The position numbers were made by a program, and so were the translations under genes. From positions 329,050-393,049 of the forward strand of contig PUQB01000065.1 in assembly GCA_003024785.1 (NCBI GenBank): a stretch of 64,000 nucleotides of DNA, given 5' to 3'. Positions 1 to 64,000 of this stretch are shown piece after piece. Origin of the DNA: Selaginella tamariscina (lineage: Eukaryota; Streptophyta; Lycopodiopsida; Selaginellales; Selaginellaceae). The notes under the pieces are model-generated. The model had not been told where the DNA came from and did not search any database. It saw nothing but the letters and a program-made list of their open reading frames with translations. Within the stretch, counting starts at the first letter, position 1. Each line of letters opens with the position of its first letter.

Positions 1-845
1 TCTATTCCTTCGGGTAGACTCTTTGCATCTTGATTAATTAATCCACACATAATTGAATCTATTCCTTTGGGTAGGCTCTTTGCATCTTCATGAGAGTTGC
101 ATACAACTCTTACCAAGTCTCTTTGGGTATTTTCTATGTATCCCAATAGGTTTTTTCTCTATTTAATTCCATATGCCCATACACACACACATGTGTATTT
201 GTGTGGTCCCCATGTTGTTTTCATGTTTGTCGCATTCTTTGGTTTGTGTGGGAGAGATGAATATGTGCATGCACACAAACTAATACACACCAATACACAC
301 AGACACGTATATATTTTCTATGTATGTATATATGAAAAATGAACAACACTATATACTACATATGTACAACTATACACATGAATAGATACATAAGTACATA
401 TATTTGTACATGTTGAGCAACATATTGTTTCTTGCACTTCTAGATATGATTTTTGCCTAGCTAGGCTACTTTATATGTTCAAGCAAGCAAGGCTTTGTAC
501 TCATACTACAGACAGAGGGCAATCTCTCACAGTAGAGTGGGCAAGGCAATTGTGGTTAGCTTGTGGAAATGAGTGTTTGATAAACAACATTTTTAAATTT
601 ACGGAATATTCTTTGTTACACAACTGATACATGTGTATGTGTGTGTGTGTGCGGGGGGGGGGGCGGCCATGTTGGCTGCATTCTTTAAGTTTGTGTGCAA
701 GCTATATTCATCTCTCTCTATCACACACACACACACATATATATTATATGTTTTGTGTGTGTGCATGTATATATATAAGTTTATATGTGTGTGTAGGGAT
801 TAGTGATTGTCCTAAAAAAGTTTGAAAAAAAGAAAGAGAAGTGTA
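1..845. repeat. TG/CA-rich repeated segment, copy 1
   Basis: No convincing gene. The segment is rich in (CA)n/(TG)n and ends with GATTGTCCTAAAAAAGTTTG. The same segment recurs in the same orientation at about 15455-16145, and its end recurs inverted near 22795-22830. The short open frames here come from dinucleotide repeats. The first 95 bases contain an imperfect tandem duplication of TCTATTCCTTYGGGTAG. Confidence 0.7.
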
Positions 846-1230
846 TTTAATTTTGTTGTTTAGTTTAATTAATGAAAATTTAAAGTTTTTAATAAGTAAA
901 AATAATTATCATAACAATGACCTAAAACAAATGAACTAAACTATTTAAAAAATAATAAGGAAAACAATACAATATTATAAGGTATAATTACAAGCTAAGA
1001 AAACTAGTATGTTAATTATTTCTTAAAGATATTTTCTATCTTAAAAATAATAATTTAATTAAAAATGCATTAATTAATAAATCATTATTAAATAATTAAG
1101 CTACTAGTTTAAAAAGAGTATATTCATGTACCTTTAAAAAAGGAAATTTATATAAAAAAAGGTTACCTTATTAAGTCCTTATTTCACAATATTTAAGCAT
1201 CGGTACTGTAGCAATCAAAGGTTGTTAATT

Positions 1231-2093
1231 ATGAAGACGTTCATCCTACTAGTTCTCCTCTGTATTGCAACATGTGGCTATGCACGACTCAACTCTGGTC
1301 ATGTTGCACATCCTGTTGTACCACCTCACATCCATGCCATTCCTTGGAAATTCTCTCCCTTTGACAAGTCCAAAGATATTTCATACTCTTTTTACGATCC
1401 ATCCCCACCCTCGGGGACGATCTCACGTGAAGAATTCCGAGATGCAGTACGGAACGCGTTCAAGACGTGGTCCCAGTTCATTCCGATAAGGTTTTACGAA
1501 TATCCGATGCATAGTGAACTACTCAACATCCTATACATCGCCCGCACCATGAATTGTGCAGGTCAGTACTTACATAGACGTTTTTTTTAACATTCATGAA
1601 TTAAGTTATTATAATATCGTGATTGAATTTACGTGTGTTCCTCTGGTGCAGAGCCAGTTGCATGGAAGTGGAAGTCAGTGGATGGAGAGAAGAGAATCGG
1701 TCACATAGGGTTCAACGATTGCAAGCCGTTGATGAACAACTGCACTGCCAAGGGCTATGACGTAGAGAGCGTAGCCCTGCACATGATTGGCAAGATGCTC
1801 GGGTTGTCAGCCACTCATGACAATCAGAGGATGTTATGTATTGGCAAGAACACAAAGGATGCAAGCGCATGTTAACAAACAATGACATAAGAAGAGTGCA
1901 AGAGCTTTATGGATATAATACTGATGATTCTTCTCCTACTCCAAGTGCTCCTACTCCAAATGATTCTTCTCCTACTCCAAGTGATCCTACTCCAAGTGAT
2001 CATGTTGCACATCCTCCTAAAAGTTCTGGTGCCTTGTCTACGATTGTGTCACCTCTAGCTTTTGTAGGTGTTGCTGCAAGTTTTTTCATGTAA
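1231..2093 (+). pseudogene. Matrixin (MMP)-like gene, copy 1, frameshifted
   Basis: Two exons, 1231-1561 and 1652-2093, separated by a 90-bp GT-AG intron (phase 1, GCA G|AG). The protein begins MKTFILLVLLCIATCGYA, a clear signal peptide. DISYSFYDPSPP and FRDAVRNAFKTWSQFIPIRF match the start of a matrixin catalytic domain, while YDVESVALHMIGKMLGL occupies the zinc-site position. There is no prodomain or cysteine switch. The zinc motif HExxHxxGxxH is degraded to HMIGKMLGLSATH: the catalytic Glu is Met and the second His is Lys, so metalloprotease activity is unlikely. A Pro/Ser/Thr linker and a hydrophobic tail (GALSTIVSPLAFVGVAASFF) suggest GPI anchoring, as in plant MMPs. Relative to the inverted copy at 14172-15248, one base is missing near 1826 (CAATCAGAGG versus CAATCTGGAGG), which breaks exon 2; the frame recovers only in another phase. 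ATG at 1231 is chosen because the signal peptide starts there. Confidence 0.75.
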
Positions 2094-2218
2094 ATTTTGG
2101 TATAATCATGTAAATCTCGGTTTAATAAATTTGTGTTGTATTTAATATTGTTATTAAACATTAGTTAATGTATTTGAGAATACGTGCCTTGTGTGGTGTG
2201 TCTGCTTAGTTCATTTGG

Positions 2219-2252
<34 letters not shown>

Positions 2253-4370
2253 CATGCTAAAGAATGACTTAAGAAATAGTTTTATTAAATATTTAAAGAT
2301 AAGTTTTTTAACCATGAAATGGTCTTAAATTCTTAATGTATTTATCTAAGCTGGTTTATATTAAACAAATGAAAACTTCAGCAAGGATCCCGTAAGTTAA
2401 TATAGTAAATGGACTCTTTGTAAGAAAAGAGCATTAATAACTTAAATACTAAATAATTCTTGAAAAGTAACATTAATAAAATATAAAAATACGAACAATT
2501 TTATTCAAAATTCAGTCATATATATACACTTTATATAGCATTAATAATAGTATTATAAATTAACTGTGGGAATATTCATATAATGAAACAATAAACAAGT
2601 TTGGCTATGCTTCATGTTTCATAATATGTAAGTATTATTGTATAACTAGTAAGCTATATATAAGTATTGTTTATGAGAAATAAAATATGCATACAAGTTT
2701 ATATATATTTAAGTTTATTTGTAAATTTGCGTGTGTGTAGTTTTCTTATAATGAATTCATAAAATTAACATTTTAATTTATACTTAATAATTATTTGACG
2801 CATTTCTAAACACACAAGTATAGGTAATATAATTCACTGTAACAATGACTCCACACCTAAGAATAATGTTTTGATGCACATGTGCATAGGTGTACTAATA
2901 TATGTATACGTTTGTGCTAATAATGCTTGCTAGTTCATTTAAAAGTAGAAATAAATTCCATTAATTTAGATTCTCTAACTATGTTCTCTCCCTATTTTTG
3001 TTAAATTAAAAATAAATTGTTCATTTAAACATAATGTTTGGTTTAGGATTTAAACTCTAAACCAAATGCTTTATTTATCGCGATCCACTTATCGCTTGTG
3101 TGTGTATGTGCATATGTGTAAATCTCGCCTATTCTTTTATATTTAAGCATAGTTTAAGAATATTACTGTATACAAGTATATTCTAGGAATTTTCTATAAT
3201 ATAATTTATGTTGTCGTTTGTGAGTATCCAAGACCAGTTAATAGACTAATAATTTCAAGGCATGAATTATATTTAAAGGTTTAAATTGTAAGTTATAAAT
3301 TTAATAGATTTTAAGTTTAATACTGTAATTTATAATTAATGATGAAAATCTCATTGCAAAATTTTAAATTTTAATTTAAAGTTAGTAATGTATTTTTAAT
3401 ATATTATTAATAATATAATATTATATTATTTTAAATTAAAATATTTTTAAAAGTGTACAGTATATAATGTGTGTTTATGTATATATACAAAATTAAATAT
3501 AACATATTAGTAAATACAATATATATAATTTATAAAGTGAAAGATACAATCTCTATTCTATGTTTGAAATATGATCACATGATTGATATACATATATATT
3601 TGTTGATGCATGACAAATATGAAGCTTTGAAAGGGTTTTTCAACCAAAATATAGTATCTATGTATACATACCAATTCATGGGCTCTGCTGGTGAAATGTG
3701 TGCGTGTGTTATGTAGGTTTTGTCAATTGCTACATACTTTGCATGTGTATTAAATGCAATTGTATGTATGGTTATGTGTGTCTCACAACTCTATCATGTA
3801 TATGATATATAGACACACACATGCACACATGATATACTCACCTATCACATGGATCACTAATTGGAAAACCCTAGGATCATGTGCTCTAGGTTACAATGGT
3901 CCAAACACAAAACTAAGCCATTGTAGGCAGAAGGAATGAAATGCAAAATGCAAAAGTAGGCTATAAGAGGGATCCCATATGACATAATATAGCATTAGGG
4001 CTAGTACAAGTTCCAATGGGTGGACACTATGGGTGGTTGATGGTGTCCACCATCAAATGACCAGTAAACAAGAACGATGTCATAGTTTTAACCTGGTAGG
4101 TTAACTACATGGGTAAAGATTGTGGGATATGTGAGCAAAAACTCAAGCATAACTGAGTCATCACGACTAGAGGTCCTTTCATAAACACTAATTGGAAAAA
4201 GAAAGGCTCGACATTTGATAGCAGAGCGGTTCCGGATTCGATTCTCATCAGGGATGAATTTTGAGTAAAGTGGTAGCAGAGCGGTTTTGAGTTCGATTCT
4301 CATAAGGGGATAAACTTTGAGTAAAGCTCACGCCATTAAGGTTGGCGTACTTGTCCTTATCTAACTCAAC
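2094..4370. other. AT-rich repeated non-coding stretch
   Basis: No gene seen. 2094-3215 is the downstream half of the duplicated matrixin unit and recurs inverted at about 13330-14170 and, in direct orientation, at 23000-23520. A pure (AT)n tract lies at about 2220-2250. At 4205-4320 two lines of TAGCAGAGCGGTT followed by TTCGATTCTC resemble pol III A/B boxes, but they do not fold into a tRNA that I can trace. Confidence 0.6.
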
Positions 4371-4375
4371 CTTTT

Positions 4376-4674
4376 GATCACATGTGTATAACCAAGCGGT
4401 TGTGACAAACAAGGGCGGTTCAAAAGGGAGGCCGAACATTTGACTCCCTCGATCACATGTGTATAGCCAAGCGATTGTGACAAACAAGGGCGGTTCAAAA
4501 GGGAGGCCGAACACTTGACTCCCTCGATCACATGTGTATAGCCAAACGGTTGTGACAAACAAGGGCGGTTCAAAAGGGAGGCTGAACACTTGACTCCCTC
4601 GATCACATGTGTATAGCCAAGCGGTTGTGACAAACAAGGGCAGTTCAAAAGGGAGGCCGAACACTTGACTCAGT
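4376..4674. repeat. 75-bp tandem repeat, four units
   Basis: Units start at 4376, 4451, 4526 and 4601 with GATCACATGTGTATARCCAA and end with TTGACTCCCTC. The period is exactly 75 bp, so minus-strand frames stay open as a 25-residue repeat; this is a by-product of the period, not evidence of a gene. The units differ at only a few bases. Confidence 0.9.
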
Positions 4675-4860
4675 GGCACTAACAACACGCTAAATCTTTC
4701 TCTCTTGGATACTATGGAGTCCTCGATAATCATTTGAGTGGCACTAACAACACGCTAAATCTCTCTCTCTTGGATACTATGGAGTCCTCGATGATCATTT
4801 GAGTGGCACTAATAACACGCTAAATCTCATACTATGGAGTCCTTGATGATCATTTGTGGC
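4672..4860. repeat. 65-bp tandem repeat, about 2.6 units
   Basis: Starts at 4672, 4737 and 4802, each with AGTGGCACTAAYAACACGCT followed by a block ending GGAGTCCTYGATRATCATTTG. The third unit has an internal deletion. It directly follows the 75-bp array. Confidence 0.85.
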
Positions 4861-5189
4861 AACCACAAAGGGATATAGTGTGATCGAACACATGCCCATC
4901 TTTGCACAAGCAACCCCAGATAAATTATTCCTCCTATGGCAAGTTTAGAAGCTCCATTAAAAGATAAATTATTCCTCATGTGACAAGTTTATAAGCTCCA
5001 TTAAATAGCCCCTAAACCTACACCTGAAGCAATTTAAGTTACCAACTGGCATATTATTAAAATGTGTCAATATTATGAGAGAAGTAGCTTTAGAAAACTA
5101 GGGCTACAGGTTCATAAACTCAAAGTCCAGATTAGAGGGTTCATAACCTCAAAGTCTAGACTAGAGGGTGTATTTGTAAGTATATACAA

Positions 5190-6470
5190 ATTGCATGTGT
5201 GTGTTTGAGAAGGGTTTGTGTGTACAAAAACAATATTTACCTATGCTACATTTAGTCTACCAAATATTTTGTATTTCCCATATATAATCAGATGTTTTGC
5301 ATAGGGAAATTTAAATATAACATGATCTGACTTCAAATCCAATTCTGTATGAAACATTATAACTCTCACTAAAATATATTAAAGCTTTTAATGGTAAAAT
5401 ATTAAACATGCATGACATGAGTATTAATGCATGCTATTAAGAATTACACACAAACACACACATATACATATATAGATATATACACATCACACACATTTAT
5501 ATATGATACACCTCAAAAAGCTCCCAAGTTGAGTTTTGAATGCTTTTTACAAATTTAGAATAATCTCTTTATAAGGTATAATTTTATATTCTTAAGTAAT
5601 CTTTATATTTTACAATTTTGGTGGTTTATAAAAAAAATAAAATAGAAAAGCAACTGATAAAATACTAGGGCAAAAGTAAATATTGTAAAATAATGATATA
5701 ATATAGTAACACAAGAATTCATCACATCATTTTAATATTTTAGTGTAATTTGCTTAAATTAGCAGTGAGATTTGAATAAGAAATCCCATTGTTAAAATTA
5801 AAAAAATTTAATTTATAAATTTGAAATTAATTTTAAATTAAATCATATAACATATAATTTTTTTTAAAAAAGATACATTCTCTTTCTAGCTTTAAGAAAT
5901 TGTTAAGAGGGCTCATCAACCCATAATAAATGCTCTATAAATAATGTATGACCTATAAACCCAAAATCTATCACAAACTTTGATGCACATATAATCATCT
6001 ATTAGCATGCGTGTGTACGTACTCTAGACCATAAACTGTAGTTTGTGAAAAGAAGAATCTAATGGACTTATACACCCTTAGTCCGGCCTCTAGTTTGTGA
6101 GAAGAAGATGGATATTCAACTTGGCAATCATATGTGAGTTTCATTTACATTCACTACAATAGAAACAGGGTTTTGCAGTAATCTATTGCAACATAGAAAC
6201 ACTTGGTTAATGTGTAAGAATTATTTTTTCTTGTAGGCAACCCAACCTTTGTATACATACACATATGTTTTCTAAGTTCTATATATATAATCATTATCCA
6301 AAATGAATTATATATGGACTTTATTTGTACATGCAAACATGCGTGGATGAAGTTTTGTCTAGACTCTAGTGTAGTTGCAAGTATACATAATGCATCATGT
6401 GCGTGTGAGGAGGGTTTGTGTGTTATAAACCACGTTACATTAACATTCACCTTGTGCTATATTTAGCTTA
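5190..6470. repeat. Direct duplication that preserves an empty site
   Basis: No gene. The segment from about 5195 recurs in the same orientation as about 6395-6477 plus 11100-11360, the flanks of the Ty3 element at 6478-11099. ACCAAATATTTTGTATTTCCC here corresponds to the site where that element inserted, so this copy records the uninterrupted target. The rest is AT-rich with CA/TA runs. Confidence 0.7.
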
Positions 6471-6477
6471 CTAAATA

Positions 6478-6693
6478 TGTTAGGCACCACTATGTACAAC
6501 CTAGAGACCCTCACAAGACCACCCGACCTCCCCCAAGCTGTCTTTAGTCTCCACACGCTGCTCTCTCTCCCGAGGGGCTTCCAATAATAGTGTGTCCTTA
6601 ATTCTCTCTTAGATCTAGGTATAGCTCCTTAGGAATATTCTAGCTTATACCTTTCTGGGGAATATTCTTTTATTCGTTATATGGGTCATAACA
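6478..6693 (-). repeat. 3' LTR of Ty3 element 1
   Basis: On the plus strand it runs TGTTAGGCACCACTATG to GGGTCATAACA, and it matches 10885-11099 closely. Just inside (6694-6704) the minus strand reads GGGGGGAGGAT, the polypurine tract for plus-strand priming. Confidence 0.93.
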
Positions 6694-6818
6694 ATCCTCC
6701 CCCCATTAGCAAGTCCTTATCCTCAAGGGCAGTATAACTTATTCAATTGGTCCTGTATCATTAGCCTCGTACATCCACAAAGAATCTACCTGGGACTCAT
6801 TCCTTGTGAGTACTCTCT

Positions 6819-7775
6819 TTAACTAGCTAACGTGAAACACTGGGTGCACCTCACTCCTTTTGGCAGCCATAGTCGATATGCCACCTTACCGATACGCTCT
6901 AGAATCTCATAAGGACCTGAGTACCTGGGAGACAACTTATCATTGCGTCCCTTCCGTAAGGCCACAACTGTGTTTTGCCTTACATGTGTGACAAATACCA
7001 CTCGGAGATATACATAATCCCCCACCTGGAACTCTCGAAAGCTTATGTGCTCATTAGTAAACTTGATAGCTCGGCTCTGAGTTGCTTGTAAGCTCTTCTT
7101 GCACAAACTCTGAATGTTTTCAAGTTCAACACTCAGATCTTTAGCTTCCTCATCCATGTTGCCTTGAGCCTTCTTACTTGCTAAACCGAGCTCAAAAGCT
7201 GTTTTGGGATGCCGTCCAAACATAGCATAGTATGGACTCATTCCAATGCCACTGTGCTGGCTATTATTAGAAGCAAACTCGAGTAATGGAATATACTTAT
7301 CCCACTGGCCTTCCTTTGGTTAATAGTGCACCTTAGCATATCTTCTAGAACTTGGTTCACCCTCTCTGTTTGCCCATTTGTTTCAGGATGATCTCCACTA
7401 CACAGCTTAAGCTTCACTTCTATGCACTTAGAAAAGCCTCTCCAAAAGCTAGAAGTGAACTTGGAGTCCCTATACTTACAATATCATCTGGAAATCCGTG
7501 GATAGGAAATACATGTTGTAAATACATCGTAGCCAGCTCGGATGCATTCACATTCTTCCCCAAGGGAACTAACTTGACAAACTTTGTCAACCTGTCCACA
7601 ATGACCCACACCTGTTCATTCTGCCTCTGTGTCCTTGGCAAATGGGTGACAAAGTCCATAAAGATACTGCTCCATCGCCTGTTTGGAATAAGCAATGGTA
7701 CTAATAGCCCACCTGGTTTCTCCCTGGGCACCTTCACTTACTGACACTTGTCACAAGTCCTGTAGTACTCTATGA
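6819..7775 (-). pseudogene. Integrase region of Ty3 element 1
   Basis: Read on the minus strand: near 7740-7760 a CDKCQ-type motif marks the end of the zinc-binding HHCC region. 7737-7420 encodes the start of the core (RRWSSIFMDFVTHLPRTQ, then VDRLTKFVKLVPLGKNV), and 7241-6819 encodes the core end and C-terminal domain (MSPYYAMFGRHPKTAFELG, then DKLSPRYSGPYEILERIGKV). Frames change between pieces, so no intact integrase is made. Confidence 0.85.
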
Positions 7776-7786
7776 TATCAGCTTTC

Positions 7787-9422
7787 CTATTCCTCCAGTA
7801 GAACCTCCGGTTGATAAATGGTCCACACGAGGAAGGTACACATGGCCATTGTAGTACAAAACCCATCTTGAAATGAGAATGGTGGCTCTAGCTGTCCTTT
7901 GAGCTCCTGCACCTCGGCGTCTTGTGCTTGAGCATGTTGAACTACTTGGCTAAACTCACTGACCGTCCTTGTTAATGCATTACATAAGCGTGTTTGGAAT
8001 TCTCCCACTACTGTGGCTCTCCTAACGCGTGACAAAGCATCTGCCACCACGTTAGCCTTTCCTGCGCGATGCTCAATAGGAAATTCGCCAAACTCCATGA
8101 GCTTAACCATCCAGCGAGCTTGCCGAGAGTTTAACTCTTTCTGTGTGAACAGATACACCAAAGGCTTGTGATCTGTAAACACCTTGAAACTTGCACCATA
8201 AAGATAGTGCCTCCAAACTCGTAATGCATTAACAATAGCCAGTAGTTCTTGCTCATACGTTGAGTACCGTTGCTTGCAGGATTCAAAGTACGACTCTCAT
8301 AAGCAATAGGCCTTCCCTCTTGCATAAGTACAGCTCCAATGGCCACTCCACTTGCATCACACGATACCTCATAAGGCTTAGAGGGATCTGCAATACATAA
8401 AACTGGTGCACGTACCAAAGCTTGTTTCAAAGCTTGGAAACTGCTCTCCTCTGAAGCACTCCATGCAAAGGGAACGTCCTTCCTTAGCAACCTAGTTAAC
8501 GGAGAAGCTTTCTTGGCATAATCCTTGACATCCCGGTAATAACCAGCCATGCCCAAGAAACTCCGTAACTCTTGTGCATTGCTAGGAACTGGCCATTGCT
8601 CCACCACTGCCACCTTCTGTGGATCAGTCTTCACTCCACTTGGCGTCACAATGTGACCCAAATACTCCACTTCGCACTGAGCAAATGCACATTTGCTCTT
8701 CTTTGCATAGAGCTTGTTCTCCTCAGCAATTGAAGAACTCTCCGCAAATGCTCCACATGCTCCTTCATATTCTTACTGTAAATAAGAATATCGTCGAGGA
8801 AGATCTCCACAAAGTCATGCAAGTAGTCACCAAACACCTCAGTCATCAACCGAGTGAATGTGGCTGGGGCATTTGTTAAGCCAAATGGCATAACAGTGAA
8901 CTCAAAATGCCCGAAGCTAGTGTTGAAAGCAGTTTTGTAGATATCTGCCTCCTTCACAGCAATCTGATGATACCCGCTGCGCAAATCTATCTTGGTGAAC
9001 ACTCTGGCTCCACCGAGATGATCCATGATAGTATCCACACGTGGCATGGGCATCCTGTCCTTCACTGTTTGCTTGTTGAGAGCTCTGTAGTCTATGCACA
9101 TCCTCATGGTGCCATCCTTCTTCCTGACAAGCAATACTGGTGCACCAAATGGAGACTTGCTCGGTTGTATGAAGCCATATTCCAATAGCTCCATCACTTG
9201 TCTCTTAACCTCTTGCTCCTCAGCATGGCTCAGTCGGAACGGCTTACGGTAAATGGCTTTCGTACCCTGTTCCAACACAATCTCATGCTCCACACCTCTT
9301 GCAGGTGGTAAGCCATGAGGTAGCTCGGGAGGGAAGACATCAGCAAATTCCTCAAGGACAACTTGCACAGCAGCTTCGCCCAAGGTGACATTAGAAGAAT
9401 CTAACTCACGTATATACATCAA
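7787..9422 (-). pseudogene. Reverse transcriptase and RNase H of Ty3 element 1
   Basis: 9422-8646 keeps a long RT frame: [79 protein letters not shown] and the catalytic box FLDDILIYS. 8670-8131 continues into the thumb and the RNase H start ([20 protein letters not shown]); 8182-7787 holds FTDHKPLVYLF and [14 protein letters not shown]. Two frame changes near 8650 and 8170 break the polyprotein. Confidence 0.92.
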
Positions 9423-9429
9423 AAGACTT

Positions 9430-10689
9430 GATCTTCTTTATTACGGAGATATTTCTTCAAAGACATAGTAGAAAGATACTTGTTTGGAGACTCAAGCCTT
9501 GTTCCAAACCAAGTGTTTTCACTCCACTGTACTCAAGCTTCACTCGCTTGATGCTCCACTTGATCTCAGGATCCACACGCTCCAGCCAGCTCATCCCAAG
9601 GATGAGGTCCACACGCTAGCTCCGCAAGAGAAAAGTCTCCACCAGCTGAGTTTTGCCAACCGTCAGCTGTAACTCCTACACAAGCATTCCAGCTCTGTGT
9701 GATAGTAGCTGAGCCCTCAATCTCGTACTGAGGCGGACGTTCACCAAGTCGTCCCTCCACCACAATAGCACGTGTGTGTGGCTCCTCTCGTGCCATGCAG
9801 TTTACCTGTCGAGCAGAAATTTACCTCATGGCTTAGAACTATCTCTCTTATGTTCCTCTCCACGTTCCATCTCCTGAAGCTTCTTAGGTGTCTCCTTGTC
9901 CTTGTCACCATTGAAACCCTTGCCCTTGGGCTTGTTCCTCCTTGGACAATTGGCCTTCCAGTGTCCCACCTCTCCACACAGGTGGCAACATTCACTATCA
10001 AACACCTTGACAATCTTCTTAGGTCGATTGTCGGTGATAAGAACTAGAGGCTACCAGCTTAGACTTCGGCCTAGCACGATGGCTATTCCCTCTATACTCC
10101 TGGTGCTCACAAGGACTTGGAGAGGTGCTCCTACCACGCTTCTTGCCATGTCGCTCATTCTCCTTAAACACCTTATCCTCCTCATTTAGCAAGCGAGCAT
10201 ATTCGAACAACTCCTTCAAAGTTTTGGACTAAATCACCGAGTTAAGATGTCTATGCAAGTTAGCACTTCGCAGCCCATCTACAAAATAATCCTTTTGCTA
10301 GTTGACAAACACATCAGGTACACAGCAAAGTAATTAACTCAATTTCTCAATTTAATCGTCCAAGGTCATCTTCCCTTGCTTTAAATGTCGCAATTCACGC
10401 CTTGCATGAGACACGGAGCATACTCCTTAAATAGCTCAGAGAACTCCTCCCAAGTCGCAATCATCTCCTGGTGAGTTAACTGGCGTTGATTTCGAATGCG
10501 TGTCCACCACCTCGCAGCTTTATCCTTCAAGGCTACTGATACAGCTATCATAGCCTGCTCGGTAGTCACTCCCTGTGCAGTGAGCAAGTTCGCTGCTATC
10601 TCAAGCCAACTCATAGCCTCATCTGCAGATTCTTTACCGGTAAAAGGTGGAATGCGAAGACGATCTAGCACCCTGCTCTTATCACTCAC
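9430..10689 (-). pseudogene. Gag and protease region of Ty3 element 1
   Basis: 10689-10381 encodes a retrotransposon Gag capsid core (FTGKESADEAMSWLEIAANL, then DKAARWWTRIRNQRQLTHQE). A CCHC zinc knuckle, CHLCGEVGHWKANC, is encoded at 9987-9946 with perfect C-X2-C-X4-H-X4-C spacing, in a frame without a long open stretch. The end of an aspartic protease (LILGMSWLERVDPEIKWS) is readable near 9610-9560. Several frameshifts separate the parts. Confidence 0.8.
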
Positions 10690-10869
10690 GGTTCCTTGGC
10701 AAGTTGATCTTCAATAGTATCCAACCGCTCACGAATCACACCAGTCACGTACTCTTGAAATTGCTTGAAATCCTTCGCCATAGCGTATAGTTCGAGCACG
10801 ATTTCCTGGTTCGTCCACTCCTCATTGGTGTTGTCCTCTCCTTCCCACCGGTCACTCATCTCGAACCTT

Positions 10870-10881
10870 GCTCCGATACCA
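10870..10881 (-). other. Primer-binding site, Ty3 element 1
   Basis: The minus strand reads TGGTATCGGAGC three bases inside the 5' LTR. It differs by one base from the TGGTATCAGAGC complement of the initiator tRNA-Met 3' end commonly used by plant LTR elements. Confidence 0.85.
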
Positions 10882-10884
10882 AAT

Positions 10885-11099
10885 TGTTAGGCACCACTAC
10901 GTACAACCTAGAGACCCTTACAAGACCACCCAACCTACCCGAGCTGTCTCTAGTCTCCACACGCTGCTCTCTCTCCCGAAGGGCTTCCAATAATAGTGTG
11001 TCCTTAATTCTCTCTTAGATCTAAGTATAGCTCCTTAAGAATATTCTAGCTTATACTTTTTTGAGAAATATTCTTTGATTCGTTATATGGGTCATAACA
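10885..11099 (-). repeat. 5' LTR of Ty3 element 1
   Basis: Same sequence family and ends as 6478-6693 (TGTTAGGCACC...GTCATAACA on the plus strand). It is followed by AAATA, the target duplication. Confidence 0.93.
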
Positions 11100-11104
11100 A
11101 AATA

Positions 11105-12739
11105 TTATGTATTCCCCGTTCAAACTCTATATTAAACCGAATATAATTAAATGTTATGCATAGTTAAATACCTAATGGTAAAGTATTAAACATCCAGTTC
11201 ATAGTAATATTAATGCATACTGTTAAGAATTACACACAAACGCAAATACATATACAGATATACACATATATAGACATACACACACCACATACACACATCT
11301 ATATATGATACACCTGAATAATGTATGAAATTATCACAAATTTCAGTGCACATATAATTATCTGTTAGTGAACGTGGTTGTATGCTACTTGTCTATGTGT
11401 GGGTCTAAAGAGAGATGTACCTGTGTGTATGTATGTGTTTAAGTACTGTGCATGTTTCTAATTTATATGTGTGTGTCTAATATATAAGTCATGTATTATG
11501 AAATCTATAGCCTCCATAATATATGGAAACTGAGGACATTATAAAGATATTGACACTTAATGGAGATAATCACATGCGTTAGAATATCTAAAGATAAAGG
11601 AAAGTGGAAAACAATTCAATAGTTTAAAACCTTAACCCTAAGTAAAGAAATTTCATGTTTTAAAAAGAAAAATGAATAAGGAAAATACTAGTTTATATAT
11701 AATTTAGCACTCTAGATATGCTACATTGTGAAAATTAAAATATAATATACTATACATTAGGAAAATTATATAATATAAAAAGAAGTGCTAGAGTACTAAT
11801 AAATCATACCATCATCACATGATCATATTTATTTGTATATATGTAAATATTTGATATACTAATATTTAAATGGCAATATACACTGCTGTTAACACATTTT
11901 GATTTCAAAAATAACATCTTATACATTGTGATAGTTAATTTTATATTTCTAAAGCTATTTATTTGCTTTGGTTAAATAATTTTTATATATAGTATATTAT
12001 ATGATTAAATATACCTTACAAACCAAATTTATTATTAATATATTGAAAGATTAATTGCAAGTGCAATAATTTATAAATTTTATATTATATACGAGGATAT
12101 TAAATAATCTAATGAAATAAAATAGGAATTAAGAATTTTCAACTCACTATCTTTAAGAAAATCACAAACACCATTAAATATCTTTATTTTATTTTTAAAA
12201 ATTAGCATTAATTACATTGTTGGAGGTTTTATTCTTTTTTACTTATAAAAGTTACATAATCCAGATAAATATTAAGTGGAAATATATTTATATATTTTCT
12301 TCAACATAGTTTGCTTTTAGAAACATACTTTAACACTTACATTTAATAAAAATTACACTTTAATAATAATTTGGACCATCTTAACCTATGTAAATTACCA
12401 TGTGACTCTTAAACACATATATTCATAATTAATTTGACATTAATATATTATTTAATAACTTAGAAAAGAAAATATTATATATATATTATGTTATAAGTTA
12501 AACATTCTTATTCAAGTTAAATTTCTAGAATCTTAAATGGTAAAATTAATTTACATCTTTCTCTATATAAATACTTTCATTTAAAATTATTGCATATTCA
12601 CATTTGATATTTATTAGATATACATTACATTTACATGTTATACATGAAAATATATATGTACCACATTGATTGAATAACTATCTCATACAAGTACAATATA
12701 CATTACAAAGTATTAATTTTAAAGAGTACACACTATTTA
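11105..12739. other. AT-rich stretch, duplicated at 28.5-34.1 kb
   Basis: No gene. 11105-11360 is the right half of the duplication hit by Ty3 element 1. About 11900-12720 aligns in direct orientation with 28540-28941 plus 33666-34090, where the second Ty3 element interrupts it. Confidence 0.65.
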
Positions 12740-12747
12740 AGTTTATA

Positions 12748-13170
12748 TGCCAGTTTATGATCAGGTTAAACCGGTTTAAACCAGTTTATGATCAGGTTAA
12801 GCCGGTTTATGACAACATTAAGCAGGTTAAGCCGGTTAAGAAGGAGGTTAAACCGTTTACGATCGTATAGATACAGATGGTGAAGACAAGGTTAAGGAGT
12901 TTAAACAGGTTTATGTCTTAACATGAAGGATTCATTAACGTTAAACCTGGAGAAGCTGAACGACAATGTGTCATTGAGGACACATAAGCTCTTTGAGAAA
13001 GAAGACGAAGAACCAAGGAGATTAAGTTCTAAGCAGGCTGATAAGCAGAGGTTATAGCCGATTTAATGAAGAGAGATTAAGTTCTAAACACCTTGGATGT
13101 TCATAAGGTGCCTTAGATTGATGCTGCAAGTGTGAGAACGAAAAGGACATAAGGTTTGTATAAAATAAAC
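12748..13170 (+). pseudogene. Degraded copy of IST1-like C-terminal exon
   Basis: Repeats of the type GTTTATGATCAGGTTAAGCCG encode KPVYDQV-like units. They are followed by KEFKQVY-, LNLEKLND-, LFEKEDEE- and LSSKQ-like stretches, the reverse-complement match of 24492-25015. Frames are broken in several places and a block is deleted. It sits at the outer edge of the left arm of the large palindrome and so marks the extent of the inverted duplication. Confidence 0.7.
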
Positions 13171-14171
13171 AGTTTGTTAAACTTGTAAAATTCATTACAG
13201 TTTTGCTTTGTGTTAAATATATTATTTTTTATTGTGCGAGCGTGTACATGACATATACGTTGCATGCACATGTATATATCATAATAAACTTATCTTACAT
13301 ATAACCTTGAAATTAAACATTATAGAAAATTCCTAGAATATACTTGTATACAGTAATATTCTTAACCTATGCTTAAATATAATAGAATATGCTAGATTTA
13401 TTTTAAATGAATAATTTATTTTCAATTTAACAAAAATAGGGAGAGAACACACTTAGAGAATCTAAATTAATGGAATTTATTTCTACTTCTAAATGAACTA
13501 GCAAGCATTAAAGTATACATATATTAGTACACCTATGCACATGTGCATCAAAACATTATTCTAGTTAATTATATTACCTATACTTGTGTGTTTAGAAATG
13601 CTTAAAATAATTATTAAGTACAAATTAAAATGTTAATTTTATGAATTCATTATAAGAAAAACTACACACACGAATTTACAAATAAATTTAAATATATATA
13701 AACTTGTATACATATTTGTTATATATTTTATTTCTCATAAGCAATACTTATATATAGCTTACTAGTTATACAATAATAATTACATATTATGAAACATGAA
13801 GCATAGCCAAACTTGTTTATTGCTTCTTTATATTTTCTTACAGAGAGTCCATTTCCTATATTAACTTACGGGCTGAAGTTTTCATTTGTTTAATATAAAC
13901 AAGCTTAAATAAATACATTAAGACCATTTCATGGTTAGGAAACTTATAACACTTTAAATATTTAATAAAAACTATTTCTTAAGTTATTTTATAGCATGTT
14001 AATATATATAATATATAACCAAATGAACTACACCACACAAGGCACGTATTCTCAAATACATTAACTAATGTTTAATAACAACCTAAGTTTGCACAACCTA
14101 TTAGTTTGTTTAATTGATACTAAATACAACACAAATTTATTAAACCGAGATTTACATGATTATACCAAAAT

Positions 14172-15248
14172 TTACATGAAAAAACTTGCAGCAACACCTA
14201 CAAAAGCTAGAGGCGACACAATCGTAGACAAGGCACCAGAACTTTTAGGAGGATGTGCAACATGATCATTTGGAGTAGGATCACTTGGAACAGGAGGGTA
14301 ACTTGGAGTAGCAGGATCACTTGGAACAGGAGGGTCACTTGGAGTAGCAGGATCACTTGGAACAGGAGGGTCACTTGGAGTAGCAGGATCACTTGGAACA
14401 GGAGGGTCACTTGGACTAGCAGGACCACTTGGAGCAAAAGGGTCAATTGGAGCAAAAGGGTCAATTGGAGCAAAAGGGTCAATTGGAGTAGCAAGATCAC
14501 TTGGAGTAGGAGCATAAACTGGACCACTTGGAACAGGAGCATAAACTGGACCACCTGGAGCACGAGTAGGAGCAGAATCATCAGTTTTATATCCATAGAT
14601 CTCTTGCACTCTTCTTATGTCATTGTTTGTTAACATGCGCTTGCATCCTTTGTGTTCTTGCCAATACATAACATCCTCCAGATTGTCATGAGTGGCTGAC
14701 AACCCGAGCATCTTGCCAATCATGTGCAGGGCTACGCTCTCTACGTCATAGCCCTTGGCAGTGCAGTTGTTCATCAACGGCTTGCAATCGTTGAACCCTA
14801 TGTGACCGATTCTCTTCTCTCCATCCACTGACTTCCATTTCCATGCAACTGGGTCTGCACCAGAGAAACACACGTAAATTCAATCACGAAACGTCTATAT
14901 AAGTACTGACCTGCACAATTCATGGTGCGGGTGATGTATAAAGATGTTGAGTAGTTCACTATGCATCGGATATTCGTAAAACCTTATCGGAATGAACTGG
15001 GACCACGTCTTGAACGCGTTGCGTACTGCATCTCGGAATTTTTCACGTGAGATAGTCCCCGAGGGTGGGGATGGATCATAAAAAGAGTATGAAATATCTT
15101 TGGACTTGTCAAAGAGAGAGAATTTCCAAGGAGTGGCGTGCAAATTATGGTGAGGTGGTGCAACAGGATGTGCAACACGACCAGAGTTGAGTCGTGCATA
15201 GCCACATGTTGCAATACAGAGGAGAACTAATAGGATGAACGTCTTCAT
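14172..15248 (-). pseudogene. Matrixin (MMP)-like gene, copy 2, inverted
   Basis: Exon 1 is 15248-14911 and exon 2 is 14854-14172, with a 56-bp GT-AG intron. Signal peptide, truncated matrixin domain, dead zinc motif (HMIGKMLGL...) and hydrophobic C-terminus are as in copy 1. After YGYKTDD comes a long Pro-rich linker built from PIDPFA units and PSDPPVPSDPAT units, absent in copy 1, then the same tail ending VAASFFM. Exon 2 is open throughout. Exon 1 has one extra base near 14943 relative to copy 1 (ACATCTTTATAC versus ACATCCTATAC), which shifts the frame before the intron. The two copies are therefore broken at different points. Secreted and probably membrane-anchored if made; protease activity is not expected. 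Confidence 0.75.
14280..14485 (-). repeat. Coding minisatellite in matrixin linker
   Basis: A 36-bp unit (plus strand ACTTGGAACAGGAGGGTCAC...) is present about four times at 14280-14415, and an 18-bp unit (GGGTCAATTGGAGCAAAA) three times at 14430-14485. Both periods are multiples of three, so the exon stays open and the linker length can vary. Confidence 0.85.
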
Positions 15249-15454
15249 AATTAACAACCTTTGAGACAACCTTTGTAAGGATTGCTATAGTACGATGCTT
15301 TAATAGCACGATGTGAAATAAGGACTTAAAAAAGGTAACCTTTTTTATATAAGTTTCCTTTTATAAAGGTACATAAATTATTTAATAATAATTTATTAAT
15401 TAATGCATTATCTTTAACTTAATAAAATTAAACTTTTAATCTAATTATTATCTT

Positions 15455-16145
15455 TAACTTGATTAATTAATCCACACACAATTAAATCTCCTTTTAATTC
15501 CATATGATTACACACACGCATGTATTTGGGTGGTCCTCGTGTTGTTTTCATGTTTACCGCATTCTCTCGTTTGTGTGGGAGAGATGAATATATGCATGCA
15601 CACAAACTGGTACACACCAATACACACACACTGTTTTGTATGTATGTATGTATATGTATGTATATGTATATATATGTCAAACTAGAAAGGAATAATAGTA
15701 TATACTACAAATGTACAACTATACATCATAATTACATGAAAAATATATAAATACATATTTGGACATATTATTTCTTGCACTTGGAAGCAAGGCTCTGTAC
15801 TTGTACTACGACAATCTCTCACAAGGCAAGTTGATTGGCTACCAACAAAATGCCGTGGAAAAGAGTGTTTGGTGAACAACATCTTTAAATTTATGAAATA
15901 TTCTCTGTTACACAACTGATACATGTGTATGTGTGTGTGTGTTTGTTGCATTCTTTAAGTTTGTGTGCATACATATATTCGATCTCTCTATATATATGTG
16001 CATGCGCGCGCGCACACACACACATGTATATTATGTTTTGTGTATGTGTGTGTGTATATATACATATACATATGTATATGTATGTATATATGTGTGTGTG
16101 TAGGAATTAGCGATTGTCCTAAAAAAGTTTGGAAGAAAGAGAAGT
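15455..16145. repeat. TG/CA-rich repeated segment, copy 2
   Basis: Direct-orientation copy of 31-845, although the adjacent matrixin gene is inverted relative to copy 1. The junction near 15440 is therefore a rearrangement point. Open frames come from dinucleotide runs. Confidence 0.7.
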
Positions 16146-17757
16146 GGAAAATTAATGATTTAATTTTTGTTATTTAGTTTAGTTAATGAAAGTTTAAAGT
16201 TTTTATTAAGTAAAAGTAAGTAAAAATAATTATCATAACAATGTGTAAATACAATGCAATAAACAAACCTAAAAAGAAATGAAATAAACTAAAAAAAAAA
16301 ATAAAAGGGAAAACAATACAATATTTAAGGTATAATTAAAAGTTAAGAAAACAAATTTGTGTTCAACTCCTAGTATGTTAATTATTTTTTAGAGATGTTT
16401 CTATGTTAATACAACAAAAACTAAGGATTTACATATTAATTATTTTTTAGAGATGTTTTTTATCCATCTTCAGTGAATAACATTAATGATTAAGCTCATT
16501 CATGAGTAAACCTATAAAATTAAGAGTCTAATTTATGAATAAATTCGATTTCACGATCATTAAATAGTTAAGCCAGACATATATCTACAATAGGAACGTT
16601 TAATATAAGGAATTTGTCAATGCAAGAGTACAAGAATACACATGCACATTATTTGTGTGAATCGAATGCAACGTGCTTGAGTGCAAGGGGTGGCGAAAAT
16701 AGTGACGTGTTATGTGTTGCTAAAAGAGATGAAGAAGAAGGTAGATATGGGAATTAAAAAAATATATATCTGCTAGAATTAAATTACCAAAAGAGACATG
16801 GTAAGAGTTGTATATGGCAATTCTCATGAAGATGCACAAAGCATACCCAAAAAACATGTGAGAATTGATTAAGCTAATAGTAATATATAATGAAAACATG
16901 TGAGAATAGATTAAGATTACATAAAGAAACTTAGGTGCAAGTTGAATGAGATGTTGTGGATTGGCAATAAACCCTAGCCAAAACCCTATCCATAACCACA
17001 CAAGTATAATTAGTTTAATTAAAGCCATTTAATATTTTCATTATTTAATTGATTTAACTTAAGTGATAAATTATAAAATATTTAATTTTGCGATTATGAG
17101 TTCAAATTCCTCAATTAATAATGTATTTTGTTCATGAATTATATTGATTATGTATAATATATGTTCTTATAATGCATCTCCTATCGTTTTACATATAAGA
17201 ACATATACATGTTTTAATATTTAATAAATATGTTTCTACCATGCATCTCCCATCTCTTATCTCTCTTTCATGCACACCCATATTTTAAACATTATGTAAT
17301 TCAAAAATAAAATATATTATATTTTGATAAACTAAAATATTCTTAAAGTAGAAAACTCTACTTAGTTTAGTTATAAAAGTTTAATTTATTGTCAAATTAT
17401 ATAATCTAAATGAAAAATAAATAAAATGTCTTATTACTATATTTTAATGAATTATAATATTATTTTTTACACCCCCAAACCAACTCTTGTTCATGAATCC
17501 CTTAATATTTTAGTAAAAAAAAATTATACCTTAGTATTTACAAAATTAAACATAATTTTTACCTTGTTTATTTTGCATTTTCCAACGATTGTTATCCTTA
17601 AGTATACATGTATATCATGCATATAATTATGTATCATTATTTATGTATCTATCTACATTCATGTATCATGGTATATTTAAGAGCGTGTAGCGTGTACGTG
17701 TACATGCTTATAATATAATGACACATTCATATATTTATTTATATGTGCATATATATA
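16146..17757. other. AT-rich inner left palindrome arm
   Basis: No gene supported. The sequence pairs inversely with 21473-22830. Short open frames have no recognisable protein features. Confidence 0.6.
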
Positions 17758-18191
17758 TGTTGGAAATAAGCATTCTTGAATAAATTAATTCTTTAATACA
17801 ACTTTTCAATCCCTAAGGTAAAGTGATTTAGAATATTAAAAATATTAACGTAATAAACTCATAACTTAAAATTATATATATGTTAACCATTTAATTTTTT
17901 GTTTAATTTAAATTAGTTAAGTTAAATTTTAAGGAAGAGTATCTTAAGCAACAAAAAATATCTAAATATCTATATCTATATAGGTATGTGTGTGTGTGTC
18001 TATATATATATATATATATACATATATTTTTTTGAGTATATGTGTATGAATATATAACTTTTTTTAAACATGTGAATGGAAATATAAGGACCTATGAATC
18101 TTAGGACTTAATGAAGAACTAAATTAAATATTATATATATGTATCAAGTGAACACAAAATATAGAACATGTTGTGTATATTAAAATATGTG

Positions 18192-18265
<74 letters not shown>

Positions 18266-21200
18266 TTAAATAGTAAGGATAGAGTATATTAACCAAGAAG
18301 GAACTAAATTAATTAAGTTATTATTCAATTTTACAATGAATCGTGTTTTTTAACATGTTAGATACCCTAGGGCTTTATCATTCTAATTTATATAAATAGA
18401 TAGATAAATAAAGAGGTATGTACATATACAAATAAATGTTCATTTTGATATTAAAATATATAAATTACAATTATGAAACAAAAAAAATACATTCCGTGTG
18501 TGTGAGTTTGTTTATCCTTAACATACAAGTAATATAAATACTAAGTGTCAATATGTCTAATGTTGGATGGTGTGGGTGTATGTATATATATATTAAATTA
18601 TATATTATATTGTATACATGCACTAATACATGCATATAATATGGTATATATATAGATATATGGGCAGATGCATATCCTTCAAAATGGCCTCTAGATAGAG
18701 ATTAGTCACCATGCCGTAATATGTATATAATACAAATATGTATGTTGAGTTATATATAGGTGTGTTCTACACACACTACACATATATGTGTATATACCTA
18801 GATTTTCAACTTGTTTGACATCATTGTTCATATGCATTAGAGGAAACCTACTATTTTTATATTATATTTAATAAGTTAGTTAAAATAACTTCTTAACATT
18901 AATTTATGAAAATGATATATGATGTATATACATGATACCTATATACATATACACACACATACATAAATTTGAATGATATAGTGATTATTCTTAAAAGGGA
19001 CTTGAATTTTATATCTTAAAACATTTTTGTATACACTTATTTTTGTCTCAAACTCTCACAAATATAACTCTAATGGATTATAAGTTCCATATTTCTTTTG
19101 TATCATCCTTAATTTTAAGAAAGCTTTTATTTTAAAGAAGTTTTTATTTAACATTATATATTCATGTACCTTTTATGAAAAATCTTATATATAATACGTT
19201 TATTTAGTGTGTCTGTTTGTAGGTTTGTTTATTTGTCAACAACACCTCATGAATGGTCATCTTAAATCTTATCAATGGTCATCTTCAATCCTATTTAACA
19301 ACCATCTTTACATGTCACTATTAAGGTTATTAAATGATGCATGTGTTCAATGCTTCATTAAATAACTATCTTAAATCTTAAATCCATGAGGCACTATCGT
19401 GGTCTTGAATTTATATGGCATGGGTACTTACATCTAATGGACATCATAAATGGGTCAAAACATAAAAGGATGAACCAAAAAATACTACTTTTTTTAAACA
19501 CTTTTTAGTACTTTCAACATAGTTAACTTGCACTGTTAAAGTATATGTGGCAAAATATGATTTGACCGCTCTATACCATTTGAAGGAAGACAAGGTACAC
19601 GTGGTTAGTTGTCATTGGACCATTGGCCAGCTTATCCATAACTAATGGTTCACTAGTTTTTTAAATTAATTTTTAATGTCCTCTAAAGTGGTCCACCCTT
19701 TCATGCTTTGACCCAAATCTTAAACCTATGTGGCACTATTAGAGTTTGAATTAAACATGGGTCATGCATGATGTGGGTGCCTAGAGATAACTTCACTAGA
19801 TTAAAGGTAATAATTAAGTTAAGTATAAACTTACTATGTTAAGGATAATAACTAGGTTAAAAATTCATCTTAATGATAAATTTAAAAGGTTAAGAATAAT
19901 AACTGGGATAAACTCACTAGCATTAAGGTTTTTTCACACCTAATTTACTTCAACAGAGGGTTGTGCCTCAACGACACAAGTTAAAGTTTACACTAATAAA
20001 AGAATAACAAGCTCTTGTTGGGAATCCATGAACTCTCCTACATATACCCTACCTTATTTATGTGACGAAACCCGGGTTGGCACGAAATGCTAACCCCTTA
20101 GTTAAATGAGATGAGTTTTAACTTAACCTAACTCCTACCCCTAAACCCTACTCAAGGGAGTGGGGAGACAACCCTAGGGCTAGGTCAACCCCATGGAATC
20201 TGGTAAAGTAACCCTTATTAAGAACCCAACCCTTAAGAACTTAAGCCCCTAGCTAACCAAGTCCATGAACGAGGCTCACTTTGTGAATCAGGATACGTGG
20301 ACCAGCCGAGTGGTTAAGGCGGCCGAGCAAGGCCTCAACCACTAGTTCTGCGGAACAAGAACTCAGGTTATGCCTTTAAGCTTGTGAGCATGTTTTCAGA
20401 TTAAAAAATTTGACTAACTCTTTGGAAGTGATGTACCCGGTCACAAAGGCGAGATCCTGCCAACGATAAGGATAATCTACCCTAAAGGTGGGACGTACCC
20501 CTGTCATGTGGAAGTTAGGGCGGCACAATAGAGAGTTGTGCCTTAATGATACAAGCTTAGCTTGCACTAGTAGGAGGTTAACAAGCTCTTTTTTGAACCT
20601 AGGAAGCCTCACTACATATACTCTACCTTATTTATGTGACGGAGCTCCCCCCATTTTCCTAAGTGAGTAAGTGGGTTGGCACGGAAATGCCAGCCCTTAA
20701 TGAAATGAGATGCCTCCTAAACCTAATTGGTATTAGGGCATGGTCAGGTCAACCCTAGTGTCCCTGACCCTTTTTGACAAGTTATACCAAAAACCTAATG
20801 TCAAACCAGAGGAGAGTTTTTTAAATGGAAGTGCTAGCTTCGTCTGCAAATACCTAATGACACCCAGCCAAACCATCACTAAATATCCAAGTGCACTATG
20901 CAGGCCTATTTCTTTTACATCTAGGGTTAGTCACACAACTCGGTAGGTAACAGCAGTCAAACTTCAAAGTAAAGGGTTGATCATAATAAAAACTATGACA
21001 TCAACCGTAGGGGTCTTCCTAACCCTATTTAACATACCAAACCCAGAAAACCTAAATGAGACATCAAAATCAGAGGCGAGTTTTTTAGATGGAAGTGCTA
21101 GCTTTGGAATTTCTTGTAAATACTTAATGATACTCAACTAAATCATCACTAAATACCTAAATGCACTAAACAGGTTTGTTTCTTTTACACCTAGTGCTTA

Positions 21201-21472
21201 TCACATAATTCAGTAGGTAACAACAATCAACTTTTAAAATAAAGGGTCGAGTCATTGGAAAAATTATAACATGTGGCACTATTGGGGTCATTGGATTAGG
21301 AATGGGTTATGCATGATGTGGGTGCCTAGAAATAAACTCACTAGATTAAAGGTAACAATTGGGTTAAGTATAAACTTACAAGATTAAGAATAATAACTAA
21401 GTTAAGAATAACAACTTGGATAAACTCATCAGCGTTAAGATAATTTACTCTTAAGGATGCTTATTTCCAACA
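17758..21472. mobile_element. Repetitive element at the palindrome centre
   Basis: It starts TGTTGGAAATAAGCATTCTT and ends with the inverse AAGGATGCTTATTTCCAACA, and it lies exactly between the two palindrome arms. Inside, about 19725-19940 and 21265-21472 are direct repeats (GGGTCATGCATGATGTGGGTGC and its variant), as are about 19955-20080 with 20530-20640 and 20797-20945 with 21060-21235. No coding capacity is recognised. It could be a non-autonomous DNA element or a rearranged LTR derivative. A (CT)n-(AT)n tract lies at 18195-18257. Confidence 0.45.
20283..20370 (+). other. tRNA-like fragment or SINE head
   Basis: CAGCCGAGTGGTTAAGGCGG is a good pol III A box of the Ser/Leu tRNA type. The expected B box (GGTTCGAATCC) is reduced to CAGGTTATGCC. 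I do not see a full cloverleaf, so this is a degenerate tRNA or a tRNA-derived SINE start, not a working tRNA gene. Confidence 0.4.
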
Positions 21473-23513
21473 TATATATGCACATACAAATAAATATATG
21501 AATGTATCATTATATTATAAGCATGTACATATACATGCTACACGACTCTTAAATGTATCATGATACATGAATGTAGATAGATACATAAATAATGATGTGA
21601 TTATGAACATATACATAACTGCATGTGCGATATACATTTATATTTAAAGATACAACCATTGGAAAATGCTATGCTTAATTTTTGTAAATATTAAAGTATA
21701 ATTCTTTTATTAAAATATATTATTCATGAATAAAATATATTATTAATTGAGGAATTTGAACTTACAATCACAAGATTAAATATCTTATGACTTACCAACT
21801 AATGAGATGGAACCTTACATTAAGTTAAATCAATTAAATAATGAAAATATAAACAATTTTAACTAAATTAATTATACTTGTGTGTCATCTAAGCCGTTCA
21901 TATGCAATGGACAGGGGTTTGGTTAGGGTTTATGAGTAATTCCCTTTCTTAGAGAATTTCATCTGACTTAGATATGGTCTTTGGGTAAGCTTAATTTATT
22001 CCTACATGTCTTCGTTATATATTACTACTAGCTTAATCTATTCTCACATGAGAATTACCATGTATAATTTCTTATTAGGTCCTTTTTAATAGGTTTAATT
22101 TGATCCTAGCAGGTATTTTTCTCATTAATTCCAAGATTTATCTTCTTCTTCAACTCATCCAGCAACACACAATAAGTCATTGCTCCTACCCCCCCCCCCA
22201 CACAACAAAGCAATTGAATCCGTGAAGCACCATGTGTTCACACAATGAATGTGTATGTATATGTGTAATATAGTATTGTATTTATATTCGTACTCTTCCA
22301 TTGACAAATTCCTTATTACTAGATATTCATACTGTAGATATATGTCTGACTTAACTATTTAATGATCTTGAACCCGAGTTTATCCATAAATTAGACACTT
22401 CATTTCATAGGTTTACTTCATGGGCTTAATGATTAACATTGTTCACCAAAAAATGTAAATCACTAGTTCTTAAGGTAAAAAACATCTCTAAAAAATAATT
22501 AAGATGTAAATCTCTAGTTTTTATTGTTTTTAAGGTAGAAACGTATCTAAAAAGTAATTAACACTCTAGAAGTCGAACACAAGTTTGTTTTCTTAGCTTC
22601 TTAATTATACTTTAATAATATTGTATTGTTTTCCCTTTTATTTTGATACAGTTTATTTCATTTGTTTCTAGGTTTGTTTATTGCATTGTATTTACACATT
22701 GTTATAATAATTATTTTTACTTAATAAAAACTTTAAAATTTCATTAACTAAACTAAACAACAAAAACTAAATCATTAATTTTCCACTTTTCTTTCTTTTT
22801 CCAAACGTTTTTAGGCAATCACTAATCCCTACACACACACGTATGTATATATATATACATACATGTACACACACACAAAATTATAATATATATATATGTG
22901 TGTGTGTGTGTGTTGTGTGTGTGTGTGTGTGCATATATATAGAGAGATGAATATAAGCATGCACACAAACTTAAAGAATGCAGCAAAACAACATGGGCAC
23001 CCACACATGTAATACATAGCATTAAGAATAATATTATAAATTAACTTTGGAATATTCATATAAAGAAACAATTAAGTTTGGCTATGCTTCATGTTTCATA
23101 AAATATAATATGTAATTATTATTGTATAACTAGTAAGCTATATATAAGTATTGCTTATGAGAAATAAAATATATAACAAATATGTATACAATTTATATAT
23201 ATTTAAATTTAGTTTTTCTTATAATGAATTCATAAAATTAACATTCTAATTTATACTTAATAATTATTTTACGCATTTCTAAACATACAAAGTATAGGTA
23301 ATATAATTCACTATAAGAATGACTTCACACCTAAGAATAATGTTTTATGCACATGTGCATAGGTGTACTAATATTCTCTATGTTCTCTTCCTATTTTGTT
23401 AAATTGAAAATAAATTATTCATTTTAAAATAATCTAGAAGATTCTCTTATATTCATATTTTAAGAATATTACTGTATATAAGTATATTAAAAGAATTTAC
23501 ACATATTGTCCCT
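21473..23513. other. Inner right palindrome arm
   Basis: No gene. It mirrors 15950-17757 up to about 22990. It then jumps to sequence matching 2546-3200 and the inverse of 13340-13830, skipping the matrixin gene. It contains (TG)n at about 22897-22931 and a C-run at about 22190. Confidence 0.6.
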
Positions 23514-24367
23514 GTGTAAACCATAGTTACGAACACGGCCGGGATCCTAGCCGTGGTCATCATGTTTCACGAACACAGCCATGGGTCGTGTTCCTACGGC
23601 TGTGTTCGTGAACAGTGTGTCATGTTACGAACACGGGCCGTGATCCCGGCGACACGGCCGAGATCACGGCCCGTGTTCGTAATATAAACACTATTAGAAT
23701 ATTCTTAGTTGAATAACTTTAGGGCATACGGCATCACCACAGGAACGGCAGCAGCAATCCAAGGCACAAAAAAGCATGGCGCAGCAATCCAACACTATGA
23801 AAGCATCCTTCTCCGCGACAGTGGTAATTTTGTATATATAATAATGTACATTTGCATATATATGTATGAGAATACTTATAAACACACACACACACATATA
23901 TATTTATATAAAATTTAAACTATAACATGTAAAAACGTGGAGTTTTAGATTAATATGTACAACATATCCAAATATTATATTCTATATAAGCTAGACATGT
24001 ATATGATGTATTTTATTTTATTTTATTTCTTTTTTGAAGAATGCAGCATATTTATAAAAGAGGTTTTGACAACCAGCTTATATATGATAAAAAACCACAT
24101 TTTTAAGTTAATGTATACATAATTTGGCATGTATATGTTTTCTTTAAATACATATTTTTTTGAGTTTTTATATTTTATTAATTAATTAAGGTTTATTTTA
24201 TTATAATTAATATAAAAGTAATTGTGTGCGAGCTAGAATAATTCATTAATATTCACTAGAATATTCGTGAGCCATCGTGAGCCGTGATCGTCTTCCATGA
24301 TTGGGTTCTTAAAATCTGAGGTTCGTGTTCGTGTTCCGTGTTCGTGTTCGTAACTATGGTGTAGACC
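23514..24367. mobile_element. Small TIR element with internal GC-rich palindromes
   Basis: The left end has ACCATAGTTACGAACACGG and the right end the inverse CGTGTTCGTAACTATGGT. The first 180 bp contain repeated, inversely arranged ACGAACACGGCC / GGCCGTGTTCGT blocks (for example 23625-23645 and 23660-23682), able to form hairpins. The corresponding place in the left palindrome arm (about 13300-13330) lacks the insert. No transposase is seen, so it is non-autonomous. Confidence 0.6.
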
Positions 24368-24491
24368 AAGGTTATATGTAAGATAAGTTTATTATGGGTA
24401 TAGGAACGTATATGTCCTGTACTCGCACGCACTATAAAAAATAATATAATTAACACAAAGCAAAACTGTAATCAAGTTCAACAAACTGTTT

Positions 24492-26632
24492 ATTTTAATC
24501 AAACCTTATGTTCTTTTCGTTCTCACACTTGCAGCAGCAACCATAAGGCACCTTATGAACATCCAGGAACCTTGGGAGGTGATCGTGTTGGAGGTTCTCA
24601 TATTTTCCCTTAGATCCCGTTTCAAGTTTATCGTTGTGTTTAGAACTTAATCTCTCTTCATTAAACCGGCTAAACTTTGAGCTTAACCTCTGCTTATCCT
24701 GCTTAGAACTTAATCTCCTTGTTTCTTCATCTTCTTTCTCAAAGAGCTTCTCTGTCCTCAATAACACATTGTCATTCAGCTTCTCCAGGTTTAACGTTAA
24801 TGAATCCTGCCTGTTAAGATCAGGTTTATCATAAACCTGTTTAAACTCCTTGACCTTGTCTTCTGTATCATCGTAAACGGGTTTAACCTCCTTCTTAACC
24901 GACTTAACCCGCTTAACCTCTTAATCGGCTGAACCCGCTTAACCTCGTCATAAACCGGCTTAGTCTAGTCGTAAACCGGCTTAACCTGATCGTAAACTGG
25001 TTTCCGCTTATCTTAAAGCTTGAGCATGTTTAGTGTCACTAATCTCATCATAAACTGGATTAACCTCTTCGTTAAACCTTTTCTTAATCACATTCCTGTT
25101 TAGCTTGTGTTCTCGGCTTGGCATGGGACTTACCTCAAACTCTGAATCGGTATCGTTTGCATGAGCTTCCATATACAAACTAACTCGGTCTTTCAAGTTA
25201 ACAGCCCCATGAACTCTCTTAGACTCCCTCACATCTATTAAATCGCTTAAGCTCCTTAAGCTTAGAATGAAGATAAGCATCTGTGACGTCGTCAGAAGGA
25301 ATATCAGTCGAGTTTCTTGGTGATATCTTGTTCATGGAGCGCTTAGCCAACGACTGCCCGCCTGGTCTGCTGACTCAGCTGCCGCCTCAGCAGCAGATGC
25401 CACGTCGATATACGAATGTGAGTGTCTTGACCGCATATTCTTGTTTTGGAACTCAGCATACGGATCTGGCCTTGGAGTCATCTGAATTGTATTATATAGA
25501 CGTATACTATACTATACTCTCTCTCTCTCTCTATATATATGTGTGTGTGTGTGTGTGTGCGTGGCATGTATATGTGGCATTTTCTGCAATGGAGAGTGTT
25601 GTTGTATGTACGGATTGACAATCCCACGTGTGTATGCAGGGCGTGTGGTTGTTGTTCTGTGATACAAAGGGTATAGACTGCTGCTTTGCAGCTTTGGTAG
25701 ATTCCTGGGAATCGTTCCGAGCCTCTTTCGGACGTTGCAGACGTGTATATAAGTATACACACATACATTCGATGTGTGTATGTAGACACGTACCTGATTA
25801 TTTACTTTGGGTGTGGGCTCTTCATCTTTGGACTCATCGACATAACCTGAACTCGGTGACTTCGAAGAGGCGTTCTTAGACTATTTAGCTTTCGTATTCA
25901 CCGGTTGTATGGAACTCGGACTCATGCATGCGGTACTCGGATTGGGCAGAGACAGGTACGGGGTTTGTTTCCATCAGGGTTGCGGGACTCTGACGGGGTA
26001 CGGAACTCGGCCTCTGGCGATGTCACGGAGCATTTAGTGAAAAGTAAGCAGAAGTCAATTAAAGAAGAAACAAAAGCTATATTTCATTCTGTTTTCTACT
26101 AGTTTTTAGTATATGATATATATGTAACATAGATACATATATACTTACTGTTTCATATTCAACTACCAAATCTGTTAAACTCCTTTCATCATTTATCCTT
26201 AATTTCACACTAGGTGGCTGTATTGATAACTTCTCTGTAATCTGAAATAATTAACATATTTAAATCAATTAAGTATTGCTAGCCTCTACTTATTATATTA
26301 AGTTAGTTTCTTAAATAGCTTGCTTAAGTTTAGTCTCTACTTGTTATAAGTTAACGTTCCAGTTTAGTCTCTCTAATCATTATCACACACGCACGCACAC
26401 ACAAGTTGACTGACTCCACAACCAGCGCGTAGCTCGGCAATGGTTGCAGTAACTTTGAGCTAAATATGGAACGGAGTTCTAGGTCCCCATATATAATTTC
26501 TCTCTCTATGTGTGTGTGTGTGACTTACTTTCGACCACGAAGACCTTCGATACGAGCTGATCAAAACTCACAGTAACCCTAAATTATATAGTAAGCATCT
26601 ACCATGTTTTGATTTGATTGTGCAAGTTCAGC
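24492..26632 (-). CDS. IST1-like protein gene (ESCRT-III associated), with lesions
   Basis: Exon-like pieces on the minus strand: 26459-26403 (LKVTATIAELRAGCGVSQL) spliced in phase to 26241-26149 (ITEKLSIQPPSVKLRINDER...) matches the conserved end of the IST1/Regulator-of-Vps4 domain, where ELRP-CGVN-IEKLSV-PP is typical. Candidate upstream exons are 26632-26603 and 26578-26529. Downstream are disordered acidic segments (SGYVDESKDEEPTPK near 25870-25795; RPKEARNDSQESTK near 25735), then 25481-25345 with YIDVASAAEAAAESADQAG, the Ala-rich block seen in plant IST1-like proteins. The tail (25280-24492) has KPVYD-type repeats and a Lys/Glu-rich end with GCCCKCENEKN. IST1 proteins regulate VPS4 and multivesicular-body sorting in the cytosol. 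Frame changes near 25330, 25260 and 24960 suggest decay or sequence error. The N-terminal exons were not found. Confidence 0.6.
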
Positions 26633-26649
26633 CTGTAGATATAATATAT

Positions 26650-28941
26650 ATTGATATGAACTTTAAATATATTCTTTTGGGATGATCTTCTATAAAGTTG
26701 TCTTTCTAATAATTACATATATAAAAAAGTGAATTAAAAACGACAGTAATACGACCTCACAGTGTAAGAGAAACACACTCGCAACTGCAGGTAAATTGAA
26801 TTCATTTTATTAATTTTGAGAAATAAAAATTAATATTAAACATTAAAATTATTTATAAAATAATAAAGAATCTAAGAAATATAGTATAAATAATAAATTA
26901 TTGACCATTTTAACAAGTTTTATTAGTCATATAAGTAATTACATTATTAAAACCAAAAGAGTAAAACTTGATATATATAATATCCTTGAAAAACTAATTG
27001 ATTTTGCTCTTGGACAATGAACAAAACTAATATATTATAATATAATAAATGAAGTGAATTTGAATACAGTATATAATAATTTATAAAAAAAAAAATATAG
27101 CATTTGTAGATGCAATTGTTGCATGAATTTTAATTTATTTTTTATCCATGAGTTTAACATTTTATCAATGAGTTTTTATTCTAAGTTTAAAAACACATAT
27201 ATAGTTGGTGAATTTTTACATTATTGTTTATGTATCTAAATAGAATAGTTTAAGCATTTTTTTAAATTTTTTAAAATTTTTTAAAATTTTTTAAAATTTT
27301 TAAAAAGGAGACTTTGTATTTATTTTAAATTTTTTTAAAAAAACTTGATTTCTATGCTTTTTTAAAAAAAAAACTTTACAATTAGTCTTACTACACTCAC
27401 TAAACTTGACTTATTTGTGTGTTTCAACTTATTTAATAAAGATCTTTTATAAAAATTATAATGTTTTTAACTTAAATTTAAGTTCTGGTATTCCTCTATA
27501 TTTGAAGACACATATAGGTAATGAATCATAATTTTATAAAATTATTAATCTCACATTACTATTGTTTAAAAAATATAATTTTTATTATAAGTAAGATAAT
27601 AAATATTTAAGGTCTTTAATATTTTATGTTTCAAACAAATCTTAATATTTATCTTAAACTTTAGAAGAAAGCATAAACTCAAACATCATATTAAATAGTA
27701 TATGTATATCAAAAAATGATAATTTAAACTTTTACAAACATAAACATTCAAAATTATTAGTAATCTATGTATTAAAAAATTTATATTATTTTAATTAATC
27801 AGAATGAACAAGAAAATTTATCACTTTAAAAAATTATCAAAAATATATAAATAAAGGCTTACAATTTAAATAACTAGTAACTTTCAAAATTAATTATATA
27901 TTATAAAAGTTAATACACATACAGACAGTGATACACATGCAGATGGTACATAGTAGTATAATGTATGTGTATATCAAAATTAATTATGTATTATAAAAGT
28001 TAATACACATACAGACGGTGATACACATACAGATGGTACAGGGTAGTATAATGTATGTGTATATTCGAGCACAAGTTTTTATTTATAGAGTTAAAATTAC
28101 TTTAAAATTAAATTCATTATTATGTTAGTTACAAATATAATGCATTTTATGTATTTTATGTTTATTTTTGTAATTTTGTTTTTCATTGTTAATTTAACCA
28201 TATCATCTTTTTTTAAAGACCTTTGTTTATTGTAAACTATATAAAATTACTTAAATAATATTGTGAGTCTTCATTAATTTTAAAATATTAATAATGCTTA
28301 ATAGTTATATTATATAAATTTTAGAAATATACACTAGTAAAAATCTAAATAAAAAACCATTAAAACGTTTTGATGTAATTACAATAACTTTAATAAATAT
28401 TATAGCTACAATCTATAATAAACTGGCTTTATCATTTATAAATGTTATAATGAATATTATACTTAACAAAGATAAGCATTTCATTTTGATAAAAGAATAA
28501 TATATGCATTATAAGTGTAAAGAGTTCATTGCGCATCGCTGTTGATACATTTTGGTTCTGATACTAATATTTTATACACAGCCAGAGTTAATTTTTATAT
28601 TTGTAAAGCTATTTATTTGCTTTGGTTAAATAGTTTTTTATATATAGTATATTATATGATTAAATATATATGAACTTCACCTTATATATCAAATTTATTA
28701 TTAATATATTGTAAAAGATTAATTGCAAGTACAATAATTTATACATTTTATATTATATATTAGAATATTATATAATCTGATGAAAAAAATCTGGACCTAG
28801 AATTTTCAATTCACTGTCTCTAAGAAAATCACAAATACCACTAAATATCTTTATTATTTTCTAAAGTAGCATTAGTTACACTGTTGGAAATTTATTTTTT
28901 AAAATTTATAAAAGTTATATAATTTAAATATAAATTAAATG
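26650..28941. other. AT-rich stretch without recognised gene
   Basis: Nothing coding is supported. It contains a 12-bp repeat of TTTTTTAAAATT at about 27255-27300 and two 90-bp tandem units starting at 27885 and 27975 (CAAAATTAATTAT... through GATGGTACA). 28540-28941 is the left half of a repeat shared with 11900-12270. Confidence 0.6.
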
Positions 28942-29093
28942 TGTAAGATGCCTTGTACTGCATGTGCACATATTATTAGCATAATGAATTTTAAAAGCTG
29001 TCGGATTGAATTCAATTTGGACCACTGGCTCTTGTATAAATTAAGGTTTCTGAACTAATGGATATACACATTGTTATATTCCAAGCTTTCACA
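28942..29093 (+). repeat. 5' LTR, Ty3 element 2
   Basis: Begins TGTAAGATGCCTTG and ends AAGCTTTCACA. It shares GCATGTGCAYAT, AAATTCAATTTGGA and CTCTTGTATA blocks with 33511-33665. The following TTGGTGGAGGTGATGG would be a poorly conserved primer site. Confidence 0.75.
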
Positions 29094-29229
29094 TTGGTGG
29101 AGGTGATGGGCACCTCTAATTGTCCTTATAGAGTGCTTGGATTTGTGTCTTTTTATTAATTTTTTTATCTTCTTAGATTTAGTTTTTTCATTATCTAGAT
29201 CTATGTAGATTTTGTCTTTTCTTCGTTCA

Positions 29230-30180
29230 TGGATTCATAATAAGCAAATCCTTTGTCTGTGGAGCAGTTACTCATGCAGTTGTTGGATGCCATGCGTATG
29301 CAATTGAACAATCACTCTCAGCTGATGGCAGCATTTACAGCCTAGGGTACTCCTCCTACTCATGTTGCAAACCCCCGCATCCGGCCAAATTTCTTTTGCG
29401 GAAATCCTGAAGATGATGTGTACCATTGGTTTGACCATTTTATTGTGGTTGCCACATATCATTCGTGGGACGGTACTCAGTGTTTGCATGTGTTTCTCTT
29501 CCAGAGATCTTCAAACATACATTTAGGCATGCAGATGTTGTGACGATGCTTTTCAGCAGTTGCATCGTATTTGTCAGGAGCCATCTGAGTCGGTGATGCA
29601 GTTTGGTGTTCACTTTCGAAACCTTTGCACATGCAAAACCTAACATGTCGGAACGCATCAAGTTAGGTATGTTGTGGCCAGCACTTCGTCAAAACCTTGT
29701 GGGGCTTGTGCATGCACTAGCTCCAGTGACTTTGACGATGCTTTGAGACTGGCACAACGATATGAGTCGTCACCTCTCTCACTTGCACCTTCACGTGTTC
29801 TCATTCCACTTCATGTTGGGGATGGACCTACTCCGATGAAGGTTGAGGTTGTTGCCGCTCGTGTACCAGCACAAGGTGGGCTCGTGGACGAGGATGTGGA
29901 CGTGTAGTTCATTGTTGGGCGTGTGATGAGGTTGGACACACGTATGGCGCTGTCAACAGTTTCCTGATTGGTGTCCCCCATTTCCAGGTGGAGGCCATGG
30001 CGTCAACAACGTCCGGTTGGTGCTGCTGCAGTGGAAGGTTGTGATGGTAGATCTTTTGGGAAACGATGAATTGCACGAGTAGAGGAGGGTCCTCGTGCAA
30101 ATAAATTAGTGACCCTTCCATCTTTCTTTTGGGAGTATCATCAAGGGGTTCACTCGGCATCAAATCATTCAATCTTTACT
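29230..30180 (+). pseudogene. Gag remnant, Ty3 element 2
   Basis: Around 29370-29470 the plus strand encodes NPRIRPNFFCGNPEDDVYHW followed by FDHF, a Gag capsid-like stretch. DFDDALRLAQRYES follows at about 29715-29770, and a partial zinc knuckle CWACDEVGH near 29910. Frames are interrupted. Confidence 0.6.
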
Positions 30181-30759
30181 TTTCAAGCTCGATTTAATAC
30201 ACGCCACGTCCTATTTTCTTTTCAATGTTGATGGATACAGGTTCGAGTTTTCTTTATTTCTCAATTGTTACACGTTGCAGCTTCATTTGTGTCGTGCGGT
30301 AGAACTAGTCTTCATTCTGTACGGCAACGAACACACTCATGCTTGTTCGTGGGATGAAGTGACATTGTTGTTCTTGTGGATGATCGTGAGCTGAGCTTCA
30401 ATCTTTGCGGGTGGTGCCGAGTCAAGCTTTTCACCTTATCTTGGTATGATTGGTTGACTGCAATCATGCCAAGTGTGACTTTGAAAAGTCTCCCCCTGTT
30501 TGACTCTCCCTCGTCTTTCTTCCATTCCTCTTACTTTATTCCACTTCGTCCATCTACTTCCACCTCTGCTTCCATCACTTTTGTCTCACCCCTATTTCCA
30601 ACCATTTTCTCCTTCATGCTCTTCCTTTCCTTTTCTGGATCCATCAGATGATCATCGTGCTGTATTGTTGATCAACTCAAGGAGTATGCTGATCTTTTCA
30701 ACTTCGACTTGTCATCTGGGGCCAAGATTGCGACACCACCCTATTCCAACTGGAGATGC

Positions 30760-31995
30760 TAGGCCAATCAAGGTACCTGTTCGGCGTCGGTCACCAAAGG
30801 AGCTCAAGATCTTACGAGCGAATGTCAAAGAGATGTTGGAGAAGGGTGTTATCCGGAAATCTCGAAGTCCTTGGGCGTGCGAACCTCACCTTGTGACGAA
30901 GCCTGATGGGAGCGTTCGATTCTGCATTGACTATCGCCCATTAAATGAGGTAACCGTCTCAGATGTGTACCCACTTCCTCATACTGCAGACCTTTTGGAT
31001 CGATTGGGGCGGAGCCGTTGGTTCACCAAGTTAGATCTCGCATCTGGATATTGGCAAGTTCCGATGGCTGACATGGACATTCCCAAGACTGCTTTTACAC
31101 CATTTGGCCTGTACGAGTTCTTGGTGATGCCTTTCGGTTTGAGCAATGCTCCAGCAACTTTCCAGCGTATGATGGATGAGGTTCTTTGCGACATGCCGGA
31201 GGTGACTGCCGATTTCATCGATGATGTTTTGATCCATTCGGATGGAACGTGGGAGGAGCATGTCGGTGATGTACGTAAGGTTTTGGATCGGCTGGGAAGT
31301 TGGTTTGAAGTTGAAGCCATCTAAGTGTGTGTTTGGATCAAAGGACACCACTTATCTGGGTTATCGCATTTCACGTGAAGGTTTGCAAGTCGATCCTGAC
31401 AAACTAGTTGCAGTTTTGAAGTTCCCTACGCCAAAGTGTGTGAATGATGTGCAACGCTTTCTTGGCAAGGTACAATATCTGGGTCGTTTTGTGGATCATC
31501 TTTCAGATCGTACTGCACCGTGTGGCGCGTTGTTGAAATCGTCAATGACTTCTTTTGTTTGGTCTAAGGATTGCAAGCAGGCATTTGCAGATCTCAAAGA
31601 GTTGTTGACGACTCCTCCAGTTTTGGCGTACCCGGATTACACCCGTCCTTTCATCTTGCGTGTAGATGCTTCTGACATCGGCCTCGGGGGCGTATTGATG
31701 CAGGAGAGTACGAGTGTTCCTGGCCAACGACATCCCATTGTACATCAGCCGTACATTGCAGCCAGCAGAGGTGAATTACTCCACGACAAAAAGGAGTGTC
31801 TAGCAGCAGTTTGGGGTTTTGAGAAGCTCCATGCCTACTTGCTGGTTCACGACGTTGTTGGAAGGCGATCATGCAGCAGTCACTTCATTGTTGAAGCGAA
31901 AGAATTTAATTGGTCATACTACTCGGTGGGCTTGAAACTTCAAATTTACAACTTTGAAGTTATTCATTGCCCAGGAAAGTTCCATGACTGATGCT
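30760..31995 (+). pseudogene. RT and RNase H, Ty3 element 2
   Basis: 30760-31324 encodes RSPWACEPHLVTKPDGSVRF, FCIDYRPLNEVTVSDVYPLP, FTKLDLASGYWQVPM and the palm box FIDDVLIHS. A frame change near 31300 leads to 31320-31991 with the thumb (TYLGYRISREGLQVDPDKL) and RNase H (LRVDASDIGLGGVLMQ). The protein ends within RNase H. Confidence 0.88.
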
Positions 31996-32369
31996 GATGC
32001 TCTTTCTTGGGCTCCTCTTCCACCTTCTCTCTCTTTTGTTGCCCCAGAGGAACTAGTTGTTCTAGCTTCAGTGGACTTTTTGTACAAAGATTCGTACCAT
32101 CAATAGTTGCTGTGCTTGATGTTCAGTGTCTGTAAAATGCATAGTTAGATTTGCCATCTTTGGATGAGGTTCGGGAAGCTCAAAAGGTTGAGCCATGAAT
32201 TCGAAGACTTTGTGATGGGTTTGAAATCCTGCATCACTTGCTAATGACTTGCCTTTTAAACATTTACATTCGCAGTATTGCCTTTAGGACGACCTTCTTT
32301 ATTTTGTAAGGATTAATCCAGATGATCCTTTGCGGTTGGTGGTGCCTTTAATCTTCATTCCACGCTTCC

Positions 32370-33392
32370 TCCATGCTTACCACACACAAGACATCGTCGT
32401 GTGATGGAGAAGCTGCACAGATCTTTCTATTGTCGGAGTTGCAAGAGGATGTGATTCGGTATGTGTGTAGCTGTGTGTGGTGCCAAACTCGTAATAATCC
32501 CCCATGTGCTTCGGAAGGACGGTTGGAGTCAATTACAGTTTCTTGTTCGTTTAAGTTGGTAACATTTGATTTAATGGGACCTTTTCTGCTGTGAACTACT
32601 AGCAACGAGTACGTTATTATTACTTCTGATTACCTAACTTGTTGGGTAGAAGTTGGTGCTCTTGTTAGTGCGATTGCTTTTGCTGTTGGTCAGTTTCTTC
32701 TTAATCGGGTTGTGTTTTAGCATTTTTGTCCGGAGCGAATTCTCTCGGATAATGGTCCTGCATTTATGGCTGAGGCATTTCATGTTTTGACGTCTCGACT
32801 AGAGATATGCCACACTTTCACAAGTGCTTATCATCCTCAGGCAGATGGTTTAGTGGAACGGCTTGTCAAAACCTTCAAGGGGATGATCGTGAAATATGTA
32901 AACTTTTAACATTCGGATTAGGATGGTTATCTACCGTCTCTCCAATATGCTTATGTCATTGGAGTACAAAGTTCCATTGATACTTCCCCATATAAGCTCT
33001 TGTATGGTCATGACTTGGTGTTGCCAACGGAGTTGGGTTTACCTTCTTGGTTACTGTGAGCTGCTGATGCTAAGTCGTGGGATTGACATCTGACGAACAT
33101 TCTTCCATTAGTTCGTGCAGAGTCAGCAGAACACTTGGGTCGCGTATAAGTAGGACAACAACTCTACAACTCGCACCATCGTCCTCCTGTGGAATACAAG
33201 ATTGATGAACTAGTGTTGGTTCGTTTTCTCAAGCTTACGATACGTGGTTTAGCTAAGAGTCTCCTTCCTCAGTGGAAAGGACCATATCGAGTGCTACAGC
33301 AAGTAGGGCCGCAGGTTTATAAGGTTCAGCACGACATTCATCCCGATCCTCTGGAGATTGTATATGTGCAACGTTTGAAGCATTTTATATAA
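32370..33392 (+). pseudogene. Integrase remnant, Ty3 element 2
   Basis: Contains CVWCQTRNN (zinc region), LVTFDLMGPF, ILSDNGPAFMAEAF and ADGLVERLVKTFKGM, i.e. the D, D and E neighbourhoods of a retroviral-type integrase. The C-terminal stretch LPQWKGPYRVLQQVGPQVYK follows at 33189-33392. In-frame stops occur. Confidence 0.8.
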
Positions 33393-33510
33393 CAAGAACA
33401 AGTTGTGCCACCTACAGATCCACCAATGCTTCCTCTTGATGTTCCTCTAGATCCGGGCTCATTTACAAGAGAACCCTAACCAACTTACATCCTTCCAAGA
33501 GGAGGGATGA

Positions 33511-33665
33511 TGTAATATCCACGTGTACAATTGCATGTGCATATACTATTATTATTAACGTAGTGAATTTTGATAATCATCAAATTAAATTCAATTTGGA
33601 TCACTAGCTCTTGTATATAAGTTAGGATTTTTAAACTAATGATTTCTATATTTCGAGCTCTCACA
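33511..33665 (+). repeat. 3' LTR, Ty3 element 2
   Basis: Begins TGTAATATCCACG and ends GAGCTCTCACA, pairing with 28942-29093. Confidence 0.75.
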
Positions 33666-34450
33666 GATGTAAATATATTTAACATAGTTCTAAGTTTCTT
33701 TAGAAACATAATTTAACACTTACATTTAATAAAAATTACACTTCAATAATTATTCGGACCATCTAAAACCTATGTAAATTACCATGTGACTCTTAAACAC
33801 ATATATTCATAGTTAATTTGACATTAATGTATTATTTAATAACTTAGAAAAGAAAATAATTATATTATAATATAAGTTAAACATTCTTATTCAAGTTAAA
33901 TTTCTAGAATCTTAAACGGTAAAACTAATTTACATCTTTCTCTATATTAATACTTTCATTTATAATTATTGCATATTCACTTTTAAACATTTTATACATT
34001 TACATGTTATACATTGCTATTTCATACAAGTAAAATATACATCACAAAATATTACTTTTAAAGAGTACATACTATTTAAAGTTTTATATTGTTATTTATA
34101 TGAAACACTTAGCTATGAAGAGACTCTTGTCTTTTATTAATTCTAAGGTTTAATTATAAACATTATCTCAAATTACGTAAGTAGTCCTAGATGATTGTTA
34201 TTAATTTAACATAAACAAGGTGACTTTAGGTAGTGTTAAACCTACATTAAGAATTGGATTAACACCTGTTTTATTTTAAAGTGTCACGGTTGAGAAAAAT
34301 ATGAAAAGAACAATATAAATTAATGTGCAATTACATTAAATTAATATTTTAATGGTCTCCTACTTCTACACTACCAAGATTTTCAAGAGGGGTCTCAATT
34401 TGAATTAATTTTTACAATTCTAGTATTGCTATGTGCATATAATTATCTAC

Positions 34451-34490
<40 letters not shown>

Positions 34491-34560
34491 GAATATTATT
34501 ACATTTAAGTATATGCAGAAAATATATAAGGAAAACTTTTTGTAAACAATGTACAATTAT
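33666..34560. other. AT-rich intergenic stretch
   Basis: 33666-34090 is the right half of the repeat interrupted by Ty3 element 2 and aligns with 12275-12740. A pure (AT)n run lies at about 34455-34487. No gene is seen before the HCS1 stop at 34563. Confidence 0.6.
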
Positions 34561-34562
34561 GT

Positions 34563-36310
34563 TCAAATCCCAAGCTTCTTTCGAACTAATCCTTTAAAAA
34601 AATCAAGACTGCATAAACAATAATGAATTAGTATTTATATTGTTCATTATACGTTATCAAGTACCTGTTACCATCTGGATGAAGTTCATATCTATTTGAA
34701 TCCTCGTCAGTGGCCAGAAGAAAACCCGATGATGTTAAACCCTGTAAACATTTAGTTTAATAATTACTGTATTATAGTTCAGATAAACTGCTCTTATTTA
34801 CCTCAATCACCACGGCTGTTCTCAACTCATCTTCTTCTATCCATACTTTTTGTCCACTGTAAAATATGCAGGATTAAATAAAAACTTAACAGTTACTATT
34901 AAAAATATTATTAAATAGAAATATATCAATATTAATTATAAATGTAGCATAAGTTTCACAAATATAAATTCAGAATATATCCTTTTAATAAAGTTCAGGT
35001 GTCAAACCTTTATATATATATATATATATATTGTAAAGCAGTTTACTTGCCTGTGCATCCACTTTTCATAATACAGTGATTCCAAGGGAGTAAAACCTAT
35101 CAATCAAAGAAATGCAAACCTAGAAATTGTTATGTGAAATACGTGTTTACCTTGTGTGTTAAAAATATTGAATAGTTTCTCAAAACTCATTAAAACAGCG
35201 GCAAGTAGCTCTTCTCTTGTAAAAGGGGTTGCATTAGGATCCGTTTGTGAAAGTAAACGATTTAAACACGTTGTTGGTATATCATTGTCCACATTAAGGC
35301 CCACTCCTGCATAATCTCTCTCTCTCTCTCTTTTTTATATATATATATATAGACACACACACACACACATGCATATGCATATAGATATATACATACCAGC
35401 AACAATATGGAATATCTTGGAGCTGTAAGTTGAATTGCATAGAACACCTCCGATCTTTGCAGTTCCACTATAAAGATCATTAGGCCATTTGATTCTTACT
35501 TCCGGCACTGGTACATTCTGCATATACGTAAATGCTAAGAAAGACACACAGACAGAGGTATAATTTTCTCTCTCTCTCTATGCATGTACGTCTGTATGCA
35601 TGTATGTATATCTACATACAAGTGTATGTGCTACGATGGCTCAAGAAGTTACACATACATCCATACAACACATGGAATATGTACATATTTTACCTTGGCT
35701 CGAGAAACAGACTCGATCCCACATACAACAGCGAGACAAACAACATATTGTACAAAGGGACTGTTCGTCCGTTCTCCATACGTAACGTAAACGAAAACAT
35801 CAAGCAACCCCGTGGAGATGTCCAAGATTTCCTGCTCGTCCTGCAAACATTATATACATAATCATATTGTGTATCTTTCTACCTTAAAATAATAAGTCAC
35901 TTCACATAATATACCACGTGAATATTACGCACATATGACTTGCCTTTTCCTTGATACTGAACATCTGCAACACAGACTGCTCCCACTGGTACTGAATGAA
36001 TGTTTCTAATAGATACACCAACATAACATTAATACCACACACACAACACATACACACACAAATAAGAAAAGATAACACTTACTGAGAAAGGAACGTCTGT
36101 GTAGAAGGCATACGTGGTCCATAGTAAAGAACTCTACCGTACAAATCAGCCTGTATACTCTTGAAGAAATCTTCGATATGGAATTCGGTGGACTCATTTG
36201 TGACTCTCGAGAGCGAACATTCCTCCGGAAGAACCAAAGAATAACACAACGAATCCAAAATCTCTCTCGATTTTGAAGCAACGTATATGAACATTTCTGC
36301 TGCTGAATAT
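34563..36310 (-). CDS. HCS1: Biotin--protein ligase (holocarboxylase synthetase)
   Basis: Nine exons on the minus strand: 36310-36083, 36005-35944, 35840-35694, 35517-35397, 35306-35151, 35096-35051, 34856-34802, 34741-34665, 34608-34563. The enzyme makes biotinyl-AMP and biotinylates carboxylases. Conserved parts: YGRVLYYGPRMPSTQTF, VPVGAVCVADVQYQGKG, VRIKWPNDLYSGTAKIGGVL, then VGLNVDNDIPTTCLNRLL, SSGFLLATDED, YELHPDGNSLDFFKGLVRKK and stop. Phases agree across junctions. Exons 2 and 6 use GC donors (AAG|GCAAGT, CAG|GCAAGT), so two introns are GC-AG. Exon 3 needs one extra base near 35819 and another near 35769 to keep the expected WTSPRGCLMFSFT and VPFVQYVV phases, so this copy is frameshifted or misread. 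The N-terminal exon (transit peptide) is not resolved. Confidence 0.85.
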
Positions 36311-36331
36311 CTGTTTCAACAGTGAGTACAC

Positions 36332-36403
<72 letters not shown>

Positions 36404-36479
36404 ATGAATTCAAACCTGATTTTGCAGCACGGATTGTTAGAATTTTCTTACAGCGACCAGCCCCACAGCTCCAGCGCAA

Positions 36480-36790
36480 AGTGATGCGAAAAGCAGCCTC
36501 ATTTCCTGGGAAGAACCCTAAAAACAGAGGAAGAACTCATAACCCTAAAACAGAGTGCTTAGGGTTTAGGGTTGACATTGCAACCGAGAGATCTATGGGA
36601 TTGCGATTCCCAGATAATCCCCACATTGCGATCCCAGGTTTGAGAATCCCCACATTGCAATCCATCGAATCCCAGGTTCAGATCTCGCATTATAACAGCA
36701 GCAGGCCCGAATAGCGAGGGAAATCAAAGAATGATATAATACCGGTAGCAAGGGGAGAGGAATGGGGGCAGAATTCGACACTGTAGTGAC
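36480..36790. promoter_or_regulatory. Shared 5' region with telo-box motifs
   Basis: Lies between the minus-strand HCS1 gene and plus-strand exon-like sequence starting near 36790. It contains AACCCTAAAA and TTAGGGTTTAGGG (about 36522-36572). Telo boxes (AAACCCTAA) are common in plant promoters of housekeeping genes. A direct repeat of CCCCACATTGCRATCC is at 36618 and 36648. Confidence 0.45.
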
Positions 36791-37903
36791 GAATTCTGTG
36801 CAAAATACGCAGGTTAAGATTACCAGAGTGTCTACATTGGAGAAATCTGACTTGTTACAAATGTGAAAGATGTAACAGATGGTGTTTGGTGTATCACTGT
36901 TGATGCTGATTGTTCTCGTGAGGTACGTGTGTGTTTATATATATATATCTGCGTGTGTGTGTCAGAATGATAACTACTTTCAGTTTCACATATATCATAA
37001 GTAAATGTAAGTGAAAACAATTAATCAAAGATAAGTATGTGTGTGTGTGTGTGCGCGTGCGTTTGCGTGTGTGTGAAGACGTGCTTCTATTATAATTAAC
37101 AACGACATACATATATTACATAAACATATAACTGTGTGTGTGTGTGTTCACATGTATCAGAAGTACATGTAAGTGTACATACAAGAAAAATTAATCGGAG
37201 ATAAGAAGGTGTGTGTGTGTAGACATGCTTATATTATAATTAACAGCGACATACTTATACATATATAATATATATATATATATATATCAAAATGTACATA
37301 AACATATATTAAGTGTGTATTACAGTTTATTACACTGGAAAATGCATATACAAAGCTCAGTCAAATGGCTCAAGTTCGTCTTTTGGAGAAAAACAAATAT
37401 AAAGGTCCTGGTTTCGAGTCCTTCCTTCTCTTGAGAAGCAAATTACTCAGTAACATTGAAGGCACGAGCAGATGTACCGTCTGGAAGCCAAAGAGTACCC
37501 CAATATTTTCTATCTGTTAAATTTCACGTCCTAGAGAGTGAAGCTCCACAGCTCTATAACTTAAAACCAGGTGTGTGTGTGCGTGCGTGCGTGGCCTGTA
37601 TAAAAACGAAATAGATTAATATATTTGATATTTATAAAATACTAAAGGTATAACTGGGATATCTCTGTGTGTATATATGTGCCTGTGTACATATAGATTT
37701 GATTTTCTTCAGGTGACAAGGTTGAGCTTGGACCGTTCGATTCAAGTGGCATGGATGTAAGGCCAATTCTGTTCATCAGGGTGATATGTGTTGCCTATAT
37801 AGATCAGAAACCTGGTGATGGTGAGGAGACAGAAGAGAAGAAAGCTCCTGACACTGCTGAACAGAAGCTGATTAAGGAAGTGAACAGTCACAGGAGGTGT
37901 TAA
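36790..37903 (+). CDS. Unrecognised plus-strand gene, exon-like segments
   Basis: Three segments with good splice signals: up to 36922 (TNVKDVTDGVWCITVDADCS, donor GAG|GTACGT); 37326 to about 37571 (acceptor TTACAG; PGFESFLLLRSKLLSNIEG in one frame, SGSQRVPQYFLSVKFHVLES in the next, ending LYNLKPG); and 37713-37903 (acceptor CTTCAG; DKVELGPFDSSGMDVRPILF, then ETEEKKAPDTAEQKL, stop). The P-G junction between segments two and three is in phase. Segment two needs one frame change. I do not recognise the family. The gene diverges from HCS1. Confidence 0.45.
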
Positions 37904-38450
37904 TTTGTGAGAGGATGCAGCGATTGAGGAGAAAGCGAGCCGGTGAAGGAGATTGCTTGCAAGTTCTCTGTACAGGTGATTATTTAATATATATATACAG
38001 ACAGTACGTCAGATATATATATATAGAGAGAGAGAGAAGTGTGTCTGTGTATATATTAAGTGAGAAGCAGCTTGTTTAATTAAACAGTAATTAACAGAAT
38101 ATAATAGTTCATTACGCCAGAATTTTAATATTCATAGATAATTTAATCTCTTGTTCACATCCATATTAACTATTTATAATAGGAACGTCTTTGCATCTTC
38201 ATTAACACTTGTCCAACATAATTCTGTTTGAGTCAAGTTTTCCCACATTGAGAACCGGTCGGGATATATGTGTTTAAATGATGTATGTCACATAAAACTT
38301 CATATAGAACCATTCCCAAATTCGTTTTTCCTTATAATGCCCTTGTCGTTTTCTCCTTATAATGCCCTTGCGTTACTTCTGGGGCTTTATAATTAATAGT
38401 TTCCATGCTTTCGAAACAATGTCTGGAAACGGAGGAACTCAAGTCGAAGT

Positions 38451-41400
38451 CTACCAACTTCCAATAAGGTTCTTTACACTAGACGAAAGAAGAATAGTCT
38501 TTGGCTTTACGTCCCGGTCTTCTCGTATGCACAGAACTACCAATTTCGCGGCTTCGTTCTGGTCAATCTTCCCACCATGGGTAATCATGTGCTCGCGAAG
38601 ATTCTTACGATAGAATTTTAATATAAAGTGCTTTTTGTTCTTGTATGACCTTTTTCCATTTGAATTACACCCTTAGTGCCTTTGAGATTTAGAAAAACTT
38701 TTACCTTGTGAAAACCATTACCAAGTGACTTGTGAATGGTTTTATAATCCAACCATTCATTATTTACTATTCTCTCCACTCTTGCTTTGGATCCTTTGCC
38801 TATAGTAAAGAAGACTCTGTACCTGCTTAAGAGATTTGACATCAACTTACGTGTCTTGTTGCTTTTTAGAGGGTCTTCAAATAAGCTTGTTTTTTCTCTT
38901 CTTTTTCCTTAACTCCATCATTTCTTGCCTAGTTATGCTTCTAACCATCATCACCCTAGTGATAAAATGAAACCTACCCTGAAGGCTAAAAAGGTAAGAG
39001 CAAATGAGCCACTTAGATTCTGCCACGTGGACTATGAGAGTGATCTTAATCTTTTAGCTTGAGTTACCTTTAATCTCTCTCTCTTAACGCCTCCTGTTAA
39101 AGGTTTTGCATAAATATATATATTAACACAACACACAAACACACACACACACCACACACGCAATTAATATGCAATTTCAAATACTTGCCATATGCTCGAG
39201 GATGAAGAAGGATGCACTGAGGCTTGTACACGTACCTTCATTCATGGTTTGTGCAAACTGACCTACAATGAAGACTCCATTACAGTGCGTGTATTCAGTG
39301 AGTTTTAATCCAAACAATGGGTATCTTGCTGCTGGAAATGCATCTGTGTGAGAGACTATATGCCCATAATAGCACACTGTATTTATATATATTATAAATA
39401 CAGTGTGCTATTATGGGCATACAGTCTCTCACATTTATATATAAATATAGTATAAGGGCTTTTGGGCGAGAGAGCTGAGAGCTTATGGGTAGCTGGGAGA
39501 GTGGAGAATGTGGAGAGACTGTCTAGCTCGGGGTGAGCTCTTGCTCTACGGTTGGGTGGTGAGTGAGGCAGCTTACTACTTTTAGGCCTATTATGAGCAT
39601 GACTGTTACATTGGTATTAGAGCCAGGTTAAGGTTGTGTGGTTGCCTTTTTGTGTCACTATGTCAGATTATGAGGGCGATGGTGGGAACTATTATGTTCC
39701 ATCTATGAAGTGGTGGGAGGATGGTTCTTCTTATGAACCACCTTATTTTGGCCAGCAGGAACTGTGTGATGAGTTCTGATTTGTTTACAAGTTGATGGAG
39801 ACTTATGATGCGGAATCAGCTGAACGTATGGCCATTCTCCACCAGAACATGGATTAGTTCAAGTAGCAACTTGATGAGTTTAAAGACCTAGTTCAAACTC
39901 AGTGGAGAAATGAGAAAAAGGGCTCCGAACTTCAATTCTTCGAGAAGAAGACGTTACCCGAGTTCCCTGCCGAGGACAAAGTGAATTCGGCCGAAGCCTT
40001 GTCTTGGCTAGAGAAGGTCGATAACTTTTGGATGTGAGACGCTTTAGCAGCAATGAAGGCAAGCTTCTGGAAGTGTCCTTGGCGTTGAAGGGACAAGCGG
40101 ATCAGTAGTGGAATCGTGTTACCACACACTCACCTAAGCCAATTACCACTTGGGCACGATTCAAAGAGGTATTTAAGGAGGAGTTTGCTACTAGCTATGA
40201 TGTGCAGCAAGCAAGGTTAACTTTGAGAAACTTTGTGCAAGGGAAGTTGTCTTTGGATGTCTACATCAATGAATTGCGAGACCTCTATGCACGAGATCCA
40301 TCGATTCCTCCAGTGATGCAAATTGATTACTTCCTTGATGATTTTAAGAATCTCAATTGAAGTGTCAATTGAGTAATCGAAAGCCTGTTGATTTTGACGA
40401 GATGGTAGCCTATGCCAGGGAGCAGGCAACGCACTTCTTAAGCAGCAAGGTGTATGTTCCTGAATCTTCCAATCAATCTTCGAAGAAGAAGCTCTCTTAT
40501 AAGTCTTATAAGAGGTCGTATTATAAGCCTTATCATTCACGGAAGGAGCATCGAGGCTCACATAGAGAGAGAGAATAAGCACTCTTCAAAACGATGGGAA
40601 GAGCAAAGGAATAAGGGATGTTACATCTATGGTGATCCAAGTCACCATCATGATTGTCCTTAATCGAGGAAAGAGAACGATCGTGGCAAGTCAATGCAAG
40701 AAGTGACAAAAGAAAAGCCAGCTGAAGCAAGCACTTCTACTAAGAAGGTGGCTATCTCGCAGATTGCTAGGGAGTTGAGTTGTGTGGCTGGTAACACCAA
40801 GATACAACAAACAAATGGACAAGTGATTCGTCTTTATGGTTTTGTGGATGACACTCACTTGAGTGTGTTGGTTGATCCAGGGAGCAGAGATGAGTTCATT
40901 TCCAAGGATTTATTGGAGAAGTTGAACATTCCCACTATGGAGGTTCTCCGTATAGCATCAAAGGAGTTGTTACGGAACAACAAACTTGGAACGCAGCTGT
41001 GAATTTTGAGTTTATAGTGGAGGGAACTCCTATTTGCGAGCAATTCTATCTTGTGGAGATGAAATGATATGATGTTATACTTGGTATGACTTGGTTGGAG
41101 AAGTTTAACCCTCAGATTGACTGGAGGACGAAAGAGGCTACTCTTTATGTTGAGGGTCAGAAGATCACTTTTCATGGTGAATCCTATACTCCACCAATAA
41201 AGTTACTTTCTGTTATTGCGATAAAGTCTGCTTGTAAGAGCATGGGAAAGAGAGCTGCAGTTGATGGGGAAAATGAGTACTTTTTGGTTCAGCTAAAAGC
41301 TGCAGACACGGGGTCACCGTTGTTGATTGGTCAACAGTCAATGTTGACTAAGGACACCCGAGATTTTGCAACTAAAGGTAGAATTCAAGGATGTGTTTCT

Positions 41401-44400
41401 CTGATGAATTGCCTAAGGGAGTCCCACATGAACAAGGTGTCCAACACGAGATTGAGTTGGAACCAATATCACGAAGTTCATATCAGTTAAGCTACTTAGA
41501 GGAGCTCGATGTGAAGAAGCAAGTTGAGGCATTACTTGCTCAAGGATTTATTCATCCTAATAAGTTACCATATGGAGCGCCGGTGTTGCTCGTTCATAAG
41601 AAGGACGGGTCAATGCAGATGTGCATTGATTATCGTGCCTTGAACAAGGTGACTGTGAAGAATAAGTTTCCTATGCCTCGAGTTGATGATATCTTTGATA
41701 AACTCACGGGAGCACAATATTTCAGCAAAATCGATTTCAGGAGCGACTATCAATGAGGGAGCAGGATGTTCCGTAGGCTTTTCGGACGAGGCATGGACAT
41801 TTTGAGTTTATTGTTATGCTATTTGGTTTAACTAATGCTCCTGCTACATTTATGAATTTAATGAATTTGATTTTTGCTGAGTATATTGATAAGTTTGTTG
41901 AAGTATTCTTAGATGATATTCTCATCTATAGCAAGACATGGGAGGAGCATGTGCAATAGTTGTGAATGGTTCTGACTGTGTTGAGAATGCATAAGCTTTA
42001 TGCAAAGAAATCTAAATGTGACTTCTTCAAGGAAGAGGTAGAATACCTTGGTCACATTGTTTCAGCACATGGTATTGCTCCTGATCCCAAGAAAGTCGAG
42101 GTTGTGACTAATTGGCCAGCTCCAAAAGATGTTCGAGAGTTGTGAGGTTTCACGAGACTTGCCAATTACTATCAAAGATTTGTGTAGAACTTTTCTCGTA
42201 TTGCACTTCCACTAACAATTTTGTTAAAGAAGGACAAGTTGTTTGTGTGATAGCCAAGGAAGCAGCAGCTTTTGAGAGATTGAAGCAAGTACTTACTTCT
42301 GCTCTTGTGTTGGTTGTCCGCTATAGATGATACACCATTCGAAGTGTACACTAATGCATGCAGGTATGCGATTGGAGCCGTGTTGATGCAAGCTGATCAT
42401 GTTATAGCTTTTGAGAGTCAGAAGTTGAATGATGTGGAGAAGCGTTATTCTACATATATGCAAGTTGTAACTAAAATGGGCATGGCTATAGTCCCATTTC
42501 CTAATAATTAGCAATTTTAGCTATTTAATTAGCATTTTCTAATATTAAAGGAATATTCTTTAGAATATATGTTTGAAAAGAGAATATTCTTTAGAATATT
42601 CTATTTTGTATTCTACCCTTTAATAAATTATAGCATTCATTGAACAAAAATTAATAACATTATAAAAGTAGAATGTATTAAATTATATAATATATTGCCT
42701 AATATAACAATTAAGGAAGAGCATAAGAGGTACATTATATAAATATTGATGTTGTTATTAAAATATTAATATTTAAATATAACATTATTAATTAAAAATT
42801 TGTAGTAGTAATAATATATATATAAAATCCTATAATAATATAGTCAATCTTCCATATCATTTTTTAAATTTATATAGTTAAGTATACAATTTGGTACTAT
42901 TATTAAAGAGTTTATAATAATTATGAATATTAAATATATGATATTTTATAATTTTGTAATTGCTTTAAGCTTCAGAAAACATACATTCCCTTGCAGTTTT
43001 GTTAATCGTGACTTTATCAACGCTTCTTGACATCCACCCATATCGAATGGATTTAACATTTATAAAACATGCTGGGTCTTTTTGATTGGGAGACCATGTT
43101 TTCTCTAGGCATCCATTATATCTTTCGCTCTCCTTCTCGTGTCGCCTTTTTTGTGGTTTGAACCATGCAACCTTAACAATACTATTTTTTGTGATTACTT
43201 CAGGTGTGTCGATAATTTGACCCATCCAAATAGGCTGATTATATGACGCATCTGGAGTAATGAGAACCATCATTAGTTTTTGAAGATCCTTGCAGCAATC
43301 AAAGTATGCTTTAGGTTTTTGGTTCCTTTGTCCAACAAAGTGTGGGGTTTGCACTTCCACATCACTACTGGCTTCTATGTCGTCTGTGCTCAGTGATGTC
43401 ATTTCAATCTCCTCTCGCCACCTTGTTTTAGGCCAGAAAGGGTGTTGCAATTCTGTACTTGTGACAGTAGGCCCTTCCAACTCTCGAACAACAGTCTCCC
43501 AATAGTTGACCACATGCTTATATAGTTCTGAGTAACCAGTTGCCTTATCAGAATTCTTTGGCATCGATTTTTGAACCCATGCCACATATTTTTTGATGCC
43601 ATCAATAATAACCTCTTGTTCCTTGAGCTGGGCACTCAATGGAATAGGGTCTGGTTGTCCTTCTGGGAGAAGTGGCTTTCCATCCTCTCCACTTTTGAAG
43701 AGCATTAAGCCCTCTTTCGGTAACCACTCCTGCTCTGATGGCCGTAACTTGTACTGCATAATAGGTATACCATCTCGTATGGAGAAAAAGAATTGTAGCG
43801 GCACAAGGTGACCAACTAAAGAATCACTCCCTTCTTTTATATACTCCTTGAGAAATTTTTTGAAGTCTGGCACCTCAGTCACAAGCAAAGCACAACTTTT
43901 TTTGGAGATGCAATTTTCAAAAAGATTCATCATATGCGGTAAGGTAAGTGCACTTGTCCTTTTTGTAGAGTTGGAGACCTTGCTGAAGAACGCATCAATA
44001 TCTTCATGAGTGTGACCAACCATAAGGAAACTGAGCGTGATTGTTTCAAACACACCTTTGGCAACAAGCATTGACAAGTATGCTAGCACATATCTAGAAA
44101 ATAAAAGTAAGTATGAGCTTGAGAAACCCTTAAGTAAAATGATTTACCTATTTTTGTTCTCGCCTGCACAATTATCCATCTGTAAAAGCAAATGACGAGG
44201 AAGCTTATTTGATGTTGAGGACACATGTACACTATTTGAGCTAGATCCCTCCACTGAACCTGAACTCTCAACAGGGCCATCTGTTTTTTGTGCAGGTTGC
44301 TGACAATGCCTCTCATATTCCCAAGTAGCCTCAAGTGCAGACGTGTTCATGAGAGCATTATGTAAAGGTTGAAGGTGTTGTTTCTTCACTTTGAGATCAC

Positions 44401-47400
44401 TGATAGGACTTGTCTGTGAGTGGGCTTCAAGGTTTCTGAAACACATGGCTAACGACCCAATAGTGAAATTGGAGTCGCTAGACCAATGTGGAAGTGAAAA
44501 GTGTCCATATGACTCACAACCGTGTCCATGTGTTAGCACACCTGTTAAAGAAATCGGAAGTTTCATGACATTTCCAAGGCACTTTGGTGTTGCAAAGAGC
44601 TTTGGAATGCTGGTCTTTGAATGATCCATCTTGTCATGGATCAAGCACAGGTACTCTGATGGGCGTGACACAGAAAGCATGCGGTGTGCATAGTACTGAG
44701 ACCGGCAAGTTTGTTGTGCAATCATGTGGGCCTCCATCTTCCTTTGAATGGTAGTGATCTCCACCAAGGTTTTTGCACAAGCCTCTGCAGCCTTCAATGA
44801 TGTACAAGTGTCACACTTAGAAAAGCTAGAGTGTTTTGCAATCTCCACATCCTTAAAATGAGTATTCCATATGTTGTTGAAGGTACCAGTGCAGATTGCT
44901 TGGAGCCCCATCAAACTGAGGCACTTGTTCACATGTTCACACAGTTTCAATTGAGTGTAGATTGAAGGTAAAACCTTGAGATTTTCCCTGACCCCTGCAT
45001 TTGTGGTTCGGCATTTGTGAGGCATCCTGTCTGCATTTGCTTCCACAAAAGCCTTGAGTATCTCTATGGCTGCCATGATGTGAGAGCGGGTTTTGACCAA
45101 GCCAGTGTTCCCATGAACTGAGGTTCGCGCTCCATCTAGCCACTCATCCCTCCGACGGTAGAACGTGGTCTTTGGGATCCCGTATATACTGTACCAAGCT
45201 TTGAAGCAGATGGCCACCTTATTAAATACCATGGATGTACTCTGATAACCTGTGTCCGAGGCCATTCCATCAATACACCCAGTTAGTGCAGCATATACAA
45301 ACTCATGCCTTTGCTTTTGGGTGAGCATACGAAAGACATGTCTACATTGGGTAATTTCATTCCGGTCTGCCATCTGACAACACTTCTTCTTGCAACAGTC
45401 AATCGTGGAAATGCTCGTAACACTTTCGGAAGATGTAGGATCCATCTTTACCCTCTTGCTGAAACTTGCAGGGGAAGATCTACAACCCATGAATCGCCTT
45501 TTTCTTACAATAGGACCAATGCAAGGAACCTCTTCAAATATGAGTTGTTCTTCCGGGTTGTTATTATTGAAATCCAACCCAGAATATGTTGAACCATCTT
45601 GCCGTCTTAATTCAGATGTTCGCCACCTCACGAGGGATCCAGGATACAATGTGCCATTAGGTGAAACCTCTGTCACAACTACACCCACGAAGTCGGACCC
45701 TAGTTTCTCTTCTGACACTGCTTCCATTGGATTTATAGCTGTGATGATGCCTCTTCCGACTTCAATCTCACGAAGAAAGAGAATCACCTCATCCATCACA
45801 GCAGGCAAGCCATCATCTGGTAAACTCGTGCTACTATTTGTTTGTGACTCTGCATATTCTGTGTCCAGCCTTGACTTCATCCAAATTCCACAATACAGGA
45901 GAACCCTCCTCAAATTCCATTCCCAGAACCTCAACATGCTTGTAAATGGTGTTCACCCATACGTACACACAAGATCCTTGGGAAATATTGTGACATGATG
46001 CATTATTATCTCGAACTTCCACAGTTCCAGTGCCAACTATCTCGTTGTTCCGAAGAAGACATACTTTATCTCCAGTATTAAACATATTGTCCTGCACATA
46101 AATAATTGTATTATTTATGATATCTGTTTATGCAATATTTTTAAGAAATCTGAATTACGGTTACTTAATAATATGCATATGCAATAATACATAATTATGT
46201 TTAGAGATAATATCTCATGTTTGATTAATACAACTGATGGGCGAATCCCTCCGACGAGGAACGGTCGGCGGGATTAATCCCGCCGCCGACTCAACCCCTT
46301 CGGAGAGAGTCGGCGGGATTAATCCCGCCTTGGACTCCCTCCGACAAGGAAGAGCCGGCGGGATTAATCCCGCCGCCTCTTCCTCCTCGGGGGAGTCCGG
46401 CGGGATTAATCCCGCCGACTCTCTCCGACGAGGAAGGGAGTCCGGCGGGATTAATCCCGCCGACTCATCCTCGCCGGAGAGAGTCGGCGGGATTAATCCC
46501 GCCGGACTCCCTTCCTCGTCGGAGGAAGAGGCGGCGGGATTAATCCCGCCGGCTCTTCCTTGTCGGAGGGAGTCCAAGGCGGGATTAATCCCGCCCACAA
46601 TTCTTACGACGGGGAATGGGTGGCGGGATTAAACCCGCACATAACTCTCTCCAAAACTATGATTTCAAAGAGATCTCGGGATAAATCCTGTCCCCAAATC
46701 TTTAAAACAGGGAAGTGGTGGCGAGATTAATCCCGCCACCCCTTCCCTGCCTCCTAAAATGGTTGGCGGGATTAATCCCGCCGACAACTCTTTCTAATAA
46801 ATTCTGGTAACTCTTCATCAGTTGAGAAGGTTATCGACGGGATTAATCCCGCCACTCTTTTTCAGTGGCGGAGAAGCATTGCCCGGGAGATGGTGGCGGG
46901 ATTAATCCCGCCACTTCTTCAAAGAGGCGAAAAAGAAATGGCCGGATTAATCCCGCCGCCCGGTTAACCTAGAATATTAAGTTAAAAGGATATTTAAACG
47001 TGATAAATCCCTAACGGAATATATTATAATCCTAATGCATTTCTAAACCCCTAAATTGTAATTTTAAGAGAGAATGTAAGAGAGTGAATCTTAATAAGTA
47101 TTTTTAAATTTGTTTATAATACTTACTTGTAAACAGCACTGAAGGCGCCGTGCTTTCCTATAAAGAATAGCACCCAATTTAATCTCGCTCCTGAGATGAT
47201 CACTATGAAGAAAAAAGAAGATCTAAAGAGTGAAAAATACAGAAATGAAGAAACCCTTGCCGGAGAAAGAACCAGATCTGAATTTGAGTGGGAAATTAAA
47301 TGCATTTTCAAATTTACATGTCAGACCGACAATACATATGTCAGAAATTCAAATTTTTTAAAAAGAACAGAAAATAAAATTTAAGATGAGTTGACACAAA

Positions 47401-49709
47401 TATCCGACACTCTGACATATATACTCTCCAGTTCCAATGAGTATTTTAAAATTGCATTTAATGTTATTCAAGTGATTCAAGCTGTTTAATATTACGAAAT
47501 TTTAGACTATATTCTACATTCTTAGTATTCAAGTATATTTATATTATATATATATATAAATATATACTTATACAATAAATAAATTGATATATTATTATGT
47601 ATCATTTAAAATATATTCATAGTCTGTTTATTATTATTATTTTCTTAATTACTCGAGTATTTAGTTTTCATTTCCTAGTATCAATGGGATATTCTTTAAT
47701 ATTTTATTAATATTTGAAGAATATTCTAATATTAAACCTGATTATCATAATTAAATTAGTCTTGTTCTTAATTATTGCAGTAATTATTCTACATTTGTAT
47801 ATATTAATGGGATTTTCTCAATTAATTTGTTATTATTTCAAGAATATTCATGTGTTAAACCTTATTATCAATATTAAATTAATACACACTATGAACATAT
47901 TTTAAATTATACATAATAATACATCATTTTATCTAATATATAGTCATATATAGTTTTAATAATATATATATTAATATCATTTCCTTAATTACTTGAGTAA
48001 TTAATCTTCTTTATATTAATGGGATATTCTTTATTATTTTCTTATTATTCCAAGAATATTCCAATATTAAACATGATTATGATAATTAATTTAGTTAATT
48101 ATTTGAGTACTTAATTTACATTTGTATATATTAATGGGATTTTCTCAATTAATTTCTTATTATTTCAAGAATATTTCAATGTTAAACCTTTTTATCAATA
48201 TTAAATTAATATATATTATTAAAACTATATATGGCTATATATTAGATAAAATCATATATTATTATGTATAATTTAAAATATGTTCCTAGTGTGTTTATTA
48301 ATTTTATTTTCTTAATTATTCGATGTTTGTTTTGCACACATATATAAACACAATCATAAATTTACACACGCATTACAAGAACTTACAAAAACACATATGC
48401 ACACACATGCACAACCCTAAACCAAACTGAAGAAATAGGTTGCTTCTTTATTGAAAACATCATGTTCAACGCATGTATGATATATGTACTCAATCTGTGT
48501 GACTGTATGTAACACATTGAATTTACATGTGTAATATTTATATTAAGCTTGTTGGGAGCAAACCCTAAACCCTAAACCCTAAACCCTAATATGTAACACA
48601 ATGAATTTACTCATGTAATATGTATGTATGTCTGTGTGTATACACGTGTGCATGTATATATGTGTACTCTGTATGTATATATGTGTACTTTCTGTCTTCT
48701 CTCATACATACACACCATGCATGATCCATGTTAATATGTACTGTCTCTCTTCTCTCAAACATACACACCATGCATGATCTATAATATGTACTCGGTCTCT
48801 CTAATATTATGTACTAATATGTATGTATGTCTGTGTGTATAATACACACCATGCATGATCCATTAATATGTACTGTCTCTCTTCTCTCATATACTATGTA
48901 TGTATATCTGTGTATAATATGTGTAAGTATATATGTGTACTAATATATGCAATGTGTACAAAAATAATTTTTCAACACTCTCTCTTCTCTCATACATACA
49001 CACCATGCATGATCCATCCTAAATCCAAAACCCTAAACCCTAAACCCTAAACCCATGTAATATGTGTGTATGTCTGTGTGTATACACGTGTGTATGTATA
49101 TATTATGTGTATTAATATGCAATGTGTATGTATGTATTGATACACATGAAACTTTAACACTCTCATGGACACACACATGTTAAATCCCTGCATGATTTAT
49201 ATTTTTGAGGTGTATGTGATACACCCACCACACGCACGCGCTAATAATATAATGAAAGAATATTCGTTTAGGGCGAATCTATATTTTATTCTTTTTAGGG
49301 TTTAAGTATATTCTCAGAAGGAATATTCTATTAGGGTTGATATATATATTTAATTCCTTTAGGGTTTAGGTATATTCTTAGGGTTTCAAGAGGCGGCGGC
49401 TGTGAAATCGGCGGCGGCGGCTGTGCACACAGGTGAGATCTGTGTGTGTGTGTGTGTATGTATGTATATATGTATAGGAGTGTGCGTATAATTTTATTTA
49501 TTAGTTTTATCTCTCGCACACACACGCACACTCCTGTGTATGTATATGTGTGTGTGGGTGTGTGTTTGTTTATCTGTATGATTTATTTGTTTCGCTCACA
49601 CACGCATACACACGATATACATATACACATATATATATATACCTATATACATATATACATACATATATTATGTGTACCAGTATCTGTAAATTTTTTTTTA
49701 TTGATCTTG

Positions 49710-49764
<55 letters not shown>

Positions 49765-49844
49765 TATATTATATATATATTATGTGTACCAGTATCTGTA
49801 AATTTTTTTTTATTGATCTATCTCTCCCACACACACGCGCACTG

Positions 49845-49893
<49 letters not shown>

Positions 49894-52800
49894 TATATAT
49901 ACAACACTAGTTTATATATATGCTTATATATTCATATGGTTATATATCTATATACACACATATATATATGTGTGTGTTTTTCTGTATAATTTTATTTATT
50001 TATTAGTTTTATCTCTCGCACACACACGCACACTCCTGTGTATGTATATGTGTGTGTGTGTGTGTTTGTTTATCTGTATGATTTTATTTGTTTCGCTCAC
50101 ACACGCATACACACAATATACATATACACATATATATACTATATACATATATACATACATACAACACTAGTTTATATATATGCTTATATATTCACAGACT
50201 CTCTCTCTTTCTCTATAGATTATATATCTATATACACACATATATATGTGTGTGTTTATCTGTATAATTTTATTTATTTATTAGTTTTATCTTTCGCACA
50301 CACACGCACACTCCTGTGTATATATATATGTGTGTGTGTGTGTTGTTTATCTGTATGATTTTATTTGTTTCGCTCACACGCATACACACGATATACATAT
50401 ACACACATATATATACCTATGTACACACATATATTAGGTGTACCAGTACTGTATAATTTATTTATTTATCTATCTCTTGCACACACACGTACACTCCTAT
50501 ACATACATACATACATACATATATATACACACACACATATATATGTGTGTTTTTATCTCGCTAAGCCCCTCGAGCGGCGGGATTAATCCCGCCGCTATAT
50601 AGTTGGGGCCATGGCGGCGGGATTAATCCCGCCGCCGAGGCCCTTCAGGCATGGGTGAGCGGCGGGATTAATCCGCCGCCGAGGCCCTCACGCAGGCTAT
50701 GGGCGGCGGGATTAATCCCGCCGCTCTACGACAAACCGAAGAGCGGCGGGATTAATCCCGCCGCCCATGGCCTGCGTGAGGGGCCTCGGCGGCGGGATTA
50801 ATCCCGCCGCTCATCCATGCCCTGCGCGGAATGCGGCGGGATTTATCTCGCCGGCAATGGCCTGTGTGAAGGTTCTAATGGGCGGGATTAATCCCGCCGG
50901 ATTCCGCGCAGGGCATTTAGAGGGAATGGGCGGCGGGATTAATCCCGCCGCCGAGGCCCCTCACGCAGCCATGGCGGCGGGATTAATCCCGCCGCCCAGG
51001 GAATTCACGCAGGACATGAACGCCGGGATTAATCCGGCCCCACGCTCATGCCCTTCGCGGAGGGCGGCGGGATTAATCCCGCCGTTCATGTCCTGCGTGA
51101 ATTCCCTGGGCGGCGGGATTAATCCCGCCCCCACCCATCCCTGTTCAAAAATGCCGCAGCCAATATATATGTGTGAGCGCATGATTTACGAGAGGGCGGC
51201 GGGATTAGCCTCCGAACCTTCATTACCCGGTGGCGAGATTAATCTCCGAACCTTCATTACCCATTGGTATGTTGAATCAATCCCGCCTAACTCTGTCTGA
51301 GACGGAGAAGGTTTACAAAATACCAATGGAGGGAACCGAGAAGGGTGGTGGGATTAATTTCACCATCCCTTACATGGTGGGCGGGATTAATCCCGCCGTG
51401 TACGCATGCCCTGCGCGGAATCGGGCGGGATTTATCCCGCCGCCATTGGCCTGCCTGAAGGGCCTAGGCGGCGGGATTAATCCCGCAAGATTTCGCACAG
51501 GGCCTGGGAGGCGGGATTCATCCCGCCGAACGCCAATGCCCTGTGCGAAATCGGGCGGGATTTATCCCGCCGCCATTGGCCTGCCTGAAGTGCCTACGGC
51601 GGAATTAATCCCGCCCGATTCCGCGCAGGGAATTGGCGTCCGGGGATTAATCCCGCCGCATAGGGATCGAGTGAAGGCCCTGGGCGGCGGGATTAATCCC
51701 GCCGAGTCTTCAATGCCTGTTGGAGAAATGAATCTCGCCACCCTTCCCTTTTTCCTCCATTGGTGAGTTGGACCAATCCCAAACGTTTCTGTCTAAGACG
51801 TAGAAGGTTTACAACATACCAATGGAGGGGACTGGGAAGGGTGGCGAGATTCATTTAACCATCCCTTACATGTGGGCGAGATTAATCCCGCCTCCTTTCT
51901 GGAGTCACTGAAGGGGTGTGAGAAATAAATCCTGCCCAGTTCTCTCTGAGACCGAGAAGGGTGGCAAGATTAATTCCGCACTCCCGTTCAAGGCCTCCAG
52001 AAAGGTGGCGAGATTAATCCCGCCCACTCTTTCAGGAGGCATTGAAGGGGTGGCGAGATTAATCCCGCCGCACCTTCCATGTGAAATATATGTGTATTAG
52101 TATATATAAGTTGCATATCTCATTTTATTTACTTTTATCATCTTATCATAATATTTCGAGTAAAAGCTAGGAATCTATGTAAAACTGTCCAGAGCTCACA
52201 TTTGTGGTGGTTCTAAAACGAAATGTTATCTTTCTTTTGCACTAACACAAATGTGAGCTTCGGACAGTTAATTACGTCTACTTCTCTCTGTGTATTATTT
52301 TTGTATATTCGGTTTATACAAGTGTGTGTGCGTTTTTATATAATTTATATTTATAGTGTATTATTTTGCAGAAGGACGATTTGATCAAACAAGGAGATCG
52401 AGTCATTAGTATGGAGTCGTCGTCAAATTCTGGGTAAGAATTAAAATAAAATCTGTATACTCGGATACTTGAACTAATCATTTTTGTATTCAGATGTGGA
52501 ATTGAAGTGACATTAAAGACAAGAGCAGGAGAAGAGATGGGCAGGGGGATTTTGGAATCAACTTGGCCATATTTTAAGATAAATGGGAAGCGCATTGGAG
52601 CAACCATGGTTGCTGTCAAATTAACCTCTGTCACATCTCATGGACAAGTAAAACAATGGAAAGTTGATTCGCTAGTCAAGCACCCGAAAGCAGGCTGCGA
52701 ACCCAGATTGGACGATGCTCGACAGATATGCCTTGTTCCATCCAATGTCACGTTCTCGGATCCAGAGGTCGTCAGTTACAACATTAATCTCGGGTGGTTT

Positions 52801-55800
52801 TGTCGACTTGTGGATAATGATGTTCACGTGTTCACTAATGATGTTGACCTTGGAGTTCTTCTTCAACTCAACGAAAGCCCATCTATGGAGGGGATCCATC
52901 TGGATGTCTACTTCGAAGATCTTCAGACTCATCGAGTAGGTGTATTGTCAGGAGATATTGTTTCACAATACAGAAAATCAGCAAGTGGAGCAATCTTCCC
53001 TCTTGACATTGAAGAAGAACACAGCGACATCATAAGGGAGATTGAGAAGGTGGCTCGGTCTCAGGTTCTCTACAGATCACGTTCAATTTGCTTAGGAAGC
53101 TTCGGGAGCTGGAGGAGTGTGCCGAGAACACTAGAACAGCTGCAGTCGGGGATCACACATGTTGATTCGGATCGCAAAAGAAAATCATCAATCGTTTTGT
53201 CAGCTGCACCTGTGGCATCTCATGCTGCAATAAGTCACAAGGAAATGATGTTGGATGATAAGATTTATCCTTGTAGGGTTAAATATTGCAGCGTCAACCC
53301 AAACTTCAATTACAGGCCACTCAACCAGGAACGTGTAGCTGAGCTCATGGAGAAGATGAAGGACGACAATTCTTATACCGTTCCACATAATGCTGTTTTG
53401 TGTCCATACTATGAAAGAAGGAAGGGTGCTGACAAAGTCTGGATCACAACACCAGAACAACTCATGAAGATTCAGACGGAGAATAAAAGATCTATCAAGT
53501 ACTACATCATTAGTGGCCAGCACACAATAACGGCAGCCCAACGACTTCTCGATGAACACAACAAAGGAACGATGGCAACAAAACTTTCCGAGCATACCCG
53601 TGAGAAGCTGACAAAAAGATCGGCGTTTTTAGCTAAGCCGAATCTCACAATCGAGCAGTACCATAAGTTATCGGCGGAATGGGACGCTGCCGACACCAAC
53701 CACTACAACAGCAAAATATGGGAGAAGTTTAAACACACGCGAGCCGTGTGGGAATCTCTTCAGCGACCACAAAGAGCTACCGCAGGAATACACAATCTGC
53801 GGAATACCGGGTAAGCAAATTGTTTGGGCGGGATTTATCTCGCCGGTATATTAATCTGTCTTTTTCCTCAGAGAGTTGAAGAAATTGCAGCAGTTGATTT
53901 TGCCCAGGTGGGCGGGAAGGAAACATCATTTCTGATGATGTTGATTTCTTGCCCCGAAGATAGGATCTTTGCCAAATGGTTGGGGATTATGGAATCCTTT
54001 TCAAAAGGAACACTGAAGAAGAAGCAGACAAGTGAAGGGAGCCCTCAGAAAAGTCTGCAAAGAAACCCAGTAAGACGCCGAAGGCTAAGTCTGTTCAATC
54101 TACAAAGGATGTAGACAACGATTTCAAGCTCACATGGTTGAAGCCTTTAAATGGAACAACGATGGAGGAGATGGAAGTCTTGGCTGATTTGGTGATCGAT
54201 GGCAAACTACAAATTAATAACAGCAGCCCAACCTCTCCTTTTCATCTCAAGGCAATGGAGTTGAAGACGGTCAGGCATTTCAAGGAGTGGTTGGAATACA
54301 CTGCCACAAACTGGGTTGGACCTCGACTTCAACATATGAAGAGTTAGCAAATATTTGCATGTGACGAACGATGATATGCTTGTCGAATGGGTGAACCAAT
54401 CGGAAGATCTAGGCAAGAATCTATTGCACGCCAACGCCAAAAAGGAGAACATTGGGATGACGCCTTCTCTTATGGCAGTCCTTCAGCAGCGGAGAACCGA
54501 ATTGAACCTTATAAAGGAGGATGCTACGAATCACGACAAGCCCTACAGATGTTTGTTGTTAGATTCGGAGACTTTATGGGGTAACATCACTGCTTGTAGG
54601 AAACCGTTTCAATTGTTCGTGATGGATCGGCGGGTGTCAAAAAATCTTTCGACAGATAGGGCACTAGAGGATCTGGTGGAGAAACTTAGCCGTGCAAGCA
54701 TATACATAGAAGGTATTTATTATTGAATTCATGCTTGCGCTCTTCACTGATACCTACTTTTTCAGGTATTTATTTCTTGATTCTTGCTCATGTCACCGAT
54801 ACTTTTGCCTTCGCCTTCGCCAAGAAGAATAGACATCGTTGGACAGGATTTTATATGAACGATGCTAATCCCAAGTGCATTGATACTGTTGTTCACTTGG
54901 TTGTTAGGAATGCGCCAAACAATTTCAAGCTTCCAAATGACTGGCCAGGCATCTGTTTGCACTCCAACGGCCCTGAACCTCCATCCGATACACCGATAGG
55001 TATGAGTGACGTATTCGGCAATGTACGTTATCCAAACATTACAAGTCAAGCGGCACGGAGCATCGTCAACTTGATCAGGGGTCCTCACAGTGATGCGTGG
55101 GTTTTTGACTACTGCACTAGGGGGTCCGTCTTGAAGGAGTGTTACCTTCGGCATACATGTGTGTTTGCCGTTGAGAAGGATAAGACCATGGTTGAGGACC
55201 TGAACAAGTGGATAGATTGGGTCTCAACTGAGTACCCCAACGATTCCATAAAGGCGTATTTGAGAAAGTTCCCTCCAGATAAGTGCGATAGCTCTGAAGG
55301 TGAATCTGGTTCAATCTCGGAGTCTGAGAACGAACATCAATCAGATATTAGACCGGAAGTTATCTCGAGGAGTACAGAACATTCGCACACTCCAGGACCC
55401 ATGGAAACATCAATAGAAGATGCAGAAGATCTTGAACCATCTCACAAGCGGCTTAGACCTTCTTCGCCTCATTCAGAAGGTAATAGCGAAGAAGAATTGA
55501 TAATGAATTGATAGAGTGATGAATAGTTGTAAATGAGTGTAACATAAGGCATTTTTGTATATTTCTTTTATATTTGTACAGAAAATAAATTCTCAAGGAT
55601 TAATGAAGCTTTTAGTTCAAACATGGGTCACACATTAACAAGGTAAATAATATACCTTGATAATTTTAAGGTCAGCTAATTATCATTTTGCAGATGTAAT
55701 GAAATAATTGAGAACATGGATTTTCAGCATTGCCATGAGGTAAGAGAGGGGTTTGGCGACAATTTTTGTGCCACATGTCAGAATGACAGAGTTCATGCAG

Positions 55801-58800
55801 GAAATGGATAATAATGCAGCTCAAAACATCGTTACCATGGGGGCCACTTCATCATCATTTTTATTGGCTTCAGTTCCGAAATCAATTTCTTCAGCGCATG
55901 CAATATCTGAATCTTGTAAGGATGATGTACAATTAAATGATGAAGGGATAGGCAACGAAATAGTGGCAACGGATAAATGTGAAAGGGAGCAAACAAGTGA
56001 TTTGCAAAGTATTCAAGAGGCAACGCTATCTCACGTTACTCATGGCCATATTGTGTTGTTGGATGTCAATGGTGTTCTGCTTCATCGACAAAGGCCCGAG
56101 GATAGAAAAACAGAAATCAAACAAGGAGATTTCATTCCTTGTCATGGTAAATTTCGATATGATATTATTTTTCGTCCAGGGTTGGATCGTCTCTTTCAAA
56201 AGCTTAAGGAGATGGGTGCGCTTGTGGGGATTTGGTCATGCATGCAGATTCATAACTTAACACCGCTGTTGAGTTTACTTAAGAAACATTGTAGTGTTGC
56301 AGAAGAGGTGATTCGTAAAGATTGGATTTTTGACCAGCGAATGTGTATAAACCTCTCGAATTTCACAATATAAGAAAGGAAAGCAAGCCATACTTCTTCA
56401 AGAATGAAAGAATAATTGGGACTCATGGGGAGATCAGTCGCTTAAGGATAACGAAGAATGCACATATCTTAGTAGTAGACGACTCTCCTCAGAAGGCTAT
56501 GCTCAACCAAAACATTGCTTGTATTCATCCAATCACTTTCGATCCATATTCTGATATCGATATCATGGATGAGCTAGTGAACTACTTGGATACGTGCCTC
56601 AGAAAGAAGAATCTCGAAAATTTTTGTGAGCAGTATCCACCGTATCATACATTTCCTGAAGCTTTTCTTTCTCGTGATATTGAATTTTATAAAATGAAGG
56701 ATAGCAACCGGGCGCTTTATAATATTATTCTTAAGGAACGTCAGTTTTTAGATGAGCCTTTATGCAGACCTTCTCTTATCACATCTTATGTATTAACAAG
56801 GATGGCAACTCCCAATTGCATTCGTGAGAGTGTTAAGTGGTGGCAACAACATCAAGATATTGACCAAAATGATTTGATTAATCCGGAGAGTGATGATTTA
56901 GACAAAATGAAAAGATTTCTTTGTATGATAGAAAGAAAGTATTTATAAAAAAATTAACATGTTGATAAGAAAATGATTTCATTTGTAATTATGTTTGATA
57001 GTATTTCTTCATTATTGTAAACTATTTTTAGAATAATATGAATATTCTAAGATATTTTAGGAATATTCCTTACTAAGTAAGGTTATTGAAGGATTAATTA
57101 ATTAATTAATTAATATTTAAGGCTTAATTACATATTAATTAAATGATTAATTAATAATTAAAACTTAAGTATTAATTAGTAATTTATTTTATATTCCCAT
57201 TTTCACGTATCATGCCCACTTTAGTTACAACGTGCATATATGACCAAGAGTTGCTTGCTATTGTGCATGTTGTTCGTATTTGGAGGCATTACTTGCATAA
57301 TGGGTTAGACTTTAAGGTCTTTACCGATCATAAACCTCTACGACATTTCTTAACTCAACAAGAGTTAAATGGAAAACATGCTCATTGGTCAATTCGTCTA
57401 CATGAGTTTGGTGGACAAATGTCAATCCTCTATAAGGAGGGGAAGGAGAACGTAGTTGCGGATGCTTTGTCAAGAGTAAGACAACTAAATGTTGTGGGGA
57501 GAGTGAGAGTTTGCTAGTTGATATGATTGGGGAAGCTTAATTAAAGGATGATTGATGTATAACAACGCTTGAACAATCTGGTGGAACTGTATTCGAAAGT
57601 TGATGGTTTATTACTTTATAAGAACAAACTTGTTGTTCCAAAGAAGGCAAAATTGATCACAACCATTATGTATGAGATGCATGATGTCATTTGTTGGACA
57701 TTTCGGGGAAAATAAGACATATGAATTGGTGAAACGTCGCTTATATTGGAAGAACATGAAAGCAGATGTGTTGAATCATGTTAAAACATGTCAAGATTTT
57801 TAAATAATTAAGCCTGAGCGAGTTGCTACTCCAGGTTTATTGAAGCCTTTTGGAGATTCCGCACCAAAGGTGGGATAGCATCTCAATGGATTTCATCACT
57901 CATATGCCACACACGGTGAGGCAGAACGAGCAAATTTGGGTGATTTATTGATCGCTTGACCAAGTATGCTAAGTTCATTCTGTTTAAGGGGAATGTAACC
58001 AGCAAGGAGTTAGTTGTGGTCTATTTGACTCAAGTATTTTTGGAGCATGGAATGCCATTGAACATCATTAGCGATCGTGACTCCAAATTCACTAGTTCTT
58101 TTTGGGTATCATTCTGTTGAGCTTTATCAACCGGATTGAGTTTTTCTAGTAGAGATCACCCTTAGATTGATGGGCAAACTGAGTGGGTGAATCAAATTGT
58201 GAAGGATATGTTACGAGCAAGTGTTCCGGAGAAGCTAGGGCAGTGGGATAAGGTTTTGCCATTAGCAGAGTTTGCTTACAACAACAGTATGCATAGTGGC
58301 TTGGGTTACAGTCCATATTATGCATATCATGGCAGGAATCCAAGAACTCCAGCTGATGTGGGTATTTGGTGGAGTAAGCTTGGTACTGATCAAACAAGCT
58401 TGTAGCCTTGTTGGAGAACTAGAAGAAATCCTACTAATTTGTAGGAAGAACTTACTTAAATGGATAGAGTACGCAAGTATGCTTGATGCAAAACGCTCTT
58501 ATCGGTAGTTCAAGGTTGGAGATAAGGTATATCTACGAATGGTATTTCCTTCATCTCTTAAGTGGGATCTATAACTTAGCTCAAAGCCAGCAAGTCAAAC
58601 AAGCTTGCACCTCGTTATATCAGTCCATTTGAGGTTATTGCGCAGGTTAATGAAGTAGAATATAAGTTGCACCTACCTACAGGAGTGCAACTTCATCAAG
58701 TCTTTCATGTGAGTCAGTTGAAGACTGCTCTTGTACATGACGACGTGCATGTGAATTTAGAGATGGATGATGGACACAAGGGTGAAACCCAAGATGATGA

Positions 58801-59514
58801 TAGTCCAGTCCCACCTCCTCCAAAGCGATGTTGCAGAACTTGAATGTGCACAGTACGTCCTTGAGGACAAGGACTTCAATAAGGGGGAGGAATGTGAGAG
58901 ACTGTATGCCCATAATAGCACACTGTATTTATAATATATAATAAATATAGTATAAGGGCTTTGGGAGGGGCAGTGAGAGAGCTGAGAGCTTACTAGGAGC
59001 TAGGAGCGTGGAGAATTGCGGGGAGACTGTCTAGCTCGGGGGTGAGCTCTTGCTCTATGGTTGGGTGGTGAGTGAGGCAGCTTACTACTTTTAGGCCTGC
59101 TATGGGTAGGACTGTTACAATCTGGCAAAGCCTTGTTATACAGGCTTCGTCGTTAATCATTCTTAACATAATTTATTTTAATTATGTATTGTCTAGATTT
59201 AATATTTAAATTAGTCAAAGAAAATAGTTGTATAAATCAATTTTTGCTCACCTGTATATAGAGTTATACCATGAAAGAATGTACCTCTTCGTTTCCCATT
59301 GAATGCAACTATTTGCTATCTGGAGAAACTTCAATGCTCTCCAAACTCCTATTGAATAGATAATTGGCAAAACTTTATCACGTGCACACGCGCACACGCA
59401 CACTACTGAGCATACATACGACCATTTGGACTTTACCATTACCGTATCGTAAAGAGCATATACCTTCCTTCAAGCAGTTGCTATGACTTTTAGAACCGTC
59501 GATGTGAATCTTGC
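38451..59514 (-). CDS. Unrecognised host gene split by a 19.8-kb retroelement
   Basis: Minus-strand exons in matching phase: 59514-59464 ([16 protein letters not shown]), 59372-59285 ([19 protein letters not shown]...), then an exon that begins at 59144, is cut after 59120 by Ty3 element 3, and resumes at 39346, ending at 39236 ([20 protein letters not shown], then [13 protein letters not shown]). Further exon-like parts are 38820-38702 ([20 protein letters not shown]) and a last exon of about 38605-38451 ([40 protein letters not shown], stop). Joining the middle exon across the ATCTG target duplication restores a continuous frame. I cannot name the product. It is disrupted in this haplotype unless the whole 19.8 kb is spliced out. 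Confidence 0.5.
39347..39433. repeat. 87-bp near-perfect palindrome at an LTR end
   Basis: TGTGAGAGACTATATGCCC...CACTGTATTTATA is followed after a few bases by its reverse complement TATAAATACAGTG...GGGCATACAGTCTCTCACA. Only one mismatch is seen (ACTATATG versus CATACAGT). The 3' LTR has the outer copy only. Confidence 0.9.
39347..39610 (+). repeat. 5' LTR of Ty3 element 3
   Basis: Longer than the 3' LTR (264 versus 227 bp) because its first 40 bases are repeated in inverted form. Ends match the 3' LTR. Confidence 0.9.
39660..41060 (+). pseudogene. Gag and protease of Ty3 element 3
   Basis: After MSDYEGDGG the Gag reads on with stops. [20 protein letters not shown] marks the capsid start. 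A knuckle near 40620 is [13 protein letters not shown], with the second Cys changed to Tyr. At 40873 the protease active site reads [12 protein letters not shown], where D-T/S-G is expected. Confidence 0.75.
41440..42457 (+). pseudogene. RT and first half of RNase H, Ty3 element 3
   Basis: [31 protein letters not shown], then (new frame) [14 protein letters not shown] sequence and [14 protein letters not shown]. The RNase H start is [20 protein letters not shown]. The frame ends at EKRYSTY, where the DNA element begins; the domain continues with [19 protein letters not shown] at 57242. Confidence 0.85.
42458..42484 (+). repeat. Left terminal inverted repeat
   Basis: ATGCAAGTTGTAACTAAA then ATGGGCATG. 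It differs from the right TIR at positions 6 and 19. It is followed by GCTATAGTCCCATTT, so an AATGGG...CCCATT subterminal inversion is present. Confidence 0.92.
42485..42964. other. Left subterminal AT-rich region
   Basis: No gene. It contains two closely spaced GGAATATTC/GAATATTC motifs (42550-42600). Similar GAATATTC motifs lie near the right end (about 57033-57070) and in the centre, so they could be accessory transposase sites; that is inference only. Confidence 0.4.
42965..46085 (-). CDS. Putative DDE/D transposase of the DUF7869 type
   Basis: From ATG at 46085 ([18 protein letters not shown]), with a frame change near 45870, an exon ending at 44148, a 54-bp GT-AG intron (44094-44147) and an exon from 44093 to the stop at 42965; about 1,020 residues. 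The N-terminus holds two related modules ([39 protein letters not shown]). [18 protein letters not shown] suggests metal binding. [12 protein letters not shown] (about 44640), [11 protein letters not shown] (44183-44151, right before the intron) and [16 protein letters not shown] (about 44026-43993) give the acidic residues of an RNase H-like DDE/D fold and match the conserved core of DUF7869 proteins. The C-terminus ends with a small beta-rich module (IVKVAWFKP). It reads towards the left TIR; array 1 lies 180 bp upstream of the start. One base change is needed for a continuous N-terminus. Confidence 0.78.
46267..46957. repeat. Palindrome array 1: about 14 copies of GGCGGGATTAATCCCGCC
   Basis: Perfect copies start at 46267, 46312, 46357, 46399, 46444, 46486, 46533, 46578, 46765 and 46895; variants at 46622, 46720, 46836 and 46940. 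The first eight are spaced 42-47 bp, about four helical turns. Spacers are rich in TCCGACRAGGAAG and its complement. The array is a GC island in AT-rich DNA and lies just upstream of the transposase gene. Both strands stay open as GGINPA and AGLIPP peptides, because the 18-bp unit and most spacings are multiples of three; I do not regard these as genes. Confidence 0.97.
46423..46524. repeat. 44-bp inverted repeat within array 1
   Basis: 46423-46466 (CTCCGACGAGGAAGGGAGTC...) is the exact reverse complement of 46481-46524, with a 14-base loop. Each arm contains a full 18-bp palindrome, so the structure is a palindrome of palindromes able to form a long cruciform. Confidence 0.93.
46970..50570. 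other. AT-rich centre of the DNA element
   Basis: No gene is supported. It contains roughly 325-bp direct repeats at 47640-48260 (ATTAATGGGATTTTCTCAAT appears twice, with GAATATTC nearby); several TCTCTCTTCTCTCATACATACACACCATGCATGATC copies in shortened form at 48690-49020; and three to four repeats of a TGTGTATGTATATG / CGCACACACACGCACACTCC block at 49440-50540. Long (AC)n tracts lie at about 49714-49760 and 49850-49890. Confidence 0.7.
48559..48589. repeat. Plant-type telomere repeat tract
   Basis: About four CCCTAAA units. A second tract of similar length is at 49028-49054. Both are internal to the DNA element and between the two palindrome arrays. Confidence 0.9.
50576..52069. repeat. 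Palindrome array 2: about 25 copies of GGCGGGATTAATCCCGCC
   Basis: Perfect copies start at 50576, 50616, 50705, 50745, 50791, 50881, 50932, 50976, 51066, 51112, 51380 and 51686. Variants lie at 50661, 50835, 51021, 51424, 51470, 51510, 51554, 51598, 51640, 51875, 51963, 52007 and 52052, among others. Regular spacing is 40-51 bp. Spacers carry ATGCCCTGCGCGGAAT or its complement in alternating orientation (50817-50832 against 50901-50916). The array decays towards the ParB-like gene, with G-to-A changes (GGCGAGATT). It ends about 340 bp upstream of that gene's ATG. Long open frames across it are repeat artefacts. Confidence 0.97.
52411..55511 (+). CDS. ParB/sulfiredoxin-fold-like protein with methylase-like C-terminus
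   Basis: Exons: 52411-52433; 52494-53810; 53874 to 54712 (at least two frame changes, near 53960-54060 and 54350); 54766-55511. Introns are 53-63 bp and GT-AG. The N-terminal module (residues about 11-75, [20 protein letters not shown]) resembles that of the neighbouring transposase. Residues about 267-362 look like a ParB N-terminal domain: [20 protein letters not shown] ... [20 protein letters not shown], where ParB proteins have a G-E/H-x-R-x-x-A motif. A Lys-rich linker ([11 protein letters not shown]) follows. The C-terminal exon has [18 protein letters not shown]...FAVEKDK, resembling motif I and the following E-K/R-D of N4/N6 DNA methylases, with [10 protein letters not shown] where DPPY is expected. 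ParB-methylase fusions are known in phages and bacteria. Catalysis is doubtful. DNA binding is the likely role. Confidence 0.65.
53827..53844 (+). repeat. Stray palindrome copy in an intron
   Basis: GGCGGGATTTATCTCGCC, two changes from the consensus, inside the 63-bp intron (53811-53873) of the ParB-like gene. It is the only copy seen outside the two arrays. Confidence 0.9.
55623..56948 (+). CDS. FCP1/HAD phosphatase-like protein, frameshifted
   Basis: Candidate exons: 55623-55642 (or earlier), 55694-55739, 55801 to 56948, with GT-AG introns of 51 and 61 bp that keep phase ([20 protein letters not shown]). An FCP1-homology domain follows: [11 protein letters not shown] (56050-56085), [31 protein letters not shown], then, after a frame change near 56340, [23 protein letters not shown] and [23 protein letters not shown]1/SCP enzymes are HAD phosphatases with DxDx(T/V). 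Here the second Asp is Asn (DVNGV), as in some plant homologues, so activity may be weak or lost. It could be captured host cargo. The stop lies 289 bp from the right TIR. Confidence 0.7.
57211..57237 (-). repeat. Right terminal inverted repeat
   Basis: Reads CATGCCCACTTTAGTTACAA then CGTGCAT on the plus strand, the inverse of the left TIR with two mismatches. It is followed by ATAT and then GACCAAGAG, the resumed RNase H codons. Confidence 0.92.
57242..58860 (+). pseudogene. Second half of RNase H and integrase, Ty3 element 3
   Basis: [40 protein letters not shown] and [12 protein letters not shown] complete RNase H. The integrase follows with frame changes: [14 protein letters not shown] near 57730, the core ([10 protein letters not shown] near 57890), [20 protein letters not shown] at 58230-58290, and a C-terminal part ([20 protein letters not shown] near 58620-58680). 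Not intact. Confidence 0.82.
58893..59119 (+). repeat. 3' LTR of Ty3 element 3
   Basis: TGTGAGAGACTGTATGCCC to GGACTGTTACA, followed by the ATCTG duplication. Confidence 0.92.
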
Positions 59515-59687
59515 CTTTTGTATGGGCTAGGAATACTGTTTTGTTTACCTATATTGAAGCATTCATTATTATGACCTAGTTTTTTGTATGCGTTTTAAAT
59601 TAGTTTAATTTTATAATAAATATATAATTCACACATGCACAATATTTATTATAAAATTAACTAATTTATTATATATAAACACACACT

Positions 59688-59830
59688 GTAAGGTAACTAC
59701 AGTAAATACGTAGGTTACCCTAATAATTAAGGTATATACGGGGCTAATCCTATAATTATAGGGATAATTTATTATGGGTTTATAGGATAGTCCAAATATG
59801 ATTAGGTATATACCTTAATACAAGATTGAG
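59688..59830. repeat. Direct repeat flanking the 2.3-kb region, left copy
   Basis: TGTAAGGTAACTACAGTAAA through CCAAATATGATTAGGTATAT recurs in the same orientation at 62011-62140 (TGTAAAGTAACTACGGTAAA ...). The two copies flank the Ty3 fragment at 59893-61687 and could be LTRs of a small element or a local duplication. Confidence 0.7.
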
Positions 59831-59892
59831 GGCTCAATTGTCACACAGAGCTAAATTATTTGTGTGAAGGAGTTACAACTAGAGGCTGGCAA

Positions 59893-61687
59893 AACTTAGC
59901 TGGTGGAAACTTTCGACGAGTGCGTGTGGACCTCATCTTGGGATGAGTTGAGTGGAGCAATGGCTAATTCCTAACAATGTACAAGAGTTACGGAGTTTCT
60001 TAGGCATGGTTAGTTATTATCGGTGATATACAAGGATTATGCCAAGAAAGCTTCTCCGTTAACTAGGTTGCTGAGGAAGGACGTTCCCTTTGCATTGAGT
60101 GCTTTAGAGGAGAGCAGTTTCCAAACTTTGAAACAAGCTTTGTGGAGTGGCCATTGGAGCTATACTTATGCAAGAGGGAGGCTTATTGCTTATGAGAGTC
60201 GTACTTTGAATCTTGCAGAACAACAATACTCAACGTATGAGCAAGAACTACTGGCTATTGTTAATGCATTATGAGTTTGGAATGGTGCAAGTTTCAAAGT
60301 GTTTTACAGATCACAAGACCTTGGTGTATCTGTTCAAACAGAAAGAGTTAAACTCTTGGCAAACTCGCTAGATGGTTAAGCTCATGGAGTTTGACAAATT
60401 TTCTATTGAGAATTGCGTGGGAAAGGCTAATGTTAGATGCTTTGTCACATATTAGGAGAGCCACAGTGGTTGGAGAATTCCAAACACGCTTATGTAATGC
60501 ATTAATAAGGACGATCAATGAATTTAGCCAGGTAGTTCAACATGCTCAAGCACAAGACGTTGAGGTGCAAGAGCTCAAGGACAGCTAGAGCCACCATTTC
60601 TCATTTTAGGATGGAGTTTTGTACTACAATGGCCGTGTGTATCTTCCTCGTGTGGACCATTTGATCAACCAGTACTATATTTTCATCATGATTACCTAGA
60701 GGCTGGTCATTTGGGGAGCAAAACGCATGAATTGATCAAGAGGAGGTTCTATTAGAGGAATATGAAAGCTGATATCATAGAGTACTGTAGGACTTGTGAC
60801 AAGTGTCAGCAAGTAAAGGTGCCTAGGGAGAAACCAAGTGGGTTATTAGTACCATTGCCTATTCTAGACAAGCGATGGGGCAATATCTCTATGGACTTTG
60901 TTACCTATTTGCTAAGGACACACTGGCATTGAAATGAGTCCATATTATGCTATGTTTGGACGGCATCCCAAGATAGCTTTTGAGCCAGTTTAGCAAGTAA
61001 GAAAGCTCAAGGCAACATGGATGAGGAAGCTAAAGATCTGAGTGTTGAGTTTGGAAACATTGAACTTACAAAACAACTCAAAGTTGAGCTATTAAGTTTG
61101 CTAATGAGCACAGAAGCTTCTGAGAGTTCTAGGTGGGAGATTATGTATATCTTCAAGTGATATTTGCCACACATGTAAGGCGGAACATTATTGTGGCCTT
61201 ACGGAAGGGACACAATATAGTTGTCTCTCACGTAGGTCCTAATGAAATTCTGGAGCGTGGCATATCGACTACGGTTGCCAGAAGGAGTGAGGGTGCACCC
61301 AGTATTTCATGTTAGTTAGTTAAGAGAGTACTTATAAGGAATGAGTCCCAGGTAGATTCTTTGTGGATGTACAAGGCTAATAATATAGGACCAGTTGAGT
61401 AAGTTATACTGCCCTTGAGGATAAGGACTTGCTAATGGGGGAGGATTGTTACGACCCATATAACGAATCAAAGAATATTCTCTATAAAAGAGTATAAGCT
61501 AAATATTTCCAAAAGGTTATACATAGATATAGAAGAATCCAAAAAAGATATAGATCTAAGGTATAAAAGGAATTAGTAGAATTAAAGAAGGCACTCTAAT
61601 ATTGGAAGCCCTCTTTTGGAGAGTAGAATGTGGAGGCTTCGGGTGGTTTTGTGAGTGTTTCTAGTTTGTACGTAGTGGTGCCTAACA
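59893..61687 (+). mobile_element. Deleted Ty3/gypsy fragment related to element 1
   Basis: It begins in protease-like sequence (CTGGCAAAACTTAGCTGGTGG). It then skips the RT palm and continues at the RNase H connection (MIYKDYAKKASPLTRLLRKD), RNase H, a partly deleted integrase (MGDYVYLQVIFATHVRRN) and a 3' LTR. It has no 5' LTR, and several internal deletions and frame breaks. Confidence 0.85.
61447..61687 (+). repeat. 3' LTR of the Ty3 fragment
   Basis: TGTTACGACCCATATAACG to GTAGTGGTGCCTAACA, the same family as the LTRs of element 1 but with diverged, slightly longer internal sequence. Preceded by the purine tract AATGGGGGAGGAT. Confidence 0.88.
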
Positions 61688-62140
61688 GCAATGTACACCC
61701 CATATTGATCTCCCCTGTTCTTGTACCTTCAAACCTTTGAACTGCTTACCTATTCCGAATCTCGTGGCCATTCTGTGAGCAATTTTTTTTTTACTTTTTA
61801 AATTTCTTTTACCAATTCTAAAATCATATATTTACATGAAGTAACTATAAGACTTAAGTACTAGATTAATCTTCAGGCAATCAAATAAGGGAGTAAAGTA
61901 AATTAGGACTATGTTTAAAATACCTAAGAATTAGTATTATGAAGTCTTTAATATTATGATTATTTATGTTACGTGGTTGAAGATTTTGTTTCCACACGGA
62001 AAGGAATAGTGTAAAGTAACTACGGTAAATTAAATAGGTTATCCTCGTAATTAAGGTATATACGGAATTAATTTTATAATTATAGGATAATCTATTATCG
62101 GTTTATAGAATAATCCAAATATGATTAAGTATATATTTTT

Positions 62141-64000
62141 TATTATATTATTAAACCTTAACATGAATACAAAAGTTATCTTAAGTTTCTTATTATTGTA
62201 TATTGTCTCGGGTCTATTAAAAATTAGTTAGCCTACTGTGCAACTTAGGAATATTCTCTATCCATTGTATGATGAACTAATTTAATTAAGTAATTTAATT
62301 ATTAAATATAATCAACACCAATAACCATGTAAATTGAATAAGTTTATTTGTCAAAGTGTATATTATTAGAATATGTTCAAGAGGTTGTTTCTTCACTTTT
62401 ATACTATAATGTTTAGAGTCTATCACAGGTAAATGACCGTTGTCGACGATTTAAAACTGTTACATATAATTAAAAATATTAGTATATGAATCTTATGGAC
62501 ATATGCGATCTCTTTCATTTTTTAAACACATTTTAATTTAAAATATCATATATATATATATATATAATTCATTAAAATTATATAATTTTATATATTATAA
62601 ATATTTTAATTTAAAATTAACAGTGGGATTTTCATATTAAGGAAATGTATGGGTGTTTTACACAATAATAAGGAGTGTTAACAAATTCACTTACATTTAA
62701 TCTAATTTACTTTTGCTTTATTTAATTCATTTATTCTTTTTTGTCAATTACTTTATGATATTTTATTTATAAATCACTAAGACATATTTAAGCTAAAGAA
62801 TATAAAAATTCTTTTAAATATATAAATATTTATTTTAGAACTTTAAAAAAAAATTATAATAAATTAATCGGAAATAAATCAAAACTCAACTTAAAAATTT
62901 GTAATTTGACCTGCACAGGCATATCTCTGAGTATCTTAATACAATGTACGCACACATGCATATGATATTTAGAATTCTCAACATTTTTGTTATTTCAATA
63001 TATAATTTGTTTATTCTTGAAACATATATGTATCTGTGTGCATGTACAAACAATTTATATATGTTCAATTTGCACCTTCTCAATTATTCATAATGCTAAT
63101 CTTCTTTATAATGCAAACTAGCATTATAAAATTAATTAATACTACTAATTAATAACATGGTCATAAACTCTTTATGAGTTATTAATGTTATATATTATTA
63201 AGGAAAATGATTTTATAATGCAAATTAAAAGGACAATTCAAAACAAACATAAAAACTCAATTACAAAATAAAAGAATTTTAAATTAAATACTTTTTGTTG
63301 TTAAATAGAAATGTTTTTAATTTTTTCTTTTGTTTTTTAGATATTACATGAAAAAAAATGTTTTAAACAAGAATGCATTTGATACATGTTTGATAGGTTT
63401 TCTTATAGAAATTTATATACGCACATTACCACTCTATGCATTGGTTACTCAGGTCTTAAGTATCACATTTATGTCATATAATACATATATATCTAAATTT
63501 TACATTATTAATATTTAAACTAATATTAATAAGGCAAATTATAAACTTTTATTTATTTCTGTCAAAAAAATTATTTGGCATGTATTAATATTTACTTACA
63601 CGAAATATTTAGAATATGTTTAATTTAAATACGATGAATAATAAATAGACCATGTATTCAACGAGCAGCAAGGCTAGGGTTTTTTTTAAATCTGACTTTA
63701 AATTTAATTTTAGTATTTATTTAAGTATATGATCATAGTATGTCACACGCACACACTATGTTTATATAAATTCTGTCACACACACACGTATGCAGTATAA
63801 AATCGTGTTTATCATTTATTTTAATTATATACCTTACATTTACGTATTTAAATAATAAAATCACATACACAACTATATTAAAACTTCTATTTGTTCATTG
63901 TATATAATATAGTTAAAAATATAGGTGTGTATATATATATATATATATATTACAGTTAAATAGTAAATAAAAACCATGGCATGTAATATTTTAGTGCATG
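62141..64000. other. AT-rich stretch without gene
   Basis: No gene is supported. Short (AT)n tracts at 62549-62567 and 63928-63950, and small CA runs. Open frames here are short and have no recognisable features. Confidence 0.6.

Follow-up and report, generated by a model that had tools for sequence, protein, structure and literature searches.

Transposons that carry arrays of target sites for their own anti-silencing proteins are known mainly from the VANDAL elements of Arabidopsis. VANC21 binds a short motif that is densely arrayed, often as tandem repeats, in the noncoding DNA of VANDAL21, VANC causes loss of methylation, and related copies have gained or lost repeats of the motif (PMC5735166; for the last point also the related PMC10398659). 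The locus described here, found in a 64,000-nt stretch of Selaginella tamariscina DNA (the window), resembles VANDAL21 in that a short motif is densely arrayed in noncoding DNA beside the genes of a DNA transposon, and in that the number of repeats differs from copy to copy. It differs in the motif itself, which is an 18-bp palindrome, GGCGGGATTAATCCCGCC, whereas that of VANDAL21 is described as 9 bp long (YAGTATTAY) and in one orientation; neither "palindrom" nor "dimer" occurs in the main text of the VANDAL21 paper (PMC5735166).

In gene content, the locus recalls the giant, 21.5 kb element Sola1-1_Ec32 of Ectocarpus, which encodes, in opposite orientation to its transposase, a ParB-like plus methyltransferase protein of 1104 aa (PMC12477816). 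Here, too, a giant transposon carries its transposase and a ParB-like gene on opposite strands, but a profile test did not confirm a methyltransferase half in the present protein; "palindrom" is absent from the main text of the Ectocarpus paper (PMC12477816). Sola2 elements are described as having AT-rich 4-bp target duplications and short terminal inverted repeats (TIRs) (PMC3627910). Our element shares both of these features with the Sola superfamily, while its transposase is established only as DUF7869 (PF25273). Palindromic sites next to genes are also a feature of the bacterial ParB/parS system and of VirB, an anti-silencer of the ParB family, and by this partial analogy the ParB-like protein could counter silencing. 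Unlike bacterial ParB, it matches the family only weakly in sequence, and the GERR box, which has a CTP-binding role in the ParB family, is absent, the aligned place reading GQHT. Among the titles and abstract openings listed in searches of open literature, none describes such a palindrome architecture.

A bounded DNA transposon and its genes

The divergent gene pair and both palindrome arrays are part of one bounded DNA transposon of 14,780 bp (42458..57237), which goes beyond the reading given in the preliminary description. It has 27-bp TIRs at its left end (ATGCAAGTTGTAACTAAAATGGGCATG, 42458..42484, plus strand) and right end (ATGCACGTTGTAACTAAAGTGGGCATG, 57211..57237, minus strand), is flanked by the target duplication ATAT (42454-42457 and 57238-57241), and sits within a retrotransposon pol gene, of the Ty3/gypsy type as judged by eye. 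Equal 4-bp flanks were found in four of seven copies with both ends (ATAT in the window; ATAA, ATGT and TTAT in the others), for which the chance expectation is 0.0053 per copy. An 8-bp target duplication, CATATATG, was considered and dropped, because the other copies have 4-bp duplications beside ATG/CAT ends; it is also disfavoured by the pol flanks, which by eye share one frame when one ATAT is kept. With the PF25273 domain, the TIRs and the target-site duplication all present, the element is a TIR DNA transposon with a DUF7869 transposase.

The transposase gene (42965..46085, minus strand) comprises two ORFs, 42965-44089 and 44144-45937, separated by an intron placed by eye, and these match DUF7869 with 89.4 and 48 bits against a cut-off of 26 (E 3e-25 and 1.5e-12). 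The listed ORF starts at 45937, and the most upstream ATG, located by eye at about 46085, is in another frame; the stretch from there on would be joined to the same gene. A literature search for DUF7869 found no paper, and the predicted structure of a DUF7869 relative was too poor for use (mean pLDDT 44).

The ParB-like accessory gene (52411..55511, plus strand), with splice sites placed by eye, has exon 1 with its ATG at 52411, exon 2 at 52494-53810, exon 3 from 53874, and a C-terminal ORF at 54723-55511. Its reading frames are broken in the window copy. The exon is under purifying selection (dN/dS 0.24 for exon 2 between the window and copy L043), and of 6,524 candidate matches in the genome, the 97 that scored best include 91 without an internal stop. 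A home-made ParB_N profile gave 8.4 bits, a weak score that nevertheless exceeds all 2,000 shuffles (maximum 6.3), while a Pfam search at E up to 10 matched neither ParB nor methyltransferase. An N6_N4 methyltransferase profile drawn from 5 prokaryote genomes was negative on the C-terminal ORF, which is part of the protein and was outranked by 557 sequences, mostly shuffles. By eye, a motif-I-like stretch can be seen in this ORF. A search with the read-through protein at E 0.01 matched no protein, exon 2 had no relatives in viral contigs or phage records, and PHROGs, NCBIfam, PADLOC and PDB sequences gave no relevant match; the structure predicted for the exon has a mean pLDDT of 31. Lastly, NIF/FCP1-like phosphatase-like ORFs with the motif LLDVNGVL lie at 55753..56948 on the plus strand, one at 55753-56373 (PF03031, E 4.9e-07) and one at 56343-56948 without a Pfam match.

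Palindrome arrays and their change among copies

At up to 3 mismatches, the window holds 39 sites, 22 perfect and 17 imperfect, as against none in 100 dinucleotide-preserving shuffles, which agrees with the at least 22 perfect and about 17 imperfect palindromes of the preliminary description. Its placement of the sites upstream of both genes also holds: array 1 (46267..46957; 14 sites, 10 of them perfect) lies upstream of the DUF7869 gene and array 2 (50576..52069; 24 sites, 12 of them perfect) upstream of the ParB-like gene, with an AT-rich, microsatellite-rich middle between them (46958..50575). A single site with 2 mismatches, GGCGGGATTTATCTCGCC (53827..53844), is located within the ParB-like gene, in the intron that follows exon 2, and is found again in copies L042 and L044 (2 mismatches) and L043 (3 mismatches). 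Outside the transposon, the window contains no site at up to 5 mismatches. TRF reported the arrays as tandem, and most neighbouring sites are 40-51 bp apart, as had been described, although some gaps are longer. One-arm changes had been placed mainly at the array edge; indeed, of the four occurrences of the one-arm variant GGCGAGATTAATCCCGCC in the window, three mark the edge of array 2 that faces the ParB-like gene. Three such one-arm edge sites are present again in L042, L043 and L044.

Within the window, the palindromes of arrays 1 and 2 have mean identities of 0.93 and 0.86, compared with 0.63 and 0.60 for the spacers and 0.56 and 0.55 for shuffled spacers, the sites having been selected by consensus similarity. 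Between two subfamilies of copies, A and B (L044 was put in A and L043 in B by hand), palindrome columns differ by 0.037 and spacers by 0.235 in array 1, and by 0.059 and 0.155 in array 2, a 2.6-6 fold difference in a comparison that is biased by the picking of reference sites for consensus match and by misaligned units, which raise the spacer rate. Within the older subfamily, B, the gap in array 1 is smaller (sites 0.032, spacers 0.054), as though copies decayed without constraint once resident. The ratios of site to spacer change in array 2 are about equal (0.36 within A, 0.38 for A versus B, 0.43 within B), so this contrast in decay is seen in array 1 only. Of 49 copy pairs, 4 showed more difference in palindromes than in spacers, and these were all within subfamily B. 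The number of units varies as well: among four near-identical copies it ranges over 14-18 in array 1 and over 28-30 in array 2.

Among 455 sites, positions 7, 8, 11 and 12 were changed 13 times in total and the two centre positions 63 times, an architecture in which two 8-bp half-sites flank a looser 2-bp centre. A double change that keeps the dyad occurs at 44 places genome-wide (one variant counted), about twice the number (roughly 21) predicted from the counts of the two single-arm variants (801 and 723); this modest enrichment is partly explicable by symmetric C-to-T decay and is weak as proof of the dyad. The earlier suggestion of selection for binding by a dimeric protein is thus borne out in part: palindromes change less than spacers and the half-sites make a dimer plausible, but dyad-keeping change is only modestly enriched.

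Distribution in the genome

The 300.7-Mb genome contains 27,128 exact palindromes and 4,096 exact (zero-mismatch) element ends. The latter correspond to about 2,000 element copies, or some 13 perfect palindromes per inferred copy. A genome-wide search for clusters beside these genes had been proposed, and it was run on a part: in contig-1 stretches around the first palindrome places listed, and hence chosen round palindromes, 100 of the 101 perfect palindromes have intact or relic DUF7869 or ParB/MT sequence no more than 2.5 kb away. The palindrome therefore does not resemble a free-standing satellite, and abundance apart from these genes, named beforehand as the refuting case, was not seen in the sampled stretches. 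The arrays belong to a mobile element, with thousands of sites. In the contig-1 stretches and the window, none of 1,511 alternative palindromes made of the same half-site letters occurs. Elsewhere, the exact palindrome was found at one place in viral contigs and in 49 prokaryote stretches, each with at most 2 exact copies and at most 4 sites at up to 4 mismatches. Among 100 perfect ends listed of the 4,096, there are 25 neighbouring plus/minus pairs with opposite end types; the shortest spans 10.2 kb and the median is 14.75 kb, 18 of the 25 fall within 10.1-15.0 kb, and none is below 10 kb.

Possible roles of the arrays

We tentatively favour a cis-regulatory role, in which the arrays would be binding platforms for a dimeric activator or anti-silencer that the element itself probably encodes, a proposal modelled on the VANC proteins that act for VANDAL elements. 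A dimeric DNA-binding protein would bind each palindrome as two GGCGGGAT half-sites, and the best candidate for such an element-encoded binder would be the conserved ParB-like protein. Dense occupation beside both promoters may then keep the transposase and accessory genes transcribed despite host silencing.

The DUF7869 transposase could instead bind the arrays itself, to assemble or regulate transposition, the arrays being needed in cis for mobility. The TnpA sites of Spm are comparable internal transposase-binding sites, and the 25 end pairs include no short deletion derivatives, as if internal DNA were required. However, the arrays are not subterminal, with about 3.8 kb and 5.2 kb separating them from the ends, the listed ends are zero-mismatch only, and a young burst could also lack short derivatives; we regard this reading as unlikely. 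We are similarly sceptical that the element captured binding sites of a host transcription factor and amplified them as a promoter-proximal enhancer. The position of the palindromes upstream of both genes would fit, and the fixed inner AT of the half-sites, together with the looser centre, would suit any dimeric factor, but there was no sign that the host uses the exact word, the neighbourhood of element genes accounting for all but one palindrome in a sample that was itself chosen round palindrome places.

That the arrays are a passive minisatellite, grown by slippage or unequal exchange around a functionless hitch-hiking or cruciform-prone unit, seems improbable to us. The variable unit number of near-identical copies and the TRF result are in line with it, as is the array 1 palindrome change in subfamily B, more than half as fast as that of the spacers. 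Against it, window palindromes are far more alike than spacers, even allowing for the choice of sites by consensus similarity, spacers diverge more than palindromes between subfamilies, and the other palindromes of the same letters do not occur in the stretches searched. We consider it slightly less probable still that the arrays are a modification platform, marked as self (N6A or N4C) by a ParB-methyltransferase in the way proposed for algal transposons: the protein encoded opposite the Sola1-1 transposase in Ectocarpus (PMC12477816) and the motif-I-like stretch seen by eye would speak for it, while the N6_N4 methyltransferase profile was negative and Pfam gave no match.

A bolder version of the anti-silencing proposal would be a eukaryotic parS-like system, in which a ParB-family protein of the transposon loads on the dense arrays and spreads, keeping both promoters open in the face of silencing and letting about 2,000 copies fill roughly a tenth of the genome; we think this distinctly doubtful. 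If an activator or anti-silencer does act through these arrays, it would do so in a different element from the VANDALs, one whose site is much more regular, whose accessory protein looks bacterial and whose copy number is very high. The palindrome would then offer one simple DNA probe for finding the binder, and would suggest a concrete target that the ParB-type proteins of algal transposons, so far unexplained, might have.

The palindrome arrays and their transposon

The preliminary description had reported two arrays of an 18-bp palindrome, GGCGGGATTAATCCCGCC, and these are real: scanning the window gave 22 exact sites and 17 with one to three mismatches, against none in 100 shuffles. Array 1 (46267-46957) lies upstream of the DUF7869 transposase gene and array 2 (50576-52069) upstream of the ParB-like gene, and the spacing of 40-51 bp claimed for the sites holds for most adjacent ones. 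At up to six mismatches, 48 non-overlapping sites lie within the transposon, and the window outside it holds none at up to five.

This element (42458-57237; 14,780 bp), with inverted ends ATGCA[A/C]GTTGTAACTAAA[A/G]TGGGCATG, has its DUF7869 transposase gene on the minus strand; the plus strand carries the ParB-like gene together with ORFs resembling NIF phosphatases. It splits the pol gene of a retrotransposon, by eye of Ty3/gypsy type, its ends being found between a left half with a reverse-transcriptase match (41391-41756) of 23.7 bits, under its cut-off of 29.6, and a right half with an RNase H match (57212-57517) of 57.4 bits, over the cut-off. The host retrotransposon is degenerate (about 40600-42457 and 57238-58900), and keeping one ATAT brings the flanks into a single frame across the site. 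Identical 4-bp flanks occur in four of seven two-ended copies (chance 0.0053 each); in the contig-1 stretches C1_3001, C1_793001 and C1_2051001 they would agree if the right end were one base shorter, differ by one mismatch and do not agree, respectively. The transposase has 10 public relatives at E 0.001, the top one with 48% identity over 56%.

The NIF/FCP1-like ORFs (55753-56948) are part of the element; LLDVNGVL, found in the window and in every contig-1 match showing the motif, has Asn where Asp is usual. Telomere-like CCCTAAA/AAACCCT repeats lie in the element's middle region (48560-48589, 49018-49054); such CCCTAAA repeats are a hint of plant or algal DNA. Elsewhere in the window we noted by eye a matrixin-like metalloprotease ORF with a tail of proline-rich repeats (14172-14873, minus strand) and further degenerate gypsy-type pol sequences (6819-9422, 30500-31991, about 59930-61400).

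Distribution of the palindrome

Across the genome (300.7 Mb, 1,391 contigs) there are 27,128 exact palindromes and 4,096 element ends at up to two mismatches, with none for either control (reversed, for the palindrome). Provided each copy keeps both ends, this corresponds to about 2,000 copies and, at a median spacing of 14.75 kb, to a rough estimate of 30 Mb, one tenth of the genome. The best 97 of 6,524 first-look candidates for ParB-like exon 2 were scored; they show 90-100% identity and 91 lack an internal stop, so many copies, judged on these 97, are young. At C1:900001-940000, two adjacent copies share an identical right flank, CATTTATGCTTG, which suggests a segmental duplication.

The preliminary description had raised the question of whether palindrome clusters always neighbour DUF7869 or ParB-like genes. 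This association stands for 20 contig-1 stretches (up to 2.08 Mb) rather than for the whole genome, the stretches having been chosen around palindromes, not genes, among the matches listed, and one of them (C1_312001) containing 2,500 N. DUF7869 or ParB/MT sequence (the accessory gene including its putative methyltransferase half) is no more than 1.5 kb away from 88 of their 101 perfect palindromes, 2.5 kb from 100 and 5 kb from all; in C1_2051001, the match nearest to the palindrome at 20485 lies at a distance of 3.05 kb. Not every copy is complete: a DUF7869 match is missing from C1_122001 and a ParB match from C1_172001.

The exact palindrome also occurs in 49 prokaryote stretches, at most twice in each (at up to four mismatches, one site in 42, two in six and four in one), and at one place in viral contigs. 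Nine of the 49 belong to one Prevotellaceae MAG (L058, L067, L071, L072, L078, L080, L082, L084, L095) and contain no arrays; in seven the palindrome is 75 bases or fewer from one end of its stretch, as might be expected of a repeat located at contig ends. In locus L031, a relic of a diverged ParB-like gene (5781-6626; 39-52% identity) has degenerate GGCAGGATAAATCC-type sites upstream, spaced by roughly 35-45 bp or more.

Constraint on palindromes and accessory protein

Within the window, mean identity among palindromes is 0.926 in array 1 and 0.855 in array 2, and among spacers, in the better orientation, 0.634 and 0.604 (shuffled spacers, 0.555 and 0.545). We compared site and spacer columns among 11 copies, some usable for one array only and with L045 and L046 left out. 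Site/spacer differences for array 1 were 0.003/0.057 within subfamily A, 0.037/0.235 between A and B, and 0.032/0.054 within B, which suggests a palindrome constant in the mobile lineage and decaying once inserted. Array 2 (0.029/0.082, 0.059/0.155 and 0.051/0.119) showed no such contrast in its column differences. Palindromes differed less than spacers in 45 of 49 copy pairs, the four exceptions all within B. The column comparison is biased by reference sites chosen for consensus match, possible unit misalignment and subfamilies assigned by hand.

Among 455 sites at up to five mismatches (23 loci and the window), positions 7, 8, 11 and 12 total 13 changes against 63 at the two centre positions, and this suggests two GGCGGGAT half-sites around a looser centre. 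Double changes kept the dyad in 12 of 19 cases at pair 4/15, 6 of 7 at 5/14, 5 of 9 at 3/16, 1 of 6 at 1/18 and 0 of 4 at 2/17; those giving A:T and T:A could reflect symmetric C-to-T decay. In all, 44 places carry GGCCGGATTAATCCGGCC, often several per locus, where the single-arm counts of 801 and 723 predict about 21.

For ParB-like exon 2, dN/dS is 0.24 between the window and L043 (45 synonymous and 43 nonsynonymous changes; one in-frame stop in L043), 0.29 between L042 and L043, and 0.28 between the window and L042 on 8 changes only. It is 0.46-0.95 with L044, which shifts frame near its end, and 0.14-1.18 in five partial blocks from contig-1 copies. Family searches of the accessory protein for ParB and methyltransferase were negative. 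With a ParB_N profile (18 ORF entries from five prokaryote genomes, some loci overlapping) it ranks over 2,000 shuffles, aligned on a 16-residue stretch; with a methyltransferase profile it did not rank over shuffles.

A putative role for the arrays

The arrays have CpG observed/expected ratios of 1.08 and 1.01, against 0.76 for the ParB-like gene and 0.39 for the DUF7869 gene (42965-45937), where TG/CA excess is 1.42/1.38. This contrast would fit methylation of the DUF7869 gene but not of the arrays, and could alternatively stem from fixed CpG-bearing palindromes and base composition. At up to five mismatches, array 1 comprises 15, 14, 18 and 16 units and array 2 comprises 29, 28, 30 and 30 in the window, L042, L045 and L046, respectively, a changing unit number like that of the VANC targets (PMC5735166).

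Sites beside both promoters and in an intron, the relative constancy of the word and the varying unit number point to a putative protein-bound platform that would serve expression. Since nearly every exact copy of the palindrome in our sample accompanies the element, we consider an element protein a likelier binder than a host factor. By analogy with VANC, the bound arrays would act against silencing.
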